Shown: positions 1 through 64,000 of the stretch, piece by piece
Position numbering within the stretch: the first letter of the stretch is position 1
Layout of the letters: every line of letters starts with the position of its first letter
Source: Desulfovibrio sp. TomC
Lineage (GTDB): Bacteria; Desulfobacterota; Desulfovibrionia; Desulfovibrionales; Desulfovibrionaceae
Direction of reading: 5' to 3'
NCBI RefSeq assembly: GCF_000801335.2
Contig: NZ_JSEH01000006.1
Location: 1-64,000 of the forward strand
DNA: 64,000 bases
Translations under genes and position numbers: made by a program
The notes under the pieces: generated by a model
Seen by the model: only the letters and a program-made list of their open reading frames with translations
Told to the model about the DNA's origin: nothing
The model's database searches: none

Positions 1-25
1 TGTTCGAATCGCTCCGGGCGCACCA
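1..25 (+). tRNA. 3' end of a tRNA gene, truncated by the window edge
   Basis: The first bases read as the T loop (TTCGAAT at 3-9), the 3' strand of the T stem (10-14), a seven-base acceptor 3' strand CGGGCGC (15-21), a discriminator A and an encoded CCA (23-25). The 5' acceptor strand would have to be GCGCCCG, which is common in bacterial tRNA-Arg, but the anticodon lies outside the window so the isotype is not determined. A rho-independent terminator follows 11 bases later. Confidence 0.8.
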
Positions 26-36
26 GAACTTTCAAG

Positions 37-66
37 GGGTTGGCAGGCCATGCCAGCCCTTTTTTT
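37..66 (+). terminator. Rho-independent terminator of the tRNA
   Basis: A nine-pair stem (37-45 with 51-59, one G-U pair) closes a five-base loop and is followed by seven T residues (60-66). It sits just downstream of the tRNA 3' end and so ends that transcript. Confidence 0.85.
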
Positions 67-325
67 GGATCAGCCGCATGGGGGACCACCCCTGTGCCGT
101 TTCCCTGTGCCTTGGGACGTGAACGCAGGCGAAAAACCGAGCGAAGAAGGGAAAAAGCGCGATTGCGCTCCGATTCCGCTCCAGACCGCCAGCCCTGCAT
201 CACGACCCCGTGCGCATCTCGCCGGTCCTCTCCCTGTCTCCATTTGTCCCCACAGGCTGATGCGCGGCCGAGGCGCAACAAGCCAGTCCCGACAGGCCAA
301 CGTCGAATCGGTCCCGCAGCGCCCG

Positions 326-928
326 TTACCGTTTGGCGCGAAGTGCCTGGAGAAACGGCACGAGCCGCGCGGGGGACATGCGCAGCAGGACATCGTCTCG
401 CACGACAAAGTGGTGCTTAAACGCCGCGCCGATATGCAGGAGCACCGTCACGGCCAGGATGCCGGCCAAGGTCCCGTGAAGCTCTTCCAGGAAGGGGAGC
501 TGCCCGGCCGTGATCCCCAAGTCTGCCGCAAAGGGCAGATCAGGGATCCGAAAGAGCCCGAAAAAAAGGCTTTTGTGCGTGGAAAGCGTGTAGACCATCC
601 AGCCGGACAGGGGTTGCAGAATAAGCAGGACATAGAGCAGCCCGTGGACAAGGCCGACAACGGCGATTTCCCAGGGACGCAGGGTGGCCGGCAAGGCTGG
701 GGCAGGGTGCGCGGCGCGCACGGAGAGTCGCCACAGCGTCAGGATCAACACCACGATCCCCATCGATTTATGCACACCAAAGAAGCTATCGAGGGCTTGT
801 CCCGGGGACAGCAAGCCGCTTGTCAGCGTCCAACCGGAAATCAACAGTGCAAGGACAAGCGCAGCCGTTGTCCAATGGAGAAATTTTTGGGCTGGAGCAT
901 AGGATTCCACGTCGGCGGCTCGGTGCAT
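326..928 (-). CDS. Cytochrome b561 family membrane protein
   Basis: Four-helix membrane cytochrome b (200 aa) of the bacterial b561/CybB type, which moves electrons between quinols and a partner through two b hemes. The opening YAPAQKFLHW carries the first heme-ligand His, and further His residues lie in VHKSMGI, GLVHGLLYVLLI and LHGTLAG, with another in LLHIGAAFKHHF, on hydrophobic helices. The start at 928 is chosen because a perfect AGGAGG lies six bases upstream; the longer frame to 964 has no ribosome site. It stands alone, reading toward the tRNA, and its redox partner cannot be deduced from the neighbours. Confidence 0.88.
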   Translation of the reverse strand: MHRAADVESYAPAQKFLHWTTAALVLALLISGWTLTSGLLSPGQALDSFFGVHKSMGIVVLILTLWRLSVRAAHPAPALPATLRPWEIAVVGLVHGLLYVLLILQPLSGWMVYTLSTHKSLFFGLFRIPDLPFAADLGITAGQLPFLEELHGTLAGILAVTVLLHIGAAFKHHFVVRDDVLLRMSPARLVPFLQALRAKR

Positions 929-1107
929 CGCGTTCCTCCTCTGTCTTATGGACAAGGCCCCCACGCCAGACGCCAGTGTTCGCTTGAAGCAGCAAAGGCA
1001 AGCTCCCCAAAGCGGACGCTCACAATATCGGCGGCACGAAGACGCCAGGGTCCGGCCTGTCTTATCCCGGCTTGCTGGACTCCGATATTGGCCTTGGCAA
1101 CAGCCTT

Positions 1108-1821
1108 CTACAAAGCCAAGTTGAATTCTCTTAAAATGTCAGTATTCTCCAAGGCCTCGCCACGAATATAATTATAGACGTTTCTCTCGTGGATGGTTTG
1201 CAGAAATATCGGCCTGGTCTCAATCTGGGCTACGGGCGCTTTGTCGTAGATGGCCGGATGATCGACCCAAAAAACCGTGTGGGGCGGCCTGTTTCGTTCC
1301 AGAAGACTGACAAAGGCATTGGTCACGTCACGAAAATCGTACACGGTCCCCTTGCAATATTGCAGTCCGTTTGGAAAGTTTATGTACAGTTCCGATTCCG
1401 GCAACTCCTTGGAGGCCATGAGCCCGGCGACCACCTTGTGCAGCGTGCCTACGAATTTCTCGGACAGGGCGTCGTCGTTGTCCAGGCGCGTGGTCAGAAA
1501 ATAGTCCGTGTCGGGGAACAGGTCGGCGAGCGTGCGGCGCACCTGCGGCATGATGGTCTCGAAAGCACCGCAATAAAGCGGCACAAAATTCGTGTACCCC
1601 TCAAGGGCCTTTACGATGCGCCGAAAGGGAGCCGGGGTTTTTTCGTCAAAAAGGACCAGCCAGGTAAAGTCCTGGCACTCCTGCCGCTGCAGCGACGGCA
1701 GACAGAAGGCGCGAAACAACTCGAAGCGTTCGGACAGCCAGGACGGACTGAGCCGAAAATCAAAGACCGCACGATTGATGTGCACATTAAAGCGCGTGAT
1801 GATGCAATGCCTAAAAGACAT
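1108..1821 (-). CDS. Putative rhamnosyltransferase-family glycosyltransferase
   Basis: A 237 aa protein resembling the 'putative rhamnosyl transferase' family (GT-A like fold). It opens with MSFRHCIITRFNV, continues with RFELFRAFCLPSLQ and FTWLVLFDEKTPAPF, and has a DNDD sugar-nucleotide/metal motif in TTRLDNDDALSEKFV near residue 115. There is no signal peptide, so it should be cytoplasmic. The ATG at 1821 has GGAG five bases upstream and matches the conserved N-terminus; the in-frame extension to 1956 is not protein-like. It lies just outside the larger glycan cluster and on the other strand, so a shared role is only inferred. The sugar specificity cannot be read from sequence. Confidence 0.7.
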   Translation of the reverse strand: MSFRHCIITRFNVHINRAVFDFRLSPSWLSERFELFRAFCLPSLQRQECQDFTWLVLFDEKTPAPFRRIVKALEGYTNFVPLYCGAFETIMPQVRRTLADLFPDTDYFLTTRLDNDDALSEKFVGTLHKVVAGLMASKELPESELYINFPNGLQYCKGTVYDFRDVTNAFVSLLERNRPPHTVFWVDHPAIYDKAPVAQIETRPIFLQTIHERNVYNYIRGEALENTDILREFNLAL

Positions 1822-2314
1822 GGACGCTCCGTCAACCTGACCTGATCCGATACACCTGTCGTCGTCCGGGACTGGCCTGCAAGGCAGCGCCAGAGGAAGC
1901 CACCGGCACTGTCGGATGGCAGCATCCCCTCCCCCGAAGCGCACGATCCGGTGCACCCGCCGTGATACAGCCTACACCCCTTTCTCCAAAAAGTCATTGC
2001 AGACTGTCTGCGTCGACAATCTGCCCCCTGGTCGTAGGCGCTGTCGTCGGTCCGCATACAGATGGTCCGGATCCGAAATGCGGCCGGATGCGACGGGACA
2101 AAGAAGCGGATTTCCGACCCGGGAGAACTGACGCGGCCCTGCAACGGACGGGCCGTAGCGTCGCCCCTGTTCCTTCTATTTATACATTGACAAAACGACG
2201 ACGACATTGAAAAAAAGTCCTAACGCTTATTTTTTTTGTATTGCCGTACGTCGCGTTATGTCATGGAACTTCTTTCGTATTTTACGAAACGGCCCCAAAT
2301 GCCCGGGAGGAGAC
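1822..2314. other. Intergenic region between divergent genes
   Basis: About 490 bases between the rhamnosyltransferase and the lipoprotein. The first part is GC-rich with no convincing frame. The stretch 2170-2290 is much richer in A/T (runs of A and T near 2210-2238), as expected of a promoter region for the lipoprotein gene, but no clear -35/-10 pair could be assigned; a TTGACA at 2187-2192 has no matching -10. Confidence 0.4.
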
Positions 2315-3865
2315 ATGCGTTTGTGGAAAATGTGCTGCCTGTTGCTGACTCTGGCTTTCATGACCGGCTGCGGTAAATCCCTGCAAACAGCCCACGAACT
2401 CGCCGCTCCCAATCTGTACAAGGACGCCGCCTACGAAAACGCCAGCCAGTCCGGGCCAAGCGTGATGGTGCTCCCCGGGCGGGTCGCCTGCGCCAGCTAC
2501 GAGTTCCTGGCCCAGGTCAAGCCGGACAACCTGCGTGAATTTGGCGAGCTGGAACTCGGCAAGGCCAACTTCAAGGTTGTGGACCAAAACTCGATGGCCA
2601 ATATCTACCAGGAAATCGCCGTGGCCGCGAATCTGGGCGACGGCTCCGTGGCCAAGCGCTTTGGCAAACACAAGATCACCCCGCCGCAGTGGCTGGTCAT
2701 CTTCGATGTGACCGATGTCCAGTCCCAGACCACGGCCTTTTCCTTCACCGACAAAAATTCCGCCAACTTCGCCGGCGCCCTGATGGGCGGCATGCTGGGC
2801 GGCTCCTCCGGCGCCCAGCTGGGCCAGGGCGTCATCGGCTCCATCAACTCGGCCAAGGAACAACGCCAGTGGAACATCACCCTGCAATACCGCATCCTGG
2901 ACGGCGAAACCGGACAGCAATTGCAGCAGGGCAGCCTGACCGAACAGGCCTCGCTCAATAACGAGCTCAAGGGATTTTTGGGCGTGGACGCAGCCCAGGC
3001 CGGCGGTCTGGCTCTCAGCACCGTGGCCCAGCGCCTGATCCAGAAGGCTGTGGCCGAAATCGACAAGCAGTACAAACTGCCGGCCATGGCCCAGGCCGAG
3101 ACCAAGACCGCGCACAAACCCGGTGCGGGCAAGGCGGCCAAGGCCGGCAAGGCGGAACGGCTGGCCAGCGCCCACGCCGCCTCCACCCCGGACAAGCCTG
3201 AAATCGTCTGCACCTCGAAAAACCTGGGCACATTCGCCTGCCAGATCCCGGCCCAGTGGTCCATGGGCACGCCCCCCAGGGCCGTGGAGGTGGCCGTGGC
3301 CCAAAAACCGGAACTGGGCCGGCTGCTGGAAAGCTCCAGCCGGGGCGACAAATCCAGCCTGATCGATTCCATCGTCGCCTTCGACATCCTGCGGACCGCC
3401 GGCCCCCTGGTCACGCTGAGCGAACCGGGTTCCCCCCTGGCCAAGGTGGGTCAGGCCATGGCCCTGTCCGGCGGCGACCTGGAAGGACGGGTCTTTATCC
3501 TGCCGGGCGCGGCCGGACAGCTGCCGCCCGAAAAGCTGGCCGCAGCCGTCCTGGGACACCTGCGCAACGCCGTCGTGGTCGAACCCCTAGGGGTCGAGAC
3601 CGTGGCCGCCAAGGATGGGCAGCGTTCCGTTGCCGTGTTTAAGTACATCAAGGTGGAACGGCACAAGGAACTCAAGGAAAAACCCGACTATGACCGGGAT
3701 GCCAAGGATGAGTACACGCTGACCTCCATCCCGCATTATCATAATATGGCCATGGCCATCGTCCCCAAGGGCAACGACCTGCTGTTGGTGATCGTCATTG
3801 CGCCGGAAGGAAAATTCCTGCCGCAGCTCGAAGGTGTGAAGCGACTGGTGGCCTCGGCCTCCTAA
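2315..3865 (+). CDS. Large outer-membrane/periplasmic lipoprotein of unknown function
   Basis: A 516 aa predicted lipoprotein. The first 20 residues form a signal peptide with a lipobox ending FMTGC, so the Cys should be lipidated. Residues ~45-250 resemble the CsgG/curli-assembly style of fold (VMVLPG near the start, a LGKANFKVVDQ segment, repeated beta-rich stretches), including a Gly-rich insert (GALMGGMLGGSSGAQLGQG) that could sit in a membrane. An Ala/Lys-rich linker (~residues 255-285) leads to a second beta-rich half without a recognised family. The ATG at 2315 has GGGAGGAG ending two bases before it; the frame continues upstream to 2207 without a ribosome site. It is monocistronic and is followed by a strong terminator. 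The CsgG resemblance is a weak inference. Confidence 0.75.
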   Translation: MRLWKMCCLLLTLAFMTGCGKSLQTAHELAAPNLYKDAAYENASQSGPSVMVLPGRVACASYEFLAQVKPDNLREFGELELGKANFKVVDQNSMANIYQEIAVAANLGDGSVAKRFGKHKITPPQWLVIFDVTDVQSQTTAFSFTDKNSANFAGALMGGMLGGSSGAQLGQGVIGSINSAKEQRQWNITLQYRILDGETGQQLQQGSLTEQASLNNELKGFLGVDAAQAGGLALSTVAQRLIQKAVAEIDKQYKLPAMAQAETKTAHKPGAGKAAKAGKAERLASAHAASTPDKPEIVCTSKNLGTFACQIPAQWSMGTPPRAVEVAVAQKPELGRLLESSSRGDKSSLIDSIVAFDILRTAGPLVTLSEPGSPLAKVGQAMALSGGDLEGRVFILPGAAGQLPPEKLAAAVLGHLRNAVVVEPLGVETVAAKDGQRSVAVFKYIKVERHKELKEKPDYDRDAKDEYTLTSIPHYHNMAMAIVPKGNDLLLVIVIAPEGKFLPQLEGVKRLVASAS

Positions 3866-3890
3866 CGGCCCCAAAAACGCAGACAGGCAG

Positions 3891-3929
3891 GCGGCCCGGG
3901 GGCGAATCTTCGCCCCCGGGCCGCTTTTT
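3891..3929 (+). terminator. Rho-independent terminator after the lipoprotein gene
   Basis: A perfect 16-pair GC-rich inverted repeat (3891-3906 with 3909-3924) is followed by five T residues. It separates the lipoprotein from the glycan cluster. Confidence 0.92.
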
Positions 3930-3985
3930 GCGATTCGGGCCACAGGTCCGGGCTTTCTTGCCAGGGCTTTCAAGGTGCGCTAGCT

Positions 3986-4001
3986 TGGCATACCGTTTGC
4001 T
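3986..4001 (+). promoter_or_regulatory. Sigma54-type (-24/-12) promoter of the glycan operon
   Basis: TGGCATACCGTTTGCT has the invariant GG and GC with exactly the sigma54 spacing and matches TGGCA and TTGC. It lies after the terminator and about 100 bases before the first gene of the cluster. It would make transcription depend on an enhancer-binding activator. The call rests on the motif and its position only. Confidence 0.55.
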
Positions 4002-4100
4002 AAGCTTTTTTGGCCTGATGCACTGGCGGCTGGCTTCCCTGCCGCTCCAGTTGTCGGAAGCCTGACCGGAGTCCCATGTTTTTCAGGAGAGAACCACGCC

Positions 4101-5177
4101 ATGTCCACGTCTTTGCCGCATTCGCCGGACAGCAGTCCTTCCCGGCCCCTGCCGGATGACGCCAAAACAGCCTTCCTGATCGAACGGTTGCTTCGCTTGG
4201 CCGGCCGAGGGCTCGGCGCGTCTGCGGCGGTCACCGCCCTGCTCGGGGATGTGGTCGATACCCTGCGCATTTTGGAAGAAGCCGGACGGCTCGATCAGGC
4301 CGGCGCCCTGGCTGCGGCGGCCAAGAACCTGCGGACCGCCACCCGGGACCTGGATCTGGTGCGGGCCAAAATTTTTGCCGGGCTTGGCAACCCGTTGGCG
4401 GCAAAAGAAGCCCTGAAAGAGGAATTGCGGTACTTCCCGGACAACGAACCGGCCCGGGCCATGCTCGCCGCCCTGGAAGCCGGGATGCCGGGCGGCATTC
4501 CGGAGCTTGATCCTGATCTGGCCGCAATCCTGCCGATCATTCAGCCGTACACCATGGTCGGCCTGCCCCGCCTGGCCTCGTTGTTTTACTTGGCCAAACG
4601 GGCCTGCCAGAGGGATATCCCTGGGGATTTCGCCGAATGCGGCGTGGCCGCCGGCGGGACCAGCGCCCTGCTGGCCTATGCGATCAAACAGTACAGCCAA
4701 CGCCCCAGACGGCTGTACTGCTTCGACACCTTCTCGGGCATGCCCGATCCGAGTCCGCAGGACCTGCACGCCGGCCAGGAGGCCAATGCCACGGGCTGGG
4801 GAGCCGGCACCTGCGCCGCGCCCGAGGCCAGCCTGCGCGAAGTCTGCCGCCGCCTCGGGGTGGAAGACCTCATTGCCCCGTTTCCCGGCTTGTTCAAGGA
4901 CACGCTGCCAGTCGTCGCGCCGACCATGACCGGTCTGGCCCTGCTGCATATGGATGGGGACTGGTACGAATCCACCCGGGACATCCTGGTCAACCTCTAC
5001 GATCTGGTGGCCGCAGACGCCCTGATCCAGGTGGATGACTACGGCTATTGGGAAGGATGCGACCAGGCCTTGGCCGAATTTTTTGCCAAGCGGCAGGAGC
5101 ACATGGCCTTGCGGCGCATTCCCGGCGGCGTGGGCGCCGTCCTGGCCAAGTCCGGGACCAAACGGTCAGGCAGCTAA
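4101..5177 (+). CDS. TylF/MycF-like SAM-dependent O-methyltransferase with N-terminal helical repeat region
   Basis: A 358 aa cytoplasmic protein. The C-terminal half (~140-350) matches the macrocin O-methyltransferase TylF/MycF family: a SAM loop FAECGVAAGG near 177, HMDGDWYEST near 281 and the metal-binding DDYGYWEG near 312, which is where this family binds Mg2+ and the sugar hydroxyl. The first ~125 residues are TPR-like alpha helices ending in ALKEELRYFPDNEPARAMLA, a segment that reappears at the end of the last gene of the cluster (near 17150). AGGAGA lies ten bases before the ATG. It is the first gene after the sigma54-like promoter and its stop abuts the next start. It probably methylates a sugar hydroxyl; the substrate is unknown. 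Confidence 0.82.
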   Translation: MSTSLPHSPDSSPSRPLPDDAKTAFLIERLLRLAGRGLGASAAVTALLGDVVDTLRILEEAGRLDQAGALAAAAKNLRTATRDLDLVRAKIFAGLGNPLAAKEALKEELRYFPDNEPARAMLAALEAGMPGGIPELDPDLAAILPIIQPYTMVGLPRLASLFYLAKRACQRDIPGDFAECGVAAGGTSALLAYAIKQYSQRPRRLYCFDTFSGMPDPSPQDLHAGQEANATGWGAGTCAAPEASLREVCRRLGVEDLIAPFPGLFKDTLPVVAPTMTGLALLHMDGDWYESTRDILVNLYDLVAADALIQVDDYGYWEGCDQALAEFFAKRQEHMALRRIPGGVGAVLAKSGTKRSGS

Positions 5178-7283
5178 ATGACGCCGCACCGGCCACACCA
5201 CCCGCCCGAGGCGAACACGAAGCGTTGGCTGCTCAATCTCGGCTGCGGCGGCACGCACCACCCGGCGTGGACGAACATCGATTTCACCCCGATGCCGCCG
5301 GATGTGTTGGGCTACGACCTGGGTCGGGAAATTCCGTTTCCGGACAACACCTTTCAGGCTGTCTATCATTCCCACCTCCTGGAGCATCTGCCCAAGCGAA
5401 CGGCCCCCCTGTTTTTGGCGCAATGCTTGCGGGTGTTGCAGCCGGGAGGCGTGTTGCGCCTGGCCGTGCCAGACCTGGAAGGCATTGCCCGGGCCTATCT
5501 GGCGACCGTGGACGGGCTGGAACACGGCCAGCCGGAAGCCGAAGACCGGCATGCCTGGATGGTGGTGGAACTGGTTGACCAGCTGACGCGGCATGTTTCG
5601 GGCGGCGAGATGCTGCAGTTTTGGCGGCAGCAACCGATGCCGGCCCAGGACTTTGTCCTGTCCCGCATTGGGGCCGAGGCCCGCCCGGCCATGGCTGCGG
5701 CCAAGGACCTGCCCCCCTCGCCGGATCCCGCCCTGGCCACGCCCGAGGCAATCGGACAATTTCGGCGTTCCGGCGAGTGCCACCTGTGGATGTACGATCG
5801 GTTTTCCTTGCGCCGGCTGTTGGAGGAGACGGGATTTACCGATATTCGCGTCGTTCCCGCGTCGGTCTCCGACATTCCCGATTTTGCCGACTATCAGCTC
5901 GACGTCGAAGCCGACGGCCGGACCCGCAAGCCGGATTCACTGTTTATGGAGGCCCGCAAACCGGACGCGCCGGACGCGCCGGGCCTGCGGGTGGCGCAGT
6001 ACTGCATGCAGCATACCGGCGGGGCCGGCAGCGCCGCCCTGCGGCTGCACCAGGGCTTGCAAGCCATCGCGGCCAACACCTTTCTCTACGTCTCCAAGAG
6101 CGCCCAGCCCTGTCCCGGCGTCGCCGTCATCCCGGCCGCGCCGGGACAGGCCCTGACCCGGGACGAGACCGGACAAAGCCTCATCCACGCCCAATGGCCG
6201 GCCTTTCTCCAGCGCAACAAGGCCCTGCTGGCCCACTATCCGCAGCGCCCGCCGTATCTTGAAATGTTTTCCGGGTCCGAGACTGCCGGGCGCATATCCG
6301 ATATTCCCGCCATGGAATTGACGGACATCCACCACCTGCACTGGATCGGCGGCACAGTGGATATTTGCGGCGACACGGCCTTTCTCAAGGGCCGGCCCCT
6401 GGTGTGGACCCTGCACGACATGCACCCCATAACCGGCGGCTGCCACTACGCCGGTTCCTGTCGGGGCTTCGAACGCCATTGCGGCAGCTGCCCCCAGCTG
6501 GGTTCCTCCGACGACGCCGACCATTCCCGTCGGGAATGGCTGCGGAAAAAGGCCGCCTACCGGGAACTGGACATCACCGTTGTCTGCCCCAGCCGCTGGC
6601 TGGCCCAAGAGGTGCAAAAAAGCAGTCTTCTTGGCAAAAAACCCGTCCACGTCATCCCCAACGGCGTGCCCACGGATGTTTTCAAGCCCTTGCAGCGCAC
6701 CCTGATCCGCCAGCATCTGGGTCTCGGGGCTGAGGACTTTGTCCTCATTTTTGGCGCGGACGCCATGGCCACGCGCCGCAAAGGCCTGGCCGAACTGCTC
6801 GCCGCCCTGCACCAGCTCAGCGCCGGCAACAACGCTTCCCGGCTCGTCCTGTTGACTTTCGGTTCGCATGAAGGCCTGGACCCGGCAGCGCTGCCCTGTC
6901 GCAGCCTCAACCTGGGACGGCTGGGCACGCCCATGGAACTGGCCCTGGCCTACAACGCGGCGGACTGCCTGCTTGTCCCGTCCCTGGAAGACAATCTGCC
7001 AAACGTGGTGCTGGAGGCCATGGCCTGCGGCGTCCCGGTGGCCGGCTTCGCCACCGGAGGGATTCCTGACATGGTGGAAGACGGCACAACCGGCCGGCTG
7101 GCCCCCACCGGAGACGCCCAGGCGCTGGCCCGGTGCATTGCCGACCTGCGCGACCTGCCGGCCAGGCAGCAGGCGCTTTGCCGTCTCCAGTGCCGGGAAA
7201 CCGTCCTGTCCCGCTTCACGCTCATGGCCCAGGCCCGGGCCTACAGCGACCTGTACCGTCGCGTGCTGGAAGCGCGGCGCTGA
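5178..7283 (+). CDS. Fusion of class I SAM methyltransferase and GT4-type glycosyltransferase
   Basis: A 701 aa two-domain protein. Residues ~12-225 are a methyltransferase: LLNLGCGGTHHPAWTNID is the SAM-binding loop and HSHLLEHLPK the later motif, with the typical LQPGGVLRLAVPD strand. Residues ~265-700 are a GT-B fold family 4 glycosyltransferase: QHTGGAGSAALRLHQGL near the domain start, HVIPNGVPTDVF, and the donor-binding LEAMACGVPVAGFATGG with EDGTTGRLAP near the end. The ATG directly follows the TAA of the previous gene, so translation is probably coupled. The fusion suggests that sugar transfer and O-methylation act on the same growing glycan; acceptor and sugar are unknown. Confidence 0.85.
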   Translation: MTPHRPHHPPEANTKRWLLNLGCGGTHHPAWTNIDFTPMPPDVLGYDLGREIPFPDNTFQAVYHSHLLEHLPKRTAPLFLAQCLRVLQPGGVLRLAVPDLEGIARAYLATVDGLEHGQPEAEDRHAWMVVELVDQLTRHVSGGEMLQFWRQQPMPAQDFVLSRIGAEARPAMAAAKDLPPSPDPALATPEAIGQFRRSGECHLWMYDRFSLRRLLEETGFTDIRVVPASVSDIPDFADYQLDVEADGRTRKPDSLFMEARKPDAPDAPGLRVAQYCMQHTGGAGSAALRLHQGLQAIAANTFLYVSKSAQPCPGVAVIPAAPGQALTRDETGQSLIHAQWPAFLQRNKALLAHYPQRPPYLEMFSGSETAGRISDIPAMELTDIHHLHWIGGTVDICGDTAFLKGRPLVWTLHDMHPITGGCHYAGSCRGFERHCGSCPQLGSSDDADHSRREWLRKKAAYRELDITVVCPSRWLAQEVQKSSLLGKKPVHVIPNGVPTDVFKPLQRTLIRQHLGLGAEDFVLIFGADAMATRRKGLAELLAALHQLSAGNNASRLVLLTFGSHEGLDPAALPCRSLNLGRLGTPMELALAYNAADCLLVPSLEDNLPNVVLEAMACGVPVAGFATGGIPDMVEDGTTGRLAPTGDAQALARCIADLRDLPARQQALCRLQCRETVLSRFTLMAQARAYSDLYRRVLEARR

Positions 7284-7312
7284 TTGCCGGCCTCACGCCT
7301 CAGGAGACACGC

Positions 7313-10273
7313 ATGCTCATGCCCTTTCCCGGAGCGGTCCGGGGAAAAAAATCCAGCCTCCCGGCCCCGACCCCCGTTGTCGGGCCGGGCTCCTTCGGAC
7401 CGCTCGCCTGGCCGACCTGGCGGGATTTTTCCCAATTGGCCCAGGCCTATGCGGAAGAGCTCTATGGCTATCCCATCGATGTGCGCCGCAGCGCCATGCC
7501 ATGCCTGCAGGAATTGCTGTGTTACGCCTTCATCCGCCAAAATGTGCCGGGCGGCGCACGCCTCCTGGCGGTCGGAGGCGGCCGGTCCCGGGTGCTGGCC
7601 GCCTTGGCCCCGGACTACGAGTGCTGGTGCATTGATGCCTTTGACGGCGTCGGCGGCAGCGCCGCAGCCATGCCCTTGGGCTATGGCTACAAGATGCTTG
7701 CGGACGCCATGGGCCACGGCAATCCGCTGTTGCCGGCGGCCTCCTTTGATTTTGTCTTCTCCATCGCCGGCCCGGGACACCGCCGCCCGGAGTCGGAGAG
7801 TGCCCTGCGCTCGGTCTTTGAGGACATGAGGCGGGTGGCCAAGCCCGGTTCCTACGCCCTTTACTGCCTGGACTATGTCCGCCGGGAAGGGACTTCTTCC
7901 GCCGGCGAGGGAGCGCGCCTGTATCGCGCCGCTTCGGAGTTCTTTGAGCCTGTCACGGCATTTACAGCGGTTGAAGACATCTATTCGACGCGCCTGTATG
8001 CCCTGCCGGAGAAACCGTACAACGAATTCGTGCTTCCGGTGACCCGACAAAAAATGTCCGATTTCGGCGATATTTTTTCCTGCAATGCCTTGTTCCAGAC
8101 GCCGCAAGCCGCACCCCGGCCGCACCATATCCCTTCAGGCCCGCACCCCCTGTCGGTGTCGGTTCCTGAAAAGCGGCTTCCCCGCCTCCATCTGGTCACA
8201 CCGTGCCACAATGACCGGGCCTTCATCGAGCACACCATTTCGAGTGTTGTCAGCCAGAAAGGCCATTTTTATCTCCACTACCACGTAGAGGACGGCGGCT
8301 CGACCGACGGCACACCGGACCTGCTACGCCAATGGGAGCAGGATATTGCCAGCGGCGCCAGCCCCATCCGGTGCGCCGGCATCGCCTTTTCCTGGGACAG
8401 CGCCCCTGATGTCGGCCGGTATGACGCCCTGAACCACGTGCTGGCCAGACAGGCGGCGGATGAGGACTTTGTCGGCTGGCTCGCTGCCGACGCCTTCCTC
8501 ATCCCCGGCGCGTTGGCCGCCGTAGCCGAAGTTGCCGCCCTGTGTCCGAATGTCGAATGGGTCCTGGGCCAGGGGCTTTTTATCCGGGAAAACGGCGAGG
8601 TGGAGCAATACGATCCCGAGACGCGCTACCCGCGCGAAGTGGCGGCGGCCGGCCTGTGCGACGGGCAGCTCTGGCAGTCCATCCCCCAGGCCGGGACCTT
8701 CTGGCGCGCCGCCCTCTGGCGTCGGGCGGGAGGCTTCGACCCCCGCCTCGCCGACGCCGCCGCGTGGGACCTGTGGCGGCGTTTTGCCGACGCCGCCGTG
8801 CCCTTTCAAATCCTGGCCCCGCTGGGAGCCTGCCTCCAACGAGAGGGCCGGACAGCCGACGCCGCCACGGCCTCCCGGGAGGCAATCGACCGCCTGCTCC
8901 CCGCCGGGGAACGCCGCGCCCGCCTGGAAGCCTTGCAACACAGCGGCCGGATGACGGTTCGCTGCATCGAGCCGTCGCCCGCCGGGGAACTGCGCAACCT
9001 GACCGCGCCCGAGGGCCGCCAGCCCCAGTCAGGCAAGGACTTTTTCGCCGACATGTACGGCAACCGCGAGGCCTTGCGGACCTTTTGCCGGCAACGCAGC
9101 CGGGAGCTGGCCGGCCGGGGAGACTGCGGGACGCCGCTTTTTTCCGTGGTCACGCCCTCGTACAATCAGGCCCAATACATTGAAGAGACCATCATGGCCG
9201 CGCTGCTCCAGGGCGAGGACCGGTTTGAACATATCATCATGGACGGCGGATCCACGGACGGCACCGTGGAGCTTCTGGCGCACTATCCCCATCTGCAATG
9301 GACCTCGGAAAAAGACCGCGGCCAGACCCATGCCCTGAACAAGGCCCTGGCCCTGGCCCGGGGCGACATCGTTGCCTGGATCAATTCCGACGACTATTAC
9401 ACGCCAAACGCGTTTGCCGCTGTCGCCAACGCCTTTTCCGCTCCCGGCGTGACCATGGCCCTGGGCGGTTGCCTGTGGATCTACGAAGGGACAGACAACG
9501 TCAGGCTCGTTCCCGGGCGAACTATTGGATTCCAAGAGATGATTCGCTATTGGAACGATCTGACGCCGCCGCCCCAGCCAGCCCTTTTTTTCCGTCGCAG
9601 TTTACTTGACGCTGTTGGTTACTTCGATGAAAATTTACATCTGACTATGGATTATGACTTCTGGCTCAGGACAACCGGACAAGGCGAGCGCATCATTGGC
9701 CTTGAGGCGTTACTGGCCATCTATCGTTTCCACGGCGGCTCCAAGAGCGGGAATCAGGATGACTGGCGTCCATTTTATGCCGAATGGCACCACTGTTACC
9801 AGCGGTATCGATCATTTGCCGCAGCCTTGCCGCCAAGCCCGTTGCTCACGGTGGCGCTTCCCTGGGGAGTGCCGTCGTTTGATCAAGAACGTCGCGTGCG
9901 GGATTTTCTCGAACGGGCCACTGGCGACAAGTTTCGGGACATGGAAGTGCTCATCGTCGCCGATGCCCAACATCCAGTGCCTGACTCGTTGCTCCGCGAT
10001 CTGCCCGTTCCGGGACGGATCGTTTGTGCTGCCACGGTTACTCCAGAAATTTTCCTGCGTCAGGCCTACGGGTCCGCGCGCGGGGCCATCATTTGGTTTC
10101 CTTCCCTGCATGAAACTCTTGAAAACAAGTGGTTCATGCGACCGTTGAATCTGCTGTTAGATGACAAGGACAGGCCTTACGCCGACGTGCCTGCCGCCAT
10201 CGGCCCGGCCAGCCACAGCTTTTTGCCGGAGAAAAGCGCCATAACCTGCCAGAGATTTTATCGATTGGCATGA
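7313..10273 (+). CDS. Three-domain protein: SAM methyltransferase plus two GT2 glycosyltransferases
   Basis: A 986 aa protein. Residues ~45-240 look like a divergent methyltransferase (LLAVGGGRSRVLAAL as the SAM loop). Residues ~285-500 are a first GT2 domain (LVTPCHNDRAFIEHTISSVV, then EDGGSTDGT). Residues ~610-840 are a second, more typical GT2 domain (FSVVTPSYNQAQYIEETI, MDGGSTDGTVELL, WINSDDYY with its DXD-like acid pair, and a tryptophan-rich acceptor region DYDFWLRTTG). The last ~130 residues are unassigned and less GC-biased. The ATG at 7313 follows AGGAGA by five bases; the upstream in-frame extension overlaps the previous gene. Two transferase modules suggest synthesis of a disaccharide or alternate linkages. 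Confidence 0.85.
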   Translation: MLMPFPGAVRGKKSSLPAPTPVVGPGSFGPLAWPTWRDFSQLAQAYAEELYGYPIDVRRSAMPCLQELLCYAFIRQNVPGGARLLAVGGGRSRVLAALAPDYECWCIDAFDGVGGSAAAMPLGYGYKMLADAMGHGNPLLPAASFDFVFSIAGPGHRRPESESALRSVFEDMRRVAKPGSYALYCLDYVRREGTSSAGEGARLYRAASEFFEPVTAFTAVEDIYSTRLYALPEKPYNEFVLPVTRQKMSDFGDIFSCNALFQTPQAAPRPHHIPSGPHPLSVSVPEKRLPRLHLVTPCHNDRAFIEHTISSVVSQKGHFYLHYHVEDGGSTDGTPDLLRQWEQDIASGASPIRCAGIAFSWDSAPDVGRYDALNHVLARQAADEDFVGWLAADAFLIPGALAAVAEVAALCPNVEWVLGQGLFIRENGEVEQYDPETRYPREVAAAGLCDGQLWQSIPQAGTFWRAALWRRAGGFDPRLADAAAWDLWRRFADAAVPFQILAPLGACLQREGRTADAATASREAIDRLLPAGERRARLEALQHSGRMTVRCIEPSPAGELRNLTAPEGRQPQSGKDFFADMYGNREALRTFCRQRSRELAGRGDCGTPLFSVVTPSYNQAQYIEETIMAALLQGEDRFEHIIMDGGSTDGTVELLAHYPHLQWTSEKDRGQTHALNKALALARGDIVAWINSDDYYTPNAFAAVANAFSAPGVTMALGGCLWIYEGTDNVRLVPGRTIGFQEMIRYWNDLTPPPQPALFFRRSLLDAVGYFDENLHLTMDYDFWLRTTGQGERIIGLEALLAIYRFHGGSKSGNQDDWRPFYAEWHHCYQRYRSFAAALPPSPLLTVALPWGVPSFDQERRVRDFLERATGDKFRDMEVLIVADAQHPVPDSLLRDLPVPGRIVCAATVTPEIFLRQAYGSARGAIIWFPSLHETLENKWFMRPLNLLLDDKDRPYADVPAAIGPASHSFLPEKSAITCQRFYRLA

Positions 10274-10321
10274 TTGCAGCATTGCTGTCTGCAGGCTGTC
10301 CTCTGAGGAGAATTCCACGTT

Positions 10322-11500
10322 ATGCCGGATTCTGCCAAGTCACCAAACGGACAATTGAAACTTTCCGTCATTATCCCGACCTGCAACCGGGCCGACATCA
10401 TCGTCGAGAACCTCCGTTGCCTGTCGCGGCAACTGTTGCCGGCGGACCACTACGAAGTCCTGGTTGGCGACGACGCCTCTGCCGACGATACCTTTGCCCG
10501 CCTGCAGGGGGAACGCACGCCCTATGCCTTGCGTCTGTTCCGCATGGATGAGCGCAGCGGTCCGGGCAAGGTCAGGAATCGGCTCATTGCCGAGGCAAAG
10601 GCCGAAAAACTGGTTATTTTAAATGACGACGCCCTGCTTGCGGCCAGCGGTCTGGCCATGCACGAGGAAGTGCTGGAGATGACGCGCGGCCGCAATATCG
10701 CGGTGCTGGGCAAATTTTCCTTTCCTGAGGATTTTCAGCAGACGGTCATGGGGTGCCTGCTCGAACACACCAATCTCTCCTTTCGCTATCCGCTCATGGA
10801 ACCGCATTCCCTTTACGGAGCCATGGGGTTTTATTCCTGCAATCTCGGCATCTATAAATCCGCAGTGGTCGAGGCGGGCGGCTTTGACGAAGGTTTGCCC
10901 GGAACAGGGGCCGAAGACATCGAGCTTGGCGATCGGCTGGCCAAGCGCGGCCATATGGTGCTTTACATCGACGAGTGTCTGGCCATCCATGAGCACCGGC
11001 TCACCATCCACGATTTCTGCCGCGCCCAGATCGGCCGGGGAGCCGGAGGGGTCCTTCGCCCCTTCAACCAACCCGAACTGGTCTTTCATTACGACGACAT
11101 CGACCCGGACGCCCTGGCGCGTCTTCGCCAGGAGCTGCCCAAGGCCCAGGCGGCCGTCACGGCCCTGGCCGATGCGGTCCACGCCCTCCATCTGCGCTCC
11201 AGGCCCGATGCCTCCATCGTCCTTGGGACGGAGATCCCCTGGCGCGATGAACCGTTGCGCTACAGCTCCCACACCCTGTGGCGTCTGGACGCCGCCGGCA
11301 TGGCCAAGGAAGCCCAGCAAGCCCTGCGTGAGGTCACAAGCCTGCACTTGCTCAAAAAATTGAAGCCGCAGGCGCTTGGCGCGCTGTTTCAGGTTTGCTC
11401 TTTGCTCAAATGGTATTACGACACGATTGGCGTGGCACAGTCGCCCTGGATCGATGCCTTTGCCGCTGACACGCCGCGCCGGAAGCTGTCCCGGGGCTAG
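10322..11500 (+). CDS. GT2 family glycosyltransferase
   Basis: A 392 aa GT-A fold transferase. LSVIIPTCNRADIIVENLRC and GDDASADDTF form the nucleotide-sugar site, LNDDALLAASG gives the DXD metal motif near residue 100, and EAGGFDEGLPGTGAEDIELG is the acceptor/catalytic segment typical of chain-forming GT2 enzymes. The remaining ~130 residues are helical and unassigned. A GAGGAG sits eleven bases before the ATG. It is the only single-activity glycosyltransferase of the operon. About 210 GC-rich bases without a recognisable gene follow. Confidence 0.86.
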   Translation: MPDSAKSPNGQLKLSVIIPTCNRADIIVENLRCLSRQLLPADHYEVLVGDDASADDTFARLQGERTPYALRLFRMDERSGPGKVRNRLIAEAKAEKLVILNDDALLAASGLAMHEEVLEMTRGRNIAVLGKFSFPEDFQQTVMGCLLEHTNLSFRYPLMEPHSLYGAMGFYSCNLGIYKSAVVEAGGFDEGLPGTGAEDIELGDRLAKRGHMVLYIDECLAIHEHRLTIHDFCRAQIGRGAGGVLRPFNQPELVFHYDDIDPDALARLRQELPKAQAAVTALADAVHALHLRSRPDASIVLGTEIPWRDEPLRYSSHTLWRLDAAGMAKEAQQALREVTSLHLLKKLKPQALGALFQVCSLLKWYYDTIGVAQSPWIDAFAADTPRRKLSRG

Positions 11501-11755
11501 ACCCGCCGTTCGCGTGGTTGTTGCCGTCCGGGACTGCCAAAGGGCAACACGGTGCATTGGCCGCTTGACGCACAGCCAACAGACAGGTGTTAGCTGCGTC
11601 CGACATGCGGCAGCGGCCCGGAGGCGTGCGATCAGTGCCCCCTCCTCCCGGCCAGGAACACGGGGAAAGCGGTGTCCTGTTGTTTGTCAAAAACTTGACC
11701 AACCCTGCCCGGAATGCATGCGCGGCACGTGGCGCAAAATTTGCTTCTCAAAATT

Positions 11756-12619
11756 ATGACCCAATTCCCCACGACATACACCCTTGAGACCGTGCTTGGC
11801 TGCAACCTCCGCTGCCCGGAATGCGCCGTTGGCGGCGGGCTGGTCAAGCGCAAGTACGGCCAGATGCGCCTGGAGCAGTACCTGACGCTGGCGGAGAAAA
11901 TCCGTCCCTATGTACAGTATCTGTACCTGCACTTGTGGGGTGAACCGCTCCTGAACAAAAATATTTTCGCCATGCTGCGCCACGCCGGCCAGTTCACCCG
12001 CACCAATATCAGCACCAATGCCAATCAGTTTGACAAGACAACGGCCAAGGACCTGATCCAAAGCGGCGTTTCGGACATCATTGTCTCCATCGACGGGGTC
12101 ACCCAGGCCGTCTACGAAAAATATCGCCGTCGCGGCGATGTGAGCAAAGCCATCCGGGGCCTGTTTTGGCTCGCCAAATACAATGCCGGCCGGGCAACGC
12201 CGGCAACCATCACGCCGCAATTCATCGTCTTCGAGCACAATCAGCACGAACAAGAGGCCTTTGCCCGGCTCTGTGCGGAAATCGGCCTGACGCCCAGTTT
12301 CAAGGCCCCGTACCTCCGACCGGGCTCAATGCTCAAGGCCACGGGCCTGCCCGGCCTGACCCGCGTGGCCGCCACGGATCCCCAGGCCCGTTGCCAGGCC
12401 ATGCGGGCCTGTCCCAATGTGCGCGACGTGCTGACCGTGCACCTCGACGGCCGGGTCGTGGCCTGCTGCTATGACCACAACGGGGCCACTGGTTTTGGGA
12501 ATCTCTACGAGCAGAGCCTGGAGGAGATCTGGCTCTCGCCTGGCTACCGGGAGTTCCGTCAGCGGGTCCTCGACGGGCGTCCGGACGCCTTTTGCACCCA
12601 GGAGTGCCTGCTCTACTAG
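11756..12619 (+). CDS. Radical SAM/SPASM domain protein of the glycan cluster
   Basis: A 287 aa radical SAM enzyme. The 4Fe-4S/SAM motif is GCNLRCPECAVGG (CX3CX2C) near residue 14, followed by LHLWGEPLLN and ISTNANQFD, typical of the family. The last ~75 residues contain Cys-rich segments (RCQAMRACP, VACCYD, FCTQECLLY) like a SPASM region carrying an auxiliary cluster, with HLDGRVVACC as the signature. Neither this ATG nor the in-frame ATG at 11714 has a good ribosome site; this one is closer to the conserved start. Related enzymes in surface-polysaccharide loci modify sugars or peptides by radical chemistry; the substrate here is unknown. Confidence 0.8.
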   Translation: MTQFPTTYTLETVLGCNLRCPECAVGGGLVKRKYGQMRLEQYLTLAEKIRPYVQYLYLHLWGEPLLNKNIFAMLRHAGQFTRTNISTNANQFDKTTAKDLIQSGVSDIIVSIDGVTQAVYEKYRRRGDVSKAIRGLFWLAKYNAGRATPATITPQFIVFEHNQHEQEAFARLCAEIGLTPSFKAPYLRPGSMLKATGLPGLTRVAATDPQARCQAMRACPNVRDVLTVHLDGRVVACCYDHNGATGFGNLYEQSLEEIWLSPGYREFRQRVLDGRPDAFCTQECLLY

Positions 12620-12797
12620 CCCTGCCGGAAGAAAGGCGCTCTTACGGCGTGAAACAAGGCCCGCGCTCCAAGCGCCTGCCTCGGATCCGCATCCTCCCGT
12701 CGGGCTGCACCGTAGCCTTGCGGCCCCATCGCCGTCAGAGCATACAACCGTCTCCGAGACGCAGACTCTCGGGCCGAAGAAGGATGGACACGCCCCA

Positions 12798-14771
12798 ATG
12801 AAAATCAACCTGTGCAGCGGCTCTGTCCGCCTTCCCGGCTGGGTGAATGTGGACATCCAGGGCGCGGACGTGAACATCGATCTGGAACGTGACCTCCTGC
12901 CTTTCCCGGACGCTTGCGCCCAGACGGTGGTCTGCATCTCGGCCCTGAACTACTTCACCCGTGCCCGCGCCCTGACCATCGTGCAGGAGGTGCTCCGCAT
13001 CCTGGTCCCAAACGGGATATTGCGAATCGGGGTACAGGATTTGCGCATCCTGGCCCGCAGCTACCTGGAAAATGATGCGTCCTTCTGGGCGCAGACCCTG
13101 GCCGACGGCAGTCCGCGTTTCCCCGGGCCGACTTTTGCCGACAAGCTCAATGGTTTTTTTTACGGCTTCCCTGCCCATGGGAAGGCCTGTAAATATGTCT
13201 ACGATGCCGATTCCCTCGCTTATTTGCTGGCGGAGGCGGGCTATACCCAAATTGCGCCGCGCGCCTACCGCCAAAGCGTCATTCCCGAGGTGGAGAGCAT
13301 CGATAACCGGCCCGAGCAGATGTTTTTCATGGAAGCCAGCAAACCCCAGGCCGGACTGCTGGACAGCGCCCGGGAACTTGCCGCTGCCGGGCGCAATGAG
13401 CCGGCCTGGCAGATGGTGCTGGCCGCCATGGACCTTGATCCCGGAGACGTCCAGGCACGCAAGGCAGCCGCCACCGTCGCCCTGGAAACCGGGCAGCCGG
13501 AACAGGCTCAAAAGGCTCTGGAGGGCATGCCCGCCAATCCCGCCCTGGACAGGCTGCGCCAGTCCGCAGCCCGCCTGGCCACATTCAAGGCCGCCAAGGC
13601 CCAGCCTTTGTTGTCCAAAAAACAGCTCGACGCCCTGGACGACAGGCCGGGCCTGGTTCTTGACGACTTGTCCCACCTCCAGGCCGCTATGGGCTGGCTG
13701 GCGCACGCCCGCAGCGTCAGTCGGGACCGGGGCGTGCCCGCTGTCTACCACCTGACCCGGCAGGCCTGGGATGTCTCCTACCCGGAAACCACCGGCTATT
13801 TTATTGCCACATCCCTGGCCTACGCCCGCCTGACCGGCGATGCCGCCTGGACTGACGCCGCGCGCGACATGGGGTTGTGGGAAATCGACATTCAGTCCCC
13901 AGGCGGCGGCGCCGGCGAACCCGTTGGCGTGGTCCTGCCCAAGCCCCGGGTCTTTAATACCGGACAGGTGATGCTTGGCTGGCTGGCCTTGTGGAACGCG
14001 ACCCAGGAGCGGGAGTTTCTGGACGCAGCCGTGCGCGCGGGGGACTTTGTCCTCAGGAACCAGGATCCGGACGGCGCATGGCGGCGCTACGTGTACCAGG
14101 GGCCGCGGGCGTATAAAATGCGGGTGGCCTGGGCGCTGTTGGAACTTTTCGATGCCTGCGGCGAACGACGCTTCCGCGACGGGGCGGCCAAGGCGCTGCA
14201 CTGGGCGCTGCTTCAAGCGCATCCGGATGGCTGGTTCGCCCAAAACAGCCTCAGCGCGCCGGACAAGCCCTGGACGCATTTGATCGGTTACGCGCTGGTG
14301 GGGCTGGCCCAGGCCCTGCGGACCAAGGACGCGCCGTTGGACCGTGAGCCGACCCTGGCGCTGCTCGACCAGGCTGCGGCGCATCTATGCCGGCGCGTGG
14401 AAGCCATGAGCGCGGATGGATCGCTGGAGCGCCTTCGCGGCCTGCCCGGGACCTTCGGTCCCGGTTGGCAGAGTGCGGATTGCTGGAGTGCGGTGACTGG
14501 CAACGCCCAGCTGGCCCATTTTCTCCTGATCATGGACGCGCTGGGGCGCGATCCGGCCTGTCGCAGCGCGGCCGACGCACTGGTGACCCAGTGCAAGCGC
14601 ACCCAGTTCCTGGGTACGGGAGATCCGGCCCTGGACGGCGGCCTGCCCGGCAGCACCCCCGTCGGCGGCGGCTACTGCGCCTATCAGATCCCCAACTGGG
14701 GCGTGAAATTTTTCGCCGACTGCTTCCTGGCCCGCGCCGGGTACGACAGGCCCGGCAATTGCCTGGGATAA
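12798..14771 (+). CDS. SAM methyltransferase fused to a six-hairpin (alpha/alpha barrel) domain
   Basis: A 657 aa protein. Residues 1-185 are a reduced methyltransferase: INLCSGSVRLPGWVNVDIQG binds SAM and VVCISALNYFTR replaces the usual HxLEH motif. Residues ~190-260 are a TPR-like hinge (DLDPGDVQARKAAA). Residues ~290-650 look like an alpha/alpha six-hairpin barrel as found in unsaturated glucuronyl hydrolases and C5-epimerases (repeated W and aromatic helices, NQDPDGAWRRY, AYKMRVAWALLELF, NWGVKFFADCFLAR). It may bind or edit a glycan chain. The ATG at 12798 has only a weak ribosome site, and the longer in-frame start at 12471 overlaps the radical SAM gene. The barrel assignment is by pattern only. 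Confidence 0.72.
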   Translation: MKINLCSGSVRLPGWVNVDIQGADVNIDLERDLLPFPDACAQTVVCISALNYFTRARALTIVQEVLRILVPNGILRIGVQDLRILARSYLENDASFWAQTLADGSPRFPGPTFADKLNGFFYGFPAHGKACKYVYDADSLAYLLAEAGYTQIAPRAYRQSVIPEVESIDNRPEQMFFMEASKPQAGLLDSARELAAAGRNEPAWQMVLAAMDLDPGDVQARKAAATVALETGQPEQAQKALEGMPANPALDRLRQSAARLATFKAAKAQPLLSKKQLDALDDRPGLVLDDLSHLQAAMGWLAHARSVSRDRGVPAVYHLTRQAWDVSYPETTGYFIATSLAYARLTGDAAWTDAARDMGLWEIDIQSPGGGAGEPVGVVLPKPRVFNTGQVMLGWLALWNATQEREFLDAAVRAGDFVLRNQDPDGAWRRYVYQGPRAYKMRVAWALLELFDACGERRFRDGAAKALHWALLQAHPDGWFAQNSLSAPDKPWTHLIGYALVGLAQALRTKDAPLDREPTLALLDQAAAHLCRRVEAMSADGSLERLRGLPGTFGPGWQSADCWSAVTGNAQLAHFLLIMDALGRDPACRSAADALVTQCKRTQFLGTGDPALDGGLPGSTPVGGGYCAYQIPNWGVKFFADCFLARAGYDRPGNCLG

Positions 14772-14793
14772 GACGGACCGCAAGGAGGATGGG

Positions 14794-17217
14794 GTGGAAC
14801 ACGCCAAGATGCAGTGCAGGACGCCTTTCCCGTGTCCGGCCGAGGCCCTGGCCGACCCGGGCCGGGGACTCGGTCTGGCCCGGACCCTGTGGAGCCGCAA
14901 CCGGCGGGAAATGGCCCTGGACGTCTATGACCAGCTCGCCCAGGCCCATCCCGGGTACGCCGTGCCCTTGCTGGCCGAGGCCTATGACCGCATGCGCGAA
15001 ATCGATCCGCCCACCCGGTACACCTTGTACCAGTCGCGCTTTTTCGACTTTGCCATTGCCCCGGGCGACACTGTGCTCGATATCGGCAGCGGGCACATGC
15101 CATTCCCCCTGTCCACGCACCTGGCCGACATTTCCCTGACCGACGGCCAGGTCGGTCGGGCCGGAGCAGCCTTTCGCCACGTGGACGGCAAGCCGGCCTA
15201 CGAAGTCCGGGTGGAAAACACCGGCTTCGCCGACAAACAGTTCGACTTCGTCTACTGTTCCCACGTGTTGGAGCATGTCAGCGATCCGACCGCCGCCTGT
15301 CGGGAACTGATGCGCATCGCCAAACGCGGCTATATCGAGACTCCCACCAAGGGCAAGGACACCCTGATGGGCAGCGCCCGCGTCTCCAACCACCGCTGGC
15401 ATGTGGAGCGCCTGGGGGAGACGCTGGTTTTTACGGAGTATGAAGCGCGGGATCTGGCCGGCTTTGGCGTGGACATCCTCATGAACATGCACATCAACCC
15501 CAGGACAGACCGGGAAAAAGCCTTCTCGGCCCTGATCTGGCTGCGCGCCGACCAATGCAACACCATGCTGGCCTGGGACGGCAGCTTCGACTTCGAGGTG
15601 CGCCGGCCGGCCGCCGCGCCCCGGTCAGTCCACTGCGCGACAACGACGCCGCCCCGCCCGGCCCCGGAACCAATGCCGGAGGCGCCGCAGGCGCCGCGCC
15701 CGTTGCGCCTGATGCAGGTGCACACGTTTTACGCCGACTATCTCCATGCCTTTTATTCCCGACGCCCAGGCCTGGCGTACGCTCCCTATGCCGAACAGGT
15801 CGCGGCCCTGCGCAGCGACGGATTTAGCGCCGTGCATCTGCTGGCCGAACACCTGGGGCCTCTCGGCTACGAGGCCCAGCTGGTGGTGGCCAACAATCTG
15901 GCCGCCCAACATGCCTGGGCCTTTGAGCAGGGTCTGGCCGACCACAGACGGGGTCCTTCCCAGGAGGACATTCTCCTGGCCCAGGTGGAGGCCTTTGCCC
16001 CGGACGTGCTGTATTTATCCGACCCGATCACCTTTGACGCGGGCTTCGTGCGCAAACTTTCGCCCCGGCCCCGGCTGGTGGTGGGCTGGCGCGCGGCCAA
16101 CATCCCCCATACCTGGGACGCCACGGAATTCGACCTGATCCTGTCCAACCTGGCGGGACTGCGGGACAAGGCCCTGGCAATGGGAGCGCGCGACGCCGCC
16201 CATTTCCACCCCGGCTTTCCGGAATCCCTGTTGGCCGCCGTGAAAGACCAGGAGCCTACCCACGACGTGTGCTTCTGCGGCCAAATAAACGCCAGCCAGT
16301 ACCGCAGCCGCAACGCCCGCCTCCATCTGTTGGCCAATGGCTGCGCCCAGGGACGCTTTGGGCTGCGCCTGAACCTTTCCGGCCACCTGGAGGCGGCAAC
16401 GCCGCTGTTGCGGGCCGCCAATACCGGTCCCTGCTTCGGCCTGGACATGTACCGGGCCTTGCGCTCCGGGCGCATCGTGTTTGACGCCCGGGGCGACATC
16501 GGCCTGCTTGGCCCCGATGGCGCGGCGCACGATCTGGCCGGCCGCCAAACCGCCAACATGCGGATCTTCGAGACAACCGGCGTGGGGGCCTTCCTGCTGA
16601 CCGAGCATTTTGACAATGTCGAGGAGTATTTCCAGCCGGGCCGCGAGATCGAGACCTATGCCGACGACCGTGAGCTGCTGGAGAAAATCGACTATTACCT
16701 CAAGCACGAGGACCAACGTCTGGAAATCGCGGCCAGGGGCCTTGCGCGCTGCAGAAAACAGCATTCCATCCGGGCGCGCGCCAGGGATTTCGACGCCCTG
16801 ATCCGGGAACGCCTGGTTGCTTCTCCGGGCGAAAGCCAAACGGCCCTCTTTGCTGCGCGGCCATCGCCGGAATTCGTTACCGCCAAGGCCGCTGTGCTGA
16901 CGCAAAAATTGGAACGCCTGGCCTTCCTGGGGTCGGTTCCGGAAGATGCGGTGCGCCGGCTGCTCGGAGACATCACGCCCGTCACCAAGGCCTTGCTCCA
17001 GGCCGACGCCTTCCAGGCCGCCCTGGCCCTGACCGGCGCAGCCAAAGCCTTGCAGGTTCCGGTCAACAACCTCGAGTTCCTGCGCGCCCTGGCCTTCCTT
17101 GCCCTGGACGAACGCGCATCGGCCCGGGAAGCGCTCACGGAGGAACTGCGCCTGTTCCCCGACAATGCCGAGGCCAGGGCCATGCTGCTGGCCCTGGCTG
17201 AAGAGCCCATGGCCTGA
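14794..17217 (+). CDS. SAM methyltransferase fused to a CgeB-like GT-B glycosyltransferase
   Basis: An 807 aa protein closing the operon. A TPR-like start is followed by a methyltransferase at ~70-230 (VLDIGSGHMPFPLSTHL, then YCSHVLEHVSDP). Residues ~305-650 resemble CgeB/spore-maturation type GT-B transferases (LRLMQVHTFYADYLHAF, FAPDVLYLSDP, HDVCFCGQINASQYRSR, RIFETTGVGAFLLTEH). The C-terminal ~120 residues are helical and end ALTEELRLFPDNAEARAML, nearly the same as the segment near residue 105 of the first gene of the operon. GTG at 14794 is chosen because AGGAGG lies five bases upstream; an ATG follows at 14809. Role: sugar transfer plus methylation on the same glycan, by inference. Confidence 0.83.
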   Translation: MEHAKMQCRTPFPCPAEALADPGRGLGLARTLWSRNRREMALDVYDQLAQAHPGYAVPLLAEAYDRMREIDPPTRYTLYQSRFFDFAIAPGDTVLDIGSGHMPFPLSTHLADISLTDGQVGRAGAAFRHVDGKPAYEVRVENTGFADKQFDFVYCSHVLEHVSDPTAACRELMRIAKRGYIETPTKGKDTLMGSARVSNHRWHVERLGETLVFTEYEARDLAGFGVDILMNMHINPRTDREKAFSALIWLRADQCNTMLAWDGSFDFEVRRPAAAPRSVHCATTTPPRPAPEPMPEAPQAPRPLRLMQVHTFYADYLHAFYSRRPGLAYAPYAEQVAALRSDGFSAVHLLAEHLGPLGYEAQLVVANNLAAQHAWAFEQGLADHRRGPSQEDILLAQVEAFAPDVLYLSDPITFDAGFVRKLSPRPRLVVGWRAANIPHTWDATEFDLILSNLAGLRDKALAMGARDAAHFHPGFPESLLAAVKDQEPTHDVCFCGQINASQYRSRNARLHLLANGCAQGRFGLRLNLSGHLEAATPLLRAANTGPCFGLDMYRALRSGRIVFDARGDIGLLGPDGAAHDLAGRQTANMRIFETTGVGAFLLTEHFDNVEEYFQPGREIETYADDRELLEKIDYYLKHEDQRLEIAARGLARCRKQHSIRARARDFDALIRERLVASPGESQTALFAARPSPEFVTAKAAVLTQKLERLAFLGSVPEDAVRRLLGDITPVTKALLQADAFQAALALTGAAKALQVPVNNLEFLRALAFLALDERASAREALTEELRLFPDNAEARAMLLALAEEPMA

Positions 17218-17276
17218 AGCGCGCGGGTTGACGGCCTGAGACGGCAGACCGGCGGGGCTTGGCCTTTTGTCTTGCG

Positions 17277-18488
17277 CTATTGGGCGTTTAGGCTGTCGAA
17301 CCAGTCCTTCTGGTCGAGGACGCCAAAGAGAAACGTCCCCCTATGGTCGGCGCGGTCCCCGGCGTACACGGCCTCGGCCGGAGCTGCGCCGACCGCCTGG
17401 GCATAGTCCACCGGAAGCGTGGCCACGTAGGGGGGCATGACTTCGTCGATCTTGCCGTAATAATAGCGGCTGGGCGTCCTGTACCGCCAGCGGTAGGCCT
17501 GATTGTCCTGGAGCCGGCGGTAGAACCGGCTGTCGCTCATGGAGCTTTCGGCGGCAAATTCCGGCCGCAGCAACGCCCCGACCGTTCCGGGCAACGTCTT
17601 GGAAGCCTGCTCCCAGTCGATCTTGTTCGCATAAAGGTCCTTGGCGGTCTGCCAATACACATCCTTGATGGCCGCCCGGCTCAGGCCCGGCAGATCGTAG
17701 TAGTGTTCGTAGGCAAAAATAAACAGCAGCGGCGTGCCTGGAAGCCAGGCGGCGTCCAGCGACGTCGGGTTGTTGAGCCAGCGGGTCAGCAACAGATACA
17801 GATCGCTTGGCGTGCTGGCCGTGGCTGCGGCCTTGACCGGAATATCCAGAATTTCGAGCTTGTGGCGAAACTGCATCGTGGCCCAGGCCCCCTGGGACCA
17901 ACCGCTGAGAAAAAGGCCTTGCTGCGTGAGTCCCAGGTCCGAACAGACCACGCGGGACGCGAACAGCATGTCCAGACAGGCTTGCGCCGTGACGTCCCTG
18001 ACCATGTAGCTGTCCGGCTCCGGGGAATCGCCTTTGCCGACGTAGTCTGCGCCGATGACAATATACCCCTGCCCGGCGAACCGGGCGATCATGAGCCGCG
18101 TTTCCATGGACTCCTCGGGATGCGAGGGCACGGCCGTTTTCGTGAACACGGTGCCGTGCTGGTAGGAAACGACCGGCAGGGTCTTTTGGGCCGTCTGCGG
18201 CACGGCAATCAGGCCGCTCGCCGTCGTCGGTCTGTTGCCCAGTTCCGGGATCACGGTTTCATAAATGACCTTGTAGAGGCTGACGGCATTTTTCGCCGGC
18301 GGATAGCTGATCTTGAAGGCACTGAAGTCCGCCAGTTCCCCGGTCAGGATCGTATTGAGCCGCTCGACGCTGTACTCGCCAAGGTGTTCGTAGCGGACCG
18401 AGGGTTGGCCAGGGGGCAGGGGCGCGGCCAGGGCGGAAAACGACAGAATGGTGAAAAGCACCCCCAGGGCCAGGGCAACACGTCGCAT
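17277..18488 (-). CDS. Secreted alpha/beta-hydrolase (lipase/esterase-like)
   Basis: A 403 aa exported hydrolase. MRRVALALGVLFTILSF...LAA is a cleavable signal peptide. The nucleophile elbow is LSGWSQGAWA with Ser near residue 180, the oxyanion region is VVSYQHGTVF, and a C-terminal His candidate lies in DRADHRGTF; an Asp candidate is in YGKIDEVMPP. The arrangement (ASGLIAVP, SYQHGT, GADYVGKGDS) is that of secretory lipase/cutinase-like esterases of ~400 residues. ATG at 18488 follows AAGGAG by six bases, and the frame upstream lacks a ribosome site. It converges on the glycan operon and is monocistronic. The natural substrate is unknown. Confidence 0.82.
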   Translation of the reverse strand: MRRVALALGVLFTILSFSALAAPLPPGQPSVRYEHLGEYSVERLNTILTGELADFSAFKISYPPAKNAVSLYKVIYETVIPELGNRPTTASGLIAVPQTAQKTLPVVSYQHGTVFTKTAVPSHPEESMETRLMIARFAGQGYIVIGADYVGKGDSPEPDSYMVRDVTAQACLDMLFASRVVCSDLGLTQQGLFLSGWSQGAWATMQFRHKLEILDIPVKAAATASTPSDLYLLLTRWLNNPTSLDAAWLPGTPLLFIFAYEHYYDLPGLSRAAIKDVYWQTAKDLYANKIDWEQASKTLPGTVGALLRPEFAAESSMSDSRFYRRLQDNQAYRWRYRTPSRYYYGKIDEVMPPYVATLPVDYAQAVGAAPAEAVYAGDRADHRGTFLFGVLDQKDWFDSLNAQ

Positions 18489-19263
18489 AAACGCTCCTTG
18501 GCGGCCGTTGCGGCCACGGTTGTCGGCAACAATGCAGGCCAAATTTTGTACCATGACCAGACGCGGGGTCGGGCCTCGCCGTCACAGACCGTTCCGGTAG
18601 GGCTCATGACGACTGCGAGGCGGCGCCGTTGTGCGTCCCCTGCCTTCCGGGATACAGGAACGCATCGGCCTCTTTGATGGTGTCGTCAATGGATTTTCCC
18701 ACAGCAAAGGGTGCGACTCCTCAAGGTGTTGGACGAGCACCGCCCGCCTGCCAGGCCTCGCTCCAGAAGTCTGCAGTGGCACGTTGTTCCCAATGCGAAA
18801 GGACTCCCGACTTTTTGCCCTCCCCGGGCATGTTTTGTGGCGAAAAAAACGGGAGATAGCCCCCATAGCCCCTTGAATGCCATACTGTTTCGACTTTTGA
18901 ACGATCGCTTCGGAAGCGGTAAAACAATATGGCCTTCACTGGTTCCTGCCAAGAGACAGGCGTATCCCTGCGGCCAACAAACCACCATGCTGCCATCAGG
19001 CAGGCAAAGACTCTTTGGCGTCCCTGCCAAGGTGTTCTTGGAAACGACCGACTGGCAAAGACATGCACGGTTATTCCAAAATAACCAGTGTACGGGGTGT
19101 ACCTTTTCGCTCCCCCTGCCCTTCATTCCGTCTATTTGGCCCATGTTGCGTACGCTGCTTGACAGCTGCGCATCAGAAAGAGTAAAAAAATAAACAAATT
19201 TTATGGTTCCATTGGCGTGTGTAACAAACTGATATTGCAACAGTCTTACATATGGAGGTCGTC
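18489..19263. other. 775-base stretch without a convincing gene
   Basis: Lies between divergent hydrolase and thaumatin-like genes. Several short frames exist on both strands, the longest ~200 codons on the minus strand (18686-19291), but none has a ribosome site, domain or the codon bias of neighbours. Base composition is lower in GC than the surroundings, with A/T-rich DNA from 19170 to 19250 that probably contains the promoter of the thaumatin-like gene. It may be decayed coding sequence. Confidence 0.4.
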
Positions 19264-20898
19264 GTGAGAACGTCCATCCCAATGTTGGCAAATGATGTCA
19301 GGATATTGCATGCATTGCGGCAGTGGCTGTGCAAAATTGTCATGCTGTCGACATGCCTCCTGGGCTGCTGCGTCATCCTGGCCGGCGACGCATACGGTCA
19401 GACGCGGCCGCGGTTCCACGTCAAAAACAATTGCGCCCGGGACGGGGTGCTTGTCTTCAACGCCGGACAAGCCGGCAGCATGCCGGTCACGCAATGGGGA
19501 ACCACGTTTGGCCCGACGACCACCATCAGCGGCATCGTCTACAGCAGCACGCGGATTCCGGCAGGCCAGACCGCCACCTTCAACCTCCCCCTGGCCGGCG
19601 CGGTCAGCGGCAACATGGTGCTGGCCTACGGGTGTCCCGAGGGCAGCACCGGCCTCGACGGCCAATGCCTCATCAACTTTCAGGACACCACAAGTCATAC
19701 CATTCCCGAGATCACGGCCGGCTGCGCCTACGTCACGAACACCGGGCTGTGCAATGGAAACCCTGGCGCGCCCATTCCGAGCCAGCCCGGCCAATACTAT
19801 CCAATCGCCCCGCAAGACTCCATCGACGTCTCGGCAGTCAACGGCTACACGTTGCCGGTCTATTTTAACGTAACAAACGCCAATCACACCGATTTCCAAT
19901 ACGGCGATCGATCCGCCATCGACACCAGCATGCTGGATCTGGCCAGTTGCGCCAAGGAATACGGATACAACGGGGACAAACCGCAAACTATTGGTTTGGT
20001 CAGCGAAGACAAGACCATATACCCGTCGACCTATGCGCTGCTCAACAACCCGGCCTACAAAAGCGGCATCAGCATGACCACCATGATGACCAAGGTCGAT
20101 CCCCTCGACAACCAGTCCAAGTCGTTCTTTCTGAGTTGCAGCCATCCGAAATTCTGGCTGACCAGCAACAGCATCGGCAATCCTCCCAACCCTCAGATCA
20201 TGGCCCAAAACGCCGATGCCGACACCTCGGTAACGCCTCCCAAGGACAAGCTCCCGCCCAACACCGTGGACTGGTACGGTTGCTCCAATCACGGCAACCA
20301 ACCCATCTGCGTCGACAGCAGTACGGAATGCACCTGCACCTATCCAGGCTGCCGGGGCGCGCAATGCTCCAAGGGCATCATGGGCAACTACCGCAATTTG
20401 TCCGTGGTTTACACAAACTACGTCAGGACGCTCAAGGAGACGCGATACCTTGCCTACACCTGGTCCTATGACGACGCCCAGGGCGGTTTCGGCGTCGCCT
20501 GGAACACCGACCGCAGCGCCCCTGACGCAGCGCTTCCGGACTATCAGGTGACGTTTTGCCCGGACGGCGGCGACCCCATCCTGCCGTCGCAGAAATGGGC
20601 CTACAGCGCTTCCGCCGGCAATTGCGTGGCCGACAACGCCGGGACCTATGCCTCCTATCACGAGTGCCTGACCACGGATGCGACCCCCAAGGCCCAGTTC
20701 TATGTCGTGCCGGACGTCATCCTGGGCTTCCCCAACGCGAGCATCCCCAATCGGACCTTCAACTATTGCGTCTGGAACGGCGCAGGCCTGACCGGAGCGA
20801 CCGGCCCCATGGACTACACCGTGTGCGCGGCCCAGACCTACCCCGCGTCCATGCCCAACGCCATGGCTCCGGAATTCCTGTTGCTGACCAACCAATAA
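19264..20898 (+). CDS. Secreted thaumatin-like protein with C-terminal extension
   Basis: A 544 aa exported Cys-rich protein. A long signal sequence (hydrophobic IVMLSTCLLGCCVILAG, cleavage after ~45 residues) precedes a domain that follows the thaumatin layout: an opening RFHVKNNC, RIPAGQTATFNLP, NTVDWYGCSNH, then NYVRTLKETRYLAYTWSYDD and the closing DYQVTFCP, which mirror the plant and fungal C-terminal thaumatin signature. About 110 further residues (~435-544), with several Cys, are unassigned. GTG at 19264 is preferred because GGAGG lies five bases upstream; an ATG at 19252 overlaps that ribosome site. Bacterial members are few; a role in glucan binding or in inhibiting other microbes is possible but not shown by the sequence. 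Confidence 0.78.
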   Translation: MRTSIPMLANDVRILHALRQWLCKIVMLSTCLLGCCVILAGDAYGQTRPRFHVKNNCARDGVLVFNAGQAGSMPVTQWGTTFGPTTTISGIVYSSTRIPAGQTATFNLPLAGAVSGNMVLAYGCPEGSTGLDGQCLINFQDTTSHTIPEITAGCAYVTNTGLCNGNPGAPIPSQPGQYYPIAPQDSIDVSAVNGYTLPVYFNVTNANHTDFQYGDRSAIDTSMLDLASCAKEYGYNGDKPQTIGLVSEDKTIYPSTYALLNNPAYKSGISMTTMMTKVDPLDNQSKSFFLSCSHPKFWLTSNSIGNPPNPQIMAQNADADTSVTPPKDKLPPNTVDWYGCSNHGNQPICVDSSTECTCTYPGCRGAQCSKGIMGNYRNLSVVYTNYVRTLKETRYLAYTWSYDDAQGGFGVAWNTDRSAPDAALPDYQVTFCPDGGDPILPSQKWAYSASAGNCVADNAGTYASYHECLTTDATPKAQFYVVPDVILGFPNASIPNRTFNYCVWNGAGLTGATGPMDYTVCAAQTYPASMPNAMAPEFLLLTNQ

Positions 20899-20919
20899 CG
20901 CGCCGTTTTCGTCCAAAGA

Positions 20920-20974
20920 CCCCGGATGCGGTCAAGTCAGCTGGCTGCAGCGCCCACACCGCATCCGGGGTTTT
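20920..20974 (+). terminator. Terminator after the thaumatin-like gene
   Basis: A perfect 13-pair inverted repeat (20920-20932 with 20958-20970) encloses a 25-base loop and is followed by TTTT. It ends the thaumatin-like transcript. Confidence 0.75.
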
Positions 20975-21494
20975 CGACAGATTTCCCGTCCCCTTCATGA
21001 TGGCCTTTTGGCGGAAAACCTGAGCGCCCTTTGCCCGACCCTGGAAAAAGATTCTCCGGCCCCGCCGAGGCACCTTCGACGATCGTCTCCAGTTGCTGCC
21101 CGGAACGTCCGGGGCTGGCGCTTTTGTCGAAAAGCCGTGCCCGGACTCTTCGCTGACCCAGGGCCGCCCTTCGACGCCTCCGGGCCGGTATTTTCAGATG
21201 CGCTTCGTGGGGTATTTCGACGACAGCGGCAGCGAGTGCGGCCCCGCTCGTCATAGAGATGCAAAAAAGAAAGGCCCCGGCGGTACAAGCCGGGGCCAGT
21301 AATGTTGCGATGTAAAAATGACTAATGGGTTATTGCGGTGGCCTCGACTAAAACTGTAGAGCGAGTGTTTACCACACGTGGAGTTTGCCAGGATCAAGTT
21401 TTTATCTGGCCTGCAAGTGCTCTACTGCGAGGAAAACTGTCCGACTTCTGATTCACCCAATGGCATCGCCTCCGTTGAGGTTGCAAACAACCTT
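20975..21494. other. 520 bases without a recognised gene
   Basis: No frame with a ribosome site, domain or the expected codon bias is seen on either strand. The only clear structures are the minus-strand terminator-like hairpin at 21263-21297 and the plus-strand hairpin starting at 21495, both listed separately. Confidence 0.4.
21263..21297 (-). terminator. Terminator-like hairpin, minus strand
   Basis: A nine-pair stem (GGCCCCGGC/GCCGGGGCC, 21273-21281 with 21289-21297), read on the minus strand, is followed by TTTCTTTTTT. It is a good rho-independent signal, but the nearest minus-strand gene ends 950 bases upstream, so what it terminates is unclear. Confidence 0.6.
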
Positions 21495-21552
21495 CACTAG
21501 GGACACAGCTAACATATAGGTCCGGGCAGTAACTGTGTCTAGTGCTTTTTTT
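21495..21552 (+). terminator. Terminator-like hairpin with seven T, no gene upstream
   Basis: CACTA-(GG)-GACACAG at 21495-21508 pairs with CTGTGTC-TAGTG at 21533-21544 and is followed by C and seven T (21546-21552). The 24-base loop is long for a simple terminator. No plus-strand gene ends nearby, so it could be the 3' end of a small RNA or of a lost gene. Confidence 0.55.
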
Positions 21553-21836
21553 GAGCCGACTGCAAAAAAAATGCTGTAAGTTCAAGCAACTGCGGAAAAG
21601 CTCAATATATTCGCGATGAAAATTGTGTTGGTGATCAGCCGACGGCCTAACCCACCGGAAATGAAGGCCTTCACCCGAAACGATCCCTCCCGGAAGCAGG
21701 CAACGCCCCGCGAGCAAGGCCCCGGAGCCAGGGGAACAGCCCAGCCGGGGCTCCCCGCAATAATCCAGGGCTGCCCGGGGCGCAGGGCAGGTGCACAGCA
21801 TTGGCCAAGGCCAGGAAACCGGTCGACGCCATAGGA

Positions 21837-22170
21837 ATGCGAAACGACACGGTCGTCGCCTACATTTTGGATGGGCACGGCTATTTTGACGACCGCCGTG
21901 ACGCCTTGGCCTTCGAGATGGTGGGCGCGGGCTGGGTGGATGTGGACAGGGACTGTCGCTGTGGCCCCGAAACCACCGTGCTCTACGAACGCAGCGGGCA
22001 AACGGTGGAAATAGTCGCTTTGGACAGAGCATTGCGCATCGTGCGCTTCAGCGGGAAACCGCTTGGCGAGCCCATCGCCAGGTACGGCCCCATCGTCATG
22101 AACACCCAGGCCGAACACGGGCAAGAAGACGCCGTCGGTGAAGCGTGCGCCCATACAGGCAGGATCATCT
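21837..22170 (+). pseudogene. Decayed pirin-family gene (C-terminal remnant)
   Basis: In the frame that stays open over 21801-22220 the peptide VVAYILDGHGYFDD, RDCRCGPETTVLYE and SGKPLGEPIARYGPIVMNT matches the C-terminal cupin of pirins; the last segment is close to the strongly conserved pirin motif. The N-terminal cupin with its HPHRG metal site is absent, there is no ribosome site, and after VMNT the usual EEL-rich helix is scrambled, which suggests a frameshift or internal decay. Intact pirins are ~230-290 aa iron proteins. This copy cannot be functional as it stands. Its GC-rich composition is like the genome average, so it is a local loss rather than recent import. Confidence 0.72.
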
Positions 22171-22254
22171 TCGGAAAGTTCTTGTACATGGCGGGAATGG
22201 GCTTATCGCAGCCGGCATGAGCCGCTTTGCCTAGCAGTATTGGGCAATGGCCTA

Positions 22255-23478
22255 CTAGTACAGATAGCTCATAACATTTATGCGGCAATCTTCTACCCGT
22301 ATTGTCTCAACAATTTCGAAATTTTTATCATCAATGTGGTCTTTATCAAGAAGATCTACGTCTTCAGCCGAGCAGTATTTGTTATTTTTATCCATGACAA
22401 TACGCACTTTAGGCCGCAATAGGTTCAAATTATTTTGTTCAAAAACGATCGCACGCTTTCCATTTGCCAATTCAACAATTGAACCAACAGGATAAACACC
22501 GAGGAATTTTATAAATTTGTCAACAAGAACAGGATTTAGAGATGTTTTTTTGAGGTTGAACAAAATTCCCAGGGCTCTATGGAGATCAATTCGCGGCTTG
22601 TAGATCCTGTCACTCGTCAGCGCGTCAAAGACATCAACGATACTGATAAGCATGGCTTGGTTGGATATTTCAGAAAACTTTAGATCGTCAGGATATCCGC
22701 CTCCGGAATATTTTTCATGGTGCTGCAACGTCGCCTTACAGACATCGGTCTGGTGGCGATGGTCAGCCTGCAGAAGACTATACCCGATCGCGGGGTGTTT
22801 TTTCATTTCTTCAAATTCCGACACCGTAAGCTTGCCCGGTTTATTCAAGATATCCTGATCAATCATCATCTTGCCAATATCATGAAACAAACCGGCCAGG
22901 CCTATGATCTTGATATTTTCCGCGCCCAGGCCAAGGCATGTTGCAAACGCAATTGAGAAAATTGATACATTCAGGTTGTGCGTATACGTATAGGCGTCAT
23001 GCGTTTTCAGCTTGGATATAAACGTCAGGCTGTCAATATTGTTGCATATATTCCCAAATACTTCATTGATGCAGGCCTCAGAGCGCTCAATATTGATCTT
23101 TTGCCTTTCCTTTAAATCATCTAGAAAACTTCTCACATAAACTATGGAATTGCTGTAAACTATTTTTGCTTCATCAATATCTTTTTTGATGGCCTTCAAG
23201 CTTCTCACGCCGTGAATCCGACACTCTTCCTTGGCAGAAACAATATCATATGTGCGTTCTATTAATCTTTTCTTTTCGGGGAATTCAACGAAATATTTCC
23301 CCTTGTTAGAATCTATAAAAACATCGAGATACCCATCCGACAAAATCCTATCAATCTGTGCCGCATCGACAACCTCTCCCTCTTCAGAAAAAACATGGGG
23401 ATGCTCTGATTGCGACAACCCCGTCGAAATAACATACATTCCAGGCTTCAAACTTGTTGTGTATATTTTTCTTATCAT
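22255..23478 (-). CDS. HD-GYP domain protein (predicted c-di-GMP phosphodiesterase)
   Basis: A 407 aa cytoplasmic protein. Residues ~1-130 are a DUF3391-like region (LKPGMYVISTGLS, then helices); the HD-GYP domain covers ~150-330 with THNLNVSIFSIAFA, GLFHDIGKMMID (HD pair) and QHHEKYSGGGYPDDL, where the usual ERxDGxGYP reads EKYSGGGYP, but the HH and GYP that bind metal and nucleotide remain. A ~70-residue PilZ-like beta tail follows (GSIVELANGKRAIVFEQNN). The gene is strikingly AT-rich and uses A/T-ending codons, unlike its neighbours, which points to acquisition. Ribosome site GGTGA is modest. It would lower c-di-GMP, opposing the GGDEF proteins nearby. Confidence 0.87.
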   Translation of the reverse strand: MIRKIYTTSLKPGMYVISTGLSQSEHPHVFSEEGEVVDAAQIDRILSDGYLDVFIDSNKGKYFVEFPEKKRLIERTYDIVSAKEECRIHGVRSLKAIKKDIDEAKIVYSNSIVYVRSFLDDLKERQKINIERSEACINEVFGNICNNIDSLTFISKLKTHDAYTYTHNLNVSIFSIAFATCLGLGAENIKIIGLAGLFHDIGKMMIDQDILNKPGKLTVSEFEEMKKHPAIGYSLLQADHRHQTDVCKATLQHHEKYSGGGYPDDLKFSEISNQAMLISIVDVFDALTSDRIYKPRIDLHRALGILFNLKKTSLNPVLVDKFIKFLGVYPVGSIVELANGKRAIVFEQNNLNLLRPKVRIVMDKNNKYCSAEDVDLLDKDHIDDKNFEIVETIRVEDCRINVMSYLY

Positions 23479-24095
23479 ACATCACCAAGCAGCCAAACTA
23501 TGCTCTCTCTTTGCAGAGCGCCGTTTGATATTCGCCAAGCACCGCAACGGGAAACGGAAACCCTGTAACAACCTCTTGGCCTTGAATACGTAACGTGGAG
23601 CAAGGCACATCAAGGAGCGCCCCGACAGGAAACGCGCCCTTGACTGACAGCACTGCCGCTATCGGGAACGCATCGCCCCCTTGGCGAGCAGTTCCACACT
23701 ACCACACCAGACGAACAACCAACAAGCATATTTACTATTGCCCGCAGGCTTGCTTGGCATTCATTTGGTCCATAATAACCGACGATTTATTGTATTCCAA
23801 GAATATTTCGACAGAGGCGCCCGGGGCATGACTTCATTTCTAGCCGCAAGATTGGTCGCAATGCCTCAAAAAAGAACGTTCTTGGGCCGAAATATTTCAC
23901 CGACCCAAGCAAAACGGCACACATCCAAAGACATGGGCCTCACTCTACAATACGGGGAGAAGTCCAAGTGAGCCGACAACCACGAAACGCTTGAGATGAA
24001 ACAATTGTCTTTCTATTCTGCAGACTCTTGCCGGAGTGACGACAGTTCCAAGACATCCCGGCCGGCACTGGCTTGCCCCGGCCGCCCCGCCCGGC
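23479..24095. other. 617-base stretch without a recognised gene
   Basis: Between two minus-strand genes. It carries the upstream region of the HD-GYP gene and two weak plus-strand frames (23595-23831 and 23681-23971) that lack ribosome sites or known domains. Composition is intermediate between the AT-rich HD-GYP gene and the GC-rich genes to the right, so it may belong to the same acquired segment. Confidence 0.4.
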
Positions 24096-26504
24096 TCACG
24101 TCCCCTGGGCGAACATCCGCTCCACGTCCTCCCGGCACACCGGCCGCGAAAACAGGAACCCCTGGCCGGCTTCGCAGGCAAAACCGTGCAACACGTCGGA
24201 CTGGGTCTCAAGCTCCACGCCCTCGGCCACGACATCAAGGCCCAGGCTGTGGGCCAGGGCCACCACCGCGCCGACGATCTTGCGATTCTCGTTGCACTCG
24301 ATGTCGCTGACAAAGGCCCGGTCCACCTTGAGGGTATCGATGGGGAAGCGTTGCAGGTAGGACAGCGACGAATAGCCTGTGCCGAAATCATCGACCGACA
24401 GACGCACGCCCAGGGCTTTGAGGCGTTTGAGGCGCAGAATCGACACTTCCGGGTTGTCCATGATGACCGTTTCGGTGATCTCAAGCTTAAGCGCCCGGGG
24501 GTCCATGCCGGTGGTCCGCAAAATCCGCTCCACGTCATCGACCAGCGAGGCCTGGGCCAGCTGCTTGGCCGAGAGATTCACACTCATGGACATGCCGAGC
24601 GTCTCGGGAAACCGGGCGTGCCACGAGGCCATGGTCGTGCAGGCCTCGGTCAGCACCCACAACCCAAGGGGCACGATCAGTCCGGTATCCTCGGCCACGG
24701 GGATGAAATCCCCAGGCGGGGACACGCCCTGGCCCGGCCGCCGCCAGCGCACCAGCGCCTCGAAACCGGTCATGCGCCGATCGCTCAAGGCCAGGATGGG
24801 CTGGTAGTCCAGGAAGAATTCCCCGCGCTTAAGCGCCAGACGCAGATCGTTTTCCAGGTCCATGAGCCGGATGGCGTCTTCGAGCATGCGGGTGTTGAAG
24901 ACCTTGAAGCGGTTGCGCCCTTCGCCCTTGGCCCGGTGCAGGGCAATATTGGCGTTTCGGAGCAGCTCCTCGGGCTTGTCGTAGATGGCCGGGCTGACCA
25001 CGATGCCCATGGAGGCCGTGACGTGCACGTCGTGGCCCGACAGCGGGAACACCTCGTTCATGGCGTCGCGGATGCGCTTCACAATGCGCACCACCTCCCG
25101 ATACGAGCCGGTCTCCTCCAGCAAGACAACGAACTCGTCGCCGCCCAGGCGGGACACGGTGTCCAGGCTTCGCACGCAGTCCCGCAGCCGCCGGGACACG
25201 AACTCCAGCAGCCGGTCGCCCATATGGTGGCCCAGGCTGTCGTTTATGATCTTGAAGCGGTCGAGATCGAGAAAAATGACGGCGTACTGGTAGTTGTCGC
25301 GCCGCTTGGACCGCTCCAGGGCCTGGCGGATGCGGTCCAGGCACAGGCTGCGGTTGGGCAGGCCGGTCAGGGGATCGTGGAAGGCCATGTGGGCCAGCTG
25401 GCTTTCCAGCTGCTTGCGGTCGGTGATGTCGGTCACAATGCCGCCGGCCAGACGCCGGGATTCATCCAGGCCCATGGGAAACAGCGAAACAAGCAGCGTC
25501 TTGTCCGCGCCGTTAATGGCGACTGTCGTTTCCTTTTTCACCGGCTCGTTCCAGGCAATGACCCGGGAGGCGTCCCGGCACAGCGAGGCGGCCAGATCTC
25601 CGGGCAAGACCGCGTCCAGGGCCGCGCCGCCTTCCGGGATGCCGGCCAGCCCGAGCATGCGGGCGCAGGCCGCATTGACCTCGCGCAGCCGGTCCTCGGC
25701 GTCGATGACCAGAAAGCCTTCAGCCGACAAGGCCAGATCGGTCTCGGGATGTTCCAGGCGCGAACCAGGGCTCTGGCAGGGCCGCACTTCGAGCAGCACG
25801 CGCGGACCGCAGGCCGCCCCAGGCAGGGGGGTGGCCGTCACTGCGGCCGGAAATTCCCCGCCTTCCGGGCGCAGACAGCGGATACGGACCCGGCCGGCTT
25901 CGCTGTTGAGGGCTGCGTCAAGCAGCGGCAACAACGTCCCCCAATCCCGCGCGGGAAACACCTCCTGGACAGGTCTGCCCCGCAACGTCTCAGGACAGTG
26001 CCCAAAGAGCCGGGCAGCGGCGGGGTTGATGTCCAGGACTCGATATTGGTCGTCAAGCAGGCACAGGGCGGTTGGCGCGACAGCGAAGATGGCCCGGCTT
26101 TCGGCTTCGCTCTGGCGCAGGGCTTCTTCGGCCCGCGTGCGGGCCAGCGTGCTCTCAATGGCCAGGATCAGGGCCTGACTGTCGATGGGCAGGGGCAGGC
26201 AGCAGCAGGGCAGGGCCTTTTTGGCCCGGGCCAGAATGGCGGGATCGCTTGAAGGGGTCAGCAGGATGACCGGGATGCCGTGGCCGTCGCGCAGCAGTGT
26301 CGCCGCATCCACCCCGTCGCAGGCTCCGGTCAGCAGCATGTCCATGACGGCCACGTCCGGTCGCAACGACTCGGCCGTTTCCAACGCCTCGCGGCAGGTG
26401 AAGGCCGGCCCGAGGGGTTGGTAGCCGTTCTCGCCCAGAAGCCGGGCCATGGCCGAAGCCGAGGCGTGGTTCCGTTCGACAATCAGGATGCGGGGCTGCG
26501 TCAT
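24096..26504 (-). CDS. REC-PAS-PAS-GGDEF-EAL c-di-GMP signalling protein
   Basis: An 802 aa cytoplasmic multidomain protein. Residues ~1-115 are a receiver (ILIVERN, phospho-acceptor in VAVMDMLLTG); the second acid of the usual DD pair is replaced, so phosphorylation may be altered. Two PAS-like segments (~128-245 and ~255-370) lead to GGDEF (~385-540) with an intact RLGGDEFVVLLEE and LDLDRFKIINDSLGH, then EAL (~550-795) with FEALVRWRRP, LKLEITETVIM and DDFGTGYSSL. Both catalytic signatures are intact, so synthesis and hydrolysis of c-di-GMP are both possible. The ATG follows a run of G. No partner kinase is adjacent. Confidence 0.93.
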   Translation of the reverse strand: MTQPRILIVERNHASASAMARLLGENGYQPLGPAFTCREALETAESLRPDVAVMDMLLTGACDGVDAATLLRDGHGIPVILLTPSSDPAILARAKKALPCCCLPLPIDSQALILAIESTLARTRAEEALRQSEAESRAIFAVAPTALCLLDDQYRVLDINPAAARLFGHCPETLRGRPVQEVFPARDWGTLLPLLDAALNSEAGRVRIRCLRPEGGEFPAAVTATPLPGAACGPRVLLEVRPCQSPGSRLEHPETDLALSAEGFLVIDAEDRLREVNAACARMLGLAGIPEGGAALDAVLPGDLAASLCRDASRVIAWNEPVKKETTVAINGADKTLLVSLFPMGLDESRRLAGGIVTDITDRKQLESQLAHMAFHDPLTGLPNRSLCLDRIRQALERSKRRDNYQYAVIFLDLDRFKIINDSLGHHMGDRLLEFVSRRLRDCVRSLDTVSRLGGDEFVVLLEETGSYREVVRIVKRIRDAMNEVFPLSGHDVHVTASMGIVVSPAIYDKPEELLRNANIALHRAKGEGRNRFKVFNTRMLEDAIRLMDLENDLRLALKRGEFFLDYQPILALSDRRMTGFEALVRWRRPGQGVSPPGDFIPVAEDTGLIVPLGLWVLTEACTTMASWHARFPETLGMSMSVNLSAKQLAQASLVDDVERILRTTGMDPRALKLEITETVIMDNPEVSILRLKRLKALGVRLSVDDFGTGYSSLSYLQRFPIDTLKVDRAFVSDIECNENRKIVGAVVALAHSLGLDVVAEGVELETQSDVLHGFACEAGQGFLFSRPVCREDVERMFAQGT

Positions 26505-26648
26505 GGGTCCCCCCCTGTCTCTGGCGCTGCCTCGCCTCCGGGACGCAAGGCAGCATCCATTATTTCAGGTGGATGCAGCCTACGCAAGGATGTTGCAGGG
26601 CGCAACAATTACCTTGATCACAAAAACATCCAGGAGGATTGCGCAAGA

Positions 26649-27146
26649 TCAGTTGGTGGGAACCCAGAGCTTGATGGCCGAGCCTTTTTCGCCCTGGCGC
26701 TGGATCATGTGAAACTCATAGCGGGCGGTGTTGCCGTCCAGACGGAAGCTGGCCGTGCCAATATTGCCCCGAACGAAACTCTGGAATTTAAAGGCCTCGC
26801 AGGATTCATCGAGGGCCTTGCCGGTCGCGTCAAAGGGAACCATGCATATCTTGAGATCCGGCTGGGCGGCGTCGGCCACGAACATGGTGTCCATGCTGCT
26901 TGGCGGTTTCTGGATCAGTTCCGCCGTCAGCATCACTTCCTTGTACGGCACTTTCTGCAAGGTCACCTTGCCGCCGATTTCCTGATAGCGTTCCTCGAAC
27001 CGCTCCCGTTCCTTGATGTCCGTGACCTTGACGAAGTCGTTGCGCAGCGCCTTGTACTGGCCAAGGCCCACGGACTGGCCGGCAGCGGCGGGCCAGGCGG
27101 AAAGGAGCAGGAGCAGGACGAAAAGGCGGATGACGGCAAAGCGCAT
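26649..27146 (-). CDS. Secreted protein of unknown function
   Basis: A 165 aa exported protein. MRFAVIRLFVLLLLLSAWPAAAG is a clear signal peptide. The mature part is charged and beta-rich with YKEVMLTAELIQ and ARYEFHMIQRQGEKG; no family is recognised and it has two Cys. ATG at 27146 has AAGGA seven bases upstream. It starts 22 bases after the CBS gene stops, so the two form a small operon, which might link a nucleotide-sensing protein to a periplasmic component. Confidence 0.75.
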   Translation of the reverse strand: MRFAVIRLFVLLLLLSAWPAAAGQSVGLGQYKALRNDFVKVTDIKERERFEERYQEIGGKVTLQKVPYKEVMLTAELIQKPPSSMDTMFVADAAQPDLKICMVPFDATGKALDESCEAFKFQSFVRGNIGTASFRLDGNTARYEFHMIQRQGEKGSAIKLWVPTN

Positions 27147-27168
27147 GGTGCTGTCCTTGTCCAACGCC

Positions 27169-27558
27169 TCAGCCCGCACGCCGGGGGGCGATGGGGAAGA
27201 TGGCGAGCTTGAGAAAGTCGGTTTCGGTGATGATGCCGACCAACTCCCCGTCTGAAACAACAGGCAGGCAACCGTACTTGTTAAAAATCATGGATTCCGC
27301 CGCTGTGCGCAGGGCCGTGTCCGGGGTCACCGTGGCCACATCGGTGCGCATGATCTCACGCAGCGGCGTGCCGGGGTCTTTTTTATGTTCCAATGACAGG
27401 AGATCCCGTTGGGTGACCAGTCCCGACAGCCGGCCCTCGTCGTCCACCACCGGAACATGGCGGATGAAAAGCTCCTGCATGGCGGCCAAGGCGTCGGCCA
27501 GACAATCTGTTTCCTTGAGACATCGCAACTGGCTGGTCATGAGGTCGGCTACGAACAT
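27169..27558 (-). CDS. Two-CBS-domain protein
   Basis: A 129 aa cytoplasmic protein made of two CBS motifs, a Bateman module that usually binds adenosyl nucleotides: ADLMTSQLRCLKETDCLADALAAM with FIRHVPVVDDEGRLSGLVTQRDLL, then LREIMRTDVATVTPDTALRTAAE with YGCLPVVSDGELVGIITETDFL (each quoted in parts of up to 24 residues of the family pattern, which fits end to end). GGAGAAA lies seven bases before the ATG at 27558. It is first in a pair with the secreted unknown protein and diverges from the PP2C phosphatase gene. Function in signalling is inferred. Confidence 0.9.
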   Translation of the reverse strand: MFVADLMTSQLRCLKETDCLADALAAMQELFIRHVPVVDDEGRLSGLVTQRDLLSLEHKKDPGTPLREIMRTDVATVTPDTALRTAAESMIFNKYGCLPVVSDGELVGIITETDFLKLAIFPIAPRRAG

Positions 27559-27743
27559 GCCGTTTTCTCCAGGCGGCGCGGATGGCAAACGGTGCGCCGT
27601 ATGGTCAAATCCTTGCCGAAGAGCCGCAGCAAGTCAAGTCGGCAGCCAGGAGCGCGGCGGCCGGAAGCCGGAAGACGCCGTCCGGCAATCCCAGGCCTTG
27701 CGGCCGGAGGCCCCCTTCCGTAGGGTGGGGTACGGAGGGACGT

Positions 27744-29786
27744 ATGCGGCTGCGGTGGAAATTCTTTCTGGTCCTGCTCGCCTTCAGTCTGGCGCCCATG
27801 GTAGTGCTGACGGGCTTTAACCGCAACCATGTGGAAAAGCTCGGCCGGGCCATTGCCAATGAGGGCCGCGCGGTCATGGAAGACGTGGTCAAAAACGAGC
27901 TGCGCCAGACCGCCGAAGATTTCTCCCTGATCATCCGCCGCTCCAAAAGCGCCCTGGACTTCAGTCTGGCCATGGCCGCCGCCGAGGCCGAACGGATTCT
28001 CTACGCCCCGCCCCTGGCCCAGGCCCCGGCCGCGGCCGACGCCTCCCGACCCGGCCTCTACCTGCCGACCGGCGCGAGGCCCAATGTCGACCGCATCGGG
28101 CGGCTGGCCGCCCTGGCCCCCACCATCACCCTCCTTCGCGAGGAACTCGGCGACATCGTGCTCTTTGCCGCCGTCGCCCTGGAAGACGGAACCTACGTCA
28201 CCTTCCCGGGCCGCTCCAGTCTGCCGGCCGACTACGATCCCCGGCAACGCCCCTGGTATCAGGCGGCCAAGGCGGCCTTTAACCCCAGGAAACCCGGTTC
28301 TCCGGGCGTCATCTGGAACGATCCGGCCGTGGACGCGGCCACTGGCAAACTGACCCTGACCCTGTCGCGGCCGCTCATTGCCCCGGGAGGAACGTTTGCC
28401 GGCGTGGCCAGCCTGGACGTGCCGCTGGACCGGATGCTCCAGGAGCAGGAAATCGCCTCCCAATGGTCCGAGGCCATGCGCGCCTTTCTGGTGGCCCCGG
28501 TCCACGACCCCAAAACCGGCAAGGCGTCCCTGTACGTCTGGGCCAGGCAGTCGGGAGACGACCACGGCCGGGACTGGAAAAGCGCGGTCAATTTCGAGAG
28601 CCTGACCTCCAGCGACACGACCGCCTTCGCCGCGCTGCTGGCCTCCCTGGAACACAGCCGCTCCGGCGTGGCCGACCTGCCCTACGGCGACGAGCCGTCG
28701 TTTTGGGCCTTTGCCCGGCTGCTCCAGGACGCCTCCCTGGTCATCATCGTGCCCAAGTCCATGCTGACTCCCCTGGCGGACCAGACCGGCCGGGAGATCC
28801 TGGCCGCCACCAACCAGATCGTGCGCCTTTCCGGCGGAGCCATGGCCGTCGTCCTTCTCGCCGTGGCCCTGGCCGCCTTTTTCAGCACCCGCACCTTCAT
28901 CCGGCCGCTCATGACCATGATTGACGCCTGGAAGCGCCTGGGCAGCGGCGATTTCACCGTCCGCCTGGACGAGCGCCTGGGCGACGAGCGCCAGTCGCTC
29001 ATAGACGCCTTTAACGAGACCGTGCCGGTCCTGGCCGACCATGTGCGCCTGCAACGCTCCATGGAACTGGCCCAGGAGGTGCAGCAAAACCTCTTGCCGG
29101 CCGCGCCGCCGGAGATTCCGGGCCTGGACGTGGCCGGGGTGTCCTTGTCGTGCGACGAAACAGGCGGGGACTACTTCGATTATCGGGCGGTTTTCCGGGA
29201 CGGCTCGATCAGTCTGGACACGGCGGTCGGCGACGTCACCGGGCACGGCGTGCCTTCGGCGTTGCTCATGGCCACGGCCCGGGCGCTGCTGCTGGCCACC
29301 GAGGACAGCGAGACCCCGTCCGGCCGGGTGCGCCGGGCCAACCGGCTGCTGTGCCGCGACGTGGCCGATTCAGGCCGGTTCATGACCTTGCTGGCCCTGG
29401 AAATCCGACCCGACGCCGGTGAGGCCTGCTACGTCCGGGCCGGCCACGATCCGGCCCTGCTCTACGACCCGGGCCGCGACGCCTTCCAGGAATGGCCGGG
29501 CGCCGGCCTGCCCCTTGGCATCGAACCGGAGTACGCCTACGCCGAGTACGTCATGCCCTTTGCCACTCCGGGCCTGGTGCTGGTCCTTGGCACCGACGGC
29601 ATCTGGGAAGCCCGCAATGCGGCCGGAGAGATGTATGGCAAGGTGCGCTTTCGCGAGGCCATCCGCCGGGCGGCCGGGCTGTCCGCTGCCGGGGTTGTGG
29701 CGGCAGTGCTGGCCGATCTGGCCGCCTTTCGCGGCGATCGCCGTTCGGAAGACGACGTGACCCTGGTCGTGGTCATCAAGACGTAA
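27744..29786 (+). CDS. Membrane Cache-HAMP-PP2C (SpoIIE/RsbU-type) serine phosphatase
   Basis: A 680 aa inner-membrane sensor phosphatase. TM1 is LRWKFFLVLLAFSLAPMVVL; the periplasmic dCache domain (~35-365) contains the DPRQRPWYQAAK motif; TM2 is near 370-390 (GGAMAVVLLAVALAAFF), followed by HAMP (~390-440). The C-terminal ~220 residues are a PPM/SpoIIE phosphatase with GGDYFDY, VGDVTGHGVPSALLM and LGTDGIWEARN, giving the metal-binding Asp residues. ATG at 27744 follows GGAGGGA. Such enzymes dephosphorylate anti-sigma antagonists of the STAS family; none is encoded nearby, so the target is elsewhere. Confidence 0.92.
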   Translation: MRLRWKFFLVLLAFSLAPMVVLTGFNRNHVEKLGRAIANEGRAVMEDVVKNELRQTAEDFSLIIRRSKSALDFSLAMAAAEAERILYAPPLAQAPAAADASRPGLYLPTGARPNVDRIGRLAALAPTITLLREELGDIVLFAAVALEDGTYVTFPGRSSLPADYDPRQRPWYQAAKAAFNPRKPGSPGVIWNDPAVDAATGKLTLTLSRPLIAPGGTFAGVASLDVPLDRMLQEQEIASQWSEAMRAFLVAPVHDPKTGKASLYVWARQSGDDHGRDWKSAVNFESLTSSDTTAFAALLASLEHSRSGVADLPYGDEPSFWAFARLLQDASLVIIVPKSMLTPLADQTGREILAATNQIVRLSGGAMAVVLLAVALAAFFSTRTFIRPLMTMIDAWKRLGSGDFTVRLDERLGDERQSLIDAFNETVPVLADHVRLQRSMELAQEVQQNLLPAAPPEIPGLDVAGVSLSCDETGGDYFDYRAVFRDGSISLDTAVGDVTGHGVPSALLMATARALLLATEDSETPSGRVRRANRLLCRDVADSGRFMTLLALEIRPDAGEACYVRAGHDPALLYDPGRDAFQEWPGAGLPLGIEPEYAYAEYVMPFATPGLVLVLGTDGIWEARNAAGEMYGKVRFREAIRRAAGLSAAGVVAAVLADLAAFRGDRRSEDDVTLVVVIKT

Positions 29787-29814
29787 GCCTCGAAGCGCTG
29801 CGGCCCCCGCCTTT

Positions 29815-30240
29815 TCAAATCCCAGGCCTGGAATCGGTTTCCAACAGCGTCACCACGATATCGCGGCGTTTGCCGATCTTTTCAGCCGCAGCCATATTGG
29901 GCACAGCCACGTCGATGCTGTGGCGATAGCGTTGGTGCATGGTGTCTTCGATGGTAAAAACGCCCAGGCCCTCGATGTGGACTTTGTCGCCGAAACTCCA
30001 GCCCGAACGCAGCAGATCCCGCGACACGGCCACGATCCCCGGCCGGATGCGCGTCCCGATGGCGGTGCCGGATTTGGTGCCCGGACCGCCGTTTTCCCGG
30101 GGGCTTGGCGTATAGGCCGTCACCGTGGCCGCGATGCGGTTTTTGGAAGAAATGTTTCTCAGGGAAACCTTTTTGTGCTTCGATGCCTCGGCCGTTGCGG
30201 TCAAGAAGAAAACAGCAAGAATGATTGTAATGACTCTCAT
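29815..30240 (-). CDS. Exported 3D-domain (double-psi barrel) protein
   Basis: A 141 aa exported protein. MRVITIILAVFFLTATAEA is a signal peptide. The mature part is a 3D domain as in MltA and YabE: VTAYTPSPRENGG, TKSGTAIGTRIRPGIVAVS and the paired Asp segment FTIEDTMHQRYRHSIDV near the end. 3D domains bind peptidoglycan and often have lytic activity. ATG at 30240 follows GGAGGTG by nine bases. It converges with the phosphatase gene, and upstream lies an AT-rich region that should carry its promoter. Confidence 0.85.
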   Translation of the reverse strand: MRVITIILAVFFLTATAEASKHKKVSLRNISSKNRIAATVTAYTPSPRENGGPGTKSGTAIGTRIRPGIVAVSRDLLRSGWSFGDKVHIEGLGVFTIEDTMHQRYRHSIDVAVPNMAAAEKIGKRRDIVVTLLETDSRPGI

Positions 30241-30736
30241 GGAATGAACACCTCCATGCAGTGTTTCAGACTCCGACCAGTGTAAAAACAACAGTGGTCA
30301 AAACGTCTTGGAAGTATGATCCTGAGTGCGGCGGTCATGGATCGGAGGGTGGTTGGCGATATGAAGAACACTCTCGGAGATGAAGCGAGCCGCGAAGATG
30401 ATGCGGAGTAGTTCTTGTGCCGTTGTGAGGGGCGCTTCCTAGTAAAGCTCCCGAGGGATGTCAACCCGAAACCGGCTGTTTCCGCTTGCCTGAAATATTT
30501 TTTAATACTTCGTTTAATTTGTATAAAATCACATAGATACAAGACAAAAAACCAAAAAAAGCCCCCTGCGACGCCCAGTTTTTTCTCCCGGGCGGCAGCC
30601 CGGTTTTCCGAGTAAAGTCGTGTGATTTGAGGACTTGTCGCGTCCGGCCCCGAACCCTTGCGTCCAGGGCCGCTCCCGGCTACGGTAGAAGGCCGCGCCG
30701 GCGTGTCGTTTCGGCCGTGCGCCAAAGGAACCGATC
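30241..30736. other. Intergenic region, AT-rich in part
   Basis: About 495 bases between divergent genes. 30480-30580 is conspicuously A/T-rich with A and T runs. A six-pair stem (30588-30593 with 30598-30603) followed by TTTT could be a weak plus-strand terminator. No coding region is supported. Confidence 0.4.
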
Positions 30737-31189
30737 ATGACGATAACCCGCGCCACACCTGTCCTTATGGTCGACGACGTGGGCCGCGCCGTGGCCTTTT
30801 ACTGCGACATCCTGGGCTTTGCCTTTGTCGTCGGCGTCCTCGAGTCCAGCCGCGAGACCGTGGCCGTCTGGCCCGCCCCCGGCCCTCTGGCCTTCGCCCT
30901 GGTGGAATGCGGCCAGGCCCGGTTCATGTTCGAGACCCGCGCCGCCCTGGCCGGGGAACTGCCCCGGTTTGCCGAAACCAAGATCGGCGGTTCGCTCATC
31001 CTCTACCTCGATTGCGACGACCTCGACGCCCTCTACGCCCGCTTAAGCGAGCGCACGCCCTTTCTCAAAGCGCCCCACAAGACCTTTTACGGCACCCGCG
31101 AATGCAGCTTCCAGGACCCCAACGGCTATGTCCTGACCTTCGCCGAAGCCGTCGCCCAAACCACAACCCCTCCGGAGACGCCCGCATGA
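30737..31189 (+). CDS. VOC (glyoxalase/bleomycin resistance) family protein
   Basis: A 150 aa protein with the betaalphabetabetabeta repeat of vicinal-oxygen-chelate proteins: [22 protein letters not shown] opening (22 residues shown only as the first [16 protein letters not shown] part), a second repeat with [12 protein letters not shown], and the closing [12 protein letters not shown]. Members bind a metal or a small molecule; no metal ligands can be assigned with certainty. AAGGA lies seven bases before the ATG. Its TGA overlaps the ATG of hemL by four bases, so the pair is translationally coupled. Confidence 0.88.
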
Positions 31190-32451
31190 CCCTGTCTGCC
31201 GATCTTTTCGCCAAAGCCCAGACCCTCATCCCCGGCGGCGTCAACAGCCCTGTGCGCGCCTGCCGCAGCGTCGGCTGCGACCCGCTGTTCATTGCCTCGG
31301 CCGCCGGCTCCAAAATGACCACCGTGGAAGGCCGGGAGATGATCGATTACGTCATGTCCTGGGGGCCGATGCTGCTTGGCCACTGCGACCCGGACGTCAC
31401 CGCCGCCATCTTCGCCGCCGTGCCCAAGGGTGTGAGCTACGGCGCGCCCTGCGCCGCCGAAGTGGCCCTGGCCGAGGCCGTGGTCGCCGCCGTGCCCGGC
31501 ATCGACATGGTGCGCATGGTCAACTCCGGCACCGAAGCCACCATGAGCGCCGTGCGTCTGGCCCGCGGCTATACCGGCAAGTCCATGATCGTGAAGTTCG
31601 AGGGCTGCTACCACGGCCACTCCGACGGCTTCCTGGCCGCCGCCGGCTCCGGTCTGGCCACCTTTTGCATCCCCGGCACCCCGGGCGTGCCGGCCGACAC
31701 CGTGCGCCACACCCTGCTCGCTCCCTATAATGATCTGGACGCGGTCAAGGCCCTCTTTGCCGCCCGCCCGGACATCGCCGCCGTCATCGTCGAACCCGTG
31801 GCCGGCAACATGGGCCTTGTCCCCCCCGCACCCGGCTTCCTCGAGGGCCTTCGCGAACTGACCAGCGCCCACGGCGCGATCCTTATTTTCGACGAGGTCA
31901 TCACCGGCTTCCGGCTGGCCTACGGCGGCGCCCAGAGCGTCTACGGCATCGACCCGGACCTCACCTGCCTGGGCAAGATCATCGGCGGCGGCCTGCCCGT
32001 CGGGGCCTACGGCGGCAAGCGCCATATCATGGAGCGCATCGCTCCCTGCGGCGACGTCTATCAGGCCGGCACGCTGTCGGGAAATCCGCTGGCCATGGCC
32101 GCCGGTCTGGCCACGCTTCAAAAGCTCAAAACCGCCGACTACGCCGGTCTGGCCGAACGCACCAAGGCCCTGGCCGAAGAAACGGCCGCCATCCTGCGCT
32201 CCAAGGGCGCGCCGGTGACGCTGACCCACATTGCCTCGCTCTTTACGCTCTTTTTCTGCGACGGCCCGGTCACCAACTTTGACGAGGCCAAAAAGGGCGA
32301 CGCCGCCCGCTACGCCAGTTTCTATAACCAGATGCGCGAGGCCGGCGTCATCCTGGCCCCCTCGGCCTACGAATGCGCCTTCACCTCGTTTGCCCACTCC
32401 GAAGACGACTACGCCCGCACCCTCGACGCCGTGCGCGGGGTGAAGTTTTAG
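31186..32451 (+). CDS. hemL: Glutamate-1-semialdehyde 2,1-aminomutase
   Basis: A 421 aa PLP enzyme that converts glutamate-1-semialdehyde to 5-aminolevulinate in heme and siroheme synthesis. The start [17 protein letters not shown] is the family signature, [10 protein letters not shown] follows, [19 protein letters not shown] binds PLP phosphate, [10 protein letters not shown] holds the PLP Asp, and [17 protein letters not shown] contains the Schiff-base Lys. Length fits the family (~425). ATG at 31186 overlaps the VOC stop (ATGA) with GGAGA upstream. A G/C-rich palindromic repeat starts 18 bases after its stop. The VOC-hemL pairing has no obvious biochemical link. Confidence 0.97.
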
Positions 32452-32489
32452 AAAGCGGCAAGAGAAACGGGGCGCTGCCCCAGGCCCCG

Positions 32490-32512
32490 CCGGGGGGGAT
32501 CATCCCCCCCGG
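32490..32512. repeat. G/C-rich palindromic repeat, copy A
   Basis: Eleven-base arms CCGGGGGGGAT and ATCCCCCCCGG flank a central C. The wider copy spans about 32469-32520, with GGGGCGCTGCCCC on its left and GGACCCCCT on its right. It begins 18 bases after the hemL stop. Two other copies occur in the window (35027-35049 and, reversed, 39759-39779). Confidence 0.9.
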
Positions 32513-32534
32513 ACCCCCTGAATAGGAAAAGGGG

Positions 32535-33932
32535 TTGGCGCGAACGGGGAAGAGGCAGGGTGCGGTGGTTCCGAAAAAGACTCCAGGGCATACGCCGCCG
32601 GCCAAGGCCGGCTTTACGCCGCCGCCCGCCCGGTTTGCCGCCTTCCAGCCCGACGCCCTGGAAATCCTGGCCGTGCCCACGCCGGTGCGTTACCGCGCCA
32701 CCCTCTATCTGCTCCTGGCCTTTGTCCTTGCCGCCCTGCTCTTTGCCTGTCTGGCCCAGGTCGACCGCATCGTCATTGCCCCGGGCCGGCTCGTCTCGAC
32801 CCAAAAAAACCTGACCGTCGCTCCCATGGAAACCGCCGTCGTGCGCGAGGTCTTCGTCTCGGCCGGCCAGACCGTGGCCAAGGGCGACGCCCTCATTGCC
32901 CTGGACCCCACCTTTGCCGAGGCCGGGCTGTCCGAGCGCGGCAAGGACCGGGCCGCCCTGGCCGCCAAGGTCTGGCGGCTGCACTGCGAGCTGACCAGCC
33001 AGTGCCAGCCGCCCCCGGAGCTGTCCCCGGCCGATCTGGCCCTGGAACGCGACGTCTACGAGGCCCGCCGCCGCGAGTTTGCCGCCAAGATCGAGACGCT
33101 GACCCAGAAGTTGCGGGAACTGTCCGCCAAGCTGGCCACCAACGCCGCCGAGGCCGCCAAGCACAAGAAGCAGATCGCCCTGGCCCGGGACCTGGAACGC
33201 ATGTACGGCGACATCTACAACCAGGGAGCCAGTTCCAAGGTCGAATACATGAAGGCCCAAAGCAGCCGCATCGAGGCCGAGGGGATGCTGACGAAGCTGC
33301 AAAACGAAGCCCTGGAGCTGCGCGAGACCCTGGCCCGGTCCGAAGCGGAAAAACGCGATTTCACCGAGAACTGGAAGGCCGAAACGGCCAAGGACCTGTC
33401 CGCCGCCGCCCGGGAGTTGTCCGGGGCCGAGGAACGCGAACGCAAGGCCGAACGGCTGCGCGAACTGGTCGTTTTGCGCGCCCCCGAGGCCGGCACGGTC
33501 CTGGACGTGGCCGCCCGCTCGGCCGGGTCGGTGGCCCAGCAGGGCGAGACGCTTTTGACCATCGTGCCAAGCGGCGAGGACATCCTGGTCGAGGCCGAGG
33601 TGGCCGCCCAGGACATCGGCTTGGTGCGGCCCGGGGACACGGTGCGCGTCAAGTTCGAAGCCTTCCCCTACCAGCGCCACGGCGTGGCCGAGGCCAGACT
33701 GGCCACGATCAGCCCCGACGCCTTCGAGAAAAACACGTCCGAGGGCCAGCGCCTTTTCTACCGGGTGCGCGCCGCCCTGGGCGACGTGCATCTGACCGCC
33801 GTGCCGCCCGATTTCCGCCTGTTTCCCGGCATGACGCTTTCCGCCGAAATCAAGGTCGGCCAACGTCGGGTCATCACCTACCTGCTCTATCCGCTGCTCA
33901 AAACTTTTGACGAAAGCCTGCGCGAACCCTAG
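32535..33932 (+). CDS. HlyD-type periplasmic adaptor of a type I secretion system
   Basis: A ~465 aa membrane-fusion protein. The first ~50 residues are cytoplasmic and Pro-rich, one TM (~residues 55-77, YLLLAFVLAALLFACLAQV) follows, then the barrel-lipoyl half RLVSTQKNLTVAPMET and REVFVSAGQTVAKGDAL, a long coiled coil (~130-310, Ala/Glu/Lys-rich), and the returning LRAPEAGTVLDVA and the C-terminal signature LFPGMTLSAEIKVG. The frame opens at TTG 32535 with weak spacing; GTG at 32565 is an alternative. Its ABC partner is probably the exporter at 39804-42353, 6 kb away on the other strand. The TolC-like outer membrane component is not in the window. Confidence 0.9.
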   Translation: MARTGKRQGAVVPKKTPGHTPPAKAGFTPPPARFAAFQPDALEILAVPTPVRYRATLYLLLAFVLAALLFACLAQVDRIVIAPGRLVSTQKNLTVAPMETAVVREVFVSAGQTVAKGDALIALDPTFAEAGLSERGKDRAALAAKVWRLHCELTSQCQPPPELSPADLALERDVYEARRREFAAKIETLTQKLRELSAKLATNAAEAAKHKKQIALARDLERMYGDIYNQGASSKVEYMKAQSSRIEAEGMLTKLQNEALELRETLARSEAEKRDFTENWKAETAKDLSAAARELSGAEERERKAERLRELVVLRAPEAGTVLDVAARSAGSVAQQGETLLTIVPSGEDILVEAEVAAQDIGLVRPGDTVRVKFEAFPYQRHGVAEARLATISPDAFEKNTSEGQRLFYRVRAALGDVHLTAVPPDFRLFPGMTLSAEIKVGQRRVITYLLYPLLKTFDESLREP

Positions 33933-33958
33933 CCGCGCCGCGCTTTGTGGAGACTGCC

Positions 33959-34261
33959 ATGACCGAGGAAGTGTTTGCCGACGGCATTTTGGGCATCGGC
34001 TACGGCAAGGGAGCCGTGCGCATCGATTTCTTCGGCCTGTCCGCCGATGCCGTGGACGCCAAGGGCCAGCCGGCCAAAGAGCGCCGCCAGCGCATCGTCA
34101 TGACCACCGAAGGCTTTGTCGAAGCCTTCACCCTGCTCTCCGGGGTCATGGACAAGCTGCAAGCCCAGGGGGTGGTGCGCCGCCAGACCGCTGCCGCGCC
34201 CACGGCCCCGTCAGGCGCTGCCCCAACGGAGGGCGAGGCCAGCCCAAGTCCCAATTTTTAA
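33959..34261 (+). CDS. Small conserved-looking protein of unknown function
   Basis: A 100 aa soluble protein beginning MTEEVFADGILGIGYGKG, with VRIDFFGLSA and IVMTTEGFVEAFTLLSG; the last ~25 residues are low-complexity Ala/Pro/Ser. No family is recognised. GGAGA lies five bases before the ATG, and it begins 26 bases after the HlyD gene, so it is likely part of the same operon and could be an accessory to secretion. Codon use is that of the genome. Confidence 0.7.
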   Translation: MTEEVFADGILGIGYGKGAVRIDFFGLSADAVDAKGQPAKERRQRIVMTTEGFVEAFTLLSGVMDKLQAQGVVRRQTAAAPTAPSGAAPTEGEASPSPNF

Positions 34262-34370
34262 GACGTATCGCTTCCCGTGTGCCGGTATGCCTTGACAGAT
34301 AACCAGCCTTTGTTTGAAGCATGAGGCAATGACGACAGGAAGCAACGGGACCGGGAGGGGCAACGGCGGC

Positions 34371-34979
34371 ATGGAAGAACGCAACATCACCATCTCCGAG
34401 CGGGTGCTTGGCCTGCTCCATCGCATGCCCGCCTTTGCCGGCCTGACCGACGCCCAGATCACGGCGCTTTTCGCCGACAAGGGCCTGCGTTACCGCGAAT
34501 ACCGCAACGGCGAAACCATCATCCGGGAAGGCGACCACGACTGCTGGGTCTATTACCTCATTTCCGGCCAGGTCCGCGTCCTGGCCCAGGAGGCCGAGGT
34601 AGCCCTGCTGACCACCTACGGCGAAATTTTCGGCGAGATGGGTCCGCTGCGCGGCCGGCCGCGCAATGCCTCGGTGGTGGCCCATTCCCCTGTCGTCTGC
34701 TTTGCCATCGACCTCTCCATCCTGGACCGTATGCCTCCGGGCGAACGGAAGCAGGCCAGCCGGCTGTTTGAGGAAGTCATCAGCGACGTGGTCCACGACC
34801 GCCTGTCGCGGGCCAACCTCGACGCCGCCGCCCTGCGCCGCGATCTGGCCATGGCCGACGCAGCCCTGACCGGCGTCCGCGCCCGGGTGCGCGACCTCGA
34901 ACGCCGCGTCGTGACCCTGACCCGCGAAAACCAGGACCTGCGCCGCCAGTGCGGGAAAGAGCTGCGAGAGGAAGCATAA
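34371..34979 (+). CDS. Cyclic nucleotide-binding domain protein without a DNA-binding domain
   Basis: A 202 aa protein. Residues ~15-135 are a cNMP-binding beta roll (FAGLTDAQITALFADKG, NGETIIREGDHDCWVYYLISGQV, IFGEMGPLRGRPRNASVVA, where the phosphate cassette lacks the standard RAA of CRP and reads RPRNASV). The C-terminal ~60 residues are a heptad-rich coiled coil (RRDLAMADAALTGVRARVRDLERRV...). No helix-turn-helix is present, so it is not a CRP-type regulator. Start is uncertain: ATG at 34371 has GGGAGG 12 bases upstream; in-frame ATG 34329 has none. Probably a sensor that dimerises with a partner. Confidence 0.78.
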   Translation: MEERNITISERVLGLLHRMPAFAGLTDAQITALFADKGLRYREYRNGETIIREGDHDCWVYYLISGQVRVLAQEAEVALLTTYGEIFGEMGPLRGRPRNASVVAHSPVVCFAIDLSILDRMPPGERKQASRLFEEVISDVVHDRLSRANLDAAALRRDLAMADAALTGVRARVRDLERRVVTLTRENQDLRRQCGKELREEA

Positions 34980-35026
34980 GGAAAATCAGGGCGCTGCCTC
35001 TCCGGCAGGGCGCTGCCCTGCACCCG

Positions 35027-35049
35027 CCGGGGGGGATGATCCCCCCCGG
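35027..35049. repeat. G/C-rich palindromic repeat, copy B
   Basis: The same 23-base palindrome as copy A with a central G instead of C. The wider copy (about 34989-35056) has GGGCGCTGCC twice on its left and GGACCCCCT on its right. It begins within ten bases of the stop of the cNMP-binding gene. Confidence 0.9.
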
Positions 35050-35152
35050 ACCCCCTCAATGGGGGGGGGAGATGGTCGGGCTTCCGTCACTCTTGTGGCG
35101 GGCGGGACTGAGGTTGTCGGGCGAGAGTCGGTGCGCGGGAGGAAAGACTGAT

Positions 35153-36019
35153 ATGACTGGTGTCTTTGCCCCGGCCTGGCTGACCGAACACAATTCCTAC
35201 CGCGTGGTCGCCTGGGCCGAAGCCGTGGCCTTTCCGAAAACAGCAGACGAATTGATTGCAGTATTGCAGGAGTCTGTTGGAGAGCGAACCGTCCTGCTCG
35301 GCCACGGCTGCAACGTCATACTCTCCCGAAATCATTACGATGCATCGGTGCGTTTTGTGAGCACCCGACACGTTGCCACCCCTGTTGACGTTGCGGATGG
35401 TCTTGTCAAGGCCGCCGCCGGCACACGGTTGCGCGACGTCTGCCGGATCGCCGCCAAAGCCGGGCTGTCCGGCCTCGAACACTTGTGGGACATCCCCGGC
35501 AGCCTCGGCGGCGCGGCGTACATGAACGCCGGGGCCTACGGCGCGTCGCTCTACGACGTGGTGGAGTCGGTGGAAGTCTTTTGGCCCGGCCCGAGCGCGG
35601 GTATGGTCTTTTCGCGGCAGCAATGCCGCCCGTCCTACAGGATGACGGCCTTCCAGGGCACGGACGCGGTGATTTTGAGCGTCACCCTGCGCCTGTCCCC
35701 GGCCGATCCGGCCGCAATTCTGCGTGAAATGGGCCGCATCGGTAAACTGCGCCGCAGCAAGCTCCCCTACAATCTCCCCAGCGCCGGCAGCGTCTTTCGC
35801 CGCCCCGAAGGCGCGCCCCCGGTCGGCCAGATCATGGAAGAAGCGGGATTAAAGGGATTTACCATCGGCGGCGCGCAAATCTCCCCCCGCCACGCCGGCA
35901 TCATCGTCAACGCCGGCGGCGCGACCGGGAGTGATATTCTGGCCGTCATTGAAGAAATGCGGCAGGCGGCGCGGGAGCGCTATGGCGTGGAGTTGGTGTT
36001 GGAGCAGGTGGTGGTTTAG
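35153..36019 (+). CDS. murB: UDP-N-acetylenolpyruvoylglucosamine reductase
   Basis: A 288 aa FAD enzyme that reduces enolpyruvyl-UDP-GlcNAc to UDP-MurNAc in peptidoglycan synthesis. FAD contacts are LLGHGCNVILS and GLEHLWDIPGSLGGAAYMNAG; the active-site Ser is in LPSAGSVFRRPEG, and GGAQISPRHAGIIVNAGGAT is the C-terminal signature. Length fits the short (type II) MurB. ATG at 35153 is preceded by GGAGGA at nine bases; the frame starts earlier at 34949 without support. It is the last GC-rich gene before the AT-rich operon, whose first base composition change comes right after its stop. Confidence 0.95.
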   Translation: MTGVFAPAWLTEHNSYRVVAWAEAVAFPKTADELIAVLQESVGERTVLLGHGCNVILSRNHYDASVRFVSTRHVATPVDVADGLVKAAAGTRLRDVCRIAAKAGLSGLEHLWDIPGSLGGAAYMNAGAYGASLYDVVESVEVFWPGPSAGMVFSRQQCRPSYRMTAFQGTDAVILSVTLRLSPADPAAILREMGRIGKLRRSKLPYNLPSAGSVFRRPEGAPPVGQIMEEAGLKGFTIGGAQISPRHAGIIVNAGGATGSDILAVIEEMRQAARERYGVELVLEQVVV

Positions 36020-36055
36020 ATTATTTCAATCTATATTTGTAGACAAAATTGCCGT

Positions 36056-36610
36056 TTAATGGCTCGCTAAAGATTTATATTTGCAAAATAAATCACAATC
36101 CACAATTTTACTCAACAAATATTTACTTTGCCCGGAACTCGGGCCCGCAGTCTCAAAAAAATACTCACTAGTGTTTTTTGTGTACATAGATTTTTTAGTG
36201 TATTTTAATTCAAAATTAAAACGCTTTAAAATAGGCCTAAACCTATCAACTTGCTTTTCTGAAACAGAAATAGACACCGGAGAGAAACCCAACAGAGACA
36301 GAGAATTCTGAACAAGTACATTCCCAAATCCGTTTCGCAAAAAGTCTTTATTAATTTTTACTGTGCATATTTTGCATTCATCAAAGCTATGTTTCAATAT
36401 TGTTACTCCAGCAACTTTCTGGCGACACATAAATATCAAAAAACTTCTCTGAGCAGAAAAAAGCCCCGGCACGACCTTACTACGGAACCACCAAGACGCT
36501 TCAGGATAATCTTGATCGATACCAGAAAGATTATTCCCGACTAAAACAGAAAAATCTTGCAACTGTTTCCCATTGCAAGTTAACGCGCTAACGAACAGCA
36601 ACCTTTCCAT
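36056..36610 (-). CDS. GNAT-family N-acetyltransferase of the AT-rich operon
   Basis: A 184 aa cytoplasmic acetyltransferase. The acetyl-CoA binding motif A is IKINKDFLRNGFGNVLVQNS in its TVKINKDFLRNGFGNVL core (~residues 80-105), following VAGVTILKHSF; the C-terminal YTKKSMYTKNTSEYFF resembles the last GNAT strands. The gene is strongly AT-rich. It starts 21 bases after the unknown membrane gene, with GAGG upstream of the ATG at 36610, and is third in the ASCH-membrane-GNAT operon. Substrate unknown; it may acetylate the other operon products or a small molecule. Confidence 0.75.
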   Translation of the reverse strand: MERLLFVSALTCNGKQLQDFSVLVGNNLSGIDQDYPEASWWFRSKVVPGLFSAQRSFLIFMCRQKVAGVTILKHSFDECKICTVKINKDFLRNGFGNVLVQNSLSLLGFSPVSISVSEKQVDRFRPILKRFNFELKYTKKSMYTKNTSEYFFETAGPSSGQSKYLLSKIVDCDLFCKYKSLASH

Positions 36611-36631
36611 ATCACGCCTCTTTTGCCTTAA

Positions 36632-37741
36632 CTAAGGATTAATTGGCGTAGACGCAAGCGATTTGTCATCGCTACTCTTTCCGCTATGGCTCTGACTCAC
36701 GCTCGGCACGGACAAAACCCCTAGTCTCTGTAAATCTGCCCCTTGAGAACGCTGAGTATCCTGCTTCACACATGACGGGAGCAGAGAGGCAAAGTAGGAC
36801 GCAAGAATCCCTAAAACCATTGTGAATATCGTTACTTGTAAAATTTTCACCCAATCTAAATGTTCGCTTTTAATTTTTGCAAACATAGAAAAATCATTCA
36901 TCCACCCAGCTTCATTTTTCGCCACCTTCCTCCACTGGTAGGCTATGACCAAGCTATCATCCCTCATCTCTTTAATATTCGGGCAATAATCAATCCACAA
37001 ATCTTTTTCCAAAATACGCGCATTTTCTTGTACATTCTTGGAGAGGATAAGTTCTTCAGTCGAATTGCACATTAAAAAAAACTGGACTGTTGAGATTTCA
37101 ACTTGGCAGCCCTCCGGAATTTCTTCAACTAGGGAGGGAGACAGTGTCCTGACCTGATTTACTCTGAAATCAAACAACTCGATGGACGATGTCCAGTTCT
37201 GCCATTTAGAACTCGCAAGCTTATCTTGATGGAAACAAGTACACACAGCTTTACCCGTCAGTCTGAATCGTACATATATTTTATCAGCATCCTTCTTACC
37301 GTTTGCATGGGCCGACGGGATTTTTATTGATATCCGTGAACCGCCAAATACATTATTCACAACAGAAACATTGTTTTCAACATCTATATTATATATGTAA
37401 AAATTACCACTGGCTTTTGTCACAAATCCAAATTTAGTACGTGGCTCTACATTGACAGCGAGGCGCTCATTAAAAACGGCCTCACAAACTTTCCAATTTC
37501 GCTTAGACAACGAGGAAAATAGGTCTACAAAATCTTCTTTTGCAAAACCGACATCCGGGACATAAAGGTTGAGTACTTGAGGTGCATGGACGTCATTATA
37601 AAGTATTCCAAAATCAATACAAGAACACTGCCCTTTGTCACCAGCCAACTTCCACACGTTAACGTGTAATTCAACTGGATTCAGCGGACACTCTTTAGTC
37701 CCCGCACTATCAAACCAAAAAGCGAAATCTAACCTATTCAT
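36632..37741 (-). CDS. Membrane-anchored protein of unknown function in the AT-rich operon
   Basis: A 369 aa protein without a recognised domain. The large N-terminal part (~1-290) is mixed beta/alpha, Cys- and Asn-rich (GILYNDVHAPQVLNLYVPDVG, VENNVSVVNNVFGG). One TM helix lies near 297-320 (KILQVTIFTMVLGILASYFA), followed by a ~50-residue Ser/Asp-rich tail. With no signal peptide, the N-terminal part is probably cytoplasmic. Its ATG overlaps the TGA of the ASCH gene (ATGA), so translation is coupled. Codon use is AT-rich. It may be the effector or anchor of the three-gene set; no catalytic motif could be assigned. Confidence 0.7.
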   Translation of the reverse strand: MNRLDFAFWFDSAGTKECPLNPVELHVNVWKLAGDKGQCSCIDFGILYNDVHAPQVLNLYVPDVGFAKEDFVDLFSSLSKRNWKVCEAVFNERLAVNVEPRTKFGFVTKASGNFYIYNIDVENNVSVVNNVFGGSRISIKIPSAHANGKKDADKIYVRFRLTGKAVCTCFHQDKLASSKWQNWTSSIELFDFRVNQVRTLSPSLVEEIPEGCQVEISTVQFFLMCNSTEELILSKNVQENARILEKDLWIDYCPNIKEMRDDSLVIAYQWRKVAKNEAGWMNDFSMFAKIKSEHLDWVKILQVTIFTMVLGILASYFASLLPSCVKQDTQRSQGADLQRLGVLSVPSVSQSHSGKSSDDKSLASTPINP

Positions 37742-38157
37742 ATATACACATACGACTGTGGTGGAGCACAATGAAATTGTTTGACATCGATCTTCCTTTG
37801 CAACAGACAGGACTCTTCTATTAATATTGCAACTGCGGAGGAACTCATTGCGAAATATTTGCTATAAGATTCAGCTGCAATACCTCGTAGCCCCTCAGTT
37901 AAATTCCACACTACCTGCGGACTTCCACAGTATCTGACGTTCGAGAAAAAATATCCGACAATTTTAGAAGTTGGGGCAGTTTGGTAAACGACAAAGTCGG
38001 TTATTTCAAGTCGCGGCTGCAACTTTCGATATTCATAGCGTTTGACCCGGGAAAAAATGGCCTCGGAATACTGAGGCCAAATTGGGATAACGCACACATC
38101 CCTTCCTTGAAAATTAACTTCCTTTTCAAGGAGTTCACGGATGTCATCCCAGCTCAT
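37738..38157 (-). CDS. ASCH (PUA-like) domain protein, first gene of the AT-rich operon
   Basis: A 139 aa protein whose core matches ASCH/PUA-like proteins: VCVIPIWPQYSEAIFSRVKRYEYRK (IKPxYxxxIFxGxKxYEFRK pattern), FVVYQTAPTSKIVGYF and the closing KQFHCAPPQSYVYI. ASCH domains bind RNA or modified nucleosides. Two starts are possible: ATG at 38157, only nine bases after a TATAAT and therefore perhaps leaderless, or GTG at 38097 with AAGGA six bases upstream, right at the domain start. ASCH proteins next to GNAT acetyltransferases recur in mobile regions, so the pairing is not chance. Confidence 0.78.
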   Translation of the reverse strand: MSWDDIRELLEKEVNFQGRDVCVIPIWPQYSEAIFSRVKRYEYRKLQPRLEITDFVVYQTAPTSKIVGYFFSNVRYCGSPQVVWNLTEGLRGIAAESYSKYFAMSSSAVAILIEESCLLQRKIDVKQFHCAPPQSYVYI

Positions 38158-38166
38158 AGAGTTTCA

Positions 38167-38195
38167 ATTATACCAGGTGATACACCCATTGTAAA
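38167..38195 (-). promoter_or_regulatory. Sigma70-type promoter of the AT-rich operon
   Basis: On the minus strand TTTACA (38195-38190) and a perfect TATAAT (38172-38167) are separated by 17 bases. The expected start of transcription is within a few bases of the ATG at 38157, so that start would be leaderless. It lies just outside the trmFO 3' end. Confidence 0.65.
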
Positions 38196-38214
38196 CTGCA
38201 TAAATAAGCTCTCC

Positions 38215-39546
38215 TCAATACCTATCCGTACATTTACAAGCCACAAACCACTCCCCCCACGCCGCCCGCGCCCGCTCCGGGTAGGCCATCTTCCGGTTCG
38301 CCTTCTTCATCCGCTCTTCAAGGGGCGGCGTCAGGCCGAAATTGACGTTGCTCGGCTGGAACTTTTTCGTCGGGGTGCGCAGGTGATTTAAGAGCGCCCC
38401 AAGCGACGTCACTTGCGGCGGCGGGGACATATCCACGCCGCGCCCAATCTTCGCCCCAAGCTGCGTGCCCAGCCACAGGCCGCAGGCCGCCGACTCCACA
38501 TAGCCTTCCACACCCGTGATCTGGCCGGCCAGGTACACGCCCGGACGCGCCACAAGTTCCAAACGCTCGTTTAACACCTTGGGCGCGTTGACAAACGTGT
38601 TGCGGTGGATGCTGCCCAGACGCGTGAATTCCGCTGCGTGCAGGGCCGGAATCAGCCGAAACACCCGCTCCTGTTCGCCATACGCCAGCTTGGTCTGGAA
38701 ACCGACCAGATTGAGCGTGCTGCGCTCTTTATTCTCCGGACGCAACTGCACCACCGCATACGGCCAGCGGTCGGTGCGCGGATCGGTCAGGCCGACCGGC
38801 TTCATGGGACCGAAGGTCAGGGTGCGCTCGCCGCGCTCGGCCATGGCCTCGATGGGCAGACAGCCCTCAAAATGGAGTTCCTTTTCAAATTCCCGACTGG
38901 GAACCTTGCGCGCGGCCAAGAGCTCGGTCAGAAATACCATGTACTCATCTTTGGTGAGCGGACAGTTGAGGTAGTCGCCCTCCCCTTCCTGCCAGCGCGA
39001 GGCCCAAAACGCCTTGTCCATGTCCACGGAATCGGTGGCCACAATGGGGGCGATGGCGTCGTAAAAATACAGGCCCTCGCCGCCGATGGTTTCAAGCAGA
39101 CTCGCCGCCATGCGCTCGGACGCCAGCGGCCCGGCCGCCACCACCACGGCCTCAAACCCGGCCAGGGCCGGATCGGCCAGGCCCATGATCTCGCGGCGAA
39201 CAAGCGTCACCAGCGGTTCAGCCTCGATGCGCGCGGTCATGGCCGCGCTAAAAAGCTCGCGATTGACGGCCAAAGCTTTGCCCGCCGGCACAGCCGTCTC
39301 CCGGGCTGCGGCTATGACCGCGCTGCCCAGTTCGGCCATCTCGACCTTCAAAAGTCCCACCGCCGTCACCGGCTCATCGGAACGCAACGAATTGGAACAC
39401 ACCAGCTCCGCCAGCCCCGGACTGACATGGGCCGGGGAATACAACGCCGGCTTGCACTCAAATATCGTCGAAGCAACGCCCGCCCGAGCCAAGGCCAAGG
39501 CACATTCACAACCCGCCAACCCGCCGCCGATAATCGCTATGGACAT
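38215..39546 (-). CDS. trmFO: Methylenetetrahydrofolate-tRNA-(uracil-5-)-methyltransferase
   Basis: A 443 aa flavoprotein that makes m5U54 in tRNA from methylene-THF and FADH2. The FAD Rossmann start is MSIAIIGGGLAGCECALALA; conserved Cys residues are in LAELVCSNSLRSD and HFEGCLPIEAMA; later LTFGPMKPVGL, QLRPENKERSTLNLVGFQTKL, RLGSIHRNTFVNAP and AGQITGVEGYVESAA fit the family throughout. ATG at 39546 has GGAG eight bases upstream; the frame runs upstream to 39705 through the A/T palindrome but is not protein-like. The last few codons (CKCTDRY) run into the AT-rich side, so the terminal residues may come from the insert. Confidence 0.96.
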   Translation of the reverse strand: MSIAIIGGGLAGCECALALARAGVASTIFECKPALYSPAHVSPGLAELVCSNSLRSDEPVTAVGLLKVEMAELGSAVIAAARETAVPAGKALAVNRELFSAAMTARIEAEPLVTLVRREIMGLADPALAGFEAVVVAAGPLASERMAASLLETIGGEGLYFYDAIAPIVATDSVDMDKAFWASRWQEGEGDYLNCPLTKDEYMVFLTELLAARKVPSREFEKELHFEGCLPIEAMAERGERTLTFGPMKPVGLTDPRTDRWPYAVVQLRPENKERSTLNLVGFQTKLAYGEQERVFRLIPALHAAEFTRLGSIHRNTFVNAPKVLNERLELVARPGVYLAGQITGVEGYVESAACGLWLGTQLGAKIGRGVDMSPPPQVTSLGALLNHLRTPTKKFQPSNVNFGLTPPLEERMKKANRKMAYPERARAAWGEWFVACKCTDRY

Positions 39547-39589
39547 TATTGTACTCCGTGGAGAGGGGAGAAAGGCAGAATGTGGGGAA

Positions 39590-39618
39590 GGAAACCTTTT
39601 TTTGGAAAAAAAGGTTCC
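39590..39618. repeat. A/T-rich palindrome upstream of trmFO
   Basis: AACCTTTTTTT at 39593-39603 and its complement at 39606-39616 enclose two G, with further pairing outward. It is 44 bases upstream of the trmFO start and next to a C-rich run (39619-39640). It could act as a transcription signal on either strand or as a member of a dispersed repeat. Confidence 0.6.
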
Positions 39619-39758
39619 TCCCCCACACCCCTCCTTCCCAAAAACTTTTAAAGGGGGGGCTATTTCAACTCGCAGTCTTATCAGGGTCTTAGACCGCGAA
39701 CACAAGAAGCTAGAATCACTTGTAGATTTTCATTTTCCCTTTACCCATTTGCAGGGGG

Positions 39759-39779
39759 CCGGGGGGATCATCCCCCCGG
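39759..39779. repeat. G/C-rich palindromic repeat, copy C (reverse orientation)
   Basis: Ten-base arms CCGGGGGGAT and ATCCCCCCGG around a central C. Read in reverse, it is followed by GGCCCCCTG, matching the right flank of copies A and B, so this copy points the other way, downstream of the minus-strand ABC gene whose stop is at 39804. Confidence 0.85.
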
Positions 39780-39803
39780 CCGCCGGAGGCATCTTTCTCT
39801 TCC

Positions 39804-42353
39804 TCAAATAACTTTTGGCGTAGACGCCTTGGGCGTCAGGTGCCGGTTCTGGCTGTTCCAGAGGTCGCGGTAGACGGAGCAGCGGCGCAACAGTTCGGCG
39901 TGGGGCGCAAAATCCACGGCCTTGCCGCCGTCGAGCACCAGGATGGCGTCGGCCCCGGCCAGCATGGACAGGCGGTGGCTGATGATGATGGTGGTGCGGC
40001 CCTGGCCGATGCGGGTCATATTGTCCTGGACAATGGCTTCGGACTCGGCGTCCAGGGCGCTGGTGGCTTCGTCCAAAATGAGGATGCGCGGGCTGGTGAG
40101 AAGCGCCCGGGCAATGGCCAAGCGTTGGCGCTGGCCGCCGGACAGGTTGGAGCCGTTTTCTTCGAGCGGCGTGTCGTAGCCGCGCGGCAGCCGGCGAATA
40201 AACTCCTCGGCCCCGGCCAGACGTGCCGCCCAGACCACCTCGTCAATGCTGGCCGTGGGCCGGGCCATGGCGATATTGTCCCGCACCGTGCCGGTGAAAA
40301 GAAAGCTCTCTTGCAGCACCACGCCGATTTGCCGGCGCACGTGGGCAATGTCCAGTTCGCGCATATCGTGGCCGTCCAGGCGCAGGCTGCCGTCGGTTGG
40401 CGGGTACAGGCCCTGGATGAGCCGGGCCAGGGTTGATTTGCCGGAACCGCTGCGCCCGGCCACGCCGATCATGGACCCGGCGGCAAACCGGGCCGTGACT
40501 CCGGACAGGGCGGCGGCCCCATCGGCGGCGGCGCCATAGCGGAAGGTCAGGCCGTCGAGCACCACTTCGCCGCTGAGCCTGGGGCGCACGCCCTCGCCGG
40601 ACCCGGCCCGTTCGGGCGGTTCGTTCATGATGGCGGCCAGCATTTTCACGGCCAGGGCTTTTTCCTGATATTCCTGCAAAAGCGACACGAACTGGACCAG
40701 CGGTTGGGTGACGCGCCCGGCCAGCATCTGGAAGGCAATCAGCGCCCCGACCGACAGGCTGCCGTCAAAGACCAGGGACACGCCGATCCAGGGGATGCAC
40801 AGGATCATGACCTTTTCCAGGAACCCCACCCCGGCCGTGGCTGCGTTGCCGAGCTTGCCCACGCCAAAGCGCATGGCCACGGCCCGGGCGGCGGCATCCT
40901 CCCAGCCCCGGCGGCGCACCGGCTCCAGCGACAGGGCCTTGACCGTCTCCATGCCCCGGATGGTCTCGACCAGATAGGACTGGCGCTCGCCCTCGGCCCG
41001 GTAAAGCGCGGCCAGCCGGGTGCGGAAAAAGGGGATGATGACGGCCAAGAGCACGCCCAGGGCCAGACTGAGGGCCAGGACCAGGAAGGTGAGCTGGACG
41101 CTGTAGAAGAAAAGCACCGGGATGAAAACGAGCAGGGCCGCGCCGTCAAGGAGCGTGAAAAAGAGCTTGCCGCTTAAAAATTCCCGAATCTTGTCGGCCT
41201 GCTGCATGTGCTGGATGAGGATGCCCACCCGGCTGTGGCCAAAAAAACGCAGCGGCAGGGAGGTGAGCCGGGAAAAGGTGCGCGAGGCCACGCGCACGTC
41301 GATGCGGGCGGCGGCATGGAGCAAGAGCACGCCGCGCAGGTAGGTGAACCCGGCCTCGAAGGCCAGGGCGGCCAGCATGCCGAAGCTTAAGACCTGCAAG
41401 GTGGCCAGCCCCTTGTGGGTGAGCACCTTGTCGATGACGATCTGGAAATAGATGGGCATGGCCAGGGCCAGGACATAGAGCATGAGCGCGGCCACGGCGG
41501 CGTCGGTAAATTCCCGGCGGTGGCGCAGGATTTCCGGCACAAACCAGCCCAGGCCAAAGGGCTGGTGCTCATCGGTCAGGCTGTAGACGCGCTTTAGGAG
41601 CATGGCCCGGCCATCCCAACGCTCAAGCAGGCTGGCCAGGGGCAGGGCGTCGCGGCTTGGTGGCAGCTTGACCGGGTCCACCACGTCCACGAGCAGGCCG
41701 TCCTGGCCGGGCTGGCACCCGGCCAGGACCAGGGCCGAGCCGTCGCGCAAAAAGGCCAGGACCGGAAACGCGCCGCCAAGCTGGCCCATATCGTCCGGGG
41801 AAAGCGTGCGCAATTCGGCCCGAAGCCCCTCGGCCAGGGCCACGGCCAGCAGTTCTTCCGGGGTCGGTTCGGCGTCGTGAAACCCATGGGCCTCGGCCAG
41901 CGATTCATGGGCCAGGGGCAGGCCGTAATGGCGGCCGATCAGGGCCAGGGCGCGCAGGGCCGGGCGGGTGAGCCTCGGTTCGGCCAACAGGACAACCCCG
42001 CCATGGCTTTTGGCAAAGCTCTCGCTGTCCACCTCAAAGGAGCCGGCCGTGCGCGACAGGGGATCGGCCACCCGCACGACGGTCCCGGCCGCGTCGCTGC
42101 GAAGGCCGAGCACCACCACGCTGTTGCCGTTTATAAGCCGGGCCAGCAGCGGAAACCGGCCAAGGGCGGCCATGGCCGGGACGTCGAGTTCGGCCAGACG
42201 GGCCGAAAGGCCGGCATCGGCCGCCATGGCCACCAGGGTCTCGGTGTCCGGTTCGGCCGCGCCCAGGCCGTAGCGATCGGCCGCAGCGGCCGGATCGAAG
42301 GAAAGTCCGTACGCGTCGGCCACGGCCTTGAGGCAGGTAAGGGCTGTTTGCAT
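39804..42353 (-). CDS. Type I secretion ABC exporter with two degenerate C39-like domains
   Basis: An 849 aa HlyB/LapB-like exporter. Residues ~1-125 and ~130-250 are two C39-like domains in tandem, each with the helix-rich start and a LVLA-type beta tail, but both lack the His in the usual position and only the first has a Cys, so they are expected to bind substrate, not to cleave it. Six TM helices follow (~300-580), then the NBD: Walker [11 protein letters not shown] (~632), signature LSGGQRQR (~736), Walker [13 protein letters not shown] (~756), H-loop IISHRLS. ATG at 42353 lacks a clear ribosome site. The HlyD partner is at 32535. Confidence 0.92.
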
Positions 42354-42483
42354 GGACGACCGGCCGTGTCGGCGGCGGGGTTGGATTGCGGTCCGAGTGC
42401 GCCGGCAGACGGTGCAATCGGACCGCGCCGGGCCGAGGCGAAAATAGGGCAAATCCGCGCCCTGGGCAAGGTCGGGCGGCAGC

Positions 42484-42499
42484 CGGCTTGCCCTTTGCA
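42484..42499 (+). promoter_or_regulatory. Possible sigma54 promoter before wrbA
   Basis: CGGCTTGCCCTTTGCA has GG and GC at the sigma54 spacing with a good TTTGCA but C instead of T at the first base. It lies 56 bases before the wrbA start. A chance match in GC-rich DNA is quite possible. Confidence 0.3.
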
Positions 42500-42554
42500 G
42501 ACAGGGGGCGTAGAGAATCGGGCATCATCAACTTACTCACGGGGGCACAGGCTT

Positions 42555-43166
42555 ATGAACGTGCTGATCGTCTACTATTCGCTATACGGCCATATCGCGG
42601 CCATGGCCCAGGCTGTGGCTGAAGGCGTCAATCAGGTGCCCGGGATGGTGGCGACGCTGCGCCGCGTCCCCGAGACCCTGCCCGAGGACGTCATTGAGAA
42701 GATGGGGGCGAAGCAGGCCCAGAAGGCCCAGTCCCACGTGCCGGTCTGCACCCTGGAAGAGTTGGAGTCGGCCGAAGCCATCATTTTCGGCACGCCCACC
42801 CGGTTTGGCAACATGTGCGGCCAGATGCGCCAGTTTCTCGATTCCACCGGCCAGATATGGAATCGCGGCGGCCTCGTCGGCAAGCCCGGCGGCGTGTTTT
42901 GCTCCACGGCCACCCAGCATGGCGGCCAGGAAACCACGCTCATGTCCTCCATTCAGACCCTGCTCCACCATGGCATGGTGGTGGTGGGCCTGCCCTACGC
43001 CTTTGCCGGCCAGATGCGCGTCGATGAAATTACCGGCGGCTCCCCCTACGGCGCAACCACCATTGCCAGCGGCGACGGTTCGCGGATGCCGAGTGAAAAC
43101 GAGCTGGACGCTGCCCGTTTCCAGGGCAAACATATCGCCACGATCACCCAGAAACTGCGCAGCTGA
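42555..43166 (+). CDS. wrbA: NAD(P)H:quinone oxidoreductase, flavodoxin-like
   Basis: A 203 aa WrbA-type FMN enzyme that reduces quinones by two electrons. FMN contacts are [15 protein letters not shown] (phosphate loop), [19 protein letters not shown] and [15 protein letters not shown]; the dimethyl-isoalloxazine region [11 protein letters not shown] is also conserved. Length matches the family. ATG at 42555 is the conserved start; the frame is open upstream because of GC bias. It is divergent from the ABC exporter. A role in redox protection fits an anaerobe meeting oxygen. Confidence 0.95.
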
Positions 43167-43355
43167 GGCTGCCGCACCGCAAAGCTGTGCGGTTTGGATC
43201 TGACAGACGGCCCGGACTGGCGCTGCGGCAGCCGGGCCGTGTCGTGAAAAAAAGAACGAACCTGCATTCCCAACGTGCCCGGCCCTTTACACCAGCCTGG
43301 AAAAGCGTCACTGATCGGAATGCCTGCAGTACCCCAACGGCTTTCGGGAGACGAC

Positions 43356-45518
43356 GTGAGTTCCACGCTTCCCAACCTCGCCTGCCAGGGCGAAACTGCC
43401 GTGGAAAACGGCTTGGGCGGCCGGCCGCCGCGCATCCTCATCGTAGAAGACGAACGGGTGGTGGCCCTTGACCTCAAGGGCATCCTGCGGCGACTGGGCT
43501 ACACCCTGGCCGGAATCACGGCCTGCGGCGCCGAGGCCGTGGAGTTGTGCGGGACACTCGCTCCCGACCTCGTGCTCATGGACATCTTCCTTGGCGGGGC
43601 CATGGACGGCATCGAAGCCGCCTGCGTCATCCAGACCGAGTGCGATATCCCGGTCATCTACCTCACCTCCCACACCGATCAGGTCACCTTGCAACGGGCC
43701 AAACGCACCGCCCCCTATGGCTATGTGTTAAAGCCCGTGGACGAGGACTGGCTGCGCACGGCGGTGGAGGTGGCCCTTTACAAGCACCACACCGAACGGG
43801 CCTTGCGCCAAAGCGAACAGCGCTACCGCGAACTGTTCAGCGGGATGATAAACGCCTTCCTGCTGCTGGAGCAATTGCCCGGCGCGGGGGCGGCCCGGGA
43901 TTTCCGCATCCTCGACGCCAACCCGGCCTTTGAGCACGCCACGGGACTCACCTGCGCCGACATCATCGGCCACACCCTGGGCGAGGTCCTGCCCGGCATC
44001 GAATCGTTCTGGATTGACACCCTGGAGGCCATCGCCCTTTCCGGCCGGCCGACCCGGTTTGAAAATTATCTGTCCGACCTCAATATGTATTTCCTGGCCC
44101 AGGCCTACTGCCCCCAGCCCGGCCAGGTGGCCGTGGCCCTGGAAGACGTCACGGAACGCAAACGCGGCGAAGAGCGGTTGCGCTACCGCACCTTCCACGA
44201 CGCCCTGACCGGCCTGCCCAACCGGGCCTTGTGCCTGGACCGCATCACCCGGGCCATCGAACGGGCCAAACGCCGCTCCAACTACATCTACGCCCTGCTC
44301 TTTCTCGATCTCGACCGCTTCAAGCTGGTCAACGACAGCCTGGGGCATCTGGCCGGGGACGACCTGCTGCGCCGGGTGGCCGACCGGCTGCGCCGGGAAG
44401 TGCGCCAGCTCGACACCGTGGCCCGGGTGGGCGGCGACGAGTTTGTGGTGCTTCTGGAAGAAATCGCCTCGCCGGCCGACGCGCTGCGCATCGTCAAGGC
44501 GATTCGTGAGCGTTTGCGCCTGCCGTTTACCGTGGAGGGCCGCCAGATTTACGTCACGGCCAGCCTGGGCGTGGTGCTTGGCCCGGCCGATTACGACCGG
44601 CCCGAGGAGCTGCTGCAAAACGCGGCCATTGCCATGGGCAGCGCCCGGGCGGCCGGCTGCGGCCGGGTGCGCGTGTTTGACTGGTCCATGCGCGAGCGGG
44701 CCGAGCGGGTCATGGACCTGGAAACCAACCTGCGCCTGGGGCTTGAGCGCGATGAATTTGTGCTGCATTACCAGCCGATCTTCGATCTGGCGACCCGTGC
44801 GCCGCGCGGCGTCGAGGCGCTGGTGCGCTGGCGTCGGCCGGATGGGGAACTGATTTCCCCGGCCGAATTTATCCCGGCAGCCGAGCAAAGCGGCCTGATC
44901 ATTCCCCTGGGCGGGCTGGTCCTTGAAGAAGCCTGCCGGGCGCTGGCCCGCTGGCGCGCCGCCGTCGTCGGCGACCGGCCTTTTTTCATGGCCGTCAACC
45001 TGTCGGCCCGGCAGTTCACCCAGCCGGATCTGGTCAAACAGGTGGTCACGACCCTTCGCCGGGAGCGCATGGCCGCCGGCGACCTCAAACTCGAAATTAC
45101 GGAAAGCGTGCTCATGGAGCATCCCGAGTCGGCCATGCTCAAGCTGCGGGGGCTGCGGGAACTTGGCGTCGGCATCGGCATCGACGACTTCGGCACCGGC
45201 TATTCCTCCCTGGCCTATCTCCAGAGTTTCCCCATCGACACGCTCAAGGTGGACCGCAGTTTTGTCTCGGGCATGGAGGAGCAGGGCAACCGGGTCATTG
45301 TGCGTTCGGTGGTCAGTCTGGCCCACAACCTGGGCTACGACGTGGTGGCCGAGGGCATCGAAACCACGGCCCAGCTCGACGATCTGGCCGCCCTGGGCTG
45401 CGACCTGGGCCAGGGATTTCTCTACGCCCGGCCCCTGGCCGAGACCGCCGTCCTGGAGTTCCTGGAGCGGCATTTCGCCCCCGACTCCCCGGACCAGACC
45501 GGCCCGGCCTGCGACTGA
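43356..45518 (+). CDS. REC-PAS-GGDEF-EAL c-di-GMP signalling protein
   Basis: A 720 aa cytoplasmic protein. Receiver (~35-150) with ILIVEDERVVALDLKG and the phospho-acceptor in LVLMDIFLGG plus Lys in YVLKPVDEDW, PAS (~165-280), GGDEF (~290-450) with intact VGGDEFVVLLEE, and EAL (~455-710) with VEALVRWRRP, LKLEITESVLM and DDFGTGYSSL. All catalytic residues of both enzyme domains look present. GTG at 43356 is chosen because GGGAG lies five bases upstream. It is similar in order to the protein at 24096, but with one PAS, so the two may be paralogues. No kinase is adjacent. Confidence 0.93.
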   Translation: MSSTLPNLACQGETAVENGLGGRPPRILIVEDERVVALDLKGILRRLGYTLAGITACGAEAVELCGTLAPDLVLMDIFLGGAMDGIEAACVIQTECDIPVIYLTSHTDQVTLQRAKRTAPYGYVLKPVDEDWLRTAVEVALYKHHTERALRQSEQRYRELFSGMINAFLLLEQLPGAGAARDFRILDANPAFEHATGLTCADIIGHTLGEVLPGIESFWIDTLEAIALSGRPTRFENYLSDLNMYFLAQAYCPQPGQVAVALEDVTERKRGEERLRYRTFHDALTGLPNRALCLDRITRAIERAKRRSNYIYALLFLDLDRFKLVNDSLGHLAGDDLLRRVADRLRREVRQLDTVARVGGDEFVVLLEEIASPADALRIVKAIRERLRLPFTVEGRQIYVTASLGVVLGPADYDRPEELLQNAAIAMGSARAAGCGRVRVFDWSMRERAERVMDLETNLRLGLERDEFVLHYQPIFDLATRAPRGVEALVRWRRPDGELISPAEFIPAAEQSGLIIPLGGLVLEEACRALARWRAAVVGDRPFFMAVNLSARQFTQPDLVKQVVTTLRRERMAAGDLKLEITESVLMEHPESAMLKLRGLRELGVGIGIDDFGTGYSSLAYLQSFPIDTLKVDRSFVSGMEEQGNRVIVRSVVSLAHNLGYDVVAEGIETTAQLDDLAALGCDLGQGFLYARPLAETAVLEFLERHFAPDSPDQTGPACD

Positions 45519-45590
45519 TCGCGCCCGGATCTTTGCCGGGCATCCCCGACGCCCTCCCCCCTCAGGCCGGAAATCGGCCTCCAAAGCCAC

Positions 45591-45722
45591 GCCCTGTCCG
45601 GTCAGACAGCCACCATCCGCGCCGGCCGCAATCGCCTGCACGCCGCACACCCACGCGCCCTGTCCGGTCAAGGAGCCACCGTCCGCGCCAACTGACACAA
45701 TCGCCTCCCGACGCGAGGCCAA
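45591..45722. repeat. Imperfect tandem repeat of about 66 bases, two units
   Basis: Two units begin GCCCTGTCCGGTCA at 45591 and 45657 and share GAGCCACC/ACAGCCACC, TCCGCGCC and AATCGCCT in the same order. They fill the space before the rlpA start. No coding or hairpin role is evident. Confidence 0.7.
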
Positions 45723-45777
45723 CCGCCGGCCGACTCCCCCGGTTGCCAGCCGACACGGCAACGGCTACCCTGGCCCC

Positions 45778-46527
45778 ATGGCGTACCCTTGGCGACGAAT
45801 CAGGCTTCCGACACTGCTGCTGCGGCTTCTGGCCATCCTGCTGCTGGCCCTGTCCCTGGCCGGCTGCGCCGGCAAGGCGACCATTCCGCGTCCGACCGGC
45901 CGCGAACCGGCCACCCTTCGCCCCTACACCGTCAAGGGCGTGACCTATGTGCCCCTGCACTCGGCGGCCGGCTACCGCGAGGAAGGCGTGGCCTCCTGGT
46001 ATGGGCCGGGGTTTCACGGCCATACCACGTCGTGCGGGGAAATTTACGACCAGTACAAGCTGACCTGCGCCCACAAGCTGTTGCCCATGCACACCATGGT
46101 GCGGGTGACCAACCTGGAAAACGGCCGGTCCCTGGTGCTTCGGGTCAACGACCGGGGGCCGTTCGTGGCCGGGCGCATCATCGACCTGTCCCAGGCCGGG
46201 GCCAGGGAACTCGGGGTCCATGCCCGGGGCACGGCCAAGGTGCGGGTGGAGGTCGAGGGGACGGTGCCGGGCGCTGGGCCGCAGGGCGAACTGCCCGGCC
46301 CGTTTTATGTGCAGGTTGGGGCGTTTGCCAACATGGGCAATGCCGAGCGGCTGCTTACGAAGCTGCGTGCGGCCGGCTATGCCGGTTCACGCATTGCCTC
46401 CAAGGAGATCGACGGGGTGTGGCTCAATCAGGTCCACGCCGGGATTTTCCCGACCACGGCTGCGGCCGAGGAAGCCCGGCTCCGGCTGGGGACGCGCTTT
46501 TCCGGGGCCTTTGTCATCGCCCAGTAG
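45778..46527 (+). CDS. rlpA: Septal ring lytic transglycosylase RlpA-like lipoprotein
   Basis: A 249 aa lipoprotein. TM/lipobox: LLALSLAGC (Cys near residue 28). RlpA double-psi barrel (~65-160): EEGVASWYGPGFHGHTTSCGE, AHKLLPMHTMVRVTN, VNDRGPFVAGRIIDLS; the catalytic-type Asp is in VNDRGPF. A SPOR domain follows (~180-249): FYVQVGAFANMGNAERL and GVWLNQVHAGIF, which binds denuded glycan at the septum. No good ribosome site precedes ATG 45778, but it fits the signal peptide. RlpA lysed naked glycan strands in studied members; here the function is by family. Confidence 0.93.
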   Translation: MAYPWRRIRLPTLLLRLLAILLLALSLAGCAGKATIPRPTGREPATLRPYTVKGVTYVPLHSAAGYREEGVASWYGPGFHGHTTSCGEIYDQYKLTCAHKLLPMHTMVRVTNLENGRSLVLRVNDRGPFVAGRIIDLSQAGARELGVHARGTAKVRVEVEGTVPGAGPQGELPGPFYVQVGAFANMGNAERLLTKLRAAGYAGSRIASKEIDGVWLNQVHAGIFPTTAAAEEARLRLGTRFSGAFVIAQ

Positions 46528-46885
46528 GCAGGAAGGCGGCCAGGGCAGACCAGACACGGCCGCCGCAACCAGACGGGGAGGGTTCGAACCAAGCCGGGAA
46601 CCCGGCCCAGGCCGACTCCCCTGCCTGTCCCATTCGGGATATGCCGTGGTCCTTGGTGGCGCGACAACTGACTGGCATCAGTAGGTGTAGTTGCAACAAA
46701 CCCATGCATGGTTGTTGCAAACGCGCCACGAACCGACCTGACGGCGCGGCCAAGAGGCAGCCAGGGACACGGCAGGCTGCGCGCCCCGAGGCCGGACGAC
46801 GGGCCACACCGTTCCCTCAGGCCATGGCCTGCATCAGGGCGAGACCAAACCAGCGGCCGTTTCGCCGGAGCGACTGCAGCCGAGG
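46528..46885. other. Convergent intergenic region with a TTGCAACAA dyad
   Basis: 358 bases between rlpA and the HU gene (both genes end here). TTGCAACAA (46691-46699) and TTGTTGCAA (46712-46720) form an inverted repeat around CCATGCATGG, listed as a separate finding. No T tract follows, and no coding region is supported. Confidence 0.5.
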
Positions 46886-47188
46886 CTACAGCACTTCGTC
46901 GGGATTGAGCTCGGCGCGAAACTTGCGCGACAGCCGAAACACCACCACCTTGCGCGGCGGCAGCATGATGGATGCATTGGTCTGGGGGTTGCGTCCCTTG
47001 CGGGCCTTTTTGTCATAGGACTCGAACTTGCCAAAGCCGCTGACCAACAGTGAATTGTCCCGCTTGATGGAATCCTTCATGAGTTCCAGCAAGTGGTCGA
47101 CAAGCACCTTGACCTCGGCCCGATTGCGCTCGGTCTTTTCGTAGATGTAGTCAACAATGTCGGCTTTGGTGAGGGTTTTCCCGTTCAT
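46886..47188 (-). CDS. HU/IHF-family DNA-bending protein
   Basis: A 100 aa member of the HU/IHF family. TKADIVDYIYEKT begins the fold, and GFGKFESYDKKARKGRNPQT carries the beta-arm turn with the RNP signature (GRNPQTN) that intercalates DNA; the end LSRKFRAELN is also IHF-like. It resembles IHF alpha more than HU by the ARKGRNPQT arm. GGAG is seven bases before the ATG at 47188. It is monocistronic. IHF would be a natural partner for sigma54-dependent promoters in this window. Confidence 0.93.
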   Translation of the reverse strand: MNGKTLTKADIVDYIYEKTERNRAEVKVLVDHLLELMKDSIKRDNSLLVSGFGKFESYDKKARKGRNPQTNASIMLPPRKVVVFRLSRKFRAELNPDEVL

Positions 47189-47287
47189 GGCATTCTCCGG
47201 CGCGTTACGTTAGGGACACGGAGCAAAACGTCGGGCTGGCCGATGTTTTACAGGTGACGGTCATGAGACTGACTGATAATGCGGCAC

Positions 47288-47716
47288 TTATTCCAAGGAA
47301 GCAAGGGCTTCCCGCACGGCTGCGGCCACGGCGGCCATGCCGGCGGCATCGGCGTAGGGCGTGCCCGGCCACAACCGCAACCCGTCGCCCTCGCGGCGCG
47401 GGATGAGGTGGTAGTGGGCGTGAAAGACCACCTGCCCGGCGCTGGCGGCATTATTTTGTTGCACATTGAGCCCGCTTGCCCCCACTGCCGCCATGACGGC
47501 CCGCCCCACGCGCTTCTGGGCGGCCAGCAGGGCCGCGCCAAGGCTGTCCGGCAGGGCAAACAGGTCGGCATGATGGGCCTTGGGAATGACCAGGACATGG
47601 CCCGGGGTCACCGGGGCGATATCGAGGAAAGCCAGGACCTGCCCGTCTTCGTAGACCTTGGCGCAGGGGATCTCGCCCTTGACAATCTTGCAAAAAATGC
47701 AGTCCGCAGGTTCCAT
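47288..47716 (-). CDS. HIT-family nucleotide hydrolase
   Basis: A 142 aa histidine-triad protein. CIFCKIVKGEIPCAKVYED is the first strand with paired Cys that often bind zinc, AFLDIAPVTPGHVLVIPKAH follows, and the catalytic VFHAHYHLIPR is intact. Such proteins hydrolyse phosphoramidates of AMP and similar substrates. Length fits the family (~140). The ribosome site upstream of ATG 47716 is weak. It is divergent from the radical SAM gene. Confidence 0.94.
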   Translation of the reverse strand: MEPADCIFCKIVKGEIPCAKVYEDGQVLAFLDIAPVTPGHVLVIPKAHHADLFALPDSLGAALLAAQKRVGRAVMAAVGASGLNVQQNNAASAGQVVFHAHYHLIPRREGDGLRLWPGTPYADAAGMAAVAAAVREALASLE

Positions 47717-47851
47717 GGCTCAGGCTCTCTTTCGGTGGTCACGTTGGCGCAGATGCGAAAATCCGACCCGAAGCGTCATGGGCCGGGCAAATGCATTGCC
47801 TCCACTCATAGTGCAGGAAAGGCATTTTTTCAAGAGGCTTAGGAGAAAATA

Positions 47852-48946
47852 ATGGCCCTTGCGCCGTCTTGGCCGTTTCTTTGCCAAAATGTCATACGGG
47901 AAACGTCCCCACGGGAGCGTTTTTTTCGCCATCCCGAGCCGGTTGCGCCCCCCTCCAGGATCTGGCCGGTGTTCCTGACGCATAAGGGCTGCCCGGGCCG
48001 CTGCGTCTTTTGCGCCCAGCAGCTGCAGTCCGCCACGGCCCCGGCCCCGCTTGAGGCCACGCTGGCCAGACTGGGAAAAGACCTCGACGCCGCCGCCCGG
48101 GCCGGACGCGGCCCCTACGAACTGGCCTTCTACGGCGGCGTGTTCACCGGCCTGCCCCATCCCTGGCCCGAGCGGTTTCTGGCCGTGGCCCGGGGCTGGC
48201 GGCAGGCCGGGCTGATCACCCGGGTGCGCTGTTCCACCCGGCCCGACGCCTGCCATCCGACGATTTTGTCCAATCTGGCCGGCCAGGGTCTTGATCTGGT
48301 GGAAATCGGCGCCCAGACCTTTGACGATGCCGTGCTGGCCGCCAGCGGCCGGGGCCATGACGCCGCCGCCATCCGGCGGGCCGCCCGGGACATCCCGGCC
48401 GCCGGCCTGGAACTCGGGCTGCAACTGCTGCCCGGACTGCCCGGCCACACCCCGGACATGCTGACCCGGGACGTGGCCGAAACCTGCGCCCTGGCCCCGC
48501 GGACCGTGCGTCTGCATCCCTGCCTGGTCATCGACGGCACCCCTCTGGCCGACCGGTACCGGGCCGGGGCCTACCGCCCCTGGGACCTGGACGCCACTCT
48601 GGACGCCCTGGCCGCCGCCATGCTGCCGCTTTGGCGCTGCGGCATCCGGGTGATCCGGCTGGGGCTGGCCCCGGAACCGGGGCTGGAGACCGCGATCCTG
48701 GCCGGTCCGCGCCATCCGGCCCTGGGCTCGCGGGTCCGGGCCAGGGCGCTTTTTTCCCTGGTGGCGGCGGAAGCGGCGGCCCTGGGGCAGCGCCCGGTGC
48801 GTCTGGACGCACCCCGGCGTTTTGCCGGAGAACTGTTCGGCCACGCCGGCGAACTGACCGCCGCCTACGCCGGCCTGGGGCTGCCCCGGGAGGCGGTCCA
48901 CTTTGCCTCGCGGGAAGATTTCCATCTCACGGCGCAAGCTGTTTGA
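47852..48946 (+). CDS. Elp3-like radical SAM protein
   Basis: A 364 aa radical SAM enzyme. VFLTHKGCPGRCVFCAQ is the CX3CX2C cluster near residue 47, followed by ELAFYGGVFTGLP and VRCSTRPDA (SAM and substrate contacts), GAQTFDD and LQLLPGLPGHT; the order is that of the Elp3/coproporphyrinogen-like group. The last ~100 residues are helical and unassigned, with no acetyltransferase domain. AGGAGA is seven bases before the ATG. Substrate unknown; RNA or porphyrin modification are both possible from family. Confidence 0.86.
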   Translation: MALAPSWPFLCQNVIRETSPRERFFRHPEPVAPPSRIWPVFLTHKGCPGRCVFCAQQLQSATAPAPLEATLARLGKDLDAAARAGRGPYELAFYGGVFTGLPHPWPERFLAVARGWRQAGLITRVRCSTRPDACHPTILSNLAGQGLDLVEIGAQTFDDAVLAASGRGHDAAAIRRAARDIPAAGLELGLQLLPGLPGHTPDMLTRDVAETCALAPRTVRLHPCLVIDGTPLADRYRAGAYRPWDLDATLDALAAAMLPLWRCGIRVIRLGLAPEPGLETAILAGPRHPALGSRVRARALFSLVAAEAAALGQRPVRLDAPRRFAGELFGHAGELTAAYAGLGLPREAVHFASREDFHLTAQAV

Positions 48947-49023
48947 CTTGGGCCGCGCTCTCGTGCCAAAGTTGACAAAGGGACGTTTCGCCCCGCAACC
49001 CACAACCTGCCTGGTGAACGATC

Positions 49024-49533
49024 ATGAAGCCAATCCTTGCGGCCCTGGCTTGCATCCTGTGCCTCGCCCTGGCCGCCCCGGCCTCGGCGGAGGCGCCCAA
49101 CATGCGGCAAAGTATCAACTACTTCATGAATTACTTCAATGAAGCGGTGGTCCAGGCCATTCACATCAAGGAATATGAAGACCAGGAGGGGCTGGCCGAA
49201 AAAAAGCCCTTCACCAACGAATATGTCTTTCTCCAGGACCTCAAGGCCCGCATCGAAAAAAGCCTGGGGCTGGCGCTCAACCTCTGCGACCTGTATTATA
49301 TCTATAATAAGACCACCTACTGCTTCACCAAGGACGAGAAGAACTACGTCTTCGACCGTCTCGACAACATCATGGATACCCTGCAAAAAATTAAGGACAC
49401 GCCCTACCCGGCCAGTGAGGAGGTCTTGGCCAACAAGACCTCGGACGCAGCCCGGCAACTGGCGGCCTTTAACGAGCGCATCGACAAGCTGCGCGCCTTT
49501 ACCAAGTCCTCCCTGATCGTCTTCCAGCGCTGA
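49024..49533 (+). CDS. Secreted protein of unknown function
   Basis: A 169 aa exported protein. MKPILAALACILCLALAAPASAEA is a signal peptide cut after SAEA. The mature part is helical and rich in Asn/Lys with SLGLALNLCDLYYIYN and FDRLDNIMDTLQKIKD. No domain is recognised. It follows the radical SAM gene by 77 bases on the same strand with a weak GGTGA before the ATG, so a link to it is only suggested. Cys are few. Confidence 0.75.
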   Translation: MKPILAALACILCLALAAPASAEAPNMRQSINYFMNYFNEAVVQAIHIKEYEDQEGLAEKKPFTNEYVFLQDLKARIEKSLGLALNLCDLYYIYNKTTYCFTKDEKNYVFDRLDNIMDTLQKIKDTPYPASEEVLANKTSDAARQLAAFNERIDKLRAFTKSSLIVFQR

Positions 49534-49622
49534 CCCGGGGCGCAATGACGACGTAACGGCCCGAGGCGGCGCCCCCCTGCCGGGTGTGGGCGCTGTCCCG
49601 GGCCGTTGGCCAACCGACTCCC

Positions 49623-50855
49623 ATGCCACTCCCTGCGCCGCCAACACCCGACCAGACACTGCGTCCAGCCGACAACGCCCCGCACGCCGTCACCGCCCGC
49701 CTCGCCCTGACCATGGTCCCGGACGCCGCGCCCCTGGAGGGTCCGGCCGTGCTCCTGGCCGGCCGGCGCATCCTGGCTGTCGGACCAAAGCGGGCGGTGC
49801 TGCGCGGCTTCACCGGGCCGGTGGACGATCTGGGCGAGGCCGTCCTCGTTCCGGGACTGGTCAACGCCCACACCCACCTGGAACTGTCCCATCTGGCCGG
49901 CGCGTCACCGGTCGGGCTCGGGTTTTGCGCCTGGGTGCGCTGGCTCATGGCCGAGCCCCAGGCCGGCCTGTCTGCCGAGGCCCTGGGCCAGGCCCTGGCC
50001 GGGGCCGTGGCCCAGGCGGCCGACACCGGCACAGCCGCCGTCATCGACGTCGGCAACCGGGCCGGGCCGGCCGTGGCCCAGGCCCTGCGGGCGGCGGGCC
50101 TCGGCGGTCTGGTTTGCCAGGAATATCTCGGCTGGCGGGGCCAGCCCCCAACGGCTCTGCCCCCGGCCCTTGCGGCGGCGGCCGGGGACGGCGTTGCCGC
50201 CTCGGCCAGCGGCCATGCCCTCTACTCCACCAGCCCGGACAGACTGCGCCGGGCCATGGCGGTATGTCGCGACCGGGCCGCCCCGTTTTGCCTGCATCTG
50301 GCCGAGCATCCCGGCGAAGTGGAACTGCTGGCCACCGGCGCCGGGGAATTTGCCGACCTGCTGCGCGGCCGACTGCTGCCCAAGAACTGGCGCGCCCCGG
50401 GCCGCACCCCGGTGGCCGAGGCCAAGGCCCAGGGCCTGCTTGGTCCGGGCACCCTGGCCGTCCACGCCGTCCACCTGACCCCGGACGATGTCGCCATCCT
50501 GGCCGCAAGCGGCACAACCGTGTGCCTGTGTCCGCGCAGCAACGCCCGCATCGGCGTGGGCACGGCCGACGCGCCCGGCCTGCTGGCCGCCGGCATCCCA
50601 CTCGCCCTGGGCACCGACTCCCTGGCCTCCAACGATGACCTGAATCTCTGGAACGAGGTCCGCGCGCTTCTGGCCGCCCATCCGGGCCTGCCCGCCCAGG
50701 CCATCCTGGCCGCCCTGACCACGGTCCCGGCCCGCCTGCTTGGCCGCGAAACCACCCTTGGCCGATTGGCCCCCGGAGCCGTCGGCGGACTGGCCGTCAT
50801 CCCCCCAGACCTGGTTGACCGCCTGTCCCTGGCCCAAAAAAAGGGGTCTGGATAA
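49623..50855 (+). CDS. Metal-dependent amidohydrolase (TRZ/ATZ or deaminase group)
   Basis: A 410 aa TIM-barrel hydrolase. Metal ligands are in VNAHTHLELSH (first HxH) and CLHLAEHPGEVELL; later VHAVHLTPDDVAIL and LALGTDSLASND complete the site. The HTHLELS form and a GTDSLAS closure are typical of S-adenosylhomocysteine/aminofutalosine-type deaminases (chlorohydrolase group). Specific substrate is not assignable; an aminofutalosine deaminase in menaquinone synthesis would fit an anaerobe. ATG at 49623 lacks a clear ribosome site; the frame opens at GTG 49584. Confidence 0.82.
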   Translation: MPLPAPPTPDQTLRPADNAPHAVTARLALTMVPDAAPLEGPAVLLAGRRILAVGPKRAVLRGFTGPVDDLGEAVLVPGLVNAHTHLELSHLAGASPVGLGFCAWVRWLMAEPQAGLSAEALGQALAGAVAQAADTGTAAVIDVGNRAGPAVAQALRAAGLGGLVCQEYLGWRGQPPTALPPALAAAAGDGVAASASGHALYSTSPDRLRRAMAVCRDRAAPFCLHLAEHPGEVELLATGAGEFADLLRGRLLPKNWRAPGRTPVAEAKAQGLLGPGTLAVHAVHLTPDDVAILAASGTTVCLCPRSNARIGVGTADAPGLLAAGIPLALGTDSLASNDDLNLWNEVRALLAAHPGLPAQAILAALTTVPARLLGRETTLGRLAPGAVGGLAVIPPDLVDRLSLAQKKGSG

Positions 50856-51037
50856 GCTCTGACCTTTGCCGGTTGTAATTTCGCTCCAAAGCGCCTATCC
50901 GTCACGGTCAGCCTCCGCTTTCGCCTCCATCGAACTGGTGTTGCCGCAAACGCGGCGAGGCGCATCCCCAGCCGTGTCCCCGCACGACCGGCCCGGGACA
51001 GCCCGTCACCCCCAACACACATAAGCAGCAGCAGCCC

Positions 51038-52288
51038 ATGCCGCCCGACGCCGAGTATAATTACGCCGTTGCCCGCCATCCCATTTATCGGGTTGACGGC
51101 GACATCTTTGGCTACGAACTGCTCTACCGCACCGTCGGCGGCGGCAATGTCGCCGCGATACCCTCGGACGCCGAAGCCACCCTGGCCGTCCTGGCCAACG
51201 GCATCCACGCCATCTCCCAGGATATTGCTCCCGGCAAACGGGTCTTCATCAATTTTTCCAAGGAAATTCTGGAAGCCGGGCATCACCGGTTTCTCGACCC
51301 GGCCCGGTTCGTCATCGAGGTGCTGGAGCATGTGGCCTGCGACGCGGCCTTTGCCGAACTGGTGCGGGGCATCCATGCGGCCGGCTATGTCCTGGCCCTG
51401 GACGACTACGTGGGGGATGCGTCCTTTGACCTGATCATGCCCTATGTGACCTTTATCAAGGTGGATTATCAGGCCCTGCGCGACGATCCGGCCCGTCTGG
51501 AGGCCGTGGTCGCCGCCTGTCTGGGGGCGGGCAAGACGGTCTTGGCCGAAAAAGTGGAGACCAAGGCGGATGTCGACTGGTGCCGGGCGCGCGGCATTCC
51601 CCTGGCCCAGGGGTTTTATTACAGCCGTCCGCTGGTGGTCACGACCAAAATTCTGGAGGCCAATCAGGCCGTCAAGCTGAACCTCCTGGCCGAAGTCAGC
51701 CGGCCCGATCCGGACGTCCGGCGCATCCGGGACATCATCGGCTCCGACGTCTCCCTGACGTACAAGCTCCTGCGCTACGTTAACACCGCCAGCTTCTACC
51801 GGGGCCAGCCCATCGAATCGTTGGAATTCGCCATCACCCGGCTGGGACAAAACGCCCTGGCCAGCTGGGCGGCGGTCAACATCCTGGCCTCGCTTGGCTC
51901 CTCGCCCCACGACCGCGAACTGGCCTTTGCCTCGGCCGTGCGCGGCCGGTTCCTGGCCCTGGCCGACGCCAGACGCGACACTGCCGGCCGTCCCCGCTGC
52001 CACGACGGCCAAAGCGTGTGCCTGCTTGGCCTCTTGTCCCTGCTCGACGCCATGCTCGGGATGCCCATGGAAGAGGCTCTGACCGGCATCACGATTGACG
52101 CTTCGACCCGAAACGCGCTGCTTGGAGTCAAAAGCGCCTGTTCCACCTGCCTGACCCTGTGCCGGTGCTACGACCAGGGCGGCCAGACGGCCGTCGCAGC
52201 CGTCAAAGCCTTCGGCCTTGCCCCGAATGCCGCCTCGGCCGCCTTTTTCGAGGGGCTGGCCTGGGCGGCGGACATGTTCCGGGCCTGA
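51038..52288 (+). CDS. EAL-HDOD domain signalling protein (YuxH-like)
   Basis: A 416 aa protein. Residues ~10-200 are an EAL-like fold in which the signature reads YELLYR instead of EAL and EKVETKAD and QGFYYSRP remain, so it is probably catalytically inactive and may bind c-di-GMP or a partner. Residues ~205-400 are an HDOD domain (IRDIIGSDVSLTYKLLRYVN, ITRLGQNALASW). This combination is the YuxH/CdgJ type associated with motility signalling. The ribosome site is not visible. It is followed, after 13 bases, by the opposite-strand Rrf2 gene (converging). Confidence 0.9.
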   Translation: MPPDAEYNYAVARHPIYRVDGDIFGYELLYRTVGGGNVAAIPSDAEATLAVLANGIHAISQDIAPGKRVFINFSKEILEAGHHRFLDPARFVIEVLEHVACDAAFAELVRGIHAAGYVLALDDYVGDASFDLIMPYVTFIKVDYQALRDDPARLEAVVAACLGAGKTVLAEKVETKADVDWCRARGIPLAQGFYYSRPLVVTTKILEANQAVKLNLLAEVSRPDPDVRRIRDIIGSDVSLTYKLLRYVNTASFYRGQPIESLEFAITRLGQNALASWAAVNILASLGSSPHDRELAFASAVRGRFLALADARRDTAGRPRCHDGQSVCLLGLLSLLDAMLGMPMEEALTGITIDASTRNALLGVKSACSTCLTLCRCYDQGGQTAVAAVKAFGLAPNAASAAFFEGLAWAADMFRA

Positions 52289-52301
52289 TCCCCCGGCCGG
52301 G

Positions 52302-52754
52302 TCAGATCATGTAATTGGTCCCCTCGGCCTGCTTTCGCATCTGCTGATCCACCGCCACCAGATCCCGCAGGCTGCGGGTATCGTAGACCCGCTCCAGGGC
52401 TTCGCGGGCCTCGTCCCACAGCCCCCGGAACACGCAGCTGCCGCGCAAGGGGCAGTCATGCTCAGGGCGGGCCCGGTGGCAATCCACCGGACTGATGGGA
52501 CCGTCCATGAACCGAATGACCTCGCCAACGGTCACCTCGGCCGCCGGTCGGGCCAGATAAAATCCCCCGACCTTGCCCCGCTGGGAATCCACAAAGCCGC
52601 CCTGGCGCAGCTGATGGAGAATGACTTCCAAAAAACGCTTGGGAATGGCTTGTCGCTCGGCAATCTCGCCGGCCGGAACCACGCCTTCCCCTTCCCGGCA
52701 GGCCAGCTCAAACAGCGCCCGCAAGGCGTATTGGCACTTCTGCGTCACCGCCAC
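52302..52754 (-). CDS. Rrf2-family transcription regulator, probably Fe-S binding
   Basis: A 150 aa winged-helix regulator. VTQKCQYALRALFELA opens the DNA-binding part with the recognition helix in IPKRFLEVILHQLRQGG and GKVGGFYLARP the wing. Three Cys in SPVDCHRARPEHDCPLRGSC match the cluster-binding position of IscR/NsrR-like proteins, so it likely senses iron-sulfur, NO or redox state. GTG at 52754 has AAGGAGG five bases upstream. It is divergent from the isochorismatase gene, and the region between holds an ATCGA-N5-TCGAT repeat (52974-52988) and a CCGGGT-N8-ACCCGG hairpin (52933-52952) that could be its sites. Confidence 0.9.
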   Translation of the reverse strand: MAVTQKCQYALRALFELACREGEGVVPAGEIAERQAIPKRFLEVILHQLRQGGFVDSQRGKVGGFYLARPAAEVTVGEVIRFMDGPISPVDCHRARPEHDCPLRGSCVFRGLWDEAREALERVYDTRSLRDLVAVDQQMRKQAEGTNYMI

Positions 52755-53069
52755 GGCAGCCTCCTTGCCAACGCGCCCGGGGAGGGCAGACGCCCCTGCC
52801 GGAATGTACCGCCGTGGGGCGTGCCCGCGACGCCCACGCCGGCGAGCAGCAACGCACAGTACCCAGACCTTTTGCCCTCGTCTTTCTTCCGGCTTGCGCC
52901 CACCCGTTCCACAACAGCCATAGACCCCCCTCCCGGGTATTGCCACACCCGGCCGACCACGATAGACGACAAAATCGATCAGTTCGATGATACCACATGC
53001 CAAAGGAACCGGCCGCCCGTCAAGGCGCAGCCGACAACCACGGACAACGCCCATGCTTGGGAGCGCACC
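52755..53069. other. Divergent intergenic region of Rrf2 and isochorismatase genes
   Basis: 315 bases. The two short inverted repeats at 52933-52952 and 52974-52988 lie in its central-right part, where both promoters should be. No coding region is seen. Which repeat is bound by the Rrf2 protein cannot be told. Confidence 0.45.
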
Positions 53070-53645
53070 ATGAGCCACGACACACACCCCCTTGGCGACG
53101 CGATCCTGCTCGTGATCGACATCCAAAACGACTACTTCCCAGGCGGGGCCATGGCCCTGGTCCAGCCCGAAGCGGCCGCAGCCCAGGCCGCCCTGGCCCT
53201 GGACCGGTTCCGCCAAGCCGGCCGGCCGGTCATTCACATCCGCCATGAGGCGGCCCGGCCCGGGGCGACCTTCTTTCTGCCCGGCACGCCCGGGGCCGAG
53301 ATCCAGGCCGCCGTGGCCCCGCGTCCCGGCGAGACCGTCGTCACCAAGGCCTGGCCCAACAGCTTTCGCGACACAGCTCTCGGCGAGGCCGTGGCCGCAA
53401 GCGGGGCGTCCCGGCTGGTGGTGGCCGGCATGATGACCCACATGTGCGTGGACGCCACGGTCCGGGCCGGCTTCGATCTGGGCTATGCCGTGACCGTCCT
53501 GGCCGATGCCTGCGCCACCCGGGATCTGTCCTTCGACGGCCGGCAGGTTCCCGCCGCCGATGTCCAGGCGGCCTTTCTGGCCGCCCTGGCCGCCGTCTAT
53601 GCCGCTGTCGTGCCCACGGCCGCCCTGGCCGCTGCGGCCAGGTAG
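53070..53645 (+). CDS. Isochorismatase-like cysteine hydrolase
   Basis: A 191 aa cysteine hydrolase of the isochorismatase/nicotinamidase group. Catalytic triad: Asp in LVIDIQNDYF (near 18), Lys in VTKAWPNSF (near 92), Cys in MMTHMCVDATVRAG (near 128). Length fits the family. GGGAG is seven bases before the ATG at 53070. The nicotinamidase metal site (DxH) is not evident, so an isochorismatase or other amide substrate is more likely. It is divergent from the Rrf2 regulator and may be controlled by it. Confidence 0.9.
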   Translation: MSHDTHPLGDAILLVIDIQNDYFPGGAMALVQPEAAAAQAALALDRFRQAGRPVIHIRHEAARPGATFFLPGTPGAEIQAAVAPRPGETVVTKAWPNSFRDTALGEAVAASGASRLVVAGMMTHMCVDATVRAGFDLGYAVTVLADACATRDLSFDGRQVPAADVQAAFLAALAAVYAAVVPTAALAAAAR

Positions 53646-54166
53646 ACGGCCGGGACAGGGTTCCCTGCAAAATTCGAAGCATTCATGCAGGCAATGGCCG
53701 CCGCGGCGCGCCGCCCCCTGGCTGATCCAGGCCGGGCGCGCCGTGGCGGCCAGGGGTTCGTGCCCTTGCCCCCCTGGCCGCAGCCGCTTCCGACTCCCCG
53801 CCGGCCCGGCGGAATGACGCGTATTGACCCAACCCCGCCAGGGTTTGGGGCGTTTAAGGCCCCCGCAGACAGACAATGGGCGGCGGACCGGCAACCGGAA
53901 ACCGTCCCGGCCGGGCGGCTGCCCGGTCCAGACGACGTGCCTGCGGCCGAACCGCCAGCCTGTCACCACAGCCAAACCGCCCCGGCTTGACCTTTTACCC
54001 GACCGCGCGGTATTTCCTCAAAAGATATCCTGAAAGCGTCTGTACTCCCACAGGGTTGCCGCTGCCGGCCGGCAGCTTTGGGCGCACCCGCGCCCCGGGA
54101 TACCGGCTGCAAGCTGCCGCAGGCGTTGCGACGGCCTCGCCGGCCCGGCACACATCGAGGAACTTC
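53646..54166. other. 521-base intergenic region before the alcohol dehydrogenase operon
   Basis: GC-rich, with inverted repeats near 53700-53760 but no T tract. A weak TTGACC at 53987 with TATTTC 18 bases on could be a sigma70 promoter. No coding region is convincing in either strand. Confidence 0.4.
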
Positions 54167-55309
54167 ATGCGGATCAGCAAGTTCGCCATTCCCGAAATCA
54201 TTTTCGGCCGGGGGAGCATCGTCCACTTGGCCTCCTGCGCCAAACGCCTGGGCGCGCGCCGGGTGCTGCTGGTGAGCGACCAGGGGCTGGTCGGCGCCGG
54301 CTGGGTGGAGCGCATCCAGGAAATCCTGCGCGACAACGGCCTGGAATGGATCTTTTTCGACGCCGTCAATTCCAATCCCCGCGACAATCAGGTCCATGCC
54401 GGGGCCGATATTTATAGCCGCGAGCGGGCCGACGTCATCATCGCCGTGGGCGGCGGCAGCCCCATGGACGCGGCCAAGGGCATTGCCACCATTGTCGGCA
54501 ACGGCGGGCGCATCAATGACTACGAAGGGGCCAACCGCATCATGCGCCCCCTGCCCCCCATGATCTTTCTGCCGACCACCGCCGGCTCCGGCTCCGACAT
54601 CTCCCAGTTCTGCATCATCACCGACGTGGCCCGGCAGGTCAAAATGTCCATCATCAGCCGGTCGCTGGTGCCCAACGTCTCCATCATCGACCCGCTGGTG
54701 CTTTTGACCAAGAGCGCGGAACTGATCATCTCCTCGGCCATCGACGCCTTTGCCCATGCCGTCGAGTCCTATCTTTCGCTTTTATCCTCGCCCTTTACCG
54801 AGCATCAGGCCCTAAAAGCCATTCGCCTGATCGCCCACAACCTGCATCCGGCCCTGGAAGACCGCTCCATTGAAGCCCTGGAGAATTTGAGCATCGCCGC
54901 CACCTCGGCCGGCATGTCCTTTTCCAATGCCGGCCTTGGCATCGGCCACTCCCTGGCCCACTCCCTGGGCGGCCGGTTCGACGTGCTCCATGGCCTGGTC
55001 CACCCCATCCTCCTGCCGCCGGTCATGCGCTACAACCTGCCGACCAGCGTGGACAAGCTGGCCAATATCGGCCGCATTGTCTGCGGGCCGCGCATGTGCT
55101 CCAACGAATACATCGCCCAGGCCGGCATTGCCTGGCTGGAACGGTTCTGCGCCGATCTGCATGTGCCGGTGCGCCTGCGCGACATCCTGCCCGACAGCAG
55201 CTGCCTGGAAATCATTGCCAAGGCGGCGGTCAACGACGCCTGCACGCTGACCAACCCCCGGCCGGCCAGCTGGGAGTCGCTGCTTGGCGTGTGTCAGGAG
55301 GCCTGGTGA
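54167..55309 (+). CDS. Iron-containing alcohol dehydrogenase
   Basis: A 380 aa group III (iron) alcohol dehydrogenase, which oxidises primary alcohols with NAD(P). NAD site: VGGGSPMDAAKGIA (~95-110); iron ligands are Asp in AIDAFAHAVESYLS with its His, and His in GIGHSLAHSLGGRFDVLHG. Length is typical (~380-390). ATG at 54167 has GAGGA six bases upstream. Its TGA overlaps the ATG of the histidine kinase by one base, so the enzyme and the two-component pair are co-translated. In Desulfovibrio this family lets the cell use ethanol. Confidence 0.93.
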   Translation: MRISKFAIPEIIFGRGSIVHLASCAKRLGARRVLLVSDQGLVGAGWVERIQEILRDNGLEWIFFDAVNSNPRDNQVHAGADIYSRERADVIIAVGGGSPMDAAKGIATIVGNGGRINDYEGANRIMRPLPPMIFLPTTAGSGSDISQFCIITDVARQVKMSIISRSLVPNVSIIDPLVLLTKSAELIISSAIDAFAHAVESYLSLLSSPFTEHQALKAIRLIAHNLHPALEDRSIEALENLSIAATSAGMSFSNAGLGIGHSLAHSLGGRFDVLHGLVHPILLPPVMRYNLPTSVDKLANIGRIVCGPRMCSNEYIAQAGIAWLERFCADLHVPVRLRDILPDSSCLEIIAKAAVNDACTLTNPRPASWESLLGVCQEAW

Positions 55310-56523
55310 TGCCCGGAAAGGGGCCGTCCCTCGAAGATCTGATCGGGATCGAACACAGCAAGCTGGGCTTTTTCCAGGAGTTGCGCCAGACCATCGAGGC
55401 CTTGAAGGACGCCAACGCCCAGTCCACCCAGCGTCGCCGGGAAATCGCCGCCATCCTCGACGGCATAACCGACATCATGATGGTGCTCTCAAGCGACCTG
55501 CGCATCCTCTCGGTCAACCACGTCTTTCGCCAGACCTTTCCCGACACGCCCCATCCCGAAGGCATGCACTGCTACCAGATCTTTCGCGGCGACGACCAGC
55601 CCTGCCCCAACTGCCCGGCCAGCGCCTCCTTTGCCACCGGCGACATCTGCCGCGAGACCGCGATTTTCAAGATCGGCGGCAAGAACACCCAGTTTGAGAT
55701 GGTGGCCTCGCCCATCCGGCGTCCCGAGGCCCCGGAAAGCCACATCCTGGTGTTCAAGCGCGACGTCAGCCGGGAAAAGGACTATCAGGCCAAGTTCTAT
55801 CAGGCCGAAAAAATGGCCACCATCGGCATGTTGGCCACGGGCGTGGCCCACGAGGTCAATAACCCGCTCACCGCCATCTTCGGCTTTGCCGAGGGCTTGC
55901 GCCGCCGGTTGCCGGCGCTCAAAGAAACGGTTGATCCCCAGGTGATGGAGGACGTGGAAGACTATGTGGCCACGATCATGCGCGAATGCCGGCGCTGCCA
56001 GGACATCGTCACCACGCTGTTGACCTTCAGCCGCCAAAAGACCGTGAGCTTTGCCGCCGTGAGCTTAAACGCCGTGGTCAACGACACGCTCAAGCTCCTG
56101 CGCAGCCATCTGCGGCAACGCAACCAGGCCAAAATCACCATGCGCGTGGAATTAAGCGAAAATCTGCCCATGGTGCACGGCGACGAACATCAGATCAAGC
56201 AGGTCATGCTCAATTTGCTGGTCAACGCCATGGACGCCATCGCCGGCCCCGGGCGCATCATCATCACCACCTTCCAATCCTCCCAGGGCGCGGTCTGCCT
56301 GTCGGTGGAAGACTCCGGGTGCGGCATCCCCGCCGACCACATGGACAAATTGTTCGAACCCTTTTTCACCACCAAGCGCTCCGGCAAGGGCATCGGCATC
56401 GGGCTTTCCACCTGCATGTCCATCGTTAAAAAACACCAAGGGGAAATCGCGGTCAAAAGCGAGCCGGGAAGCGGCGCGACGTTTACCGTCAAGTTCCCTG
56501 TCAATACGGATAAAACCACGTGA
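55309..56523 (+). CDS. PAS-domain sensor histidine kinase
   Basis: A 404 aa cytoplasmic kinase without TM helices. A ~40-residue coiled start (RREIAAILDGITDIMMVLS) leads to a PAS domain (~45-160) that contains CYQIFRGDDQPCPNCP, a Cys cluster seen in related kinases and possibly metal- or redox-sensitive. DHp: ATGVAHEVNNPLTAIFGFAE with the phospho-His (~180); ATPase: VNAMDAIAGPG, VEDSGCGIPADHMD and GKGIGIGLSTCMSIVKKHQG (N, G1, G2 boxes). AGGAGG precedes the ATG. Linked by overlap to the ADH and to the response regulator. Confidence 0.94.
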   Translation: MPGKGPSLEDLIGIEHSKLGFFQELRQTIEALKDANAQSTQRRREIAAILDGITDIMMVLSSDLRILSVNHVFRQTFPDTPHPEGMHCYQIFRGDDQPCPNCPASASFATGDICRETAIFKIGGKNTQFEMVASPIRRPEAPESHILVFKRDVSREKDYQAKFYQAEKMATIGMLATGVAHEVNNPLTAIFGFAEGLRRRLPALKETVDPQVMEDVEDYVATIMRECRRCQDIVTTLLTFSRQKTVSFAAVSLNAVVNDTLKLLRSHLRQRNQAKITMRVELSENLPMVHGDEHQIKQVMLNLLVNAMDAIAGPGRIIITTFQSSQGAVCLSVEDSGCGIPADHMDKLFEPFFTTKRSGKGIGIGLSTCMSIVKKHQGEIAVKSEPGSGATFTVKFPVNTDKTT

Positions 56524-57848
56524 CCAGCCCTTATTCCGTTCTGGTGGTGGACGACGAACCGTCCATCGGCAAGCTGCTCAAAAAAGAACTGTCCACGCCG
56601 TCAAGGGCCGTGACCGCCGCCGAGAGCGCCCAGCAGGCCCGGGAGATGCTGCGCCGCAACACCTACGAGGTGGCGGTTTTGGACCTGCGTCTGCCCGACG
56701 CCGACGGCCTGGACCTGCTGGTGGAGATCCGCCAGCACTCCCCGGACGTCGAAGTCATCATCATCACCGGCCACGGCAACATCGACAGCGCCGTGGAAGC
56801 CATGAAACTCGGGGCCTATGACTACATCACCAAGCCCTTTAATCTCGAAGAGCTGGAACTGGTGGTGGAGCGGGCCTACCAGCGGGCCTGCCTGCGCTTT
56901 GAAAACCGCCAGCTGCGCCACGCCCAGCGCCAGGCCCAGCCCCAGCAGATCGTCGGCAACTCCGCCGCCATCAAGCAGATCCGCTTTTTGATCGACAAAG
57001 TGGCCCCGACCGACGTGCCGGTGCTCATTACCGGCGAATCCGGGTCGGGCAAGGAAGTGGCGGCCACGGCCATCCAGGCCCGGTCCAAACGGGCCGAAAA
57101 GCCGTATGTCATCAAGAACTGCGCCACCTTGCAAAAGGAACTGGCCCGCTCGGAACTCTTTGGCTACGTCAAGGGGTCGTTTACCGGGGCCACGGAAAAC
57201 CGCGAAGGCCTTATGACCTTTGCCAACAAGGGGACGCTGTTTCTCGACGAGATCGGCGAGCTGCCCATGGAAGTCCAGGCCTCGCTGTTGCGCACGCTGG
57301 AAAACAAGACCTACCGTCGGGTGGGCGACAAGGACGAGCGCACTTCCGATATCCGCCTCCTGTTTGCCACCAACCGCAATCTGGCCAAGGAAGTCGAGGC
57401 CGGACGGTTTCACGAGGCCCTTTTTCACCGCATCAACGTCTTTAATATCGAGCTGCCGCCGCTGCGCGACCGCAAGGAAGACATCCCGCTTCTGGTGGAC
57501 TATTTCCTGGGCCGCATCGAAGGCGGCGGGGCCTACCGCGTGTCGGACAAGGCCATGGGCTGTCTTATCAACTACCACTGGCCGGGCAACATCCGGGAAC
57601 TGCGAAACGTCATCGAGCGCGGCGTGATCCTGTCCGAGGCCGGGGTCATCACGGAAAACGCCCTGCCCCGCGAACTGTCGGTCAAGTCCGAGGGCGACAG
57701 CGATTTCCTGTCCCTGGAGGCCGTGGAGCGCGAACATATCGCCAAGGTGCTGGTCTGCTTCGCCAACAACCGCACGCTGGCCGCCACGGCCCTTGGCATC
57801 TCCCGAAAGACGCTCTACCGCAAAATTCGTGAATATAATCTGATGTGA
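56520..57848 (+). CDS. Sigma54-dependent response regulator (NtrC family)
   Basis: A 442 aa enhancer-binding protein. Receiver (~1-120) with LVVDDEPSIGK and the phospho-Asp in VAVLDLRLPDADG; AAA+ (~140-375) with GESGSGKEVAAT (Walker A), TLFLDEIGELP (Walker B) and the sigma54 contact loop YVKGSFTGATENREG, where the usual GAFTGA is GSFTGA; Fis-like HTH at the end (TLAATALGISRKTLYRKIREY). GTG 56520 overlaps the kinase stop (GTGA). It is the obvious activator for sigma54 promoters nearby; which ones it serves is not known. Confidence 0.95.
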   Translation: MTSPYSVLVVDDEPSIGKLLKKELSTPSRAVTAAESAQQAREMLRRNTYEVAVLDLRLPDADGLDLLVEIRQHSPDVEVIIITGHGNIDSAVEAMKLGAYDYITKPFNLEELELVVERAYQRACLRFENRQLRHAQRQAQPQQIVGNSAAIKQIRFLIDKVAPTDVPVLITGESGSGKEVAATAIQARSKRAEKPYVIKNCATLQKELARSELFGYVKGSFTGATENREGLMTFANKGTLFLDEIGELPMEVQASLLRTLENKTYRRVGDKDERTSDIRLLFATNRNLAKEVEAGRFHEALFHRINVFNIELPPLRDRKEDIPLLVDYFLGRIEGGGAYRVSDKAMGCLINYHWPGNIRELRNVIERGVILSEAGVITENALPRELSVKSEGDSDFLSLEAVEREHIAKVLVCFANNRTLAATALGISRKTLYRKIREYNLM

Positions 57849-58209
57849 CGCACCGGCCGGGTCCGGCCCGGCCGGGTAAAAAAGCCACGTCGCCGCCAGC
57901 CCGGCCCGGTCCTCTGGGAACCGGCCGGGGCCAGTTCCGGCCAGCCGGGTCGTCCCATGTCGGCTGGCTACAATAAAATCCAATACTTCCAGTCGCTTCA
58001 AGCACCCAGCTGCCGTCGTCAAACCGCGTGTTACGCGGCCAGGCCGCATTCGCCTCCCCGGTATGTATCTTGCTGTTGGTCACGAAAACCCCCACGCCGG
58101 GTGTGACCGTCCCAACCGGGACAGTCCTCCCCTGGCGCGGCGACGATGCGCGGGCTTGCCTCCCCAAACGGACAGACCGCCCCGCTTCGCCCGACCAAAG
58201 GAGTACGTC
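57849..58209. other. 361-base intergenic region before the cytochrome gene
   Basis: GC-rich without a credible frame. A weak sigma54-like motif (58059-58074) is listed separately. Otherwise nothing distinct. Confidence 0.4.
58059..58074 (+). promoter_or_regulatory. Possible sigma54 promoter of the cytochrome/MCP pair
   Basis: CGGTATGTATCTTGCT has GG and GC at the right spacing and TTGCT, but lacks the C and A after GG. It is 136 bases before the cytochrome start and next to the sigma54 regulator gene. A chance match is possible. Confidence 0.3.
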
Positions 58210-58680
58210 ATGGGAAGGCGAATCATCCAGCCCCTGCTGGCGGCGGCCGCCCTGGCCCTGGCCCTGCCCCTGGCCGCCAGGAGTGAAGAGCCAGCCGCCC
58301 GCTTTGTTGGCAGCGAAGTCTGCGCTCCCTGCCATGCCGCCCAGCACGAACGCTTCCTGCGCTATTCCAAAAAAGCCCATTCCTCCAAAAACCTGCGGCT
58401 TATGGCCAAGGGCCTCACCGACCAGGAACTGACCAGCTGCTATGGCTGCCACACCACCGGCTACGGCCGGCCGGGCGGTTTTACGAGCTTTGCGGCCACG
58501 CCGCAGTTGGCCGACGCCGGCTGCGAGGTCTGCCACGGCCCCGGATCGCTCCACGCCGCTTCGGGTGATCCGGCGGCCATCAAGGGCCGCCTCACCCTGG
58601 CCGACTGCGACCCCTGCCACAACGATTCCCGGGTCCGCTCCTTCGGCTATAAGCCCTTGCTCAATGCCGGCGCGCACTGA
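58210..58680 (+). CDS. Periplasmic tetraheme cytochrome c (c554 family)
   Basis: A 156 aa exported multiheme protein. [23 protein letters not shown] is a signal peptide. Four CXXCH heme sites are visible: CAPCH (~38), CYGCH (~77), CEVCH (~105) and CDPCH (~133), with [11 protein letters not shown] supplying extra His ligands. The pattern [15 protein letters not shown] and [12 protein letters not shown] is that of cytochrome c554/c' type proteins. AAGGAG is six bases before the ATG at 58210. It precedes a heme-c chemoreceptor by 77 bases and may deliver or share electrons with it. Confidence 0.92.
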
Positions 58681-58757
58681 CGCCCTGTCCCGAAACCGCC
58701 CACGGGCGCGTCGGGCCGGGGTTGCCAAGCCCTGCCGCGCCGCGCCGGAGAACCGCC

Positions 58758-60566
58758 ATGGCTGTCCACCGCGTCCGATCCATCCGCGTCAAAGCCCTCG
58801 TCCTGGTCAGCCTGGTGGCTGCCGCCGCCCTGGCCGGGCTCTTTGCCGCCAACACCCTGTGGCAACGCGACATGACCCTGGCCCGCATCCGCCAGACCGG
58901 AGCCGGCGAGGCCGAACTGGTCAAGCTCATCGTCAGCGAACCGATGCTGATCGGCGACAACGCCGCCACCACAGCCCAGTTTCAGAAGATTGCCGCGGTC
59001 GGACAGCGGTTCAAGGCGTTTTTGACCGACTTTACCGGCCAGGTCACCTACGCCACCGACCCGGACAGCCTGCGCCGTCCCCTGGCCGCCTCCGCCCCGG
59101 GACCGGCCCTGGCCGCCATGCTCACCCGCGCCCTGGGACAAGCCGCAGACGGCGACGGCCTGGAAACGGCTCCTGACGGCACGGCCCGCTTTGCCACGGT
59201 CCGGGCCATCAAAAACGATCCCCAGTGCCACCATTGCCACGGCGCCTCCCGATCCATCCTCGGCGCGCTGGTCACCGTGGCCGACGTCAGCCCGGACATG
59301 GCCGCCCTGGCCGCCAACCAGCAGCGCACCGGCCTGCTCTCCCTGGCCGGGCTGGCCGTGCTGGTGGCCGGGCTGCTCCTTTTTATGAAACGCAGCATCA
59401 TCGACCGGCTGGCCTTTCTGGCCGAGGCCAGCCAGCGCATGGCCACCGGTGACACCGCCCCCTGCCAGGCCGTGGCCAACCGCATCGCGGCCCGGCAACA
59501 GCGCGGGACCATGGATGAAATTTCCGTGCTCGGCTCGGCCCTGTGCACCCTGGTGGACAATCTGGGCCAGAAAATCGCCGAAGCCGACGAGAAAAGCCGC
59601 GAGGCGGCGGCCGAGGCCGACCGGGCCGGCGTCTGTCTGGCCGAGGCCGAAGCCGCCCGCGAGGCCGGGGCCCAGGCCCGGCATGAAGGCTCGGTCCAGG
59701 CCGCCCGCACCCTGGAAGGCGTGCTGGTCCATCTGGCCGAGGCCACCGACGCCCTGTCCGAAACCGTGGCCCAGGCCAGTTCCGGAGCCAGCGCCCAGAA
59801 GGATTCGGCCCAGGAAACAGCGGCCGCCATCAGCCAGATGAACGAAACCGTGCTTGACGTGGCCCGGACCGCCGCCGCCGCCGCCAAGACTTCGGCCGAG
59901 GCCAGGGACAAGGCCGACCAGGGGGCGGGCACCGTGCAGGAACTGGCCGGCTGCATTGACGGCGTGCAGCAGCTGGCCGAAGGCCTGCGCGGCGACATCA
60001 TTGCCCTTGGCCGGGAAGCGCAAGGCATCGGCACCATCATCAACGTCATCTCGGACATCGCCGACCAGACCAATCTGCTGGCCTTAAACGCCGCCATCGA
60101 GGCGGCCCGGGCCGGCGATGCCGGGCGCGGCTTTGCCGTGGTGGCCGACGAGGTACGCAAGCTGGCCGAGAAGACCATGCTGGCCACCAAGGACGTGGAG
60201 CGGGCCATCACCGGCATCCAGGCCGGCACCCAGACCCATGTGGCCAGCGTGCAGGCCGCGGCGTCGGCCATCGAAAGCGCTTCGACGCTGGCCAGGCGCT
60301 CGGGCGAGGCGCTTTCCGGCATCGTGGACCTGGTCACCAAGGCCTCCCGGCAGGTGGCCAATATCGCCGCCTCCTGCGAAGACCAGTCGGCGGTCAGCGA
60401 CGAGATCGGCCGGGCGGTCGACAGCATCAGCGCCATTTCCCAGGAAACGGCCCAGGCCATGGCCCAGGCCGACGCCGCCGTTGGCCGGTTGGCTGCCCAG
60501 GCCGAAAGCCTCAAGCAACTCACCGACGACATGCTGGCCCAGCCCGGCTGCCCGGCCCTGACCTGA
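58758..60566 (+). CDS. Heme-c methyl-accepting chemotaxis protein (DcrA-like)
   Basis: A 602 aa chemoreceptor. TM1 ~10-33, periplasmic sensor ~34-190 of the DUF3365/Tll0287-like type with a heme site [10 protein letters not shown] near 157, TM2 ~195-215, HAMP-like region, then the signalling domain with [18 protein letters not shown] and [16 protein letters not shown]. The covalent heme would make it a redox/oxygen sensor, as in DcrA of Desulfovibrio. GGAG is eight bases before the ATG at 58758. Its sensor shows no sequence kinship to other receptors in the window. Confidence 0.93.
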
Positions 60567-60584
60567 CCAGGCGGGCCTTTCCCT

Positions 60585-60614
60585 GCGGCCGGCGGTAGGC
60601 ACGCCGCCGGCCGC
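60585..60614 (+). other. GC-rich stem-loop after the MCP gene
   Basis: An 11-pair stem (60585-60595 with 60604-60614) with an eight-base loop and no T tract. It might stall transcription or protect the 3' end of the MCP mRNA. Confidence 0.55.
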
Positions 60615-60681
60615 CCCCTGCTCCGCGCCCCCTGCTCCGCGCCCCCTGCTCCGCGCCCCCTGCTCCGCGCCCCCTGCTCCG
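60612..60681. repeat. Five tandem copies of a 14-base repeat
   Basis: CGCCCCCTGCTCCG is repeated five times without change, and a partial sixth copy follows. It is a short VNTR-like tract of no known function. Too short and with no spacers to be a CRISPR. Confidence 0.9.
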
Positions 60682-60870
60682 CGCCCTGACTGCCGGACCA
60701 GGCCAAGGTCGCCCGCCCGGAAAAGGAGATGCACTCCTTCCTAAAACGTGCTACGTTTGTCGTAATTTCCAGGCAATTTGCCCGCTATCCCAGGCAGGCC
60801 TTTTTCAGACGCAAAAGGGGTGACATTTTGACCCATTTTTTGCCGACGGCTAGCGCACTTTGTCTTTACG

Positions 60871-60885
60871 GCTGTAACATACAGC
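60871..60885. promoter_or_regulatory. Possible activator site upstream of hnd
   Basis: GCTGT and ACAGC flank five bases in a perfect dyad about 150 bases upstream of the sigma54 motif, the usual distance for an enhancer site. Function inferred only from position and symmetry. Confidence 0.35.
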
Positions 60886-61022
60886 AACTATTACTATTTC
60901 TAAAAAGCTACCCGACCTGTCGCCCTTTTCTTCCTGCCGTGAATCCCCATCCCTGCCCACTGCCACAGCGGCCTGGGAAATCCCAAAAATACAACATACT
61001 GTTTTTAAACAATATTATTAAG

Positions 61023-61038
61023 TGGCCCGGTTCTTGCT
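61023..61038 (+). promoter_or_regulatory. Sigma54-type promoter of the hnd operon
   Basis: TGGCCCGGTTCTTGCT matches the -24/-12 consensus at TGGC, G7 and TTGCT with perfect spacing. Transcription should start near 61049, giving a ~225-base leader before hndA. The upstream DNA is A/T-rich, as for a sigma54 control region. Confidence 0.7.
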
Positions 61039-61119
61039 CAATGGCCAGGGAACGCACTCGCGCCAGGCTGACTCCGGGAGGAAATACGGGCAGCCCAGCC
61101 GGGTGCAGGATACCCCCTT

Positions 61120-61143
61120 AATTTGTGAAAATAATCACAAATT
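61120..61143. promoter_or_regulatory. CRP/FNR-type palindrome in the hnd leader
   Basis: Nine-base arms AATTTGTGA and TCACAAATT around a six-base spacer form a perfect 24-base dyad that contains TGTGA-N6-TCACA, the CRP/FNR-superfamily consensus. It lies ~70 bases downstream of the expected sigma54 start, so it may repress or attenuate, or serve a second promoter. Confidence 0.65.
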
Positions 61144-61274
61144 CCAAAGGGGAAGGACAGGAACGTATAAGGCCCACGCCACTGCTACCGACCGGCACAA
61201 GGCCGCAGGTCTGCACGACGCGCCAAGGCCCAAGGTATTGGACCCTCAAAACCCACAAGGAGAGGTGCCTCCGT

Positions 61275-61790
61275 ATGCAAACTTCAACTTGTCAAGCGAT
61301 CGGTGAATGCCGGATGCCGGACCATGCCGTATTGCCGCAACCACTGTACCGGGAAGTCGTCCAGTTCATTGAGGCGCTTCCGCAGAAAGAAGGCCATCTG
61401 GTCACGGTGCTGCACAAAGCCCAAAGCGTCTTTGGCTATCTGCCCATCGAAGTGCAGCAGTTCGTCGCCGACCACATGGAAGTGCCCCTGGCCCAGGTCT
61501 ACGGCGTCGTCAGTTTCTACACCTTTTTCACCATGGTCCCCAAGGGCAAGCATCCCATCTCCATCTGCATGGGCACGGCCTGCTTCGTCAAAGGCGCGGA
61601 CAAGGTCGTCCATGCCTTCAAGGAGCAGCTCAAGATCGATATCGGCGACGTGACCCCTGATGGCAAGTTCTCCATCGACACCCTGCGTTGTGTCGGCGGC
61701 TGCGCCCTGGCCCCCATCGTCATGGTCGGCGAGAAGGTCTACGGCAACGTCACCCCCGGACAGGTCAAGAAGATCCTGGCCGATTTCTAA
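61275..61790 (+). CDS. hndA: NADP-reducing hydrogenase subunit A
   Basis: A 171 aa NuoE-like [2Fe-2S] subunit. The cluster Cys are in ICMGTACFVKGAD (CX4C) and LRCVGGCALAP (CX3C), as in the thioredoxin-like 24 kDa subunit of complex I. FIEALPQKEGHLVTVLHKAQ and YGVVSFYTFF are the other conserved parts. AAGGAG lies about eleven bases before the ATG. First of four genes of Hnd, the cytoplasmic enzyme that couples H2 oxidation to NAD(P) and ferredoxin reduction. It passes electrons to HndC. Confidence 0.96.
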   Translation: MQTSTCQAIGECRMPDHAVLPQPLYREVVQFIEALPQKEGHLVTVLHKAQSVFGYLPIEVQQFVADHMEVPLAQVYGVVSFYTFFTMVPKGKHPISICMGTACFVKGADKVVHAFKEQLKIDIGDVTPDGKFSIDTLRCVGGCALAPIVMVGEKVYGNVTPGQVKKILADF

Positions 61791-61840
61791 CGGACCAGGC
61801 ACGCGCATCCATCCATGCCCTGCCAGCCAAGGAGCGCCAC

Positions 61841-62221
61841 ATGAGCACCATCGCCACCCTCGATGCCCTGCGGGCCAAGCGCGAAGAGATTCTCGCCCGC
61901 CAGAAGGCTCGCCAGAACAAAGTCCTTATTAACGTATCCCTGGCCACCTGTTCCATCGCCGCCGGCGGCAAAGTCGCCATGGAGGCCATGCAGGACGAAG
62001 TGGCCCTAAACGGACTGACCAACGTGGAATTTATGCAGTCGGGCTGCATGACCTTCTGCTTCGCCGAGCCCACCGTGGAAATCACCCTGCCCGGGAAGGA
62101 CCCGGTTGTTTTCGGCGGCGTGGACGAAGCCAAGGCCCGTGAGCTTGTCACCGAGTACGTCATGAAGGGCGAACCGGTCGAAGGCATCATCCCCGTCACC
62201 TACCAACGAGTGGTCCTGTAA
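61841..62221 (+). CDS. hndB: NADP-reducing hydrogenase subunit B
   Basis: A 126 aa thioredoxin-like [2Fe-2S] ferredoxin-type protein. Cys ligands are VSLATCSIAAGG and SGCMTFCFAEP; VEFMQSGCMTFC and EGIIPVTYQRVVL resemble the HoxF/NuoF N-terminal domain. AAGGAG is six bases before the ATG. It lies 50 bases after hndA and 20 before hndC. In several hydrogenases this domain is fused to the NuoF-like subunit; here it is a separate protein. Confidence 0.95.
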   Translation: MSTIATLDALRAKREEILARQKARQNKVLINVSLATCSIAAGGKVAMEAMQDEVALNGLTNVEFMQSGCMTFCFAEPTVEITLPGKDPVVFGGVDEAKARELVTEYVMKGEPVEGIIPVTYQRVVL

Positions 62222-62241
62222 CGCCAATCGGGAGACGACAC

Positions 62242-63714
62242 ATGGCAGCGACGACGCAAATAAAGCAGCTTCGGATCGCCACCCGCAATTGCGGTTTCAT
62301 CGATCCCGAAAGCCTCGACGATTATATCGCCCAGCGCGGCTACGAGGCCTTGGCCAAAGTCCTCACCATGACCCCGGCCGAGGTCGTGGAAGTCATCAAA
62401 ACCGCCGGCCTGCGCGGCCGGGGCGGCGGCGGCTTCCCCACCGGCGTCAAATGGGGCATCGCGCTCTCCAACAAGGCCGACCAGAAATACATGGTCTGCA
62501 ACGCCGACGAAGGCGATCCGGGCGCGTTCATGGACCGCGCCGTCCTGGAAGGCGACCCTCATTCCATCGTCGAGGCCATGGCCATTGGCGGCTACGCCAT
62601 CGGGGCCACCCTGGGCGCGGTCTACATCCGGGCCGAATATCCCCTGGCCATCAAACGCCTGAGAAAGGCCATCGACGACGCCAGGGCCATGGGCCTTCTC
62701 GGCAAGAACATCTTTGGCTCGGGCTTTGATTTCGACATCGAGATCAAGTACGGGGCCGGCGCGTTCGTGTGCGGCGAAGAAACCGCGCTCATTCGCTCCA
62801 TGGAAGGCCATCGCGGCGAACCCGTCAGCAAGCCGCCCTTCCCGGCCCAGTCCGGCTATTGGAAAAAGCCCACCATCGTCAACAACGTCGAGACCTTCGC
62901 CAATGTCCCGGCCATCATTTTAAAGGGCGCGGACTGGTTCTCGTCGATCGGCACCGCCACCTCCAAGGGCACCAAGGTGTTCGCCCTGGCCGGCAAGATC
63001 GTCAACGTGGGCCTCATCGAAGTGCCCATGGGCACCTCGCTGCGCGAAGTCATCTTCGACATCGGCGGCGGCTGCCCCGACGGCAAGGAATTCAAGGCCG
63101 TCCAGACCGGCGGTCCCTCCGGCGGCGCCCTGGCCCACAAAGACCTCGACGTGGCCATCGACTATGAGTCGCTTATTGCCCGCAAGTCCATGATGGGCTC
63201 CGGCGGCATGGTGGTCATGGACGAGGACGACTGCATGGTCTCGGTGGCCAAGTTCTTCCTCGACTTCACCATGGACGAGACCTGCGGCAAGTGCACCCCG
63301 TGCCGCATCGGCTCCAAGCGCCTGTTTGAAATACTCGACAAGATCACCAAGGGCCACGGCACCCAGGCCGATCTGTCCCGGATGAAGACCCTGTGCGAGT
63401 CCATCAAGGATACGGCCCTGTGCGGCCTGGGCCAGACCATGCCCAACCCCATCCTCTCCACCATGGACACCTTCGCCAACGAGTACGAAGCCCACGTCAC
63501 CCAGAAAAAGTGCCCGGCCCATGTCTGCACGGCCATGCTGACCTACACCATTGATCCGGCCAAGTGCACCGGTTGCACCCTGTGCACCAAGGTCTGTCCG
63601 GTGGAATGCATCTCCGGCACGAAGAAGCAGCCGCACGTCATCGATGCCTCCAAGTGCATCAAGTGCGGCGCCTGCTACGACAAGTGCAAGTTTGACTCCG
63701 TCATCAAGCTGTAA
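62242..63714 (+). CDS. hndC: NADP-reducing hydrogenase subunit C (NuoF-like)
   Basis: A 490 aa flavo-iron-sulfur subunit. NAD(H)/FMN region: GLRGRGGGGFPTGVKWG and CNADEGDPGAFMDRAVLEGD, then GAGAFVCGEETALIRSMEG; the 4Fe-4S N3-type cluster is MDETCGKCTPCRIG (~345); the end is a two-4Fe-4S ferredoxin (CTGCTLCTKVCPVECI and CIKCGACYDKCKFDSV). The extra ferredoxin is typical of bifurcating hydrogenases. GGGAG lies before the ATG. It binds HndA and HndB and links NAD(P) to the hydrogenase. Confidence 0.97.
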   Translation: MAATTQIKQLRIATRNCGFIDPESLDDYIAQRGYEALAKVLTMTPAEVVEVIKTAGLRGRGGGGFPTGVKWGIALSNKADQKYMVCNADEGDPGAFMDRAVLEGDPHSIVEAMAIGGYAIGATLGAVYIRAEYPLAIKRLRKAIDDARAMGLLGKNIFGSGFDFDIEIKYGAGAFVCGEETALIRSMEGHRGEPVSKPPFPAQSGYWKKPTIVNNVETFANVPAIILKGADWFSSIGTATSKGTKVFALAGKIVNVGLIEVPMGTSLREVIFDIGGGCPDGKEFKAVQTGGPSGGALAHKDLDVAIDYESLIARKSMMGSGGMVVMDEDDCMVSVAKFFLDFTMDETCGKCTPCRIGSKRLFEILDKITKGHGTQADLSRMKTLCESIKDTALCGLGQTMPNPILSTMDTFANEYEAHVTQKKCPAHVCTAMLTYTIDPAKCTGCTLCTKVCPVECISGTKKQPHVIDASKCIKCGACYDKCKFDSVIKL

Positions 63715-63732
63715 GGCCGAAGGAGGTCTGCA

Positions 63733-64000
63733 ATGTCCATGCTGACAGTAACTATAGACGGCAAAACAACCACCGTCCCGGCCGGCAGCACCATCTTGGA
63801 TGCCGCCAAGAAGCTGGATGTCGATATTCCGACCCTGTGCTACCTGAACCTCGAAGACCTGCGGGTCAACAATAACGTCGCCTCCTGCCGCATCTGCGTG
63901 GTCGAGGTCGAAGGCCGCCGCAATCTGGCCCCGGCCTGCGCCACCCCGGCTGCCGACAAGATGGTGGTCAAGACCAACACCTTGCGCGTCTTAAACGCCC
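63733..64000 (+). CDS. hndD: NADP-reducing hydrogenase subunit D ([FeFe]-hydrogenase), 5' part
   Basis: The first 89 residues are seen; the frame runs out of the window. They form the [2Fe-2S] ferredoxin domain of [FeFe] hydrogenases and NuoG: TVTIDGKTTTVPAGSTILD, then IPTLCYLNLEDL, ASCRICVVEVEG and PACATPAADK supply the Cys ligands. AAGGAGG lies before the ATG at 63733, 18 bases after hndC. The H-cluster part is outside the window. Confidence 0.95.
   Translation, partial: MSMLTVTIDGKTTTVPAGSTILDAAKKLDVDIPTLCYLNLEDLRVNNNVASCRICVVEVEGRRNLAPACATPAADKMVVKTNTLRVLNA

Follow-up and report, generated by a model that had tools for sequence, protein, structure and literature searches.

A colinear cassette of fused methyltransferases and glycosyltransferases that probably assembles a methylated glycan, most likely on flagellin

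Introduction

Fusions of methyltransferases with glycosyltransferases are already known from flagellin glycosylation. According to PMC5207246, a GT2 enzyme of the type B flagellin glycosylation system of Clostridioides difficile, CDR20291_0242, whose gene adjoins flagellin, is proposed to add and methylate rhamnoses, and methylation of the second rhamnose perhaps stops extension. In Enterobacteriaceae, most GT41 enzymes and one GT2 enzyme of the flagellin glycosylation islands carry methyltransferase domains (PMC4875605). Chlorovirus PBCV-1 protein A064R contains two glycosyltransferase domains that act in turn on one glycan, and a methyltransferase that methylates the terminal rhamnose (PMC9614988). 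Caulobacter FlmG joins a TPR domain, which binds flagellin, to a GT-B glycosyltransferase and modifies flagellins in the cytoplasm (PMC7591256).

Here, we describe a gene cluster that shares features with each of these systems. CDR20291_0242 likewise joins a methyltransferase domain (PF08241) and a glycosyltransferase domain (PF00535) in one protein, but it is a single fusion in a small locus, and the passages of PMC5207246 mention neither CgeB, TylF, barrel and radical SAM modules nor a colinear order of several genes. Enterobacteriaceae have similarly variable islands of glycosyltransferases and methyltransferases at flagellin, which differ in lying between fliC and fliA and in using other glycosyltransferase families; the text of that paper does not contain the terms "fusion", "TPR" or "radical SAM" (PMC4875605). 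The likeness to A064R is one of domain content, a methyltransferase joined to two glycosyltransferase domains in a single polypeptide, but A064R serves a viral capsid N-glycan and its domains are ordered GT-GT-MT rather than MT-GT-GT (PMC9614988). FlmG is likened to the cluster by domain type, a TPR part and a glycosyltransferase in one protein, but it transfers pseudaminic acid, and a fused methyltransferase is not described (PMC7591256). A description of the cassette was not found in open-licence papers searched on flagellin in connection with CgeB, radical SAM and macrocin, Geobacter or Desulfovibrio. The conserved module order with moving fusion points appears to be new, while the fusions as such are not.

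Results

The window analysed is a 64-kb stretch of DNA. Positions 4101-17217 are occupied by seven adjacent genes, all on the plus strand, preceded by a promoter-like site:

3986..4001, +: sigma-54-type promoter-like site TGGCATACCGTTTGCT, 99 bases upstream of the first ATG (consensus match only)
4101..5177, +: TPR-like module (4101-4520) and TylF-type O-methyltransferase (4521-5153); Pfam PF05711, E 9.6e-38; module HMMs
5178..7283, +: class I SAM methyltransferase m2 (5202-5969) fused to GT4 (5976-7280); Pfam PF08241 (MT_11), PF13692 (Glyco_trans_1_4)
7313..10273, +: divergent methyltransferase m3 (7313-8152), two GT2 domains (8165-8911, 9119-9811) and a conserved C-terminal segment (9803-10270); two PF00535 stretches, profile against PDB, hhalign, module HMMs
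10322..11500, +: stand-alone GT2 glycosyltransferase; Pfam PF00535, E 3e-14
11756..12619 (ORF open from 11714), +: radical SAM/SPASM protein; Pfam PF04055, PF13186
12798..14771, +: methyltransferase m6 (12798-13325), short TPR region and (alpha/alpha)6 barrel (13611-14753)
14794..17217, +: weak TPR-like N-terminus, m7 (15019-15636), CgeB-type glycosyltransferase (15694-16830) and TPR-like module (16861-17211); Pfam PF08241, PF13524

The true starts, as judged from domain limits and upstream genes, are probably at 7313, 11756 and 12798, and not those of the longer ORFs 7133-10273, 11714-12619 and 12471-14771. Glycosyltransferase and sugar-modifying genes are grouped in one island. No flippase, polymerase or ABC exporter was recognised among the seven genes or the scanned flanking genes, and so the locus lacks the hallmark (flippase and polymerase, or exporter) of a Wzx/Wzy- or ABC-dependent O-antigen or capsule cluster. 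Nucleotide-sugar genes were likewise absent from the seven.

Domains m2, m6, m7 and TylF each combine a sequence match with SAM-binding motif I, and therefore qualify as class I SAM methyltransferases; the motif and the acidic residue that follows it can be read in the fused domains. TylF scored well over its Pfam cut-off, and copies of m7 in several phyla share 53-66% identity with that of the window. Pfam alone was an insufficient test for m3 and m6, and profiles and counterparts were used instead. The m6 match to MT_11 was weak (20.5 bits versus a cut-off of 21.2), but the call is supported by the Geobacter counterpart, which scored 33.2 bits against the same cut-off. Domain m3 had no Pfam match. 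A four-member m3 profile did match solved SAM methyltransferases in the PDB (E 4.5e-6), and hhalign aligned m3 with m7 (90.6%, E 1.3e-6). The window copy reads SIAGPGHRRPE where its relatives read SISALEHVP, and with the ALEHVP-type motif lost, m3 may be inactive in the window. A fold model of m3, made from only two admissible sequences, had a pLDDT of 35 and was not used. All methyltransferase domains of the cluster are supported, although the putative domain m3 by profile comparison only and with a conserved motif lost.

The glycosyltransferases passed their curated Pfam cut-offs (PF13692, 77.7 bits; PF00535, 124.7 and 53.7 bits; PF13524, that is, Glyco_trans_1_2 of the CgeB type, 89.2 bits in 14794-17217). 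The counterpart of the stand-alone GT2 is fused to the preceding GT2 and its C-terminal segment in G051 and L106; this gene (10322-11500) was absent from the list in the initial annotation. The TPR-like module that closes the last protein also opens the TylF protein (45% identity), and about 75 residues that weakly match TPR precede m7. The radical SAM protein, above cut-off for both of its Pfam families, contains CNLRCPEC, a CxxxCxxC motif. For ORF 12471-14771, Pfam reported a GH127-like barrel beside the weak MT_11 match. An AlphaFold2 model of the 12798-14771 protein had a pLDDT of 91, and barrel residues 288-655 matched unsaturated glucuronyl hydrolase 2fv0 (Z 32.2, 331 residues, 2.8 A) and cellobiose 2-epimerase 9l8i (Z 30.5), at only 9-16% identity to the matched structures. 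On the model, the barrel is assigned, at the level of fold only, to the (alpha/alpha)6 type seen in GH88 enzymes or AGE epimerases.

Domain searches could have denied that the N-terminal parts are methyltransferases; Pfam and the m6 counterpart instead support it for m2, m6 and m7, and the profile and hhalign matches suggest it for m3. Pfam, profiles and the Geobacter counterpart likewise agree with the initial annotation that four proteins join a methyltransferase to a GT4, two GT2, a barrel or a CgeB-type domain, and the separate TylF and radical SAM proteins that it placed in the cluster were both recovered by their Pfam families.

With R for radical SAM, B for barrel, C for CgeB, T for TPR-like, Y for TylF, G4 for GT4, G2 for GT2 and m for methyltransferases, and with slashes between genes, the module strings were as follows:

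L173 (Geobacter): R-m6-B / m7-C-T-Y / G4 / G2 / G2
L175 (Desulfonema magnum, finished genome): R-m6-B / m7 / C-T-Y / G4
L179 (Ignavibacteriae): R-m6-B / m7-C-T-Y-m2 / G4-G2-G2
L181 (Bacteroidota): R-m6-B / m7-C-T-Y-m2
G118: R / m6-B / m7-C-T-Y / G4
Window: T-Y / m2-G4 / m3-G2-G2 / G2 / R / m6-B / m7-C-T

A common order (radical SAM, MT-barrel, MT-CgeB-TPR-TylF, MT-GT4, GT2s) recurred across at least three phyla: in Geobacter, Desulfuromonadaceae, Desulfonema, Ignavibacteriae and Bacteroidota, as well as in a second member of the window's family. The window carries this order in rotated form, with a copy of the TPR-like module on either side of the break. Most adjacent pairs that are split into separate genes in the window form a single protein in some relative: radical SAM is fused to m6-barrel in L173, L174, L175, L179 and L181, and CgeB and TylF are joined in one continuous protein through the TPR-like module in L154, L111, L173, L175, L179 and L181. 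Since the fusions of the window recur in other genomes (window included, m6-barrel in 10 genomes, m2-GT4 in 8 and m7-CgeB in 8), they are more than chance events. Full-length m2-GT4 was present in 8 of the 348 genomes of the window's order.

The cassette is sporadic in that order, with the barrel in 4 of the 348 genomes, TylF in 10 and CgeB in 20. Part of the cassette is also carried by the cultured Pararhodospirillum oryzae. A core locus conserved in the genus was rejected, as CgeB, barrel and TylF were found at module strength in few of the 14 sampled genomes of the genus, and so was a viral origin, as the barrel query retrieved no relative in viral contigs. When kinship among the 348 genomes is ignored, modules co-occurred far above expectation (TylF-GT4, 7 versus 0.69, P 3e-7; TylF-CgeB, 6 versus 0.57, P 3e-6; barrel-TylF, 3 versus 0.11, P 7e-5). 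Distance matrices, compared for many pairs and with uncorrected P values, were correlated for m7-R (r 0.72, P 0.001), B-m7 (r 0.67, P 0.001) and C-Y (r 0.50, P 0.008), and uncorrelated for m6-Y (r 0.02). A single inheritance history for all modules was therefore rejected, and because only some matrices correlate, partial exchange of modules is likely. The CgeB tree was only partly resolved.

In five distant genomes (Ignavibacteriae, Bacteroidota and three of the Geobacter order), the island runs into flagellin genes with FliS/FliD or FlbT. In Ignavibacteriae, the cassette is followed by TPR, two GT2, flagellin, FliS, flagellin and FliD; in Bacteroidota, by GT4-GT2, a GT9-type gene, TPR, GT2, flagellin, FliS and FliD (where a 141-base overlap connects the contigs); in Desulfuromonadaceae and Geobacter, by glycosyltransferase genes and then FlbT and flagellin (for Geobacter, the contigs were connected through an overlap of just 25 bases). 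Domain m7 occurs in only 3 of the 141 genomes of the order of G349, and all three islands reach flagellin. G472 has a partial cassette (m7-CgeB, radical SAM, GT2s), with about 20 kb of glycosyltransferase island between it and flagellin. In the window's genome, no flagellin lies near the cassette; flagellins are on contigs C5, C22, C11 and C10, and the one on C10 has glycosyltransferase and CgeB-like neighbours of its own (L058). The flagellin adjacency that marks a flagellin glycosylation island is thus seen in the relatives and not in the window's genome, and because its own flagellins lie elsewhere, we liken the locus to such an island without classing it as one. In Desulfonema magnum, the cassette is followed by transposase-like ORFs, and the genome gave no Flagellin_N match.

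The site TGGCATACCGTTTGCT is the sole perfect match to TGGCAYRNNNNTTGCW in the 64 kb, with 0.08 expected from first-order shuffles. We considered whether sigma-54 also links the operon to the flagellins of this organism, and dropped the idea: the regions upstream of these flagellins scored 16-20 of 24 whereas the operon site scored 22, and so we claim no shared promoter type.

Discussion

In our judgement, the cluster is probably one copy of a conserved colinear cassette for cytoplasmic assembly of a methylated glycan, most likely on flagellin. What was computed is which domains are present, that their order is conserved while fusion points drift, and that flagellin is adjacent in relatives. 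From this we infer the glycan and its acceptor in the window's organism, including which sugars are used, where they are methylated, in what order they are added and what the barrel, the TPR-like modules and the radical SAM protein do. Cytoplasmic glycosyltransferases (CgeB type, GT4, several GT2) would add sugars one by one, and each methyltransferase, fused to or beside a glycosyltransferase, would methylate the sugar just added. By analogy with the TPR part of FlmG in Caulobacter, the TPR-like modules may recruit the protein acceptor. The barrel would serve to edit or epimerise a sugar, with one further change made by the radical SAM protein. We take flagellin as the most likely acceptor, modified while still in the cytoplasm and then exported, because the cassette comes without flippase, polymerase or exporter and adjoins flagellin in distant relatives. 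The initial annotation had suggested a highly methylated glycan, perhaps flagellar or at the cell surface. The class so proposed is the right one, although the conserved colinear order and its moving fusion points could not be seen from the one sequence; for flagella, the neighbourhoods in the five distant genomes speak in favour, and that in the window's genome against.

The enzymes might instead extend and methylate a lipid-linked O-antigen or capsule chain made and exported by genes elsewhere, with methylation perhaps capping the chain. In G029, homologues occur on one contig together with Wzm/Wzt-like, WecB-like and nucleotide-sugar dehydrogenase genes, the CgeB, TylF and MT-GT4 genes being about 25 kb from the Wzm/Wzt-like genes of an O-antigen-type exporter, but other transporter genes and a transposase-like ORF lie between the two sets. 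CgeB is near a UDP-sugar dehydrogenase-like gene in G042 and G337, with an epimerase-like gene as well in G042, and barrel homologues on two haloarchaeal plasmids are found in polysaccharide-type clusters with sulfatases. Against these, the seven genes contain no export, polymerisation or nucleotide-sugar function, and the islands of five distant genomes reach flagellin; we regard a lipid-linked chain as rather unlikely.

In the window's genus and in Desulfonema, the cassette could have been recruited from flagellin to a surface protein of another kind (S-layer, adhesin or secreted repeat protein). The Desulfonema genome with its lack of a flagellin match, the distance of the window cassette from flagellin genes and a CgeB-MT fusion in Azospirillum lipoferum, on plasmid AZO_p6 and some 9 kb away from a very large calcium-binding protein, are consistent with such a shift, but no acceptor gene of this kind was recognised beside the window cassette, and the m7-positive genomes of one order are flagellin-linked in three cases out of three, which makes it improbable. 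That the N-terminal Rossmann domains are degenerate scaffolds, and the glycan is not methylated by them, we consider highly improbable: the altered m3 motif and the m6 score just below cut-off would fit, but motif I with its acidic residue, the conservation of m7 across phyla and the strong TylF match argue otherwise.

Returning to the flagellin reading, it is possible, and we propose it tentatively, that the cassette represents an undescribed, horizontally spread flagellin-glycan line in at least three phyla, in which the order of catalytic domains is kept while the gene cuts move (three giant proteins elsewhere, here seven of smaller size), perhaps because the domains act in order as one physical complex. 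Our results suggest that these lineages share a machine, not described until now, which decorates a surface protein, probably flagellin, with methylated sugars. In bacterial protein glycosylation, it has long been hard to tell which linkage each glycosyltransferase makes; from the natural fusions in a colinear cassette, one can predict which methyltransferase is paired with which sugar, and the fusions supply ready-made multi-enzyme constructs. The constant module order with changing gene boundaries also constitutes a natural experiment on why enzymes fuse. Were flagellin the acceptor, the filaments of very distant bacteria would have a conserved methylated glycan in common.

Domain Composition of the Cassette

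The cassette and the other features considered here were as follows:

1108-1956, minus strand: Pfam "putative rhamnosyl transferase" (PF11316, E 7.8e-27), on the strand opposite the operon and some 2 kb ahead of it
4101-17217, plus strand: the cassette, seven genes separated by 0 to about 255 bases
17277-18554, minus strand: 425-aa protein that has a signal-like stretch at its N terminus and weakly resembles lipase or peptidase S15 (E 0.006 to 0.03), convergent with the operon end
32535-33932, plus strand: HlyD-type fusion protein
36632-37771, minus strand: 379-aa ORF for which Pfam gave no match
39804-42452, minus strand: peptidase-C39 ABC transporter

Pfam searches matched TylF (E 9.6e-38), both the methyltransferase-GT4 and the methyltransferase-CgeB domain pairs, two GT2 domains in the third protein, the stand-alone GT2 and radical SAM/SPASM proteins, and, in the sixth protein, a barrel with a weak methyltransferase match. 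The fusion of methyltransferase and glycosyltransferase genes in one operon, proposed in the initial annotation, is real, and the finding is richer than was described there. The proposal that these proteins begin with methyltransferases held in Pfam for the GT4 and CgeB proteins and weakly for the barrel protein; the N-terminal domain of the third gene (m3) had no match in Pfam and was recognized by profile only. Three genes probably begin at 7313, 11756, and 12798 rather than where the longest ORFs do, since the longer forms either overlap the gene before them or begin ahead of the first conserved domain.

A four-member m3 profile matched solved SAM methyltransferases (E 4.5e-6) and the methyltransferase domain of the CgeB protein, m7 (hhalign, 90.6%). 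The window m3 retains motif I (VGGGRS) and an acidic residue after it. Judged from its sequence, its methyltransferase activity is uncertain, because the ALEHVP-type motif is missing. A second m3-type methyltransferase-GT2 fusion (998 aa) is encoded on contig C3 of the same genome (L069:8565-11561), adjoining a CgeB-like gene.

As for the surroundings, the rhamnosyl transferase-type protein could share the glycan pathway of the cassette. The transporter and the HlyD-type protein possibly form a system that secretes a peptide or a large protein. G+C content dips to 0.40 at 36001-38000, which contains the 379-aa ORF, and to 0.46 at 22001-24000, against about 0.64 around.

The sixth protein was modeled with a mean pLDDT of 91, and its residues 288-655 are predicted to form an (alpha/alpha)6 barrel. 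By fold likeness only, the closest structures were unsaturated glucuronyl hydrolase (Z 32.2) and cellobiose 2-epimerase (Z 30.5). The barrel family is widespread: 563 stretches in the genome collection matched it. Its members come from a great many phyla and also from two haloarchaeal plasmids (L173-L252, L067, L068), and in most of the 80 loci retained from the collection the barrel stands alone, as a protein of about 400 residues. The annotation of both haloarchaeal copies is prenyltransferase/squalene oxidase repeat protein, although sugar hydrolases and epimerases are the nearest matches to the fold predicted for the window copy.

Conserved Order and Shifting Gene Boundaries

The full methyltransferase-GT4 fusion was present in 8 of the order's 348 genomes, CgeB in 20, the barrel in 4, and TylF in 10. 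These modules co-occurred far above expectation, and their sporadic spread suggests horizontal transfer. Module profiles made in this analysis were run over neighborhoods of up to 20 kb and revealed a common order: radical SAM, m6-barrel, m7-CgeB, TPR-TylF, m2-GT4, and a GT2 series (m2 and m6 being the methyltransferase domains of the GT4 and barrel proteins). Within this order, the cuts between genes differ in Geobacter (L173), Desulfuromonadaceae (L174), Desulfonema magnum (L175), Ignavibacteriae (L179), Bacteroidota (L181), and genome G118 (L154). In a fusion census, joins obeyed the canonical order with three exceptions, and no fusion was seen across the window junctions GT2/radical SAM and barrel/m7.

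Joins in the fusion census
Non-canonical, CgeB-m2: two Azospirillum plasmids
Non-canonical, GT2-m3: genome G178, where gene order is reversed
Non-canonical, GT4-TylF: genome G328
Window junction TylF/m2: fused in L179, L181
Window junction GT4/m3-GT2: fused in L111
Window junction GT2/GT2: fused in L106, L111
Window junction radical SAM/m6: fused in five loci
Window junction CgeB-TPR/TylF: fused in six loci

The window keeps the cyclic order, starting with TylF and ending with CgeB-TPR; by a simple count that ignores shared descent, 1/120 of random cyclic orders of six blocks would match. The break is bordered on each side by a TPR-like module, the one that closes the last protein being 44-45% identical to the one that opens the first, and a single such module links CgeB and TylF in one protein in G118, G337, L173, L175, L179, and L181. 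The simplest reading is that the window order arose by rotation through duplication at this module.

Two proteins of 616 residues each, which look alike, are encoded immediately upstream of the cassette, one in Ignavibacteriae (L179:5741-7591, with no match in Pfam) and one in Bacteroidota (L181:5591-7441).

Association with Flagellin Genes

Flagellin was searched for across genomes, and the neighborhoods were then read. On the Ignavibacteriae contig (269,168 bases, its identity confirmed), the cassette is followed by TPR, two GT2, flagellin, FliS, flagellin, and FliD; in Desulfuromonadaceae, by giant glycosyltransferase proteins, FlbT, and two flagellins. The Bacteroidota cassette contig breaks off within GT4; its end overlaps by 141 bases with that of a second contig, which carries GT4-GT2, a GT9-type protein, TPR, GT2, flagellin, FliS, and FliD. 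For Geobacter, 25 overlapping bases within a GT2 gene link the cassette contig to another that carries GT2s, FlbT, and flagellin. Flagellar proteins beside these islands were upheld by Pfam. In the order of genome G349, m7 occurred in 3 of 141 genomes, and all three islands extend to flagellin and to an FlbT or FlbT-like gene. The third of these genomes, G472, has a partial cassette, separated from flagellin by a glycosyltransferase island of about 20 kb. From sequence reading, G178 has a FliW-like gene and flgL/flgK-like genes some 7 kb away from its cassette, flgL also matching Flagellin_N.

Several observations speak against flagellin as the acceptor. The window's contig carries no flagellin, those of the genome all being on other contigs, and one of them has a glycosyltransferase neighborhood of its own. 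That neighborhood (L058, C10:86000-105999) combines flagellin and hook-type genes with GT9-like, CgeB-like, and two GT2 genes, a second and different flagellin-linked glycosylation locus. In genome G029, O-antigen exporter-like genes lie on the cassette contig about 25 kb off. The Desulfonema magnum genome has the cassette and gave no Flagellin_N match; transposase-like ORFs follow the cassette (L175, L268), which there is either a relic or serves a different acceptor. A sigma-54-type promoter-like site lies 99 bases upstream of the operon. Some bacteria use sigma-54 for flagella, and there such a site would fit flagellar control; alone, it is no evidence of such control, and comparison of upstream regions did not find it at the flagellins of the same genome.

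Discussion

Flagellin glycosylation in C. difficile (PMC5207246) and in Enterobacteriaceae islands (PMC4875605) involves, or has been proposed to involve, fusions of methyltransferases with glycosyltransferases. Chlorovirus A064R carries two glycosyltransferase domains and a methyltransferase on one chain, whose sequential action was shown biochemically (PMC9614988), and Caulobacter FlmG recruits flagellin through its TPR part (PMC7591256). By analogy with these precedents, the cassette would work like known parts. In the literature searched, we found no description of a conserved order with shifting gene boundaries across phyla. We hold the cassette itself to be very probably real, and consider the case for flagellin as the acceptor in the window's organism evenly balanced. 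Our best reading, which we judge somewhat probable, is that the cassette is a colinear assembly line for a methyl-glycan, with flagellin or a comparable surface protein as its acceptor.
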